Assembly: GCA_009695045.1 (NCBI GenBank)
Contig: SIBS01000005.1
Coordinates: forward strand, 1 to 46,850
DNA length: 46,850 nucleotides
Source: Candidatus Levyibacteriota bacterium
GTDB taxonomy: Bacteria > Patescibacteriota > Microgenomatia > Levybacterales > UBA12049
Direction: 5' to 3'
Shown: piece after piece, positions 1 through 46,850 of the stretch
Numbering within the stretch: the first letter of the stretch is position 1
Layout of the letters: every line of letters begins with the position of its first letter
The notes under the pieces: model-generated
Seen by the model: the letters and a program-made list of their open reading frames with translations, nothing else
What the model was told of the DNA's origin: nothing
Database searches by the model: none
Translations under genes and position numbers: made by a program

Positions 1-933
1 CTAGACGCCCTAACTTATGCTGGCAATCTCAGAAATTTCTCGGAAGAAATGCAAAAAAGCTCACGATTTAGATTTGTATATGGAGATATACGCAATGCTC
101 CGCTTGTAGAAAAACTAGTAAAAGAAACAGACATCATACTTCATTTTGCTGCAGAAACTCATGTAACTCGGTCTATATATGAGAATTCAAAATTTTTTGA
201 GACAGATGTCCTTGGAACTCAAGCAGTAGCTAATGCGGTCCATATACACAAGAAAACAGTTGATCGCTTTATACATATATCTACATGCGAGGTGTATGGA
301 GCAGGACAGACACAAAAAATGAATGAGTCTCATATTCTCAATCCACATAGTCCCTATGCAGCAGCCAAAGCAGGCGCAGACCGACTAGTATATTCTTACT
401 ATGTTACCTATGATATTCCAGCAGTTATTATCAGACCATTCAATATATTTGGCCCCCGTCAACATCTTGAAAAAGCTATCCCACGATTTATCACAAGTGG
501 TCTACTCGACGAACCGCTAACGGTTCATGGCGATGGAAAATCACAAAGGGACTTTATGCACGTGAAGGATGTTTCAAGAGCAATCGATTTAATAATGCAT
601 GCTCCAATCGATACAGTAAAAGGAGAGGTATTTAATATTGGCTCTGGTAAGGCTATATCTATATTAGATATAGCGCACTACATAGCAAAGTATATGAATA
701 ACCCAAAATCCAGTGTAAACTTTGTTGGTGAAAGACCAGGACAAGTCTCTACTTTTGAATGTGATTACACCAAAATCAATGGCTTACTTGGCTGGGAACC
801 AAAAATGGACTTTTATGAAGAGCTTAATGCGACAATTGAATGGTATAAGCATAATAAGGACGTATGGGAGCCTCAATTATGGCTTCGTCAGGTACCCATC
901 ATCCTTGCAGATGGTAGCGTAGAATTACACTAA
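1..933 (+). CDS. NAD-dependent epimerase/dehydratase (extended SDR, RmlB/dTDP-glucose 4,6-dehydratase-like), 5' truncated by window edge
   Basis: Frame 1 is open from base 1 (LDALTYAGNLRNFSEEMQKSS...), so the M at 49 is probably not the true start. RmlB-like motifs LTYAGNL, HFAAETHVTRSI, CEVYG, SPYAAAKAGADRL (YxxxK), RPFNIFGPRQ. Confidence 0.85.
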   Translation, partial: LDALTYAGNLRNFSEEMQKSSRFRFVYGDIRNAPLVEKLVKETDIILHFAAETHVTRSIYENSKFFETDVLGTQAVANAVHIHKKTVDRFIHISTCEVYGAGQTQKMNESHILNPHSPYAAAKAGADRLVYSYYVTYDIPAVIIRPFNIFGPRQHLEKAIPRFITSGLLDEPLTVHGDGKSQRDFMHVKDVSRAIDLIMHAPIDTVKGEVFNIGSGKAISILDIAHYIAKYMNNPKSSVNFVGERPGQVSTFECDYTKINGLLGWEPKMDFYEELNATIEWYKHNKDVWEPQLWLRQVPIILADGSVELH

Positions 934-934
934 A

Positions 935-2065
935 ATGAAAGTAGAATTTTATCGACACAACGTTGGCGAAGATGAAATTGAGTCATGCGTGAAAGTTCTC
1001 CAGTCCCTCTTCCTAACAACAGGTTCTGTAGTCGATGACTTTGAATCTGCACTTGCAGAATACTTGGGCACAGAATCTGTGGTTGGCCTTACACACTGCA
1101 CGGGTGCCCTACAACTCTCTCTTATTGCAGCGGGTGTAAAGCAAGGAGACGAGGTTATTACCACTCCCATGTCTTTTGTTGCAACCTCACATACAATTTG
1201 CATGGCAGGCGCAACTCCTGTATTCGTTGATGTTGAAAGAGAAACTGGAAATATAGATGCTAACTTAATTGAACAAGCTATAACAAAAAAAACTAAGGCA
1301 ATTCTGCCAGTACACCTATATGGTCAGATGGTCGATATGAAAAAAATACTTGCGATCGGTGAAAAATATAATCTCCACGTCATAGAAGATGCCGCCCACG
1401 CACTCGAAGCAGAGCGAGACGGTATTCGTCCTGGACAAAAATCATTTGGGGCTTGCTTCAGCTTTTATGCAACAAAGGCAATAACATCTGGAGAGGGAGG
1501 GGCATTTGCAAGCAATTCCGCAGAAAATGCAAAAAAAATAAGGCAACTTAGATCACACGGGATTACCAGTGAGGTAGCTCAAAGAAATCGAACGGGTCTG
1601 CACACATATGACATTGATAGACTTGGTTGGAAATATAATATGGACAATATCCAAGCAGGAATACTACTTACTCAAGTGGGTAAAATAAATGCCATTCGTC
1701 AAAAACGAGAAGACGTTGCTCAAAAATATATAGCTGGATTCGGCGGTAACCCACAGATAAAGATTCCAAAAGAATATGATGGGATTGTACACGGAAGACA
1801 CATATTTGCTATTTGGGTAAATCCAGAAAAAAGAAATAAGATTCTTGAGTATCTAAATACTAATGGGGTTGCATCTGTAATAAACTACCCAGCAATTCAT
1901 TTATTTTCGTACTACAGGGAGAAATTTGGATTTAAAGATGGAATGTTCCCAATTGCAGAAGAAATAGGAAAACGAGAGATAACACTCCCAATGTATGCAA
2001 AACTTACGGATGAAGAAATTGAATATGTTATAGACACCGTAAAGAAAGCAGTTTCTATTAGCTAA
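935..2065 (+). CDS. DegT/DnrJ/EryC1/StrS (ArnB/PseC-like) PLP-dependent sugar aminotransferase
   Basis: GDEVITTPMSFVATSHTICMAGATPVFVDVE, KTKAILPVHLYGQ, VIEDAAHALEA, FSFYATKAITSGEGGAF (PLP lysine region), WKYNMDNIQAGILLTQ. Confidence 0.92.
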   Translation: MKVEFYRHNVGEDEIESCVKVLQSLFLTTGSVVDDFESALAEYLGTESVVGLTHCTGALQLSLIAAGVKQGDEVITTPMSFVATSHTICMAGATPVFVDVERETGNIDANLIEQAITKKTKAILPVHLYGQMVDMKKILAIGEKYNLHVIEDAAHALEAERDGIRPGQKSFGACFSFYATKAITSGEGGAFASNSAENAKKIRQLRSHGITSEVAQRNRTGLHTYDIDRLGWKYNMDNIQAGILLTQVGKINAIRQKREDVAQKYIAGFGGNPQIKIPKEYDGIVHGRHIFAIWVNPEKRNKILEYLNTNGVASVINYPAIHLFSYYREKFGFKDGMFPIAEEIGKREITLPMYAKLTDEEIEYVIDTVKKAVSIS

Positions 2066-2750
2066 TCTTCTTTGCCCTAATAGCAACCTGAATATATCCC
2101 GGGGAAGCAATATCATCCTCCATCATCTTCTCAAAATAGGGCATAACGGGCATCTTCATTCGAAGGATGTGTTTAAAAAAGTAAAAGGAAAGTGCATAAA
2201 ACGAACTAATAAATGACCCAACGTGCGTTATCTCTTCGACCTTATATCCTGAATCTTCCAGCATTCCCACAAGCTGTTCATCTGAATAATGCCTATGACC
2301 TGCCAACCAATATGCAGGATCCAAAAGATCAGACCAGAAGTTCTTCTGAACCGTTGCTAAGAACAAATATCCATTTTTATTTGTGACTCTATTTATCTCT
2401 TGTATTGTTGCCAATTCATATCCTATTGGAATATGTTCGATAACATCCCAAAAAGTAACAACGTCAAACTTTTGATCAAAAGGAAGCTTATGAGATAGTG
2501 CCTCTACGCACTTTACTCTCGGAAGTTCATTTTTCAGAACTTTCAACGCCTTTTCTTCCGCATCAACTGCAGTAATTTCTTTTGCTAAGTTATAGATGAG
2601 TACTGCATAGGGACCAGTCCACGAACCCAAGTCCAACACCACTTTGTCTTTTATATACTTTTCTGAAAAAGAAAAATAAAACTTATGTTCTCCTTTTGCC
2701 TCTGTTTTATCAACATTTTGCGCAAAAGACATTTTTTTAGGAGTTTGCAT
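2058..2750 (-). CDS. class I SAM-dependent methyltransferase
   Basis: VVLDLGSWTGPYAVLI (motif I), ITAVDAEEKAL, FDVVTFWDVIEHI, EINRVTNKNGYLFLATV. Confidence 0.88.
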   Translation of the reverse strand: MQTPKKMSFAQNVDKTEAKGEHKFYFSFSEKYIKDKVVLDLGSWTGPYAVLIYNLAKEITAVDAEEKALKVLKNELPRVKCVEALSHKLPFDQKFDVVTFWDVIEHIPIGYELATIQEINRVTNKNGYLFLATVQKNFWSDLLDPAYWLAGHRHYSDEQLVGMLEDSGYKVEEITHVGSFISSFYALSFYFFKHILRMKMPVMPYFEKMMEDDIASPGYIQVAIRAKKIS

Positions 2751-2788
2751 CTAATTAAGTTCGTTTATTGTTTTCTAATTAACTATTG

Positions 2789-2794
2789 TATAAT
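2789..2794 (+). promoter_or_regulatory. candidate -10 box (TATAAT) upstream of the membrane protein at 2811
   Basis: Perfect TATAAT about 17 bp upstream of the ATG at 2811, in the 60 bp divergent gap 2751-2810; no convincing -35 at ideal spacing. Confidence 0.35.
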
Positions 2795-2810
2795 ACGTAT
2801 ATTAATACAT

Positions 2811-4301
2811 ATGCTAATTAGTCTCATTATACCATTATTAAGTCTGGCTCTACAATCATATCCTAGATTTTTTAATAAATACTTTGGCGTTGATGTATGG
2901 ACTAGGCTTCTTGAAATTGACCACGTAAAGCATGCCAATCATCGAATTCCTGGAAAAATAAAAAAAGGCTTTATCATAGAAGGATCTTTTGACTATCCAA
3001 TAATATTCCCATGGATTTTTTCTTTTTTTTCAAAAAAAACTCTATTGCAGATTCAAGGGTTTGTTTCACCATTTTTTGACTGCCTACAAAATGTTTTAGT
3101 TTTTTACATAACCGTGTCTCTCACAAACAATGTACACACTGCCCTAATAGCACAAGCCATGTATACTCTCATACCTATTATACCAATTGAAAATAGCTAC
3201 CTTACTCCACGCTCGCTAGGATATCTTAATTTCACACTCGCTTTCTATCCCATATTCTTATTTCATATAAATCACAATACTGCTCTACTGTTAATCTCCC
3301 TATTCTTCACCTGTACGCTTTTTCTAACGCATAGATTCGCACTGCAATCATTCGTGATTATATCTATTTTCTTCTCAATCGTTGACCAATCACCTATCTA
3401 TTTATTAAACGTGCTATTGGGTTTTATTATCGTTATTATTGTAACCCGTGGATTTTATATAACAGTTGCTAAAGGACACTTATACAATATTTATTTCTGG
3501 GTTATTAACTATAAATACAGATTTGCTCATCAAATATATGGATTAGACTCCAGGAAGAAAATTGACTGGGTCGGTAAAGTATATTTCTTGCTTTCATTTC
3601 TATCTCCTGTTTTTCTATTTGCCATGAATATTTGGGCATTTTCTGGTATTGTCTATTTATATCTCTACTTTCAAAAAGCTCCCAACCTATTCATAGATAT
3701 AGTATATTTTAAAATGGCCTTGTGGATTGTATTTTTCTATATCTTTGGGTCGATTGTTCTCAAGATAAAAAAACTAATACCAATCGGGGAAGGACAACGA
3801 TATATGGAAATGGCATCTGTTCCTTCCGTAATTTTGTCTTCTATGCTATTCACTTATTTCTCGAGCCACTATAATATGATTACAACAGTAGTATTATGCT
3901 TACTATTGATTATGAACCTTATAGTTATTCTTACCATACAAATAAAAGCAGTCATTCGTGATAAGAATCGATCCTTAACAGAGGATCTACAAAAAGCATA
4001 TGTATTTATTAACAAGCTAAAAGGAACTCCGAGACTCATCTGCATACCGCATCAGATAACAACCATGACCGTATATAATACAAAAGCAGATGTTTTGGTA
4101 AACGCTGACAATCCTGGGCTTATGCAAGTATCGGACTTTTATCCAATTCTTAAAAAGTCGATCAAGGAATTACAAAAGAAATATGATCTAGAATACTTAC
4201 TGATAAATGAAGAGTTTGCAACACTAGAAGATATTAAGGTAAAGAGTCCAAAAGTTGTCTTTAAGTCTAATGAAATTAGTGTTATCCAACTAGCTAGATA
4301 A
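2811..4301 (+). CDS. polytopic membrane protein, putative GT-C-like family (paralog of 5097-6587)
   Basis: The ORF track starts at 2685, but Met43 (atg at 2811) aligns with the paralog N-terminus and the ORF-track start would overlap the divergent gene. Multiple TM segments plus C-terminal soluble domain; motifs FGVDVWT, IPGKIKKGFIIEGSFDYP, IENSYLTPRSLGY, GEGQRYMEM, LICIPHQITTMTVYNT. Confidence 0.85.
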   Translation: MLISLIIPLLSLALQSYPRFFNKYFGVDVWTRLLEIDHVKHANHRIPGKIKKGFIIEGSFDYPIIFPWIFSFFSKKTLLQIQGFVSPFFDCLQNVLVFYITVSLTNNVHTALIAQAMYTLIPIIPIENSYLTPRSLGYLNFTLAFYPIFLFHINHNTALLLISLFFTCTLFLTHRFALQSFVIISIFFSIVDQSPIYLLNVLLGFIIVIIVTRGFYITVAKGHLYNIYFWVINYKYRFAHQIYGLDSRKKIDWVGKVYFLLSFLSPVFLFAMNIWAFSGIVYLYLYFQKAPNLFIDIVYFKMALWIVFFYIFGSIVLKIKKLIPIGEGQRYMEMASVPSVILSSMLFTYFSSHYNMITTVVLCLLLIMNLIVILTIQIKAVIRDKNRSLTEDLQKAYVFINKLKGTPRLICIPHQITTMTVYNTKADVLVNADNPGLMQVSDFYPILKKSIKELQKKYDLEYLLINEEFATLEDIKVKSPKVVFKSNEISVIQLAR

Positions 4302-4306
4302 CAATA

Positions 4307-5062
4307 TCATTTACTCCATCTAAAGGTGAGATAAGATTCGATTATTTTAAACCCACAAGAGTGATATGTCTTTAAAGCTAACATATTGGTCATTTGGGTT
4401 TCTATGGTGGATTCAGTAATCCCCCATTTTTTAAACTGAGCAAGAGCTGATTTAACCAATGCTTTCCCAATTCCTTTTCCTCGTTGATTTTTATCAACAG
4501 CAATCAAGATAATGCGTCCATTTTTATCCAATGTTAAAAAGCCACAAACAGAATCTGCTTCTTTCCATATAAGAACCATATCTGCTGCTTCACCAGACAA
4601 GGAATTTTTAATCCACTCGCGATAGATCTTATTTGCATTGTCTTTTGAAACTAAAGGATCATTATAGTACCGTGTCTGTGAAAACGATTCAGAAGCCAAT
4701 TTTTGAAGCGATATCAAGTCTTCACTATGTGCGGTTGTAATATTTTTATTCTCTTGACCATCTAAATCTGTGGATATAAGCTTCAGGCTTCCATCTATAA
4801 TTCGAAAACCAAGATCTTCCAAGAGATGAATTGTAGAAAAGTTAGTCGGGGCTATTTTATAAATGACATATTCAACATTTTCTTTTAAGAGACTATCCAC
4901 TAACTCCTGTCCTAGTGCGCGCATGTCATCTTCATTGTTATTTGGAGAAAAAGTGAGAATCTTTGCAGTTTTTTTCTCAAGTATTTCTGAATCGAAAGAG
5001 TCAAAATTCCAAGAAAAAGATCCACTGCTTGAGGTAACACTTATAACATTTTCTTCACTCAT
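4307..5062 (-). CDS. GNAT-family N-acetyltransferase, WecD/RffC (TDP-fucosamine acetyltransferase)-like
   Basis: Acetyl-CoA loop RGKGIGKALVKSAL; layout resembles E. coli WecD: LEDLGFRIIDGSLKL, LQKLASESFSQTRYYNDP, IYREWIKNSLSG, ETQMTNMLALKTYHSCGFKIIESYLTFRW. Confidence 0.8.
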   Translation of the reverse strand: MSEENVISVTSSSGSFSWNFDSFDSEILEKKTAKILTFSPNNNEDDMRALGQELVDSLLKENVEYVIYKIAPTNFSTIHLLEDLGFRIIDGSLKLISTDLDGQENKNITTAHSEDLISLQKLASESFSQTRYYNDPLVSKDNANKIYREWIKNSLSGEAADMVLIWKEADSVCGFLTLDKNGRIILIAVDKNQRGKGIGKALVKSALAQFKKWGITESTIETQMTNMLALKTYHSCGFKIIESYLTFRWSK

Positions 5063-5096
5063 ATTGCAATTATACCAGAAAAGTTTCTCTTAAAAT

Positions 5097-6587
5097 CTAG
5101 ACCTCAATGAGCACAAAATTATCAATTTTCTTTATAACTCTATATTCCTCTATTTTTAAATCTTCGATGGATGCATATGACTCATTCAATAAAATCATGT
5201 CAAGCTTATGCGTTCTCATAATATCCTTAATTGGTTTTTTTATAAAGGGGTATACATCCTTAATTTTATTTATGTGTGAATAATCAGCATTTACAAAAAC
5301 AGGACAACCAGTATGATAAATAGTACTAGTCGTTATTTGATGTGGAATACACAATAACCTCGGTTTTTTTTCTAGAGATAGGAGATAGGCAAACATTTGT
5401 TTCATAGAAGGAGTTAAGGTGCGCATGGTATCTTTAATAATCGCCTTATACTGAATAACAAAAACAGTGACTAATGCTGATATTCCCACCAGGATATATA
5501 TAATAGTAGCTAACCAAGTAAAATTACCAAATTGACCATTCATGAGTAAATAAACAGATAGAAATGCTGCAGGGAAAGCAGACAATTCTAAATATCGTTG
5601 TCCTTCACCCAAAAATCGTAAAGAAGGAATCCAAATTGTAAAAAGAGCAAGAATATATGACCAAATAACCCACCATACCAAACGTTGAATAAATATATCA
5701 GCTGGATATGAGAAAAAAAGTATATAGAGAACGGGTAAAACCCATGGGTTTGTTATAGCAAGTACAAAAGGTGGAAATTTTAAAAATTGATTATATAACT
5801 TAAATACAAAATCTTTTGTTTTATACTCTTCAAAGCTTCCTTTAATTTGATGATAGAATCGATATTTAATTACATCTTTCCAAAAAAGCAAATTTCCTAT
5901 ATGTCCCTTTAAAACCTTTAAATAGAACCCTCTAGACATTACTACCGCAATTAAGAAAGAAGTTAAAAATACTGCAATAAAAAATATGTTTTTTTCAAGT
6001 ACGGTAAAGAATATAGAAAAAAATAAAAATCCCTGTGCTGTAAAACGATGGGAAAGAAAAATGCAAGCTCCTAATATTATTGCCACACCCAAAAATATAT
6101 AATTTCCACTACTCATAAACAAAAATTGAGAAAGCACCACAGCTGAAAACAACATATACCCCAGTGAACGCGGAGTAGCACTAGAATTTTCTATAATAAT
6201 AATAGGAGTTAATATATATAAAAGTTGAGTGAGTAAAGCAAAAACAATACTGTTTGTTATAAGATAAACAAACATAAATATAAATATTAAATGAACAAAA
6301 TCAAAAAAAGGAGAAAAAATAAATTCATACTTTTCGACTAAGCGAAAAGGAAATCTTGAAAGAATCATAATAAAAGCTGGTGGGTAGTCATAATGTCCCG
6401 AAATAATAAAACCATTTTCTATTTTACCGGGAATACCTTTTTGCTTATGATATTCTTTTAAATATAATAAATGGGTCCATATATCTACTCCAAATAGTCT
6501 ATTTTTTAAACGTGGATAAATTTCCAAAAAAACAGCAATGAGTGCTAGAGGGGTACCAATAATAAAAACTAATAATATATTCATCAT
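5097..6587 (-). CDS. polytopic membrane protein, putative GT-C-like family (paralog of 2811-4301)
   Basis: FGVDIWTHLLYL, IPGKIENGFIISGHYDYPP, IENSSATPRSLGY, HRFTAQGF, SRGFYLKVLKGHIGN, GEGQRYLEL, PRLLCIPHQITTSTIYHT; many TM helices. Confidence 0.85.
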   Translation of the reverse strand: MMNILLVFIIGTPLALIAVFLEIYPRLKNRLFGVDIWTHLLYLKEYHKQKGIPGKIENGFIISGHYDYPPAFIMILSRFPFRLVEKYEFIFSPFFDFVHLIFIFMFVYLITNSIVFALLTQLLYILTPIIIIENSSATPRSLGYMLFSAVVLSQFLFMSSGNYIFLGVAIILGACIFLSHRFTAQGFLFFSIFFTVLEKNIFFIAVFLTSFLIAVVMSRGFYLKVLKGHIGNLLFWKDVIKYRFYHQIKGSFEEYKTKDFVFKLYNQFLKFPPFVLAITNPWVLPVLYILFFSYPADIFIQRLVWWVIWSYILALFTIWIPSLRFLGEGQRYLELSAFPAAFLSVYLLMNGQFGNFTWLATIIYILVGISALVTVFVIQYKAIIKDTMRTLTPSMKQMFAYLLSLEKKPRLLCIPHQITTSTIYHTGCPVFVNADYSHINKIKDVYPFIKKPIKDIMRTHKLDMILLNESYASIEDLKIEEYRVIKKIDNFVLIEV

Positions 6588-6609
6588 ATTTTTTAAATAA
6601 AAATGTCGC

Positions 6610-7719
6610 CTAGACTTTACGAGCTACAAAATTTTCTAGAAATTTAATTCCTATATCCGCCGATTTTTGCCAATCATATAATTTTGCTGATTCAATCGCA
6701 TTTGCTCTAATCCTCTCATATAAAGCTTTATCATTAAGCGCCTTCTTCACCCCAGCAATTAAGCCCTCTGGATTTGTGTCAACTAAAAAGCCATTTTCTC
6801 CATTTTTTATGGTATCACATAATCCCCTCGATCTATAAACAACTGCTGGAGTTCCCACATATCCTGCTTCAGAAACAGTTAGCCCCCACCCCTCATGAAC
6901 AGAGGGAACAATTAGTATATGCGCCTTTGATAACAATTTAAATTTCTCAACTTCATTTACAAAACCAAAAAAACTAACTGAAGAAGAGAGATCTAGGCTA
7001 TTTACTCTATATTTTATCTCTTTTAAATATTCTTTCTTTCCAGCTCCTAAAATCCAAAGTTTATCTACAATTTTATCTCGCTTAAGCGTATGAAACGCTG
7101 TTATTGCATCATCTATTCCTTTTTGCTTGTTTAATCTACCTAAAAATATAATAATTTTTTCTTTTTCTTTATTCTGTTTTATTGTATTTGGTGGAATTGT
7201 AAGCCCCATTGGTAAAACTGTTATATTTTTTGATTGAAAACCTTCTTGTACTAAATCCTCTTTTGTTGATGGAGATATTGCTAAAGTTGAAGCATTTCGA
7301 TACAACCATAGATAAAACTTCTCTATCAATCTTCCAAATAAATCAAGTGGGAACGGTAGTTCGTAGGAGAAAAGTCCACTCGCTACCTCACAGGCTAATA
7401 AGACCGTCTTTTTGCGCGCATAAAAAATAGAAAAGAAGGGAAACCAGTGCACTTCATCGATTACAACATCAAATGTCTTGCGAAAGAAAAAAAGATAGTA
7501 AAAAAAGGCAATTATATGTACATTCCACCAGCTCCCCTTTCTAATTATTTTGACCCCATCAACTGATTCATCACTTTTTGATCCTGCGAACGCTGCAGTG
7601 AAAAGCACCACATGGTTACCAGCGCTAACCCATCGCTTGGCAATTTCTTGGGTTAAGATCTCTGCTCCACCACCACTTGGATTTTTAATATCTCGCCAAT
7701 TTAAAATCAGAATGTTCAT
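6610..7719 (-). CDS. glycosyltransferase family 4 (GT-B)
   Basis: NWRDIKNPSGGGAEILTQEIAKRW, IIFLGRLNKQKGIDDAITAF, VPSVHEGWGLTVSEAGYVGTPAVVYRSRGLCDTIKNGENGFLV. Confidence 0.92.
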   Translation of the reverse strand: MNILILNWRDIKNPSGGGAEILTQEIAKRWVSAGNHVVLFTAAFAGSKSDESVDGVKIIRKGSWWNVHIIAFFYYLFFFRKTFDVVIDEVHWFPFFSIFYARKKTVLLACEVASGLFSYELPFPLDLFGRLIEKFYLWLYRNASTLAISPSTKEDLVQEGFQSKNITVLPMGLTIPPNTIKQNKEKEKIIIFLGRLNKQKGIDDAITAFHTLKRDKIVDKLWILGAGKKEYLKEIKYRVNSLDLSSSVSFFGFVNEVEKFKLLSKAHILIVPSVHEGWGLTVSEAGYVGTPAVVYRSRGLCDTIKNGENGFLVDTNPEGLIAGVKKALNDKALYERIRANAIESAKLYDWQKSADIGIKFLENFVARKV

Positions 7720-7721
7720 AA

Positions 7722-8528
7722 TTATGGTAAGTTTACAGGAAAGTTAAGATCTGAATCGAATCTCCATCGCCTTCGATTACCATCGCTATAATAGTGAAGA
7801 ATTTTAAGTCTATAAAAAATTGCCAAAGTGTCCCAAAGGGTGTTAAATATTGCTTTAGCTAGATTTTTAGATACTAGACTTCCCTCAAAATCAAAAGTAA
7901 GCTCCACGGGTGCATCATAAATCTTTTTATATCCAAGATAGTAAGCAACGACGAGTATTTCTATATCAAAAGCAAACTTCTTGACCAATAATCGTGGCAA
8001 AACATCTTCTATGACTTTTTTCTTAAAGAACTTCATGCCAACCTGGGTATCTCTTACGCTTAAACCAAAAAGGGCACGAATTAATATTTGCGAAGCCACG
8101 CTTGTTGCTCTACGCACGAAAGGATAATGAACTTTTGACAACTCATGCCTCTTACTACCAATAATCACATCTGCATCTAGCTCTTGAAACTTTTCTAACA
8201 ATATAGCCAAGCCATTTGGATTTAGCTCCATACCTGCATCTAAAAAACCAATGATTGTCCCCTTCGCGCGCACCATGCCATATCTAACCGCGTATCCCTT
8301 TCCTTTATTTTTCTCGTATCCAAGCACCTTGATCTTTTTAGAACTCACTTTCTTGGCATTTTCTAGTGTTTTATCCGTTGTCCCATCTACGACAACAATA
8401 ATTTCATATTCATAATTAAGGTGCTCAAGAACATTTTTAATGCGTCGCAAATCTGCCCCTATAGTCTTCTCCTGTTTGAAAGCAGGAATAATTACCGAAA
8501 TTAAATCTTTTTTATTTTGTCTTAACAT
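7722..8528 (-). CDS. glycosyltransferase family 2, ALG5/DPM1-like polyprenyl-phosphate sugar transferase
   Basis: ISVIIPAFKQEKTIGADL, VVDGTTDKT, KNKGKGYAVRYGM, IIGFLDAGMELNPN, DTQVGMKFFKKK. Confidence 0.88.
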   Translation of the reverse strand: MLRQNKKDLISVIIPAFKQEKTIGADLRRIKNVLEHLNYEYEIIVVVDGTTDKTLENAKKVSSKKIKVLGYEKNKGKGYAVRYGMVRAKGTIIGFLDAGMELNPNGLAILLEKFQELDADVIIGSKRHELSKVHYPFVRRATSVASQILIRALFGLSVRDTQVGMKFFKKKVIEDVLPRLLVKKFAFDIEILVVAYYLGYKKIYDAPVELTFDFEGSLVSKNLAKAIFNTLWDTLAIFYRLKILHYYSDGNRRRWRFDSDLNFPVNLP

Positions 8529-9774
8529 AATTAGTAATATAAAATATTATCAAAATAAATAATAATAAGATTGAGGCTACTATAGAAGAATAAACTACTT
8601 CTTGCAAACTATTATGAAAAAATGAAATAAGAATAATCTGGAGAAATGCTGTAAATAAAACAGGAATATAAATAATAGTTTTTTTCAAAGAAAGAAAAAA
8701 ATTAATTAAAATAGAATTAATAGAGAAAGTTGTAATAAAAAAAGCAAAAGGGACCAATAAGGAAACAGCATCAAGATAATCTCTTTTTTTAAGAAAAAAC
8801 AAAATTGAAAACTCAGGAAAGATTTTATAAAAAATTATTATTAATATTGAAGGAATAATAATAAGAATTAAGGCTAATTTAAGAATATCGTTATAATCTT
8901 CTTTATTTTCTAATTTTTGAACTATTAATGGGAACATCACCGTACCTATTGGTGCAGTTAAAAAAAATATTACCCTAGATACTAAGGATATACCAGCATA
9001 TATTCCAGCTTCTTTTGGTTGCATAAAATGTTTAACGATAATAATATCCGACATTATAAAAGAGGTTAATCCTATCAACGTAATTGATGCAGGTAAACCA
9101 TAAAAAATAATTTTTTTTGTCTCAATTGAAATTGCTAAAACTTTTTTTGAAAGTACTTCGCCCAAAGGAAGAAAGCTAATTAAATAACCAACTACTGATG
9201 AGAAAAGTAATGCTCCAAAAGCACCATATACTGAATATCCCAAAAAAACAAATATAATACCTAGAATTAATTTTATTAAAGATGCACTAATGCCTATTAG
9301 GATGGAGAACGAAAAATCAAGTTTTGCTTGAATTAAAAAATTATTTATGGAACTTATATATCCTATAAAAATAATTAAACCACTAATAATAATTAATGAA
9401 TAATCATTAATTTTAAAAAATATACTGATTTGTTGAGAGAAAAATATAAATAATAAAAAAGTAATTAATCCAAGTAAAAAAAGTATGCTCCCAATTTTAA
9501 TATAAAGGCTTCTAATTTTTCCATAGTCTTTTTTTGCATAATATCTTGCAGCAAAATTTACTACCGCAGGCTGAAATGAACCAGCTATCATGCCTGGTAA
9601 AAAAACTATGGATGTTAGGCTTGCTAATGTTCCGTAATCTACAATTGATAAATTTCTACTCATAAATAAATTATAAAAAAAATTGAAAAAATTTACCAAA
9701 ATAGACCCGATAAATATAACAGAACTACCAGAAATTAGAGGATTAATAGCTAATTCTCTTATTTTCTTTTTCAT
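8512..9774 (-). CDS. Wzx-type oligosaccharide flippase (MOP/PST superfamily)
   Basis: About 12 predicted TM segments; N-terminal FYNLFMSRNLSIVDYGTLASLTSIVFLPGMIAGSFQPAVVNFAARYYAKKDYGKIRSL. Confidence 0.85.
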   Translation of the reverse strand: MKKKIRELAINPLISGSSVIFIGSILVNFFNFFYNLFMSRNLSIVDYGTLASLTSIVFLPGMIAGSFQPAVVNFAARYYAKKDYGKIRSLYIKIGSILFLLGLITFLLFIFFSQQISIFFKINDYSLIIISGLIIFIGYISSINNFLIQAKLDFSFSILIGISASLIKLILGIIFVFLGYSVYGAFGALLFSSVVGYLISFLPLGEVLSKKVLAISIETKKIIFYGLPASITLIGLTSFIMSDIIIVKHFMQPKEAGIYAGISLVSRVIFFLTAPIGTVMFPLIVQKLENKEDYNDILKLALILIIIPSILIIIFYKIFPEFSILFFLKKRDYLDAVSLLVPFAFFITTFSINSILINFFLSLKKTIIYIPVLFTAFLQIILISFFHNSLQEVVYSSIVASILLLFILIIFYITNYVKTK

Positions 9775-10838
9775 TTATTTTGAATTACTATTTTATATGC
9801 TTTAATGGTATCCTCAGCTGTTTTTTGCCATGAAAATTTTTTTACTTGATTTAATCCTTTTTTTATTAAATTTTCCCGAATAATATCTGAATCGAATACT
9901 TTTCTTATTCCATCTGAAATACTCTTAACAGAGTATGCATCTACAAAATAAGCACTATCCTCTACTATCTCAGCAATGCTACCACCACGAGTTGTTATAA
10001 CTGGACAACCACAACTCATAGCTTCAATAATTGGCAAACCAAATCCTTCATAAAGAGATGGCATTACGAATACTCTTGCTAAATTATATAAATCCACCAA
10101 ATCTTCAACTGAAACAAAACCTAAAGGAAATATAGATTTTTTATTATCTTCAATAATATTTCTAATTATTGATAAATCTTTATTCCATGGATTTGAGAGA
10201 TCTATTTCATCCGTAAGAGCATTTCCCACCATTACCAACGGTAAGCCAGCATCTATTGACGCTTTAAGAAGTCTTGGTAAGTTTTTATTCCATGTCACAT
10301 CCCCAACATATAAGATAAATTTATTTGGTAATCCATATTTATCTATAATTTTTTTTATCTTTTCAGAAGATAAATTAATTTTTTTAAATTTCTCGGATGC
10401 AGCTAAATATACAACCCCAATTTTGTTACTAGATATATTTGTATATTTTATGATATCTTTTTTTGAGTTTTCAGAATCAGTAATAATATATGAAATCTTT
10501 TTAAGAATATTTTTCTGAATAATCCATTTCAAATAACCTCTTATTCCTATTGGGAAAAAATCTGGAAAAACTAGTGGTGTAAGATCGTGAACAGTAACAA
10601 CAGTTTTTGACAAATTTCTCCAAGGAAGTGTTAAAAAAAATGGTTCAAAATAAGGATAATGTATAACATCAATATCTTTAGAAATTTCATTAATAGTATT
10701 AAAAAATAAATAATTATTATCAGTAAAATAGGTTTTTAAAGATTCTTGCAAATTCTTTGTATAAACTCCCGTTCCCCGAACTCTATGTTTTAAAAAATGT
10801 CCGCCACTTAATGGCAATATATTTAGAGCAATTTTCAT
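9771..10838 (-). CDS. glycosyltransferase family 4 (GT-B)
   Basis: VVTVHDLTPLVFPDFFP, FILYVGDVTWNKNLPRLLKA, VFVMPSLYEGFGLPIIEAMSCGCPVITTRGGSIAEIVEDSAYFVD. Confidence 0.93.
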   Translation of the reverse strand: MKIALNILPLSGGHFLKHRVRGTGVYTKNLQESLKTYFTDNNYLFFNTINEISKDIDVIHYPYFEPFFLTLPWRNLSKTVVTVHDLTPLVFPDFFPIGIRGYLKWIIQKNILKKISYIITDSENSKKDIIKYTNISSNKIGVVYLAASEKFKKINLSSEKIKKIIDKYGLPNKFILYVGDVTWNKNLPRLLKASIDAGLPLVMVGNALTDEIDLSNPWNKDLSIIRNIIEDNKKSIFPLGFVSVEDLVDLYNLARVFVMPSLYEGFGLPIIEAMSCGCPVITTRGGSIAEIVEDSAYFVDAYSVKSISDGIRKVFDSDIIRENLIKKGLNQVKKFSWQKTAEDTIKAYKIVIQNK

Positions 10839-12448
10839 ATTTTAAATCGTTTTCTAAAAACCAAAATAAAAATTCCGATAAGCGAAATTAGACTAATCGT
10901 TGTTGCAATAATTCTAATATTGGTATTTTCAAAAACAACGCGAACAACATGGTTCCCCTCTTCAAGACTCAGTGCAATAATCCCATCCTTATTATATGTT
11001 GTTTGCACTTCTTTTTCATCTACAAAAATTTTCCAACCAGGAAAATAAGCAATTCCAACTAAAATTGTTTGTTTTTTTTCTGTTTTAACAAGAAATTTAG
11101 CCTCGCTTGCACTCTTTTGAAGAAGTTGATATTCTACATTTTCTCCACCAATAACATGATCGTTGTTTTTGACTAATAAGCCATTCATCCACTTGGTATT
11201 AAATACATTACCAGGACTATTTGTACCGTCAATAAAATTAGGTCTCGTTGTGTAATAGCTATCAGGTCGCTCCAAATAATAAGCTGGGGTGGTATATTGC
11301 AAGGCAAAAACTATGGGTAAGAGTAGTAGCGTCAATCGAATAATCCGCCCAGAAAAAGCATTCGCAACATATGCAGATATAAAGGCAGTAAATACTACAA
11401 TAAGACTCAATAATCTCCATGAAAATTGAAAATATGCGATAAGTGGCACGTGTTGCCAAATCCAAGCAGAATAAGAAAGAATAAGATATATTACAAAAAA
11501 AAATGAGCCGAGAAAAAATAACATTAACTTTTTATGTTCATTTTTTATTCTGATCAAAAATATACTACAAAAAACGATAAAAATATTCGCAACTCCTACC
11601 TGATACGACATTTGATTATTTAAATCTGTTGTAGAAAATCCTGTTCCCCAAGATGGGAATATTAATTGAAATAATTCAGGAAAATTATTATTAACATCAA
11701 AGACCTGTAATCCTCTAACATAACCTGTTTCGAATAATGCTGGAATCCAAAATATAGCAGAAATACATAATGAAAGAATTGGAATAATAAACATCTTTTT
11801 TTCACCATGTTCTTTTTTATTTATAAACATAAATAATAAATAAGTAATATAAAATACAAAATACATAAATCCTAATATATTATGTGCAAATATAGTGAAT
11901 GCAAGAAGAATTGAAGATATTATAAAATATTTCATTTTTCTAATATATATGTATTCTGTAGTTCCCCATAGTACTCCTAAAAAAAGTGACATTGCCCATA
12001 TTTCACCTATTGATCCACGTACATAAATATCTACAAATCTATATGGTGAATAAATAAAAAATATACTACCAATGAGAGCGGGAAGATTTCCAAAAAATCT
12101 TCTTAACCATAAATAGGAAAAAATAGATCCAAATAATGACGCTATTATTAAGCTTAATTTAAAAGAATCAATAAAACTAAATCCAAACACATGAATTAAT
12201 GATGCAGCATAATTTGGCAATGGATATACATAATTAAATAATGGTATTCCATATCCATTATTCAGATCTGGGGCCCATCTTGGATAAAGTATTCCACTAC
12301 GTAGAACTTTATCAAATTCATAAAATCTAATAATATGATATTCACCATCATGTGTTGGAATAAGACCATAGTGAAATAGTGATTTTACCGATAACAAGGT
12401 TATTAGAAGAATAAGTATCCAGTAAATATTTTTCTTAACCATGCTCAT
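10835..12448 (-). CDS. large membrane protein, PTPS_related (6-pyruvoyl-tetrahydropterin synthase-related) / YfhO-like
   Basis: IPTHDGEYHIIRFYEF, PRWAPDLNNGYGIPLFNYVYPLPNY, YSPYRFVDIYVRGSIGEIW, C-terminal YFPGWKIFVDEKEV. Confidence 0.82.
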   Translation of the reverse strand: MSMVKKNIYWILILLITLLSVKSLFHYGLIPTHDGEYHIIRFYEFDKVLRSGILYPRWAPDLNNGYGIPLFNYVYPLPNYAASLIHVFGFSFIDSFKLSLIIASLFGSIFSYLWLRRFFGNLPALIGSIFFIYSPYRFVDIYVRGSIGEIWAMSLFLGVLWGTTEYIYIRKMKYFIISSILLAFTIFAHNILGFMYFVFYITYLLFMFINKKEHGEKKMFIIPILSLCISAIFWIPALFETGYVRGLQVFDVNNNFPELFQLIFPSWGTGFSTTDLNNQMSYQVGVANIFIVFCSIFLIRIKNEHKKLMLFFLGSFFFVIYLILSYSAWIWQHVPLIAYFQFSWRLLSLIVVFTAFISAYVANAFSGRIIRLTLLLLPIVFALQYTTPAYYLERPDSYYTTRPNFIDGTNSPGNVFNTKWMNGLLVKNNDHVIGGENVEYQLLQKSASEAKFLVKTEKKQTILVGIAYFPGWKIFVDEKEVQTTYNKDGIIALSLEEGNHVVRVVFENTNIRIIATTISLISLIGIFILVFRKRFKI

Positions 12449-13566
12449 TACTTAACAAACCTCCTCCTTAATATATAAAAAATGACATATAGAATAGGAG
12501 GGATAAATGTGAACAAGATCTTTAGATGCGGTGTGTACCCAAAATAACTTCCAGTATATAGAACAGGTATATACCTTAGAAGTAACGATAAAGAGAAAAT
12601 TATTGCGAGTTGTCGAATAAAATTATTTTTATATAATAATGAGACAAATGGTAAAACCCATATCCAGTACCATGGATAAATCTCTTCCCTTATTGGTGCA
12701 GTAAAAAATACCAGCGTCATTAAAACTAACGATATTAAAAATACCCGCTCCCATTGAATATTCTTTTTCGTTACTTGTTGCCAAATCAAAAATAAAATCA
12801 CAGGAAGTAAGACAATGCTAACATACTTTACTAGGACTGATGCCATAAATACTACCATGCCATAAAAAATTTTCTTTTTTGAAAGCAAAAAATATGATCC
12901 TAGGACCAAAAGCATCATAACGCTATCGTTATGTGAAGAAATAAGTGTCTCGATAATTACTAACGGGTTTAGTAAAAACAATGCAACTGAATACATGTTC
13001 TTTGTAAACCTCCAAATTAGATACCCAATTCCTAGGTAGCAGACGGCCACGATTACTTTCATTACCAATAGGGAGGAAAGAAAACTAATCGAATTAAATA
13101 TATAAGGAATGCCCGTTATTAGAATCCACAAGGGTCCATATAATGCTACCTTATTTGCAGCCCTCGTATATTGCAAAAACTCATCGTTAGAAAACTCAAT
13201 TGGCATTGTAATATATGGATTTTCTTTATATAAGTACAGCACCTTGCTTGTAGTTGTGTAATTAAATATATCAAACGAGAGCATAGCTGGATATGTAAAT
13301 AATAAAATACCAACCGTTATACCAATAATTTTTATAAATAACTTGTCACTAATTTTTTTATTTTCAACACTTCTAAGAAACAGCCAATACCAAAAAAATG
13401 AGACTATAACCATGAGGGCATAGATAATGGCTGACAGCTCGCGGTTCTGGGTGAATATTCCGGTATAGAATGATTGTAAATATATAAAATTTACATCTAC
13501 AAACCCGTAGGAGAACAGTACGAGCGCAAGCAGAAAAGCTAAATATAGACCTAGTATGTGCTTCAT
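12448..13566 (-). CDS. polyprenol-phosphate-mannose-dependent / GT87-like membrane glycosyltransferase (GT-C)
   Basis: LSFDIFNYTTTSKVLYLYKENPYITMP, KVALYGPLWILITGIPY, ISSHNDSVMMLLVLGSYFLLSKKKIFYGMVVF; multi-TM. Confidence 0.75.
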   Translation of the reverse strand: MKHILGLYLAFLLALVLFSYGFVDVNFIYLQSFYTGIFTQNRELSAIIYALMVIVSFFWYWLFLRSVENKKISDKLFIKIIGITVGILLFTYPAMLSFDIFNYTTTSKVLYLYKENPYITMPIEFSNDEFLQYTRAANKVALYGPLWILITGIPYIFNSISFLSSLLVMKVIVAVCYLGIGYLIWRFTKNMYSVALFLLNPLVIIETLISSHNDSVMMLLVLGSYFLLSKKKIFYGMVVFMASVLVKYVSIVLLPVILFLIWQQVTKKNIQWERVFLISLVLMTLVFFTAPIREEIYPWYWIWVLPFVSLLYKNNFIRQLAIIFSLSLLLRYIPVLYTGSYFGYTPHLKILFTFIPPILYVIFYILRRRFVK

Positions 13567-14084
13567 AGCGACTGCTTTCTTTGTGAGATAGATGAATCAA
13601 TTTCGTTATGAAGGTTTAGCTGCGTAGCTTCTTCTTTTTCCGGAGTCCAAGTAAACTCTTGCGGCACAACCTTTTTGAGCGTTTCCAGTACCTCGACATG
13701 TTTTGCAGATGCATTTTTAAGAATCTGCATCTTCTCAGCTACATCCTTCTTTTCTAGCATTGCTTTTCCTAGAGATACATTTGCTTCCTGAAAGTACTTA
13801 TCTGATTTTTTCAAACTTTGAGATCCCAACAGTAGCTGATTGTACTCAAACAATGTCTTTGATTCTATTAAGTATTTGTCTGATAGCTCAAGATTATATC
13901 TAAATTGCGACAGGTTACCAAAATACAAATATTTATTTATTGCCTCTACTATCAGTCGTGCTTTGTACCAAGAACTCCCCGGCATGGATGAAGGATATGG
14001 CAAGACATAGGATGTACCAGCGTGCACCGTTGGAGCAAAAGTTAAGAAAGCAACGAGAAGTGAAGATAGTATAAAAAGCTTCAT
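13563..14084 (-). CDS. small exported DUF5667-like helical protein
   Basis: Likely start at Met10 of the 14111 ORF (MKLFILSSLLVAFLTFAPTVHA signal peptide), giving a 4-bp overlap with galE; SYVLPYPSSMPGSSWYKARLIVEAINKYLYFG...LSDKYLIESKTL resembles DUF5667. Confidence 0.7.
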   Translation of the reverse strand: MKLFILSSLLVAFLTFAPTVHAGTSYVLPYPSSMPGSSWYKARLIVEAINKYLYFGNLSQFRYNLELSDKYLIESKTLFEYNQLLLGSQSLKKSDKYFQEANVSLGKAMLEKKDVAEKMQILKNASAKHVEVLETLKKVVPQEFTWTPEKEEATQLNLHNEIDSSISQRKQSL

Positions 14085-15055
14085 GCTTTTTGACTGGTGT
14101 GCCATTCCCAAGCAGATTTTATAATCGTTTCTAAATCAGAATACTGAGGAACAAATCCAATATCATTTTTTATCCTAGATACATCTGCAATTAAAGCATG
14201 AGCATCTCCCTCTCTTCTTGCCTCCTGTTTTATATTAATTTTTCTACCGCTAACTCTTTCTATAGTGATTAAAACTTCTTTATTTGAATAACCTATTCCC
14301 GTACCTACATTATATATAAAATTCCCTTTTTGATTTTCTAATTTATCAAGAGATAGGGCATGAGCATCAACTAAATCTAATACATGAATATAATCTCTTA
14401 TGCAAGTTCCATCTGGGGTATCATAATCATTTCCGAAAAGAATAAATTCTTTATTATTCAATATTGATTTTATAGCATTTGGAATAAGATGGGATTCATC
14501 TGGATGGTCTTCACCCATAGATCCATCGAGAGCGGCACCACACGCGTTGAAGTAACGAAGAGCAACAGACTGGATTCCAAAAATCTTCCAATACCATTGA
14601 AGTACCTTTTCTGACATTAGCTTACTCTCTCCATATGGATTATTGGGATTCTTCTGATGATCTTCTGGAATTGGAACGGTAACGGGGTCGCCATATACGC
14701 CTGCAGTTGAAGAAAAGATGATTTTTTTGACTGAATTCTTCTGCATAGCTTCCAAAATATTCAAAAGCCCAAATGTATTATTTTCAAAGTAAAGACCTGG
14801 GTTCCGCATGGACTCTCCCATAGAAATATATGCAGCGAAGTGAATAACTGCATCTATTTTGTTCTCTGAAAAAACTTTGGAGATAAATTCTTTATCCAGT
14901 ATATTTCCATTAACAAGTTTACTCGAAGACTCAATCGTACTCCTATGTCCATGCACTAAATTGTCGATAACAATCACAGTATCTCCCTTATCAACTAATC
15001 GCTTGACCATAAAAGATCCTATGTACCCAGCTCCGCCAGTAACGAGTATTGTCAT
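14081..15055 (-). CDS. galE: UDP-glucose 4-epimerase
   Basis: MTILVTGGAGYIGSFMVKRLVDKGDTVIVIDNLVHGHRS, HFAAYISMGESMRNPGLYFENN, NPYGESKLMSEKVLQWY, LRYFNACGAALDGSMGEDHPDESHLIPN, DTPDGTCIRDYIHVLDLVDAH. Confidence 0.96.
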   Translation of the reverse strand: MTILVTGGAGYIGSFMVKRLVDKGDTVIVIDNLVHGHRSTIESSSKLVNGNILDKEFISKVFSENKIDAVIHFAAYISMGESMRNPGLYFENNTFGLLNILEAMQKNSVKKIIFSSTAGVYGDPVTVPIPEDHQKNPNNPYGESKLMSEKVLQWYWKIFGIQSVALRYFNACGAALDGSMGEDHPDESHLIPNAIKSILNNKEFILFGNDYDTPDGTCIRDYIHVLDLVDAHALSLDKLENQKGNFIYNVGTGIGYSNKEVLITIERVSGRKINIKQEARREGDAHALIADVSRIKNDIGFVPQYSDLETIIKSAWEWHTSQKA

Positions 15056-15129
15056 GCCACTTCACTCCTCTCCAGAATACTTATTTTTAAATTAATATTG
15101 TTTAGTCCTCTGATTCTCATAATAAACAC

Positions 15130-15180
15130 TAGCCTAGCTTCGACGGCATGATCTTTCCGTAGCCTAAGCGAAGGAGGATC
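15130..15180. repeat. GC-rich imperfect repeat/inverted-repeat element in the gap between the GT2 gene and galE
   Basis: 27 of 50 bases at 15131-15180 are G/C, against an AT-rich surround. Related half-units TAGCCTAGCTTCG (15130-15142) and TAGCCTAAGCGAAG (15160 onward); CTTCG (15138-15142) and CGAAG are inverted repeats. Confidence 0.45.
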
Positions 15181-15943
15181 ATATTTTCTTACTCCTTATA
15201 TATTTTACATAGGAAATCGGAAATCTCAAAGATGAAAAAAGAGAGAAAGCAAATCCTTGCCAAGAGTCCACAAAACCCTTATGCATAAGATAGGTCTTCC
15301 CAAACCACCAACTGGGAAGGATTAGCATGTGTTTCGCAAACTGGATAGGATTTTTGCCTACATTTTTCTCACTTAACTCTTTCGCAATAAGATTAGTATA
15401 TCTATCAAAACGCTTTAAATAATGAGACAGATTTAAATCTGCCATGTGAATCAATGGATTTTTTAAATATCCTACTTTTCCATTAATGACTGCTTGCTCG
15501 TGAACAGATTTCTGGGGCAATGCCCCTTTACCTTTTCTATAAAGTCGTAATGTATAATCTGGATACTGACCACCTTTTGTTAAAAATCTCCCTAAAAACC
15601 AATTCTTGCGAGGAATCCAGTATCCGCTCACTGATGATTTATTATTAATAATTAACTGGATTTCCTTTTCTAGCTCTATACTTACTCGCTCATCGGCATC
15701 CAATTGCAATATCCAATCTTTAGTAGCTGCATTTATAGCTTTTTGCTTGTTAATATGAAAAATTGGTGGATTTGTTGTCTGAATAATTATTGCCCTATAT
15801 TTTCTAGCGATCTCTAACGTATTATCAGTAGATCCACCATCCACTACGATAATCTCATCTATAATATTTTTTACAGAATCCAAACAGTCGGATAAATTTC
15901 TCTCCTCATTAAATGTTGCTAGAACAACTGAAAGCGTCGCCAT
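15179..15943 (-). CDS. glycosyltransferase family 2 (WaaE/KdtX-like)
   Basis: LSVVLATFNEERNLSDCLDSVKNIIDEIIVVDGGSTDNTLEIA, WILQLDADERVS, PDYTLRLYRKGKG, VHEQAVINGKVGYLKNPLIH. Confidence 0.93.
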   Translation of the reverse strand: MATLSVVLATFNEERNLSDCLDSVKNIIDEIIVVDGGSTDNTLEIARKYRAIIIQTTNPPIFHINKQKAINAATKDWILQLDADERVSIELEKEIQLIINNKSSVSGYWIPRKNWFLGRFLTKGGQYPDYTLRLYRKGKGALPQKSVHEQAVINGKVGYLKNPLIHMADLNLSHYLKRFDRYTNLIAKELSEKNVGKNPIQFAKHMLILPSWWFGKTYLMHKGFVDSWQGFAFSLFSSLRFPISYVKYIRSKKI

Positions 15944-17547
15944 ATTCGTGATATAAGTATACTACAAACAACAATTATAACCAAACATCCAAGACTTATA
16001 TAATTTGATAAAAGCCGTACTTTTGTATTTTGAAATATCATATTAACTATATGCTTACCCTTTGATAAACGAAATGTAATAACTCCTCTATTATTAATAT
16101 CTTGAAATTCCAATGATACCTCATGTCCATCTACAAAAATATGCCATCCAGGAAAATAAATTGTATTTTCTCTTATCTGAGAATCTATTTTACTTTCTAT
16201 TAAATACCTATGTTCTGTAGATGTTCTATATAGTTCTTGGACATTTGCTACTCCAGATATAACTTCAGTTTTACTTTTTGGTCTTTTCTCCATAAATCTT
16301 ATAGACCAAATCGGAGCACTTTCACCTGTATCCGTAGTTCCATTATAAATTGACGTATAGAATAATTCTGGTTTTTGAGAATAAGCTTTTGCATGCCAAT
16401 AATCTTTTGTTAAAAATAAAGATAAAATTATTATAATAATACAGATATTCAATGAGTATTTTTTAGGAATAGCATACATAATTAATCCAGCAATCATGGA
16501 AGTTGTAAAAAGATTAATTGAAAGAAATCTCCATGGAAATTGAAATTTTTGAAGTGTTGTAACCAACTTCCATACAGTCAAAGAGTATGATGTTTGTATG
16601 AATAGAGATAATATAAAAATAATAAAAAGTCCTAATATTAATATTTTATTTTTTTTATTTTTAAGAAAAAATGTTATGATTGCGCTCAGTATAAAGAACC
16701 ACTGAATTATTCCAACTTGAACCGTAAATAAACCAGTACCACCATAATCCCATTTTCCATATATAAAATCTTTTGGATTTACAAATCGATCCAAATATCC
16801 ATCAATAGTTACTATATCTCGAAGCGTATATTTGCCCTCAAAAAAAGCTGGAATCCAAAAAAATGAAGTCAATCCAAATCCCAAAATAAAAATCAAGGAA
16901 GCAGAAATAATAAAAGCACGTTTATTTTTGAGATTCCATAAAAGATAAATAAAATAAATAAATTCTATCGGAAGAAACATGATACTAATAGCATTGTGAG
17001 CGATTATAAATCCACCAAGAGAAAATGCTCCACCAATAATGTAATACCAATTAATTTCTCTAGAAAGTTTATATAAAAAAAATAATACAAGTGGTGGAAA
17101 TATAAAAGAAACATGCTCTCCAATGGCTCCCCTAACATATAAATCTACAAATCTATAAGGTGCATACATATATAAAAGTGATGCTATAAAAGCAGACCTA
17201 TCATCTGCGATAGATTTCATAAAAATATACATAGAAACACCACTTAAAATAAAGGTTATTCCAAAAACTAGCTTTATGCTGTCTACGAAAGATGCACCTA
17301 AGAAATGAAAAAATGAAGCCATATATGATGGTAATGGATATAAAAACATGAGAACTGGGTGTCCATATCCCCAGTTTAAATTAGGAGCCCACCGAGGAAT
17401 TAGATTGCCATCTTGAAGATTTTGATAAAAATTAGCAATCCTAGCAACATGATCTTGTCCATCATGCGTTATTGGAAGCCCAGGCATAAGCAAATTATAT
17501 AAGGGGATGCATGATAAAAAGATAACTAATAAAAAATATCTATTCAT
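15919..17547 (-). CDS. large membrane protein, PTPS_related / YfhO-like
   Basis: ITHDGQDHVARIANFY, IPRWAPNLNWGYGHPVLMFLYPLPSY, YAPYRFVDLYVRGAIGEH, C-terminal YFPGWHIFVDGHEV. Confidence 0.83.
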   Translation of the reverse strand: MNRYFLLVIFLSCIPLYNLLMPGLPITHDGQDHVARIANFYQNLQDGNLIPRWAPNLNWGYGHPVLMFLYPLPSYMASFFHFLGASFVDSIKLVFGITFILSGVSMYIFMKSIADDRSAFIASLLYMYAPYRFVDLYVRGAIGEHVSFIFPPLVLFFLYKLSREINWYYIIGGAFSLGGFIIAHNAISIMFLPIEFIYFIYLLWNLKNKRAFIISASLIFILGFGLTSFFWIPAFFEGKYTLRDIVTIDGYLDRFVNPKDFIYGKWDYGGTGLFTVQVGIIQWFFILSAIITFFLKNKKNKILILGLFIIFILSLFIQTSYSLTVWKLVTTLQKFQFPWRFLSINLFTTSMIAGLIMYAIPKKYSLNICIIIIILSLFLTKDYWHAKAYSQKPELFYTSIYNGTTDTGESAPIWSIRFMEKRPKSKTEVISGVANVQELYRTSTEHRYLIESKIDSQIRENTIYFPGWHIFVDGHEVSLEFQDINNRGVITFRLSKGKHIVNMIFQNTKVRLLSNYISLGCLVIIVVCSILISRIWRRFQLF

Positions 17548-19195
17548 TTGTTTCTACTACTAAAATATCAACATTTCCATTTAAACTTTTAAATTCTGCT
17601 ATTAATTTTCCTTTATTCTGAAGTTCATAAACATTTCCAATATACATCGTTTTTCCCTTTTTAATCAAATTATTTATTGGCTTGAATTCATATTTTCCAA
17701 AAGCATGCTCTTCGGCATAACCACCAGATTTAGTTCCTCCTTGTTTTTGATATAATAATGGATCATATTTACTTTGATAGAGAAAAAGCATGTATGATTG
17801 ATATAAATTATCAATATTTGAAAAAATAATTGATTTATATTCATTTTTTCTAGAAAGCACGTATGGAATGACATTTGAAGATGCATATTGAAATGATTGC
17901 GATTGCTCTCTTGGAAAAATTATAAAATAATTTTGATAAAAATAAACCAAACTAAATCCAATCACTATTAAAAATAATAATTCTAAATACCTCTGTGTTC
18001 CCTTGAATAATTGATGTATGTATAATAATCCAAATGCTGTAAACAATTCGAGAACTGGAAGAAGGACATATGAACGCATTGCATGTGGTGCTTGAGTAGC
18101 TAATCCTCCGGGAAGAGGAGCAAGCAATGCCCAAAGAAAAACTACCTGTTTAAATTTAGAATTAATATTTATATTTCTAATAAATATATATATGCCTATT
18201 AAAATAAAAGGAAATTGCCAATTATATAATAAACCCATATTTGGAATTTTATGTGGAGCTCCTGGAGTACTAAAAAATAACCATCGAGGATTAAAATGAG
18301 ATAGATATGCTTCAAAAAATACTTGTACTGGAAAAAGACGTCGATTGTAAATAAACATTTCAAATATATTATTATTATTTTTTGCCTTATTTGATAATTC
18401 AACTCTTTTATTAAAAAGGTTTTGATGAACTTCGGGATTAAAAGTACTAGTTCCTCGAAAACGAATCATAGCTTCTGGAGAGAAAAGTTCTTTCATAATA
18501 ATTGCTATAAAAAATAAAACAATAATAGAGATTAATAATAATTTTTTATCTTTAAAAAGCATTTGCATAATCTCATTCCTAAAAATTATGATTATTCCAA
18601 CTATGAAAATAGGAACTAAAGCTTGACCCGCATAGTAACTAATCATTGCAAGAATAAAAAATGGAACTGAAATAAATATATTTTTTTTTCCACCCATTAG
18701 GAAAAATAAAACACTAAAAACAAAAAAAGATAAATATGCATTTGATTCATGTCCTATTCGAGAAAGATAGATATGCCAAGGACTAATAGCCAATAAAAAT
18801 GAGGCGAGTAAAGAAATACTATATGTATAAACAGATTGTTTTTTAAATAATGATCGGACAATAAAATATAAAGCACAAATAGTAAAAACAGATAATATAA
18901 TAGATGGTAATCTAACAGAAATAACTTTTAAATCTAAAAATAAGATAAATGGTAAAACCATATATAAATAAGTGGCTCTTCTCCAGTCGTCATAGGAGCG
19001 ATGAGACAATATTGGTATTTGTCCATATTCATCAATTCCTATTCTAAAAACTGAATATGCATTATAGCCAATTGAAGATTCGTCCATTGATGCGTTTGGG
19101 GGAACGCTGTCTATTTTCCAAGAGCGCAAAATAACAGCAGTAAACAAAATACCGATTAAGATTATAATTTGAAATTTAAAAAAAATCTTTACCAC
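17540..19195 (-). CDS. GT39/PMT-like (ArnT-type) membrane glycosyltransferase (GTG start)
   Basis: VPPNASMDESSIGYNAYSVFRIGIDEYGQIPIL, LAISPWHIYLSRIGHESNAYLS, C-terminal GTKSGGYAEEHAFGKYEFKPI; paralogous to 20321-21991 and 21981-23621. Confidence 0.86.
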   Translation of the reverse strand: MVKIFFKFQIIILIGILFTAVILRSWKIDSVPPNASMDESSIGYNAYSVFRIGIDEYGQIPILSHRSYDDWRRATYLYMVLPFILFLDLKVISVRLPSIILSVFTICALYFIVRSLFKKQSVYTYSISLLASFLLAISPWHIYLSRIGHESNAYLSFFVFSVLFFLMGGKKNIFISVPFFILAMISYYAGQALVPIFIVGIIIIFRNEIMQMLFKDKKLLLISIIVLFFIAIIMKELFSPEAMIRFRGTSTFNPEVHQNLFNKRVELSNKAKNNNNIFEMFIYNRRLFPVQVFFEAYLSHFNPRWLFFSTPGAPHKIPNMGLLYNWQFPFILIGIYIFIRNININSKFKQVVFLWALLAPLPGGLATQAPHAMRSYVLLPVLELFTAFGLLYIHQLFKGTQRYLELLFLIVIGFSLVYFYQNYFIIFPREQSQSFQYASSNVIPYVLSRKNEYKSIIFSNIDNLYQSYMLFLYQSKYDPLLYQKQGGTKSGGYAEEHAFGKYEFKPINNLIKKGKTMYIGNVYELQNKGKLIAEFKSLNGNVDILVVETNE

Positions 19196-20257
19196 TTATG
19201 ACAATATTTTTAATAATCTAAAAATTCCCATTTTTGGCAAACTTTTATTTGCAGAAAAATTACTAGAACCAATTTCTTGAAAAGAATTCTTATTCTTTAT
19301 ATACCAATTATAATTTTCGATAAATGTATCTAAATTTGTTTTTTTAGGCAACCATTTAAGTTTATTTTTTATTTTTCTTGTATCTGCATAGATAGATAAT
19401 CCCAACATCGTATACTGATATACTCCCAGAGGCGAAATATTTAATTTATCAAGAATTGATAATATAAATAAAGCAGGAGACATTGGTAATGAAATAATCT
19501 TAGAAGTACTTCCTGCGTATAGAATAATTCTTTTATATATTTCTCTTAATGTCAATACTTTATCTGCTCCAATTGCATAAATATCAAATCCTTTTATTTT
19601 AATTGAATTTTTTAAAGCAACTACAAGATCAGAAATATCTATAAATTGATATTTATTAGACCCATTACCAAGCATATAAACATTTTTATTTTCAGAGATA
19701 AATTCATATAAAATAGCTTGAAGCCCTAATCTTCCAATTCCAGTAATTACTGGGCATCGAAATATTTGAATATTTATTCTATTTATAAATTTTTCTATTT
19801 CTTTTTCTGCTTGAATTTTACTTTTTCCATAAATCTCCAATGGAAGAGTCGGTGTCTCTTCAATAACGGGTAAAGAAACTGGGATTCCCCATGTAACATT
19901 ACTTGAAGTAAAAATAAATGATTTTGATCTATTAATAACTGCTTGTGAGATAACATTAAATGTACCAATAGTATTAGTTTTCCATAAAATATCGTCTGAA
20001 ACCACCTTATTTGGCATTGCTGATGCTAAATGATAAACAACAGAGAATGGGCCATATTTTTTAAAAACTTTTTTTACTTGCTCAATCATGATAATATTGC
20101 CTTCAAAATAGACAATTCTATTGGAAAGAAAATCTTGTTCATTTTTAGGAAGTTGATCAAAAATAACTATTTCACAGTTATCTTCACGTAATAAATAATT
20201 TACGAGATGTGTTCCAACAAATCCTGCTCCTCCAGTAATAAGCACTTTATTTTTCAT
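19196..20257 (-). CDS. NAD-dependent epimerase/dehydratase (extended SDR)
   Basis: VLITGGAGFVGTHLVNYLLRE, VYHLASAMPNKVV, FTSSNVTWG, LEIYGKSKIQAEKEIEKF (YxxxK), FIDISDLVVAL. Confidence 0.9.
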   Translation of the reverse strand: MKNKVLITGGAGFVGTHLVNYLLREDNCEIVIFDQLPKNEQDFLSNRIVYFEGNIIMIEQVKKVFKKYGPFSVVYHLASAMPNKVVSDDILWKTNTIGTFNVISQAVINRSKSFIFTSSNVTWGIPVSLPVIEETPTLPLEIYGKSKIQAEKEIEKFINRINIQIFRCPVITGIGRLGLQAILYEFISENKNVYMLGNGSNKYQFIDISDLVVALKNSIKIKGFDIYAIGADKVLTLREIYKRIILYAGSTSKIISLPMSPALFILSILDKLNISPLGVYQYTMLGLSIYADTRKIKNKLKWLPKKTNLDTFIENYNWYIKNKNSFQEIGSSNFSANKSLPKMGIFRLLKILS

Positions 20258-20320
20258 ATAGCTTTATGTATTTCTGATAATAACATATAAATTCTAATCA
20301 GAACAACACATATGATTTAT

Positions 20321-21991
20321 TTATTTTCCTTCCACAATTTTTATAGCAGGCTTGCCATCTAGATAGTTAACTGTTTTGAGTATATTTGCATCTTCTGAAA
20401 AATCACCTGGCCTGCCAACATATAATGTTTTCTTTGCTTTTTCTTCGCTGTTCCAGTCTATTGGCCTAAAAATATATTTTCCAAAAACATGATTTTCCCT
20501 AAATCCACCCGAAGATAACTGTGATTCTCTTTGATAATCTACCGGAGAATATTGAAGATAAAACAAAAAAAACATATATGATTGATCAAGGGGAGGCTTA
20601 TTGGTTACAACTATTTTTTTATATTCTCCTTCATGTTTTTTTACATAGTCCACTGCCTCGCTATATCCATACTGCCATTCCTGAGAAGTGTAATAATTTA
20701 GTTGGATAAAATACTGATTAATAAAATATAAAAATTGAAATCCTGCAAAGAAAATAAATCCAATAATAATAATTTTTTGCAATAAAATAGAATACTTCTT
20801 TTGTAAAAAATAGTAACTATAAACTAGACCAATTGCGGTAAAAATTGGATATAACGGTAAAAAATTTAAAGTTCTAATAGAATGAGGCACTCCACTAGTT
20901 ATAGAAGCAGGAATAGGTACTATCAAATACCAACCAATCAAAAAGAGTTTAATTTTTTTTGTAAGTTTTCCAAAAATTATTACATATAAACCAACTAAAA
21001 CAAATGGTAATTCCCAAATATAAAGTAATCCCATAAACGGTGCGTGATGACGAGGTAAATCTCCTGAAATTAAAAGCCAATTTAAATCAAAATGAGAAAT
21101 ATATCCTGAAATAATTGCTTGTAAATATTGGTATCTTCTGTTATCTAAGATAAGGCCAATCCTATCATTATTCTTAGCATCCTGAATGATTCTTTGCACA
21201 TTTCGTTTTAAAAATTGAGTTTGATCAGCAAAAACAGCTACACCTCTTGCTCGAGACAAAGTTGAACTATCAGTAAGAGTAGATATAATTAGAGGGGTAG
21301 ATATTATGACTCCAAAAACTACTGCTAAAATTAAGTATTTTCTAGAAATGTTAATAATCGTTCTAAAATAAATAATAATTAATAATAGTAACAGTAATGG
21401 AGAAAAAACCTTATTACTCTGGTACACATATACATTAGAAGCAAAAAAGAAAACAGATGCAATAAGATAAATTGGACGATTTAATCCTTTAAAAAAAGCG
21501 AATGTTCCTAAGAGATTAAAAGACATGCCAATACTTGATTCAAATGCTATACGAGAAAATTGAATATGCCAAGGTGAAATAGCCAGCATAAAAGAAGACA
21601 AAAGGCCAACAATTTTTTCATTTATAAATCCATTATTATTTAATATTTCTTTTACCAGAAAATAAAGTACAAAAATTGATATTAATCCAAAAATAACGGA
21701 TGGAAGCCTAACTACGGAAAGAGTAAGACCAAAAATATATAAAAACGGAATAATAAAATATACATATAGGCCCGGCTTATAATCATCAAATGATCGAAGT
21801 ACGAGAGGTAAAAACTTTCCATATTCATCGCGACCAGTATTAAGAATTGAATAAGCATTATAACCAAGCGCTGCTTCATCCCAATCTGGTGATGGGGGCA
21901 CATTGCCAATTTGCCACAATCTTAAAAGACCAGCAATAAAAATTATCAAAAATAAACTTATTGGTATAAATCTTTCTATATTAATATTCAT
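20321..21991 (-). CDS. GT39/PMT-like (ArnT-type) membrane glycosyltransferase
   Basis: VPPSPDWDEAALGYNAYSILNTGRDEYGKFLPLVLRSFDDYKPGLY, LAISPWHIQFSRIAFESSIGMS, SSGGFRENHVFGKYIFRPI. Confidence 0.88.
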   Translation of the reverse strand: MNINIERFIPISLFLIIFIAGLLRLWQIGNVPPSPDWDEAALGYNAYSILNTGRDEYGKFLPLVLRSFDDYKPGLYVYFIIPFLYIFGLTLSVVRLPSVIFGLISIFVLYFLVKEILNNNGFINEKIVGLLSSFMLAISPWHIQFSRIAFESSIGMSFNLLGTFAFFKGLNRPIYLIASVFFFASNVYVYQSNKVFSPLLLLLLIIIYFRTIINISRKYLILAVVFGVIISTPLIISTLTDSSTLSRARGVAVFADQTQFLKRNVQRIIQDAKNNDRIGLILDNRRYQYLQAIISGYISHFDLNWLLISGDLPRHHAPFMGLLYIWELPFVLVGLYVIIFGKLTKKIKLFLIGWYLIVPIPASITSGVPHSIRTLNFLPLYPIFTAIGLVYSYYFLQKKYSILLQKIIIIGFIFFAGFQFLYFINQYFIQLNYYTSQEWQYGYSEAVDYVKKHEGEYKKIVVTNKPPLDQSYMFFLFYLQYSPVDYQRESQLSSGGFRENHVFGKYIFRPIDWNSEEKAKKTLYVGRPGDFSEDANILKTVNYLDGKPAIKIVEGK

Positions 21992-23621
21992 AAGCTGTCA
22001 AAATTACATTACCATTGAGCAATTTAAACTCATTTAAAATTTTAACTCCTACAGGAGCTGTGCTGTTAGTCAAAAATAGTTGCTTATTTTTTTTAACAAT
22101 TCTATTAAAAGATTTAATAAAATTATATTTACCCACCTTCTCTACTGTTACAAAGCCAAAAGCATCACGGGTTATAATTGATTTTTTTCTAAAATCTTCT
22201 GGGAGGATTTTAAGATAGAACAATAGATATGCATATGGTCTTCCAAGCTCTGTGGTAAAATACACCTCATCATAATTACTCTGAATATTATTAATATATG
22301 ATATTGAATTTTTATAACCATACTGCCATTCACCAGAGAATTCCATGGAATAATGAGAATAATATCCATGAAGATAATAAGACATTTGTAAAAATAGTGT
22401 GCTAAATATAGCAATCACTAAACCCTTCCTAAGTAGAGACTTATAGCTATCTATATGTCTCAACACATATACCAACCCATAAGATACAACTATTTGAAAT
22501 GTTGGAAGTACATTTTCTATACGAAGTGCATGAGGAGTCTCTCTTGTAATTGCAGCAGGAATTATTCCCAAAAACAACCATCCTGGCAATATCCACCAAA
22601 ATCCCTTTTTAAATTTAAATAATAAAAATCCCCCAATTATCAAAAATGGTAAATCAAACAAATATAATTGTCCAACATCTTGGGTAGAAAACTTAGGATT
22701 TCCATCTCCACTAATGAACAGGAATGAAGGATTTAGATTATCAAAATAATGACGAATAAATTCAAAACTATATGCAAGACGCCTATTATGAATAATTCTT
22801 GACCAAGCAGCATTATTGTCATTGATAATTTCCTGATTAGTTCTTTCGATAACTGAAATATCAGAAAAAATATTAACCTCTCTATAACGAAGTCCTGCTT
22901 GAGCAGAAAAAAGAAATGGCAATATAGGAAGCAATAATACAAATCCAAATATTATTGCAAATAAAACATCTTTTTTATATGCAATTAGTTCTTTTCTAAA
23001 TCCAAAAGCAAGAAATATTAAAAAAAGTGGAGCAAAAATACGCGCAGTATTAAAAGTATATATAGATAAGACAAAGAATAAGGCAGAAGCAAATAAATAT
23101 GCCTTCCTATATCGCATTGCCTTAAGAAAAAAATAAATACCAGTTGTTAACAAAAATGTAGATACATTTGCTTCAAAGGCTGCTCTAGATAAATTAACAT
23201 GCCAAGGTGATATTCCAAGAAAAAAAGCAGAAAACAGAGAGATTGCCTCTACATACTTTTCTTCTTTAAATATACTTTTTACTAAAAAGTATGTAACAAA
23301 TACAGTAAGTGATCCAAAAAATGCGCTTGCAAACCGAGTTGAAAATTCATTTAATCCAAATAGCCATACAGGGATGATTGTAAGATATGCATAAACTGGT
23401 GGTTTGAAGTCTCCAAACGATTCAAGATAGGTTAAGGGCAAAAAGCGACCAAATTCATCCCTACCATCTAATCCCAATGAATACGCATTATATCCCCATG
23501 AAACTTCATCCCATGTAAGCGAAGATGGCAATGAGTCAATTTTCCAAAATCTTAAAATAATAGCTAATAAAGATATAAAAAAAAGTAAAATATATTTTTT
23601 CTTTAAAAACATTAAATTCAT
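21981..23621 (-). CDS. GT39/PMT-like (ArnT-type) membrane glycosyltransferase
   Basis: LPSSLTWDEVSWGYNAYSLGLDGRDEFGRFLPLTYLESFGDFKPPVY, LGISPWHVNLSRAAFEANVS. Confidence 0.88.
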   Translation of the reverse strand: MNLMFLKKKYILLFFISLLAIILRFWKIDSLPSSLTWDEVSWGYNAYSLGLDGRDEFGRFLPLTYLESFGDFKPPVYAYLTIIPVWLFGLNEFSTRFASAFFGSLTVFVTYFLVKSIFKEEKYVEAISLFSAFFLGISPWHVNLSRAAFEANVSTFLLTTGIYFFLKAMRYRKAYLFASALFFVLSIYTFNTARIFAPLFLIFLAFGFRKELIAYKKDVLFAIIFGFVLLLPILPFLFSAQAGLRYREVNIFSDISVIERTNQEIINDNNAAWSRIIHNRRLAYSFEFIRHYFDNLNPSFLFISGDGNPKFSTQDVGQLYLFDLPFLIIGGFLLFKFKKGFWWILPGWLFLGIIPAAITRETPHALRIENVLPTFQIVVSYGLVYVLRHIDSYKSLLRKGLVIAIFSTLFLQMSYYLHGYYSHYSMEFSGEWQYGYKNSISYINNIQSNYDEVYFTTELGRPYAYLLFYLKILPEDFRKKSIITRDAFGFVTVEKVGKYNFIKSFNRIVKKNKQLFLTNSTAPVGVKILNEFKLLNGNVILTAYEY

Positions 23622-23633
23622 TATAGCTCAAAT

Positions 23634-25184
23634 TTATTTACTTTTTAAGTAGAAATTATACTGTTTTATTTTATTCCATTGATCATCTTTAATCATTAAG
23701 AGTTTGCTTCTCTTGATATGAAGACATGTTTGTTTATTAGAAAAATAAAAGGGCACGTAGTCATCTATTACAAATTTTGGTAATTTACCACCAAAATAAC
23801 AATTTCCATAATAAATTTCTGGGGGGGATAATTTAAACATCTTAATTCTTTCCTCTGAATATTTCAAAAAATGAGGCATCATCGAGGTGTACCATCCATA
23901 TTTATATTTAGGTATTCTATCTGACTGAATATAAATAATCTCATCCCAACCATCAAGAAATACCGAATCGCTTGAAATAGAAAGTGTCTTGATTATATCT
24001 GCTTGCACCAAATAATTACCATAATTTATCTGATATTCATAAGATCTATCAGTTTTTTCATAAATGAAAGATTTTGGAGAAAATACATGTAAAAAAAGAA
24101 GAATAAATCCAATAAAAATTGGTACTACTTTTTTTTTATTTTCACTTAATAATACAAAAGTAAAATAAGAAGTAGAAAAAAGGAAAATTCCATACCATGG
24201 AATCATATGAAAAGCCTCATAAAACATAGTTCCAGGAAGAACAGGTCTTAAATTAGCAAGTGCAAACGTAAAAATAGAGAAAAAAATAAACTTATTATTT
24301 TTATTAAAAAGAAGGCATATAGTATATATATAAATACTTGATAAGATTATCATATGTAATCTAAGAAATGTAATTTTTCCCTCTAGAAATATGTCTATTG
24401 GATATCCAATAATTCTTAATATTTTTATGATAATTAATTTATCATTAGCAATATTTTCTATTAATATTGAATTTAAATTAATATAAAATACATTATATAA
24501 ATAATCGGTGATAGGAAAAAAAATGAAAATTCCTATCGATAAAATTAAAAATATAAATAACGATGAAAATAGAATTCTATCTTTATTCCTATATAAAAAG
24601 ACTATAACTATATATAACCAAAAACTAAGAGGTGCATATGGCTCTCTCATAAAAATTACAAACCATGATAATATAGGAGCGACAATAACGTCAATTATTG
24701 AAATTTTCTTTAATCTTATTCCATCAAGGCAGATTCCCATCAAGTAAACAAGTGGATAAACAATGATGCCTTCGGCAAGAAAACGATCACCAAAAATATA
24801 ATATTTAATTGATTCATAACAAAGTATAAAAACTAACCCTATAAAATTAAATCTTTTAAAAATTAAAATATTCCAAATAAAGGAAAAGGCAATTAAAAAA
24901 TTTCTATGCACAAGAAGAAGCTCATAAATTGTTTTAGGATGAGAAATGGCTTGAATTAATGCACTAAGGTATGCAGCTAGTGGTTGATGATTAAAGAAAA
25001 TATCTTTATAAAGAATTTTATTCTTCAAAATTAACCAGCCAGCTGTATAATTAAAACAATCATCAAAACATCCAAATGAAGATGTTTTCCTTAAATAAAT
25101 TCTAGATATAGAATATAAAAAAACTAAAAGAAAAATTACTAAAAAATATTTTTTAAAAAATATAATTTTTTTAAATGTTTTCAT
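23634..25184 (-). CDS. polytopic membrane protein, probable GT39-like GT-C glycosyltransferase
   Basis: Likely start at Met13 (25184). FDDCFNYTAGWLILKNKILYKDIFFNHQPLAAYLSALIQ resembles the GT39 first-loop pattern; many TM helices and a C-terminal soluble domain. Confidence 0.65.
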   Translation of the reverse strand: MKTFKKIIFFKKYFLVIFLLVFLYSISRIYLRKTSSFGCFDDCFNYTAGWLILKNKILYKDIFFNHQPLAAYLSALIQAISHPKTIYELLLVHRNFLIAFSFIWNILIFKRFNFIGLVFILCYESIKYYIFGDRFLAEGIIVYPLVYLMGICLDGIRLKKISIIDVIVAPILSWFVIFMREPYAPLSFWLYIVIVFLYRNKDRILFSSLFIFLILSIGIFIFFPITDYLYNVFYINLNSILIENIANDKLIIIKILRIIGYPIDIFLEGKITFLRLHMIILSSIYIYTICLLFNKNNKFIFFSIFTFALANLRPVLPGTMFYEAFHMIPWYGIFLFSTSYFTFVLLSENKKKVVPIFIGFILLFLHVFSPKSFIYEKTDRSYEYQINYGNYLVQADIIKTLSISSDSVFLDGWDEIIYIQSDRIPKYKYGWYTSMMPHFLKYSEERIKMFKLSPPEIYYGNCYFGGKLPKFVIDDYVPFYFSNKQTCLHIKRSKLLMIKDDQWNKIKQYNFYLKSK

Positions 25185-25369
25185 AAATAATAATGACAAA
25201 TATTTAATGTAATAAATCAATAAAATATTAATAAAGAGAGCTATTAAATTGAAAATTTCATATTCTAATAAAAAATTCCCTATAGTAGAAAGAGTGATTA
25301 ACTATTGGCATAAAAGAATGAATTATTTCTAAGTATATGATAGCATACGCAAAGTGCCTATTGTTAAAA

Positions 25370-26710
25370 ATGAAATACTCCACTCGATATCTTGCATTTA
25401 TTCTCGTTATTGGATTCATTTTACGCATAGGTATTTCGTTTTGGTCTTTTGAATATAGAGAAAATACAGATGTACTCAGATACAAAGACTGGGCTAGGAT
25501 TTCATATTTGCATTCCCTAAAAAATACCTATACCACGGATAATTTAGAATTTGGCACACTAGCCAACAATCAACCACCCGGTTCTCTTTATGTTATCTCT
25601 GGCATGTACCAAATTAATTTATATTCTGCGAGAATACTTTTAAAAATACTTCATGGTGCACCTGGCTCAATTCAATGGATCAATGGTTATTTGCTAAATT
25701 TTTATCTACGACTTCCAGCTATGATATGTGACCTAATAATATCATTTCTCATTTACTTATTTATAAAAAAAACCAAGTCGCACAAAGCCGCACTTTCCTG
25801 CATGAGCTTATTTTTATTTAATCCAGTTGTTTTATATAATAGTAGCTTCTGGGGACAAATGGATTCAATAAACAATGCTTTTTTTATGTCTTCGCTGTAT
25901 TTTTTATCTAAAAAGCGACTTTTGCTATTTTTTACCACTTTCTTTTTATCTTTGTATATAAAATTCTCTCTTATTTTTATGTTTCCATTTATTTTGCATT
26001 ATGCATGGACGCTTACTTATCCAAAAATTAAAAATTATGCTTCAAGCATAACTATTTCAGCTTTCTCAGTATTAGCGCTCACACTTCCTTTTTCACGAAC
26101 ACCATGGTTGTGGCTATATGAACTTTTTATTAAAAACGCAGGAGGAGAAATGCAAAATATTACTACTTTTGCATTAAATTTCTGGTGGTTCTTATATAGG
26201 CCAATTATTATAATTGGTAAACCATTTAATAATTTTGAATTTAGCGAGATACTACTCATTGGTTCTCCATTGTCTCAACAGACTTTTCTTAGATTATCTC
26301 TTGAAATATGGGGATATTTGTTGTTTTGTATTTTTTCAGGAATTTTATTCTACTTTCTTTTTAAACAAAATAAAAAAGTATTTTCACATCATATTTTTTT
26401 AATTCTTTCACTTGTTGCGCTTAGTGCTTTTATGTTCTTGCCTCGTATGCATGAACGATACATGTATCCTTTATTTCCACTACTTGCAATTTATGCTGGA
26501 TTAGAAAAAAAAATTCAGATATATTATTATATTTTTTCTTTTATTAATATAATCAATCTGTATCTTGTATGGCATCCTGCTCTTCCCCCACTCATACCAT
26601 ATATATTAATGACAAATGCTACTTTTCAATGGAGTATAAGCGGTATTTCCATATTTTGTTTTTTGAAACTCTTCTACGTAGGCATTAATTATTTAAAGTA
26701 TGAAAAATAA
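25370..26710 (+). CDS. GT-C mannosyltransferase-like membrane protein (GT87/PIG-type)
   Basis: Probable start at Met12 of the 25337 ORF. TDVLRYKDWARI, NQPPGSLYVISGMYQ, NPVVLYNSSFWGQMDSINNAFFMSSLYFLSKKR, FMFLPRMHERYMYPLFPLLAIYAG. Confidence 0.82.
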   Translation: MKYSTRYLAFILVIGFILRIGISFWSFEYRENTDVLRYKDWARISYLHSLKNTYTTDNLEFGTLANNQPPGSLYVISGMYQINLYSARILLKILHGAPGSIQWINGYLLNFYLRLPAMICDLIISFLIYLFIKKTKSHKAALSCMSLFLFNPVVLYNSSFWGQMDSINNAFFMSSLYFLSKKRLLLFFTTFFLSLYIKFSLIFMFPFILHYAWTLTYPKIKNYASSITISAFSVLALTLPFSRTPWLWLYELFIKNAGGEMQNITTFALNFWWFLYRPIIIIGKPFNNFEFSEILLIGSPLSQQTFLRLSLEIWGYLLFCIFSGILFYFLFKQNKKVFSHHIFLILSLVALSAFMFLPRMHERYMYPLFPLLAIYAGLEKKIQIYYYIFSFINIINLYLVWHPALPPLIPYILMTNATFQWSISGISIFCFLKLFYVGINYLKYEK

Positions 26711-29066
26711 TATTATTACAGCTAGTATCATTGGATTCATTTTGACCATATTACTTTTTTTACCTGTTTTTGTAAAAAACCTATATCCTTTCACGGGAGA
26801 TTTTCAAGTTGCTTGGTTTGAGCCATGGAAAAGCGATTCGATGGTGGGAAATTCACTTACTGTTTCACATAAACCAATTGCAGATGACATATTTCGACAA
26901 TTATATCCATTTAAAACCTTCGCCATGAATCTAGCAAGAAATGGAGAAATTCCACTTTGGAATCCATATGGTGGAGCAGGAATGCCTCTTCTTGCTACGA
27001 TGCATGTAGGATACTTAAACCCTTTTAATATTGTTTTCTTTTTCTTTGATAATGCCAATTCATGGAGAATTCTTATCCTATTGCAACCATTATTTATTTC
27101 ATTATTAACATATCTTTACTGTAGAAAGATTAAGATTTCAAAATCAGGATCTCTATTTGGCACCATTGTATTTATCTTTTCTGGATTTGTTGTTACGAGA
27201 AGTATATATGCAGATTACGATTATTCATTAATAGGACTATTAATTCTATTAAATGCAATAGAATGGTACATGCAGAATAAAAAAGGTCTTTTTCTTATAC
27301 CCATTGGTATATTTTTAACCATTACGTCTACACAGATTCAACTATTTCTATATATCGCAATTAGTACAATGATATATGCAATTTTTCGACTTTATACTCA
27401 AGATAAAGAAAACTTTTTTAAAAAAATGGTCAATATTGGGATATTTTTCTTAATCGGCATTGGATTGAGCGCTATCCAAATTATCCCAACATTTGAACTA
27501 TACCAATATGCCAATATTAATACTGAATCTTCGCTATTTATTATTGAACGTTTTTTACTCCCAATGCAACACTTTATTAGTATAGTTATACCAAACTACT
27601 TTGGCAATCAAGCAACATATAATTATTGGGGCTCTGCTGATTACATAGAAACGGTGTGCGCAATAGGTTCAATCCCAGTTTTATTTATGTTCTATATAAT
27701 TCGTAGCAATACTCGCAATGCACTTGTAATATTTTATGGATTAACAACTTTAACAACTATTCTCTTAACGCTTGATTGGTTTTTTACCCGATTTTTATTT
27801 TCGCTACCAATTCCTATTCTTTCTACTGGAATTCCAAGTCGAATCTTATTTCTTAATACATTTTCATTTTCAATTCTTGGTGCAATGGGATTTGATCAAG
27901 TATTACGAAGGGAAGAAACAATAAAAAATTTTCTTATTAAAAATATTCCATTTTTTATTTTAATTTTATATATAATATGTTTTTCTGGTTATGCATACAT
28001 AAATAAACTCCAATGTAATAACTCTATTATTATAAACTGTCGAGAAATAGCAATGCGCAATTTTATTTTCGAATTTATAATACTATTTCTAGGCTTTATT
28101 TCTATTATTTATAATCTTATATTTAAAAAAAGCTTTTATAAAAATTTATCTTCTTATATATTAATTTTTTGTGTCATTTTTGGAGGACTATATAATAGCT
28201 CTAAATTTCTTCCATTTACTACAAAAAGAAATATATTACCCGAAAATAATATTCTTACATATATTAAAAATAAAAACGAGGTGAATAGATTTTTTGGGAT
28301 CGGAAGCGCTTCTATAAAAACAAATTTTGGTACTTATTATAATTTATTTGATCCAAATTATTATGATCCTTTATATATTAAACGTTATGGAGAGCTTATT
28401 GGTTATGCAAATACTGGATCTATTAAAACTTCCAGAAGTGACGTAGAGATAAACAATGTAAATATTACAAGTAATCAACAAAGGCTTCTTAATTTACTCG
28501 GAACAAAATTATTTATATATAAAAAGATTGAATTATCAAAAGAAATAGATAAAAATATGCAAAATTTATTTTCCGATAAAAACTTTACCATTATGCAAAA
28601 TAAAAAATCTCTTCCAAGAGCATATTTTGTACAGAATGTAAAACAAAAAAGGGAAAAGGTTGAAATACTAAATTCTTTATTTTCACCTGATTTCGATGTA
28701 TATACATCTGCTATCGTAGAAGATGATATTAAAATTAAAAATCATTATATATCTGGAATTGTATCAATTTCTAACTACAAACCAAATCAGGTAACCATAC
28801 AATCAAAATCAAATAACCAAGAATTTTTAGTGCTAAGCGACAATTTTTTTCCAGGATGGAAAGCATTCGTAAATAATAAAGAAGTAAAAATATATCGAAC
28901 TAATTACGCATTTAGAGGTATTATTGTTCCAGCTGGAAATAATATAATTAACTTTTTATATGAACCTTTATCTTTTAAGATTGGTGCACTTACCTCTGGT
29001 TTTTTTCTGCTTGTATACTTACTAGCTCTCTTCTGGCCAAAAATAAGAAGTCAAAAATACAACTGA
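26700..29066 (+). CDS. YfhO-family-like large membrane protein
   Basis: DDIFRQLYPFKTFAMNLARNGEIPLWNPYGGAGMPLLATMHVGYLNPFNIVF, FSGFVVTRS, YFGNQATYNYWG, C-terminal FFPGWKAFVNNKEV plus terminal TM helix. Confidence 0.87.
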   Translation: MKNNIITASIIGFILTILLFLPVFVKNLYPFTGDFQVAWFEPWKSDSMVGNSLTVSHKPIADDIFRQLYPFKTFAMNLARNGEIPLWNPYGGAGMPLLATMHVGYLNPFNIVFFFFDNANSWRILILLQPLFISLLTYLYCRKIKISKSGSLFGTIVFIFSGFVVTRSIYADYDYSLIGLLILLNAIEWYMQNKKGLFLIPIGIFLTITSTQIQLFLYIAISTMIYAIFRLYTQDKENFFKKMVNIGIFFLIGIGLSAIQIIPTFELYQYANINTESSLFIIERFLLPMQHFISIVIPNYFGNQATYNYWGSADYIETVCAIGSIPVLFMFYIIRSNTRNALVIFYGLTTLTTILLTLDWFFTRFLFSLPIPILSTGIPSRILFLNTFSFSILGAMGFDQVLRREETIKNFLIKNIPFFILILYIICFSGYAYINKLQCNNSIIINCREIAMRNFIFEFIILFLGFISIIYNLIFKKSFYKNLSSYILIFCVIFGGLYNSSKFLPFTTKRNILPENNILTYIKNKNEVNRFFGIGSASIKTNFGTYYNLFDPNYYDPLYIKRYGELIGYANTGSIKTSRSDVEINNVNITSNQQRLLNLLGTKLFIYKKIELSKEIDKNMQNLFSDKNFTIMQNKKSLPRAYFVQNVKQKREKVEILNSLFSPDFDVYTSAIVEDDIKIKNHYISGIVSISNYKPNQVTIQSKSNNQEFLVLSDNFFPGWKAFVNNKEVKIYRTNYAFRGIIVPAGNNIINFLYEPLSFKIGALTSGFFLLVYLLALFWPKIRSQKYN

Positions 29067-30245
29067 TAAATATCCAATATGACTATTGTTAAAATAACGA
29101 GCTGAATACCAAAAAACAAAAAGGAAAATTCCATATACATAAATAAGTCGTTTTACGCTTGGTTTTTTTTTGAGAAATATTACAAGCCATGCGAGCGTTG
29201 GTAAACCAAGCATAAATTGCCATATTTGAAATGAATAATAAGCTGATTCATTTGCAATTAAACCAAAAGATAAGAGTAGCTTTCCTAATCCATATCCTGA
29301 AATTGGATAGCTATGCGGTGTATTGCCTGATAAATAAAATATTGTACTATTCAAAAATGCTTTATAATCCCAAATTAAAAATGGACCAATTACAATAGCG
29401 CAAGTAATCGAAAATATAACTAAATTTTTTATAAATACATTTAGTTTTTTCAAATTAAACCATAAAAAGGAAAAATAAAGCGGCAATATGGGCCATATAG
29501 ACTGCTTTACACCGAATGCCAAAGCCATAAAAATAGCACCCATGAAGTAATGCTTTTTATAAAGCAGATAAAAGCTAAAAAAGACGAATCCAAACATAAA
29601 CATATCTGATCTTCCCTCTAATGTGTAACTCAATATTGCTGGATTAAAAGCCATAAGAATAATAAATAGAGACCTTTTTTCTTTATCTTTTATAAGAAAT
29701 CCTCCAAGAATTAAAACAGAAAAAAACAAAAACAAAAGTGGGATTCTTCCATCAAAATAACCAATTGTATGATTACTAATATAGTAAAACGGCAAAGCAA
29801 ATATTAAATAAAGAGGTTGATTTACAAAATGATAAAGTGCTGGATTAATTTCTGTAGATGAATAATTCCACGCTTCCATAGGTGTACCAAAATAAGTAGC
29901 GGCATATGGATTTTTTCCATGTATTAGATATCTAATTGCCGCCTCTTGTTGCAATATAATATCGTGAATCATGTATACGGGCGCTGTCTGATGCCTTACG
30001 ATAATTGCAGAGATAAAAGTAGCTCCCAAAATAAAAATAATGCTTAACCATAAAATTACTTGCTTAAGATTTGTTCGTATCGATTCTTTAATAGAAATTA
30101 CATCTAGCAATAGATGCGAACCAAGTAGAAGAAAAATCAAAGTAAATAACCAGTATGGAGTTTCTCCTGGACCAATTCGATGCTCCATAATAAATGGAGT
30201 CACTAAGCAAAATAATAAAATACTACTCAGGGAAATGTTTGTCAT
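29022..30245 (-). CDS. GT87-like polytopic membrane glycosyltransferase
   Basis: Likely start at Met15 of the 30287 ORF (overlapping upstream gene). HDIILQQEAAIRYLIHGKNPYAATYFGTPM, MAFNPAILSYTLEGRSDMFMFGFVFFSFYLL, FGVKQSIWPILPLYF. Confidence 0.72.
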   Translation of the reverse strand: MTNISLSSILLFCLVTPFIMEHRIGPGETPYWLFTLIFLLLGSHLLLDVISIKESIRTNLKQVILWLSIIFILGATFISAIIVRHQTAPVYMIHDIILQQEAAIRYLIHGKNPYAATYFGTPMEAWNYSSTEINPALYHFVNQPLYLIFALPFYYISNHTIGYFDGRIPLLFLFFSVLILGGFLIKDKEKRSLFIILMAFNPAILSYTLEGRSDMFMFGFVFFSFYLLYKKHYFMGAIFMALAFGVKQSIWPILPLYFSFLWFNLKKLNVFIKNLVIFSITCAIVIGPFLIWDYKAFLNSTIFYLSGNTPHSYPISGYGLGKLLLSFGLIANESAYYSFQIWQFMLGLPTLAWLVIFLKKKPSVKRLIYVYGIFLFVFWYSARYFNNSHIGYLSVVFLTSYFWPEES

Positions 30246-30246
30246 A

Positions 30247-31740
30247 TTATTTATGATACCACTCTTCTGTAGATTTGTAGATAGCACTTGGATTTACAAA
30301 TGCCCATCTATCACTATTAAGTTCATTATTAGAAGATCTATTTAAATCAAACAACGCATATCCACCATCACTATTGGTAATTATAGGAAATCTAATCACA
30401 TCTTTATCTGTTTTAGTTGTTATTCCAATTCTTCTACCCTTATCTGAAATCTTTCCTTCAAAATAAAGAAATAAGACCAAAGGAAGGCTTTTATCTGTAC
30501 TACGCAAATCTTTATCATAAATTGAAAATGATTCGTTTGGATATTTTCTAATTAAATTTGCAATTAAAATTCTTGAATTTACTGCAGATAAATTTGATCC
30601 ACCATTTATTTCTAATCTATCCCTATAAAGCGTTGCTCCAATTATAAAAAAGAATAATATAATTGAGATAAAGCGATTGTATTTATATAATATATAAATA
30701 AAATAACTTGTTAATATTAATATAAATGGATGCATAAAAACTAAGTAACTATCATATAATGGAGTTCTTGTATAACGAATCATAATAAACATACCAAGTA
30801 CGCTTATACAAATAATTAGAATTTCCTGTGTAATTTTTTTCTTCAAAAGAAGATATATAAATATTGTGATAATTCCAAATATTTCAATATAACCCATAAC
30901 TTTGTATCCACCAATTACGTGTGCCCATGACGTCGGAATAAAAATGCTCCCAAAAGTTAACCATCTACGCCCGAGTACGTCTAGAGAGATTTTATATTGG
31001 TCATGAAAATAATACCAAAACATATTTCTTATATTGAACCAGTCATTATTTGCATCATATGTAATTATTGATAATAATGGGATAATACCACCTAATATAA
31101 TAACTAAAATATTTCTAATATTTAATGCACGAGTAATTCCGAGGGTAATCAATAATAATACTCCAAGCGCAACCCCCTGCAAATGAATAGATACAGATAG
31201 CCCTATGCAAAAGCTTAAAAAAAATAAATATTTAGTCTTTTTTGTTCTCACAAAAAAAATCATATTAAGTATCCCAAGAAGTCCAAGTATGGCATGCGGC
31301 GATTGATTGGTTAGATTTACAGATTGAGCAATTTGAGCTGTTGATATTGCCGCAAAAAATCCAAATAATAAACCGAACCATGGTCCATTAAATTGCTTTC
31401 CCACATATATACACATGCCAACAAAAAATACATAAATTATGGTAATAAAAATCCATGGAGAATAAATAGAGTTTGGATACAGACTAAGAGGTATCATAAG
31501 AAGCCAGTACCATTCTCCACCAGTTTGAAATGGACCAGCAGATGAAAATGGACCAAGAAGTGGTAATTTATGATTATCTAATGCATATTTAGAGATAATC
31601 GCATCATGAGCTTGATCATAAGCTAATCCCCATCTATTTTCATAGTTATAAAATCGTAGAAAAATTGCAAACATTACGATACAAGAAGCAAAAATTAAAA
31701 ACTTATTTGCAGAAAACTTTTTAACTATGTTTTTCATCAA
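30247..31740 (-). CDS. GT39-like polytopic membrane glycosyltransferase
   Basis: FLRFYNYENRWGLAYDQAHDAIISKYALDNHKLPLLGPFSSAGPFQTGGEWYWLLMIPL; multi-TM. Confidence 0.75.
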   Translation of the reverse strand: MMKNIVKKFSANKFLIFASCIVMFAIFLRFYNYENRWGLAYDQAHDAIISKYALDNHKLPLLGPFSSAGPFQTGGEWYWLLMIPLSLYPNSIYSPWIFITIIYVFFVGMCIYVGKQFNGPWFGLLFGFFAAISTAQIAQSVNLTNQSPHAILGLLGILNMIFFVRTKKTKYLFFLSFCIGLSVSIHLQGVALGVLLLITLGITRALNIRNILVIILGGIIPLLSIITYDANNDWFNIRNMFWYYFHDQYKISLDVLGRRWLTFGSIFIPTSWAHVIGGYKVMGYIEIFGIITIFIYLLLKKKITQEILIICISVLGMFIMIRYTRTPLYDSYLVFMHPFILILTSYFIYILYKYNRFISIILFFFIIGATLYRDRLEINGGSNLSAVNSRILIANLIRKYPNESFSIYDKDLRSTDKSLPLVLFLYFEGKISDKGRRIGITTKTDKDVIRFPIITNSDGGYALFDLNRSSNNELNSDRWAFVNPSAIYKSTEEWYHK

Positions 31741-32447
31741 TCTACAAATCTATATTTTAAAAGAGTCCATAATGCTATAATTCCATCTTTTATCGTATTT
31801 AGCTTTTTTCCTTGATCATATCCACGAGGAGTTGTTGTAATTGGAATTTCCAAAATATAATATTTTCTTTTTAATAATTTTGCTGTGATTTCAGGCTCAA
31901 AATCAAAACTTTTAGAATTTAATTTCATTCCAGCTATAATCTTTTTAGGGAAAATTTTGTATCCAGTTTCCATATCCGTAAGCCATTGACCATAAAGAAT
32001 ACTCGTAACTAAACTCAGGAATCTATTTCCAAAATAATGAATAAAAAATAAAGTATTATTTTCTTCTTTATATATATTTGGCCTTCTTTTTAAACGAGTG
32101 CCATATACAACTTGTGCTTTTCCTGCAATAATTGGCTGAAGAAGTTTATGTATATATTTAGGATCATATTCTAAATCAGCATCTTGAACAATAATATAAT
32201 CTCCTGTTGTCTTTTTTATCCCACTTAAGACAGCCGCACCTTTACCTTGATTTCTTGTATGTATAATAAGAATTATATTTTTATATTTCATGTTTTTTAT
32301 CTTTTCTACTGTTGAATCTATAGATCCATCATCAATTACAATAATCTCTTTCTCAACGCCACGTAAATCTAGTTTTATAATTTTATCTAAAACCTGAATT
32401 ATAGTTCTCTCCTCGTTAAATGTTGGGATAATAATTGATAATTTCAT
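31737..32447 (-). CDS. glycosyltransferase family 2, DPM1-like polyprenyl-phosphate sugar synthase
   Basis: LSIIIPTFNEERTIIQVLDKI, IVIDDGSIDST, NQGKGAAVLSGIKKTTGDYIIVQDADLEYDPKYI, DMETGYKIFPKK. Confidence 0.92.
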   Translation of the reverse strand: MKLSIIIPTFNEERTIIQVLDKIIKLDLRGVEKEIIVIDDGSIDSTVEKIKNMKYKNIILIIHTRNQGKGAAVLSGIKKTTGDYIIVQDADLEYDPKYIHKLLQPIIAGKAQVVYGTRLKRRPNIYKEENNTLFFIHYFGNRFLSLVTSILYGQWLTDMETGYKIFPKKIIAGMKLNSKSFDFEPEITAKLLKRKYYILEIPITTTPRGYDQGKKLNTIKDGIIALWTLLKYRFVD

Positions 32448-33364
32448 TTCTTAAAAAGTGATAATATATTTTTATCTGAAATAATTTTTTTATTTCTTAA
32501 TGTTATATTTTCTAATAAAATAATAGGAATATAAAAAAATGCTTTTAAAAAACCGATAAAAAATGCTAAATTTACATTTTTTAACGCTATCAAAAAATGA
32601 TAAGGCAACCATAATGCGTGACTCATGCAAAGTTCTACATCGGTGATATTTTTCCATACAAAAATAAACTGATTTTTGTATGCTGTAGTCTTAATGTACT
32701 GAGAGTTAAACTTTTTCCGTATTGCTCCCTCTTCATGTTCATGTATAACTTTACTTTGTTTCTCAAAATGAACTTCATATCCTAATTTCCATGCTCGATA
32801 TGAAATATCTATATCTTCCCAATAAAAGGGGTAATATGCGGAGCTAAATCCACCAAGTTTTTCCCAGATACTTTTTCGAAATGCACCACTTCCTCCACTT
32901 ACCCATAGTGTATTTTTCTTATCTAATTCCCCAGCACTATGTTGAAAAAATCCTCGAGTCCAACTACCAATTCCCCGACCTCTTTGAATTATTTCTCCAT
33001 TTTCAATACTCTTATCTAAACAACCTACAGCAAAAACTTTTTCATTTTCAAAATGAAATAATAATGGTTTAATAAAATCCAGATCAGGCCGAACATCGCT
33101 ATTTAATAAAATAATAATATCTCCAATAGATTTTTTAACTGCAATATTTACCGAATCTGCAAAACCAATATTTTTATTGTTTTCAATTATTATAATATTA
33201 TTTTTAAATGAATTAAGAACTGAAAGACTATTGTCCACTGAGCAATCATCAATAATAATTATTTCTGAATTTTTATATTTTTTAATAGAATTAATAACAG
33301 CAGGGATATTTTTTTTAAGCAACATAGAACCATTATAATTTGGAATAATAATACTTATTTTCAT
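32444..33364 (-). CDS. glycosyltransferase family 2 (rhamnosyltransferase-like)
   Basis: ISIIIPNYNGSMLLKKNIPAVI, IIIDDCSVDNSL, GDIIILLNSDVRPD, WVSGGSGAFRKSIWEKLGGFSSAYYPFYWEDIDISYRAWKLGYEV. Confidence 0.93.
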   Translation of the reverse strand: MKISIIIPNYNGSMLLKKNIPAVINSIKKYKNSEIIIIDDCSVDNSLSVLNSFKNNIIIIENNKNIGFADSVNIAVKKSIGDIIILLNSDVRPDLDFIKPLLFHFENEKVFAVGCLDKSIENGEIIQRGRGIGSWTRGFFQHSAGELDKKNTLWVSGGSGAFRKSIWEKLGGFSSAYYPFYWEDIDISYRAWKLGYEVHFEKQSKVIHEHEEGAIRKKFNSQYIKTTAYKNQFIFVWKNITDVELCMSHALWLPYHFLIALKNVNLAFFIGFLKAFFYIPIILLENITLRNKKIISDKNILSLFKK

Positions 33365-35613
33365 AGTAATGTATTATAAAAAACAACCGTATGTTTTCCA
33401 TCTGGAATTAGTACCCCTCTAAAATTATAATTTGCTAACTCAATTTTTGCATTATTTTCATCTATTTTTACCTTCCAAGTTGGATAATAACTATCAGTTA
33501 GAATTAAATAAGAGTTCCCACTATTTTCAGTTTTAATTACTATTTTATTTGCTGCATATTCAGTTATTTTTACCTTACCATTATTAGTTGAAAGCTTTAT
33601 GTGATTATTAAATCTTTTATTATCAGTCAACATATTTTTTTCGATAATTATCATATTATTTAAATTCGTATTATTTTTATCAAATAAAGCATTTATTGAA
33701 TCTTGTCTACTATTTGTTAAAAAAAATGATTGAACTATGTAAGCTCGTGGAAATACATTCCTATTTTCATAAACGCGCGTTTGTCCCTCTTGAAAAACTT
33801 TCCTAAGCTTTGGTGAAATTATATCAGAAAGACTCAATATATATTTAACTCCAATCATATCTATAATTCTTGAATCATAATTTTTTGGCGTGATTATTCT
33901 ATTAAATCCAAAAGGTGGACTAATATTGGGCTCCCCTCTTTCAGAAGCAGATATTAATTCCCCATATCGCCTTAAATATAAGGGATCATAACCATCTACT
34001 GTTTGCAATTTATACATTATAGAAAAATTTGGAGGAAGGATTCTATTATCAAGAGACATTATTCTATAATTTCCAGCATTTTTTTGCAAAAATTCTATAG
34101 TTTTAGTAGATGGAAATATATATTTATTACTTATAAAAGGCAAGAATTTATCTGCCAGTCTAAAAATATCAAAAAATGTAATTAAAATAAGTAAAACTAT
34201 AATTACTTTATTAATTACTTTATTTTTATATAATTGATTAATAAATAGAAAAAAACTACTAAGAATAAAGATAATTGACGGAAATAATAAATTCCGCTTT
34301 GTTATATCTAATAATTCTTTCGATACATTAATTTGATTACTATAAACACTTATCCATATACTTACAAAAATAATAATAAATATCACTATTGAGGTATTTA
34401 TAGATTTTTTTTTCTTAAGCCAATAGTCAAATCCTAATGCGGATAAAATTGCTAATGCGAAATCTGCTATGAGAATAAGACGCGTAGGCTGACTTGTAGA
34501 TATAAAAGGGATATTTAAAATATATGGAATCCTAGCAATTAAATTATCAATTGAAAAAATTAGTGATATTAGAAAAATAAAAGTAAAAAATAATACCTTA
34601 TTATCACGTCTATACATAATTCCATAAAGTGACATTATGAGAGGTATTATTCCAATATATCCAATAAATTCCGCATAATTCCACTCTCCCCAATAATTAA
34701 GAGTTGCAGGGTTTCCAAAAAAGTCTGGTATAAAAAACTGAACAATATTTTGAAATGGAACAAACCATCCATTCCTACCAAATGCTTGATCGAGATCTCT
34801 TGCAGAAAGTAAAATAAACTGAAATGTTGAAATCAATTGAAATAATACAATCAATAAAATAATTATATTTAAAAAACAAAAATATATTATTTTTTTCCCG
34901 CTTGATTTTAATTGCCAAAATCTTATAAATAAATACACATTGCTTATAATAATTGAGTAGAATAAAATTTGAAGATGACCAGCCAAGATAGAGCAAATTT
35001 GCGCAAAGATATATATAAAAATCCATTTTTTTGAAAATTTCTGCAATAATCTTTCTTTTGCTAACAAAATTAATGGCAACCATAATAATACATTAAATAT
35101 TATGTTCCACTGCATCCATGCAATACTACTTCCAGAAAAAGCGAAAACAAATCCACCCAAAAAAGCTGATGCTCTTTCCAATTTTAAAAATCGCAAGTAC
35201 AAATACATAAAAATACTTCCCAATAAAGGCTGTAAAATTATCAATAATGTCCATCCATAATTAAAAGACATAAATAAAAAAACTATATTAAGTGGATATA
35301 GAGATGCTGATTGAAAATTAGCTAAATGAGGAGTGCCTGAAAAATTATAAGGATTCCACAGGGGAAGTTGAAATTTCTTTTCTAAATTTATTGACAAATA
35401 TCTCCATGGATATTGCTGCCTAACTGGATCTGTAATTAAAAAATTTTTAAATGGGATTCCATTTGGATAATCTTTAGCATATAAATCTCTGAATGGATGA
35501 TAAAGTCCAACAATAGTATCTGCCGGAATAGGTAGTCTCGCCGACATGAAAACAGGTCTAAAAAATATTAAAGAAATTGTTATTAAAAAAAATAAAGATA
35601 AATACTTTTGCAT
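33361..35613 (-). CDS. YfhO-family-like large membrane protein (ends without a terminal TM helix)
   Basis: TDPVRQQYPWRYLSINLEKKFQLPLWNPYNFSGTPHLANFQSASLYPLNIVF, FAFSGSSIAWMQWN, DFFGNPATLNYWGEW, C-terminal SYYPTWKVKIDENN...FRGVLIPDGKHTVVFYNTLL*. Confidence 0.87.
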   Translation of the reverse strand: MQKYLSLFFLITISLIFFRPVFMSARLPIPADTIVGLYHPFRDLYAKDYPNGIPFKNFLITDPVRQQYPWRYLSINLEKKFQLPLWNPYNFSGTPHLANFQSASLYPLNIVFLFMSFNYGWTLLIILQPLLGSIFMYLYLRFLKLERASAFLGGFVFAFSGSSIAWMQWNIIFNVLLWLPLILLAKERLLQKFSKKWIFIYIFAQICSILAGHLQILFYSIIISNVYLFIRFWQLKSSGKKIIYFCFLNIIILLIVLFQLISTFQFILLSARDLDQAFGRNGWFVPFQNIVQFFIPDFFGNPATLNYWGEWNYAEFIGYIGIIPLIMSLYGIMYRRDNKVLFFTFIFLISLIFSIDNLIARIPYILNIPFISTSQPTRLILIADFALAILSALGFDYWLKKKKSINTSIVIFIIIFVSIWISVYSNQINVSKELLDITKRNLLFPSIIFILSSFFLFINQLYKNKVINKVIIVLLILITFFDIFRLADKFLPFISNKYIFPSTKTIEFLQKNAGNYRIMSLDNRILPPNFSIMYKLQTVDGYDPLYLRRYGELISASERGEPNISPPFGFNRIITPKNYDSRIIDMIGVKYILSLSDIISPKLRKVFQEGQTRVYENRNVFPRAYIVQSFFLTNSRQDSINALFDKNNTNLNNMIIIEKNMLTDNKRFNNHIKLSTNNGKVKITEYAANKIVIKTENSGNSYLILTDSYYPTWKVKIDENNAKIELANYNFRGVLIPDGKHTVVFYNTLL

Positions 35614-36680
35614 TATATATGTATCATTGATAATGCTTTACTTTTAAATTTTTGGGCATTAAAATTCAAAGCTTTTTTTTGTGCAGAAACAGAAAGTTTT
35701 TTCATCGTATCTTCAGAATTCATAAGCTGCTTTGTAAATGTTATAAGTTCGTCAATCGTATTCCAAAGATACCCATTCTTATCACTATCTATAATCTCTC
35801 GCTGTCCACCTGCATTAACAACTACTGGTATAGCCCCAGCACTCATTGCTTCTACTGTTGACATACCAAAATGTTCTGCATTTTCAGGATGATTTTCCAG
35901 ATCTTCACCAAAACCAGACGCATGCCAATAAATTTTTGATCTTGAGTACCATTCCCATAATATCTGGCTTGAAGGATTTATAATAAATTCTATGGGAAAC
36001 CCTTCCGCAAGTGACTGTAATTTTTTGAAACGCTCTGCGTCTTCCTCCCTAAGACTGACAACAAGAATAAAATTCCAATTCTTAATTTTTTTACCCACCA
36101 TTTTTTTAAAAGATTTTATCAGAACATCATGTTTTTTATAATTAGTTCCTTCATTAGTTATACCAAATCTTCCAACAGTTAAGATTATATTTTCCTTTGG
36201 AAGATTTTTAACTTTATTTTCTATAGGTGGATATAATAATTCACTAATTATACCAAAATTATTATCTATATAATTTTTTGTAAATTTTGAATTGCAAAAT
36301 ACTTGAGTAACCCTAGACATTTTAATTCTATTTTTTAAAGATCGCCCATTAACCCATTCCACTGGAAACTGGAAATGAACAAATAGTTTCGATAAAACCA
36401 ATGGTATACTACCATCACTTAGAATTATTATTGCGTCATATTTTTTACTTTCTAATAATCTTTTCCAAATAGATATTTTTATAGAAAAAATATTTTCTGA
36501 TATTAAAACACCTGAAAGATCTAGGCCGAATTTATCTTCAGCTCGATCAAGTATAGAATTATCATCCCAAAAAATCGTTACATTATGCAATTCTTGTACC
36601 AAGCAATATGCTAATGTTAAAATATATTTTTCACCTCCCGTTAAGCTATCGAGATATGGATTGAAAATTCCTATATTCAT
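35613..36680 (-). CDS. glycosyltransferase family 4 (ALG11-like organisation)
   Basis: IFNPYLDSLTGGEKYILTLAYCL, VFCNSKFTKNYID, LYPPIENKV, ILTVGRFG, IYWHASGFGEDLENHPENAEHFGMSTVEAMSAGAIPVVVNAGGQREII. Confidence 0.9.
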   Translation of the reverse strand: MNIGIFNPYLDSLTGGEKYILTLAYCLVQELHNVTIFWDDNSILDRAEDKFGLDLSGVLISENIFSIKISIWKRLLESKKYDAIIILSDGSIPLVLSKLFVHFQFPVEWVNGRSLKNRIKMSRVTQVFCNSKFTKNYIDNNFGIISELLYPPIENKVKNLPKENIILTVGRFGITNEGTNYKKHDVLIKSFKKMVGKKIKNWNFILVVSLREEDAERFKKLQSLAEGFPIEFIINPSSQILWEWYSRSKIYWHASGFGEDLENHPENAEHFGMSTVEAMSAGAIPVVVNAGGQREIIDSDKNGYLWNTIDELITFTKQLMNSEDTMKKLSVSAQKKALNFNAQKFKSKALSMIHI

Positions 36681-37197
36681 AGTTATATTTGTATACTCTC
36701 TCCATTATGAGGCTTTTCAAAACTGATTTTATTATTAAGCCCTTTTTGTTGAAAGTATAAATTAAATCTCCATTTTCATCTATTAATCAATTTTTAAATC
36801 TTAGTTTATATAAAACTATTTCATTATAATTATTGTTAATATATATTCACTATTTTAAATATTATTTATAAAATCGTCGTATTTATTATATATAATTATT
36901 TATACATTCAGCAACTTTAATTAATAATAATATCTGATATTTTCTTCTACGCATTAAGAGATTAAATATATTTACAGCTACAAATTAATATTCACTGATT
37001 TGATATCATATTTTTATTATATATATTGTGATTTTATTATATTGTTTTTATTAATAACTTTATATATTTAAATATTTCTATTTCTTTTTTACACAAAACT
37101 TTAAATTTAAAAAATATGTATTTCTCACGATGATTATCGTATTAATTTATTAAAAAAAGCGAAGAAATCCTATAATCAAATCGTATGAAACATCATT
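36681..37197. other. ~517 bp AT-rich non-coding gap, largest in the window
   Basis: No ORF from the track lies here; sampled line 36841-36900 has 6 G/C out of 60. All other intergenic gaps are about 185 bp or less. Confidence 0.75.
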
Positions 37198-39459
37198 TTA
37201 AAAAGGGCTGTAATAAAATTCTACAATAAATTTCCCTTCTGGAACTACAACTCCTCTAAAAGTATAATTAACTCTGAATACCTTAGCCTCTATGGTGTTT
37301 GCTGCTATAATAAGTCGAGCTTTCCAGCCTGGATAGTAGTTATCTGACAATAAAAGGATACCGGGAGCTCTATTTATAACAGCCACCTGCACTAAATCCG
37401 GTATGTCTTTAATTATCGTAGCAGTTCCCTGTGTTGGAATATTTAAAATAGTAATTCTTGGATCCTCTTCAAGAATAAGAGTATCCCTATATGAAAAATC
37501 AGGCGAAAAAAACATTTTGAGTATTTCATATTTTCCTTTTATGACAGCATATTTATAAAAAATATGTGCTCTCCCAAGACTTAAATTATTTCTATATAGC
37601 TCAAAGGTGCTATCTTGATATACTTTACTAAAACGAGATTTATCATCCCATACATTAAATGCCCATGATTGATGCGTATCGGAAATTGGATGAAAAATAA
37701 GATTCACCCCTGTAATATCTAAAACCCTATCTATATATTTTGCCTTCCTATCTAGTTTTACAACAGATCTTTCTGCTGACTGAAATATACCATTAGATGC
37801 TGTTCTTATAAATTCTCCGTATCTTTCGATATAAAGTGGGTCATACCCTTCAATTGAAGGAATTTTATAATATACTGCAACTTCTCCGCCAAAATTTCCA
37901 AACATTCTTCCAGAGCCAATATTATCTTGAATCGCTTGAATAACACTTGTTGCTGGGTACGCTAACTCTTTTGGATCAAATGGCATCCACTTTTGAGCAA
38001 AACGATAGCTATCAAAACTTGCAAGAAAAATAATTAATCCTGAACAAAAAAAAACAATATTTTTTTTCTTATTAAATGCCTGTGCAAAAAAAAATAGCCC
38101 AACTACTGCAAGAAAAAATATCGTTGGTAAAATAAAGTTACGCTTTGCAATCTGAATATACTCTATGGAAAATGGTTTACCGATTAACAAATATATCCAA
38201 ACTAACCCAAAAAATAATCCCATGATACTCATAAATAGGATATTTTTTTTACTTAACAATTTACTCTTCCAAAATGCATCAAACCCATATCCCGCCAAAA
38301 CACAGAGAGAAAAACTAAGTAACACTATTATACGAGAAGGTACACTAGTTGATAAAACAGGGATCCTAGATATTCCTAATAACGGTTGGACAAATGAATC
38401 AACAGCAAAAACAAAAATAATTATAGTCAAAATTGTATAGAAAAATACTTTTTTATTTCGTACAAAAAAAGCTCCAAAGAGAGCAAAAAAAAGTGGCACT
38501 ATTCCAATAAAACTTGACCATTCTGCGTAAAACCCATACCAATCATTTCTAGTAACTGGATTTCCATAAAAATCTGGAGAAATAAGAGTAATTAAATATG
38601 ACAATGGAATTCCACCTCCAGCAATATAGCTCGTACTTCTTACCGCATATTGATAAAATTTAATTGATGGAAAAAGTTGAATCATGGAAAAACCAATACC
38701 GATAATAGTCATTAAAATTATTGACAAAAATAAACGTATATTTTTTTTATTTGCATAAAACCATAAAATATATCCAATAACAAATAACAATAAATACAAA
38801 CTTGTTTGAAAATGTCCACTGAAAAAAGTAAGCGATATTCCTAATGAATATAAAAAAAGATATACTTTATTTCTAGACTCTTCATATTTTTCTATAAAAA
38901 ATAATAAGAGTGGTAAAAAAAGAATAGCAAATCCAAGAGTACCATACGCCATCCAAACCACTATAAATCCAGAAAACATAAATCCTATACTTCCAAGAAC
39001 TGAAGCACTCTTAGTTATTTCATATTTTCTCAGTAGAATATACATAAAAATACCCGATAATAAAGGTTGAAGTAAAATCATAATGCTCCAAGCATTTACA
39101 AAAGAAAATATAAAAAATAAAATGTTAAATGGAGAAAATACTGCAGTTTGAAAATTTGCTAATTGAGGATTTCCAGAAAAACTATATGGATTCCAAACAG
39201 GAATATATCCAGACTTATAAGTATCAATTGTAAGTTTTTTCCATGGATATATTTGCGTAGTAACATCTGGCATTGCATTATTTTTGATTGGTCCTAAAAA
39301 TTTTTGATACTGAGACCATGGAGGAAAGAAATTTACTTGATATGTAGAAGAATACGGAACAAGTCCTTTTAAAAAAAATGGGCTAGCAAATAAAAACCAT
39401 ATTAAAATTATATATAAAATTGGCGCATATTTGAATAACAGCTTATCAATTATTTTCAT
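37198..39459 (-). CDS. YfhO-family-like large membrane protein (ends without a terminal TM helix)
   Basis: PDVTTQIYPWKKLTIDTYKSGYIPVWNPYSFSGNPQLANFQTAVFSPFNILF, DFYGNPVTRNDWYGF, C-terminal NYYPGWKARLII...FRGVVVPEGKFIVEFYYSPF*. Confidence 0.87.
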   Translation of the reverse strand: MKIIDKLLFKYAPILYIILIWFLFASPFFLKGLVPYSSTYQVNFFPPWSQYQKFLGPIKNNAMPDVTTQIYPWKKLTIDTYKSGYIPVWNPYSFSGNPQLANFQTAVFSPFNILFFIFSFVNAWSIMILLQPLLSGIFMYILLRKYEITKSASVLGSIGFMFSGFIVVWMAYGTLGFAILFLPLLLFFIEKYEESRNKVYLFLYSLGISLTFFSGHFQTSLYLLLFVIGYILWFYANKKNIRLFLSIILMTIIGIGFSMIQLFPSIKFYQYAVRSTSYIAGGGIPLSYLITLISPDFYGNPVTRNDWYGFYAEWSSFIGIVPLFFALFGAFFVRNKKVFFYTILTIIIFVFAVDSFVQPLLGISRIPVLSTSVPSRIIVLLSFSLCVLAGYGFDAFWKSKLLSKKNILFMSIMGLFFGLVWIYLLIGKPFSIEYIQIAKRNFILPTIFFLAVVGLFFFAQAFNKKKNIVFFCSGLIIFLASFDSYRFAQKWMPFDPKELAYPATSVIQAIQDNIGSGRMFGNFGGEVAVYYKIPSIEGYDPLYIERYGEFIRTASNGIFQSAERSVVKLDRKAKYIDRVLDITGVNLIFHPISDTHQSWAFNVWDDKSRFSKVYQDSTFELYRNNLSLGRAHIFYKYAVIKGKYEILKMFFSPDFSYRDTLILEEDPRITILNIPTQGTATIIKDIPDLVQVAVINRAPGILLLSDNYYPGWKARLIIAANTIEAKVFRVNYTFRGVVVPEGKFIVEFYYSPF

Positions 39460-40208
39460 TTTTCAATTCCATGTTTTTCTTGTAGCTCCCAAAGCTTTGC
39501 ATAGGTTATAAAGATACTAAATGATTGATATATACTCTCTATTAAGCCAACAGAGCCCACTCTCCATCCTCCTTGGGAGATATATGATTTATAAAAAGCA
39601 GGTATCATAACTCTTGGAAATCTCCACCATTTCATTTGTGGATGATTTGCATCATATCTTAACTTTGCCTCTTTTTGAGACCATTCCAACGTCTTCACCA
39701 ACATTTCACTTAAATTACGATGAGAATAATGAAGTAAAAATCCATCAAGAATAGCAATATTTCCTTCAAATATTGGGCTTTCATGTAAAACTCCTACCCA
39801 TTTTTTTAAAAATTTTCTTCTAAAAAGTCTCTCCATTATTTCAATTCTTGGCCATTCATTATTACCTAAGTAAAAATTTTTCCTTTTTATTTTATATGTG
39901 GAAATTAAATTTTCAGATTGAATAACAAAGTTAATATTTTGCATCAATTCATCTGTTACAATTTCATCCGCATCAATATATAGAATCCATTCACCAGTTG
40001 ATTTTTCTAAGCCAAAATTTCTACAATCAGAAAAATTATCACCAGAAAAAGAAAAAACTTTTGCACCAAGAGATTCTGATATTTTTTTTGTACTATCATT
40101 TGAATCATTGTCAATAACAATAATCTCATCTACAAAAGATATTGATGCAATGGCTTTTGCAATTCTTTTTTCTTCATTTTTAGCAATTATGATGGCAGAA
40201 ATTCTCAT
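39456..40208 (-). CDS. glycosyltransferase family 2
   Basis: ISAIIIAKNEEKRIAKAIASISFVDEIIVIDNDSNDSTKKI, WILYIDADEIVTDEL, IMERLFRRKFLKKWVGVLHESPIFEG. Confidence 0.93.
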   Translation of the reverse strand: MRISAIIIAKNEEKRIAKAIASISFVDEIIVIDNDSNDSTKKISESLGAKVFSFSGDNFSDCRNFGLEKSTGEWILYIDADEIVTDELMQNINFVIQSENLISTYKIKRKNFYLGNNEWPRIEIMERLFRRKFLKKWVGVLHESPIFEGNIAILDGFLLHYSHRNLSEMLVKTLEWSQKEAKLRYDANHPQMKWWRFPRVMIPAFYKSYISQGGWRVGSVGLIESIYQSFSIFITYAKLWELQEKHGIEK

Positions 40209-41161
40209 TTAATAATCTCAGGAAAACTCTTAAAACTCCCTTTAAAAAATTCTCCTCTAAAAAAATCTAAGATTCCTTTTTTTTGCCATTGTCTTCCTGA
40301 AAATAAAAGTTTTATCGCTTCCTTTAGTAACGCTACCTTAGTACGTAATGGTGCATATTGCATTCCAAATAGAAGACGGTTACGAGTTATATAGTAATCC
40401 TGTAGATTTGATCCAGAACCACCAGTGGAGCCAGCATTATTATGCCACATTATTGCTTTTGGACAATATATAACTCTATATCCAGATTTTTTTACCCTGA
40501 TACTATAATCACTATCTTCATAATAAAGAAAAAAACGCTCATCTAGCATGCCCACTTTTTCTAAAATCTCTTTCTTTATAAGGATGCAGCATCCACTTGC
40601 AAAATCGGTATCCTCTACTTTATCATATTGTTGATTATCTACCTCATCTACGCCTCTATGCATCCCTACCATGTTCTTCCAGTCAATTATTCCACCAGCG
40701 TACCAGAGAATATTTCCTAATTCCTTATTATTGTATCGGTTTTTATAAAATTCATGCCCCTTAGCAAAGTATATTTTTGAAGTTACAATTCCAATACTTG
40801 ATGCTTCACTACAATTTAATAACTCTATTAATATTTTTTTATCTAAAATAGTATCATTATTTATTAGTAAAACGTGTGTTGATTGTAATTTATGTAATGC
40901 ATATAATATTCCCTTATTATTGCCTCCAGAAAAACCTATATTTTCTTTATTTTCTAATAAAATCAGATCGTAGGATTTTCCTTTTTGTTGTTTATTAATA
41001 TATTCTCTAATTATATCTACTGATTTTTTTACAGATGCATTATCTACAATGATAACTGAAAATTTCATATCTTTTTTTTCAATTTCTTCTATTGACTGAA
41101 GTAACTTAATGGTATGAGAATGACTATTAAAATTAATAGTAATGAGAGAAATGTGGTTCAT
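40205..41161 (-). CDS. glycosyltransferase family 2 (rhamnosyltransferase/WcaA-like)
   Basis: ISLITINFNSHSHTIKLLQSI, VIIVDNASVKKS, ENIGFSGGNNKGI, VLLINNDTILDK, GCCILIKKEILEKVGMLDERFFLYYEDSDYSIRVKKSGYRVIYCPKAIMWH. Confidence 0.94.
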   Translation of the reverse strand: MNHISLITINFNSHSHTIKLLQSIEEIEKKDMKFSVIIVDNASVKKSVDIIREYINKQQKGKSYDLILLENKENIGFSGGNNKGILYALHKLQSTHVLLINNDTILDKKILIELLNCSEASSIGIVTSKIYFAKGHEFYKNRYNNKELGNILWYAGGIIDWKNMVGMHRGVDEVDNQQYDKVEDTDFASGCCILIKKEILEKVGMLDERFFLYYEDSDYSIRVKKSGYRVIYCPKAIMWHNNAGSTGGSGSNLQDYYITRNRLLFGMQYAPLRTKVALLKEAIKLLFSGRQWQKKGILDFFRGEFFKGSFKSFPEIIK

Positions 41162-42066
41162 AAATATTTGTATTTAATTTTTTTATAGATTTTTTTTATT
41201 ATATTTTCTTCTTTTTTAATATCATGATCATTAATCCAATAATTTAAGTCTTTTGAACTTTTTTTTATTTCATCTTTTACCATAATCATATTCGCCTCTA
41301 CTATTTGAGGAAAACCTTTTTTTTCCCAGATATAGCTCAATATAACAAGATGATAGAAACCCATAAGTAATGACAGAATTAGACCATGAAAACCATCCTT
41401 ATACCCTTCTCTTGCAAAATATCTACTTAAAAACTCTTTAAATGGAAGCCTAATTACGTCTTGCCAAGAAAAAATATATCCATTTTTTAACAGTTGATCT
41501 GCTTCATTTGGTGCATAAATATTTGCATGCTTATGAATAAATTGCCTAATACTTGTATAATTATAATGAGTTAAAGAATTTTCTAGAGTTCCTACATCTC
41601 CTTCTGACGTTATCATTTCATGAACATGTTCTTCCTTAAAACGTCCTTTTCCATTTTTAAATAATCTTATTTGATAATCTGGATACCATCCTGCATGCTC
41701 AATCCACTTACCAAAAATAATATTTTTACGTGGAATATTATAAGATGTAAATCTATCATCTTCTTTTATTTTTTTCTGAATTTCATCTACAAGCTGTGGA
41801 CTAATTCTTTCATCTGCATCTAAACTAAGTATCCATTCTCCTTTTGCTTTTGAAAAACCAAAATTCTTGTTTATATTTAACATAAGATTATTTTCTCTAT
41901 TAAAAATATTATCTGTATATTTTTTTGCAATATTAATTGTATTATCTTGTGAGGAATTATTGATAAAAATAATTTCATCAGCCCATTTAACCGACTCTAA
42001 ACAATCCTTAATCATTGAATCTTCATTGTATGCAGAAATGACAACTGAAATTTTTTTATTATTCAT
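41158..42066 (-). CDS. glycosyltransferase family 2 (WaaE/KdtX-like)
   Basis: ISVVISAYNEDSMIKDCLESVKWADEIIFINNSSQDNT, WILSLDADERISPQL, YPDYQIRLFKNGKGRFKEEHVHEMI. Confidence 0.94.
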   Translation of the reverse strand: MNNKKISVVISAYNEDSMIKDCLESVKWADEIIFINNSSQDNTINIAKKYTDNIFNRENNLMLNINKNFGFSKAKGEWILSLDADERISPQLVDEIQKKIKEDDRFTSYNIPRKNIIFGKWIEHAGWYPDYQIRLFKNGKGRFKEEHVHEMITSEGDVGTLENSLTHYNYTSIRQFIHKHANIYAPNEADQLLKNGYIFSWQDVIRLPFKEFLSRYFAREGYKDGFHGLILSLLMGFYHLVILSYIWEKKGFPQIVEANMIMVKDEIKKSSKDLNYWINDHDIKKEENIIKKIYKKIKYKYL

Positions 42067-42067
42067 A

Positions 42068-43510
42068 TTAATTATTTATCAGATTCATAACCTGTAAAAC
42101 TTCTTTCTTTGCCAATAAAAAAATACAAACTCCATAAATTAATACTGATACTATAATAACTAGAAAAAGACTTAGTAAATTTGTGACAAAAAATATTGTA
42201 CCTAAATATGTTAACATGGCCATAATTAAGGAAGCAAGGAATGGTTTATAAACACTATGATAAAAACGAAATTGAATTTTTTCCCTAACCAACCTTATTG
42301 TTATAAATATCGTCAATGTTATAATAAAAGATGCAATAGCAACACCATTGTAACCAAATATAAATATACCAATCCATGTAAATATCCATGTTAAAATTGT
42401 CCATAAAATCATAAGCTTCAATGTTGTTTTTACTCTTCCGGTTGCATCCAAAACATTTACCAATATTCCCGACATAGATGACACAAGTGCATTAAGACTA
42501 AAAAATGTCAAAGATAGAAGCGCAGGCTCCCATTTATTTTGCCATTTAGGCATAAAAGAGATTAACTGTGGTGAAATAATTATAATACCAAAAACAAAAG
42601 GAAACATTGCAAGACTAACATAAAATAATGATTTTTCAATCGATTTTTGCAGAAATTTTTCATTTTCTTGTAATCTAGAAAAGGTAGAAAAAGTTACCTT
42701 TGTAACACTATCAACAATATAACGATATGTAAAAAAAGCGTTTCGCTGACCAAAGCCTATAAATCCAATTTCATTAAAAGATAAAATTTTTACTAGAAAT
42801 AATGTTAATAAATCATCTTTTAATGTCGCTAGAATATTTTTTGCCTGAAATTGAATCCCATATCGTAAATTATTCAAAGATTTTTTATCAATACCGATTT
42901 TAGGTCTCCAAGGAGAGACAATGTAATAAAAAGGTATACCAATTAAACCAGAAATAAGAAAAGCCCAACTATAACTCTCCAGACCATATCCTTTTATAAC
43001 TAATAATACCAATATTGAATTAAAAAAGATTGATTCAATTATTTGTGGCAATATAAGCTTATGAAAATTAATCTTTCTTTCTAATAATATCGATGGGATT
43101 ACTTTAAATGACGATAAAAAAACTGTAAAAACTAAAATCAATAACAAATGCATGGCTACTAAATTAAATGAAAAGTATTGAGCTATTAATCCTTGAACAG
43201 AAATTACGAAAATAAAAATTGTTCCTGTTATAATAATTTGAAGAGTAAATGTTGTTTTAATATCTGCTTCGCTGATTTCTTCCTTCTTTTGAATAAGTGC
43301 AGCACCAAATCCAAAATCAGTGATAAAACTAATAATTCTTTGTATAGCTATAATTACTACATAAATACCGACATCGCTAGGGCGAAGATAAGTAAAAATT
43401 ACAATAGAAGCAACATAAGACAAAATATTTAAAAAGAATGATCTTGAAATAAGAGCAAATACACTCTTTACTGATTTTTTATATAAATTATTTGTATTAA
43501 AATCTTCCAT
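42068..43510 (-). CDS. Wzx/TuaB-type polysaccharide flippase (PST family)
   Basis: LRPSDVGIYVVIIAIQRIISFITDFGFGAALIQKKEEISEADIKTTFTLQI; many TM segments; LISGLIGIPFYYIVSPWRPKIGID. Confidence 0.9.
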   Translation of the reverse strand: MEDFNTNNLYKKSVKSVFALISRSFFLNILSYVASIVIFTYLRPSDVGIYVVIIAIQRIISFITDFGFGAALIQKKEEISEADIKTTFTLQIIITGTIFIFVISVQGLIAQYFSFNLVAMHLLLILVFTVFLSSFKVIPSILLERKINFHKLILPQIIESIFFNSILVLLVIKGYGLESYSWAFLISGLIGIPFYYIVSPWRPKIGIDKKSLNNLRYGIQFQAKNILATLKDDLLTLFLVKILSFNEIGFIGFGQRNAFFTYRYIVDSVTKVTFSTFSRLQENEKFLQKSIEKSLFYVSLAMFPFVFGIIIISPQLISFMPKWQNKWEPALLSLTFFSLNALVSSMSGILVNVLDATGRVKTTLKLMILWTILTWIFTWIGIFIFGYNGVAIASFIITLTIFITIRLVREKIQFRFYHSVYKPFLASLIMAMLTYLGTIFFVTNLLSLFLVIIVSVLIYGVCIFLLAKKEVLQVMNLINN

Positions 43511-44207
43511 TTTTTAAATCCCACCATAGTATAAAGCTCTCGAGTATGGCTCTTATAACTACATATAAATTACCGCCTGATTGTATTCCAAATTTTCTAG
43601 CATAATGAGTAACTTCAACTTCCTTAATTTTTAATTTTTTAATTTTTGCTTTTGCTAAAATTTCCGTTGTTATCATTGCGCCTTCCGATTGAAGAGGCAT
43701 TAAATCTAATAATGCAGTCTTCTTAAACATCTTAAATCCACAATCAATATCTTTAAAATAAAAACCAAAAAAAATAAAATCCCAGATTTTTAATAAGTAC
43801 ATTAGTATATGTCTTTTAAAATCATCTTTTCTTCTTTTTCTATATCCAATTATAATGTCTGCTGAATTTATATTATCTAAAAATTTTGTTATCTCTTCAA
43901 AATTAAATTGCCCATCTCCGTCTAAAAAAACTATTGTGTTATATTTGGCATTATTAAAACCATCCTTAAGAGCTGATCCATAGCCTCTGTTAGGAGAGTG
44001 TGTGACAGCAACTAGGTTAACGTTTTCTTTTGCTAGTTTTTTAGAAATTGCAAAAGTATTATCCGATGATCCATCATCAACCATAATAATTTCCCATTTT
44101 TCTGCAATTTTTTTCGCAATTGGAATCGCGCCTCTTACAACTCTCTCAACATTGTCCTCTTCATTCCAAAATGGAAAAAATATACTTAATTCTGGTAATT
44201 TATTCAT
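43497..44207 (-). CDS. glycosyltransferase family 2, DPM1-like polyprenyl-phosphate sugar synthase
   Basis: LSIFFPFWNEEDNVERVV, IIMVDDGSSDNTF, NRGYGSALKDGFNNAKYNTIVFLDGDGQFNFEEI, DIDCGFKMFKK. Confidence 0.92.
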   Translation of the reverse strand: MNKLPELSIFFPFWNEEDNVERVVRGAIPIAKKIAEKWEIIMVDDGSSDNTFAISKKLAKENVNLVAVTHSPNRGYGSALKDGFNNAKYNTIVFLDGDGQFNFEEITKFLDNINSADIIIGYRKRRKDDFKRHILMYLLKIWDFIFFGFYFKDIDCGFKMFKKTALLDLMPLQSEGAMITTEILAKAKIKKLKIKEVEVTHYARKFGIQSGGNLYVVIRAILESFILWWDLKNGRF

Positions 44208-45913
44208 TTTATTTTTTTAACATTATAAATTAAATTAATTGCCATAGCTAGAAGACCAGCAAGGGAAATAGTATTTGCTATTATTTGCACTAAGGTTTGT
44301 GCATATCGCGCCTCAACTATATGCTCACCACTAGTAACGGATACAACAAGACCTTTTTTTGTCTGACTATACTTAACTTCTTTTCCATCTATAAATATAT
44401 GCCATGTAGGAAAATAGGCTTTATTTATCCTAATTTCACCCGAATTTTTAAAATTAACACGAGCGGATACGAAACCAACATCTTCCATGACTGAAATGAT
44501 ATTTCCATTATTAGACAATAATTCTATTGAACTGCTTGGAATATCAATTACTCTATTTGGTTTTTCAAAATATTTTGGCATATATTCATCTGATATTTTA
44601 GATATATTCCAATTAAGTTTTTGTTTAGAAATATATTCAGAATCTTGTTTATTTACTAATCTATTAGGAATAAATAGCATCTGATTTGATATTATGATTA
44701 GCCATACTACTACTACAGTTGTTATATAAACAAAATGCTTAGAATGATATTCAATAAATACACTATTAGTAATAAGCCATACCGAATAACCTGATAATAT
44801 TGAAGAGAAAAATGCAACGAAAATTAAAAATCTCCATGGATATTGAAAAAAAGCCATAATTGGAATTATTTCCCAAATTGGCTTTGAAGCTTCAAGGGTG
44901 AAAAATACTGATAGTAAAAAACCAAATACTGCTCCAATAAAAACAAGCCCTCTAACATTAATTACATATAAGTAATCAGACATCTTTCTTAAAATAAAAG
45001 ATGCAATAAGGAGAATTGCGAAACCAACAAAAATAATAGAAATCTTTCCTATTTTAAATGACATGCCATCTATACATCCAATCGTTGATCCACCAAATCC
45101 CCATGGACTATTCCAAAGTTGATTTATACATACAAAATGATCTCTAAAATCCGCACCACCACCCACCTGAGATATAACATTTGTATAGTTAATTTCAGCA
45201 ATAGCTGGGATCCAGTAAAATGCAGAAAAAGAAATACCAAGTATTAAAAAATAGCATAATCGAATTACTCTTTCTTTTTGTTTCTCTTGAAATGAAATAG
45301 TTATCAAAAATATGACAAAAATAATCAAGAATCCAGATGCCATAAGCGCAGTTAAATTATGAGATAAAATAAGTAAAGCATACGTAAATGCTCCAAGAAT
45401 AACATATCGACTACTTGCAGAAAATGCTATTTTCCAAGCACTATAAAAAACAATTGGAATAAAACTATATGCCCATAATTCTGCTATATCTCCTCTTACA
45501 TAAATATTTATTGCATTATATGGAGCATACATATAGGAAATCGCGGATATAATCCCTCCATATTTACCAAAAAACTCTTTTCCCAAAATATACATAAATA
45601 CTCCCGATAAGAGAATTGGAATAATAATTATTATCTTTGTTGCAGTAATAGCAGTTGCCCCGAGAAGTAAAAATAAAGCACCAATATAATATGCAAGTGG
45701 TGCATAGAAATTAAAGATCGGATATCCATATCCATATCCAAGATCTGAAACATAACGTACTGGTATTTGACCAATTGATAATGATTTTGCCATCTCAAAA
45801 ATTCTAGATGGCTGAGTATCATCATGCATAGAAAAAAATTCAGGCAAAAAAAGACTTTTCACAGCCCAAAAAGATAAAATAATTACTATAACAAAACCAA
45901 TATATTTATTCAT
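44204..45913 (-). CDS. large membrane protein, PTPS_related / YfhO-like
   Basis: SMHDDTQPSRIFEMAKSLSIGQIPVRYVSDLGYGYGYPIFNFYAPLAYY, YAPYNAINIYVRGDIAELW, C-terminal YFPTWHIFIDGKEV. Confidence 0.83.
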   Translation of the reverse strand: MNKYIGFVIVIILSFWAVKSLFLPEFFSMHDDTQPSRIFEMAKSLSIGQIPVRYVSDLGYGYGYPIFNFYAPLAYYIGALFLLLGATAITATKIIIIIPILLSGVFMYILGKEFFGKYGGIISAISYMYAPYNAINIYVRGDIAELWAYSFIPIVFYSAWKIAFSASSRYVILGAFTYALLILSHNLTALMASGFLIIFVIFLITISFQEKQKERVIRLCYFLILGISFSAFYWIPAIAEINYTNVISQVGGGADFRDHFVCINQLWNSPWGFGGSTIGCIDGMSFKIGKISIIFVGFAILLIASFILRKMSDYLYVINVRGLVFIGAVFGFLLSVFFTLEASKPIWEIIPIMAFFQYPWRFLIFVAFFSSILSGYSVWLITNSVFIEYHSKHFVYITTVVVVWLIIISNQMLFIPNRLVNKQDSEYISKQKLNWNISKISDEYMPKYFEKPNRVIDIPSSSIELLSNNGNIISVMEDVGFVSARVNFKNSGEIRINKAYFPTWHIFIDGKEVKYSQTKKGLVVSVTSGEHIVEARYAQTLVQIIANTISLAGLLAMAINLIYNVKKIK

Positions 45914-46850
45914 TTTTATTAAAATAATCCTTTATAAATATTATAATAATTATTATACAACTTATGATAGTGAGCACATCTGCAAATAACCTAAATATAT
46001 TTTCCTGAAATTTAATCTCGATATTACTATCTCCATCCGGAACAACAATAATCATTTCTCCAACTGAATTTGGACTAATCTGAATTGGCAGCTCCAATCC
46101 ATTACCCCATGCTTTCCAACCAGAAAAATAAGATGTATTAATTTGTATCTTGCTCAAATGACTCGCTTTTTTTACAGAAAAAGTAATATTATTTGATTTT
46201 GAAACTAAATTCATTACATAACCGCTCCCAGTTATAAATAACACCTTTTCATTAGGTAGAGCTGATGGATTTATTCTTGTCAGAAAAGACATATATTCGT
46301 TCTTAACTGTTGTGGAGCCTTGATTAGTTGCATAAATACCATCAGGCTTATTAGAGAATTCAGACGGATATATATATTCAAAAGCAGAAAATACTAAACA
46401 AATTATTAAAACTCCACCTATGATATATTGCTTTTTTTTAAATAAAGATAATGTATATGCACTAAGAAATGCTATTGAAGGAATAAGTAGAGATAAAATT
46501 CTAAAAGGAAACTGAATAATATCAACTGGAATAAATTTCCATAAATTATTACTAATTGATAAACTAAAAACAACACTAAGTATTCCGACAATCAAAAAAA
46601 AGTAAGACTTTTTTTCATATTTTTTTGTGTAAAAAAAATGTGTGATACAAAATAACAATATAGATATACTTGATATACCTATTAATTTTGTAGACGCAAA
46701 ATATTCGCCATATTGAGAAATTGTTGTTTGTGAAAATCTTGTTAAAGAGATCTCTGTGATCGCAGGTATCCAAAAAAATGATGAAAAGCCCAATCCTAAA
46801 ATAAAAATAATAACTGTATGTTTGATTTTTCCTAAAAACAAGATTGCATA
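45906..46850 (-). CDS. C-terminal part of a PTPS_related/YfhO-like membrane protein, 5' end beyond the window edge
   Basis: The reading frame is open to the edge (upstream codons read Y-A-I before the TTG at 46841), so the TTG need not be a real start. GLGFSSFFWIPAITEI matches the internal FFWIPA motif of the other copies; C-terminal SYFSGWKAWGNGLEL. Confidence 0.8.
   Translation of the reverse strand, partial: YAILFLGKIKHTVIIFILGLGFSSFFWIPAITEISLTRFSQTTISQYGEYFASTKLIGISSISILLFCITHFFYTKKYEKKSYFFLIVGILSVVFSLSISNNLWKFIPVDIIQFPFRILSLLIPSIAFLSAYTLSLFKKKQYIIGGVLIICLVFSAFEYIYPSEFSNKPDGIYATNQGSTTVKNEYMSFLTRINPSALPNEKVLFITGSGYVMNLVSKSNNITFSVKKASHLSKIQINTSYFSGWKAWGNGLELPIQISPNSVGEMIIVVPDGDSNIEIKFQENIFRLFADVLTIISCIIIIIIFIKDYFNKNE

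Follow-up and report, generated by a model that had tools for sequence, protein, structure and literature searches.

The window analysed here comprises the whole of contig SIBS01000005.1 (46,850 nucleotides) from a Candidatus Levyibacteriota bacterium (genome G000). Close to its beginning lie two genes, A (P0001; 2811-4301, plus strand) and B (P0002; 5097-6587, minus strand), which are oriented convergently, tail to tail, and encode multi-spanning membrane proteins of 496 amino acids each. The boundaries are those given in an initial annotation of the DNA and were found to be correct. The earliest in-frame ATG of the A frame is located at 2685; position 2811 was taken as the start because its first residue is close to where the relatives begin. 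A and B align from end to end with 36% identity and 59% similarity across 495 residues (320 bits), while the top score in 1000 shuffles was 29 bits. The two genes are, as initially proposed, a diverged paralogous pair. Each of the two proteins contains every motif of the ordered set that had been listed for them, among these FGVDxWT, DYP and CIPHQITT, and across 14 relatives most of the motifs are invariant or almost so. A TATAAT hexamer is located about 16 bases 5' of the 2811 ATG (2785-2811), and another lies 8 bases 5' of the ATG of the gene between the pair (5062-5085). Judged from the sequence, this spacing suggests leaderless transcripts or transcripts with a very short leader.

The gene between A and B (4307-5062, minus strand) encodes a GNAT acetyltransferase whose proposed resemblance to WecD, an enzyme type acting in nucleotide-sugar N-acetylation, was confirmed by matches to NCBIfam NF008212 (E 2e-30) and to the TDP-fucosamine acetyltransferase 2fs5 in the PDB (E 1e-14). 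A convergent pair flanking a GNAT gene thus exists in this genome, but elsewhere other genes separate A and B: a PMT_2 GT-C in G001 and G044, and phosphoesterase, SDR and ATP-grasp genes in G003. As the intervening gene differs among genomes, the GNAT gene is not a fixed part of the pair, and a GNAT-centred module was ruled out.

Upstream of A, the window starts with a gene encoding an SDR resembling dTDP-glucose 4,6-dehydratase (1-933, plus strand), which is truncated by the contig start and matched TIGR01181 with an E value of 5e-77 but a score short of the model's cut-off; its full-length orthologue in G044 reaches E 1e-95. It is followed by a DegT/ArnB/PseC-like sugar aminotransferase gene (935-2065, plus strand), whose nearest solved relatives are ArnB-type enzymes and QdtB, and by a SAM methyltransferase gene that is a conserved neighbour of A (2058-2750, minus strand). 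The combination of SDR, DegT and methyltransferase beside A is kept in G003, G005, and G044. The minus-strand genes upstream of B encode a GT4, a GT2, a flippase of the Wzx type, a second GT4, and a PTPS_related protein, in an order that is common to G003 and G044 and largely to G167. The GT2 (7722-8528) resembles dolichol-phosphate-mannose synthase (5mlz, E 1e-17) and ArnC (9hwj, E 2e-8) and is a candidate for making a lipid-linked donor. The adjoining flippase is of the Wzx/MATE type (8512-9774).

In G209, G236, and G264, the family gene is located near other SDR/DegT/acetyltransferase cassettes; the G001 contig is too short for the context to be judged. In G236, a formyltransferase akin to the formyltransferase half of ArnA (L054, 10769-11692) directly adjoins the family member, which suggests that an amino sugar is formylated in G236. 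Neighbours predicted to make activated amino-deoxy sugars recur almost everywhere, and the islands are also full of other transferases. The window itself harbours many more large membrane proteins of the GT-C type (10835-31740, 33361-39459, and 44204-46841). Pfam matches among them are to PMT_2 (three), PTPS_related (three), YfhO (two), and DUF7657; those without a Pfam match include the products of 12448-13566, 23634-25220, 25337-26710, 29022-30287, 30247-31740, and 45906-46841. Because the locus holds so many other GT-Cs, neither a sugar nor the GT2 can be assigned to A or B from context. A small predicted exported protein with a DUF5667 match just under the cut-off is also encoded within the glycan locus (13563-14111).

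Searches of A and B against Pfam, NCBIfam, and PHROG returned no credible model, only weak scattered matches to unrelated ones, and no credible match was found among PDB sequences. Pfam matches to DUF378, FLAD1_M, and PgaD were weak, occurred in one or two members each, and were judged to be due to chance. The family therefore has no name, as had been surmised, and our search of the literature on GT-C enzymes in CPR/Patescibacteria found nothing about it. Genome searches identified relatives in 11 Patescibacteria genomes, all of one class: seven belong to the same order (G000, G001, G003, G005 with a fragment, G020, G044, and G070) and four to another family of that class (G167, G209, G236, and G264). 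A phylum-wide sample of 380 genomes yielded no further relatives beyond this class, and none were found on viral contigs or plasmids. Beyond Patescibacteria the search consisted of a scan of GTDB contigs with a single protein as query, which has low sensitivity; one contig matched. As far as searched, the family appears confined to one class of Patescibacteria.

In a tree of 14 proteins, the sequences of the 5097-6587 type (group B) form a single clade with support of 100/100, and group A together with single-copy relatives makes up the other side. Four genomes, all from a single order (G000, G001, G003, and G044), have A and B in the tail-to-tail arrangement. Orthologous B proteins share 62-66% identity, compared to 36-41% between the two copies inside one genome; for this reason the pair is regarded as old and stable, while the intervening genes vary. 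In G264, the full-length copy (L027, 1495-3030) has retained D35 and R331 and has lost both HQITT, the segment reading CLPQKIAY, and the acid of DYP (VYP); it is the one relative lacking CIPHQITT, and its C-terminal domain or its acceptor may have changed. About 2 kb from this diverged copy, near 449341-449487 of G264:C1 (L033, 1471-1653), there is a 60-codon remnant of a family gene in which the N-terminus is fused to an apparent C-terminal end (LNMKSLLFETETI), as though a deletion had removed the central part. The remnant adjoins an SDR gene, at the place occupied by the intact gene in G209 and G236.

Structural models of A and B were generated with AlphaFold2 using shallow alignments of four sequences each, drawn from the window and related loci. 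Model quality was moderate (pLDDT 68 for B and 67 for A; pTM 0.70 and 0.68), with pLDDT values below 50 in loop 1 and in the region of R243/H246. The initial annotation had guessed a GT-C-like fold, and when the models were compared to the PDB by Foldseek, every match with E ≤ 0.05 was a GT-C enzyme for both paralogues, ahead of all other structures. The B model matched STT3 (2e-5), AftA (1.6e-3), PglB (7e-3), and ArnT (4e-2), and the A model matched STT3 (3e-6), DPY19 (4e-4), PglB (4e-4), and AftA (7e-3); transporters and receptors came next with E values of about 1 or worse. The matches have large rmsd values and TM-scores of about 0.5. At the level of predicted models, the comparison supports membership in the GT-C class and does not extend to details or, since loop 1 is poorly modelled, to active-site geometry. 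The models have about 11 transmembrane helices, and the loops with the conserved residues emerge on the same membrane side as the C-terminus. In our reading, the conserved loops and the domain containing CIPHQITT would share that side, provided that the N-terminus is cytoplasmic. The motif does fall within a soluble C-terminal domain, as had been suggested: according to the AlphaFold2 secondary structure, about 105 residues form a predicted extracytoplasmic alpha/beta domain (3981-4298, plus strand, in A; 5100-5411, minus strand, in B).

Profile comparisons linked the family to GT-Cs of the PMT_2 type. The family profile matched two PMT_2 proteins in other genomes (5e-7 and 6e-7), and hhalign aligned it to an alignment of six PMT_2-type proteins, which included PMT_2 neighbours of the pair, with a probability of 92% (E 7e-7, 167 columns). 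A Wzx flippase alignment used as negative control gave a probability of 0.05%. The similarity is significant over TM2-TM6, and both families have an acidic extracytoplasmic loop 1; DYPP of the family falls on [DE]xPP of PMT_2, and ENSxxTPRS on SRxxxxEN. PMT_2-type relatives also adjoin the pair in G001, G003, G044, and G070. The two families differ in loop 2, which reads E-N-x5-P-R here and S-R-x4-E-N in PMT_2, and in the single invariant loop-1 acid of A and B; moreover, none of the 14 members matches PF13231 at the Pfam gathering score. Three further sets with PMT_2 members and one PTPS_related set (A5-A8, small alignments of other GT-Cs of the window) gave no significant alignment to the family, so that the relation to PMT_2 GT-Cs is specific and distant.

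GT-C enzymes have characteristic loop patterns, namely DxD (with D or E) in loop 1, R and/or D/E/N/Q in loop 2, R or K in loop 3, and Rx4-14P in the last loop (PMC6801728), and at least the first Asp is common to all transferases compared (PMC7801869). The family has the GT-C_A patterns except for the canonical DxD of loop 1. Directly after TM1, the Asp of GVDxW (D28 in GVDVW of A, 2886-2900, plus strand; D35 in GVDIW of B, 6477-6491, minus strand) is invariant in 14/14 relatives, and we propose it as the catalytic Asp. Loop 1 has no conserved two-acid DxD, DD or DE: the motif is D-[VI]-W, this Asp is the lone invariant acid, and in group B a second acid is missing from its vicinity altogether. 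In loop 2, E133, N134, and R140 are invariant in all 14 members, in the order E..R, which is the reverse of Rx4D in STT3 and POMT; each of them also carries R or K at position 181 of loop 3. The last extracytoplasmic loop contains Rx7P (Q-R330-Y-x-E ... P338 of A, 3795-3824, plus strand; Q-R331-Y-x-E ... P339 of B, 5571-5600, minus strand), with R and P invariant (14/14). This motif likely binds lipid phosphate. FGVDxWT and DYP had been considered together as a possible active-site loop. The conservation of the two acids favours this for FGVD and less so for DYP: D67 is kept in 10/14 members, though it aligns with [DE]xPP of PMT_2, and since the other four members have N or V, it is unlikely to be essential.

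Taken together, we consider A and B to be extracytoplasmic glycosyltransferases of the GT-C_A type that belong to a surface-glycan locus and take their sugars from polyprenyl-linked donors, with a probability of roughly three in four. Homology, fold class, conserved loop residues, and gene context are the observations behind this assignment; the reaction, donor, acceptor, and split of labour that we infer are as follows. A sugar would first be loaded onto polyprenyl phosphate by a cytoplasmic glycosyltransferase, for which the adjacent GT2 is the likely candidate. A flippase would then bring the lipid-linked sugar to the outer membrane face, where A and B would transfer sugars from the lipid carriers to a surface glycan. 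D35 would serve either as the catalytic base or as a ligand for a metal, and R331 would hold the lipid phosphate, with the C-terminal domain assisting in acceptor binding; we propose that A and B use two different sugars or acceptors. Because the genes adjoin those for amino-dideoxy-sugar synthesis, an N-acylated amino-deoxy sugar is a possible donor, in a function like that of ArnT. Lipid-donor synthase, flippase, and GT-C are an established unit for sugar addition outside the membrane (PMC8035078, PMC11127046).

We also considered that A and B are oligosaccharyltransferases like STT3 and PglB, which move an entire glycan off polyprenyl diphosphate and onto a protein or another glycan. STT3 and PglB are indeed among the top fold matches of both models, and the nearby Wzx-type flippase and several GT4 and GT2 enzymes could build such a lipid-diphosphate glycan. 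We nevertheless regard this as unlikely: loop 3 has R/K in place of the N/Q of STT3 (PMC6801728), and the C-terminal domain comprises merely about 105 residues. STT3 membership proper was ruled out, as the WWD motif is missing from all 14 members and PF02516 matches neither any member nor any protein of the window's genome. A related possibility, a lineage-specific pair of this kind that transfers lipid-diphosphate glycans en bloc to two acceptors by means of a lone loop-1 Asp and a loop 2 of swapped charge, with E..R instead of R..D/E, seems decidedly unlikely; if true, it would represent a mechanistically distinct subclass of GT-C_A.

Polymerases of the Wzy type or ligases of the WaaL type, which belong to GT-C_B and related clans, would fit a locus that has Wzx-type flippases and polysaccharide genes and whose scanned proteins included none recognised as an annotated polymerase. 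This assignment is very improbable, since the family is significantly related to PMT_2 GT-Cs, its long conserved loop with the invariant Asp follows TM1, and WaaL/SEDS-like GT-C_B structures are absent from the fold matches. Finally, A and B could be membrane proteins that have lost catalysis, the many other GT-C-like genes of the locus doing the work, or they could be transporters. We give hardly any credence to either, since 20 charged or polar positions, including D35, E133, R140, and R331, are invariant across the family and transporters appeared in Foldseek at E values of about 1 or above.

As extracytoplasmic GT-C_A transferases, A and B would add to the GT-C class a family whose proposed active-site residues can be tested. 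Patescibacteria are small and known mainly from genomes, and how they build their surface is poorly known; the 15 PMT_2 matches in this genome of 677 kb point to surface glycosylation as a heavy investment. The family also flags amino-deoxy sugar loci, which are open to chemical search.

Among characterised systems, STT3/PglB (GT66) provides the best fold match and shares the D-x-[aromatic] of loop 1 and the R-x7-P of the last loop; A and B differ from it in the motif, Pfam match, loop 3, and domain size discussed above. ArnT (GT83) is a weaker GT-C_A fold match that likewise has a C-terminal extracytoplasmic domain; the ArnB-like aminotransferase and the ArnC-like GT2 encoded near A and B also recall its gene context. 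In contrast to its D55/E56, the family has a single acid, and no sequence similarity to ArnT was detected with PDB sequences or Pfam/NCBIfam models. The arabinosyltransferase AftA (GT53) and ORF12 of GT136 (PMC11127046) share the GT-C_A fold, and GT136 also the arrangement of donor synthase, MATE flippase, and GT-C; both belong to other sequence families, and A and B are without an added carbohydrate-binding domain. Compared to these systems, A and B are an unnamed family added to the known GT-C class rather than a new kind of system.
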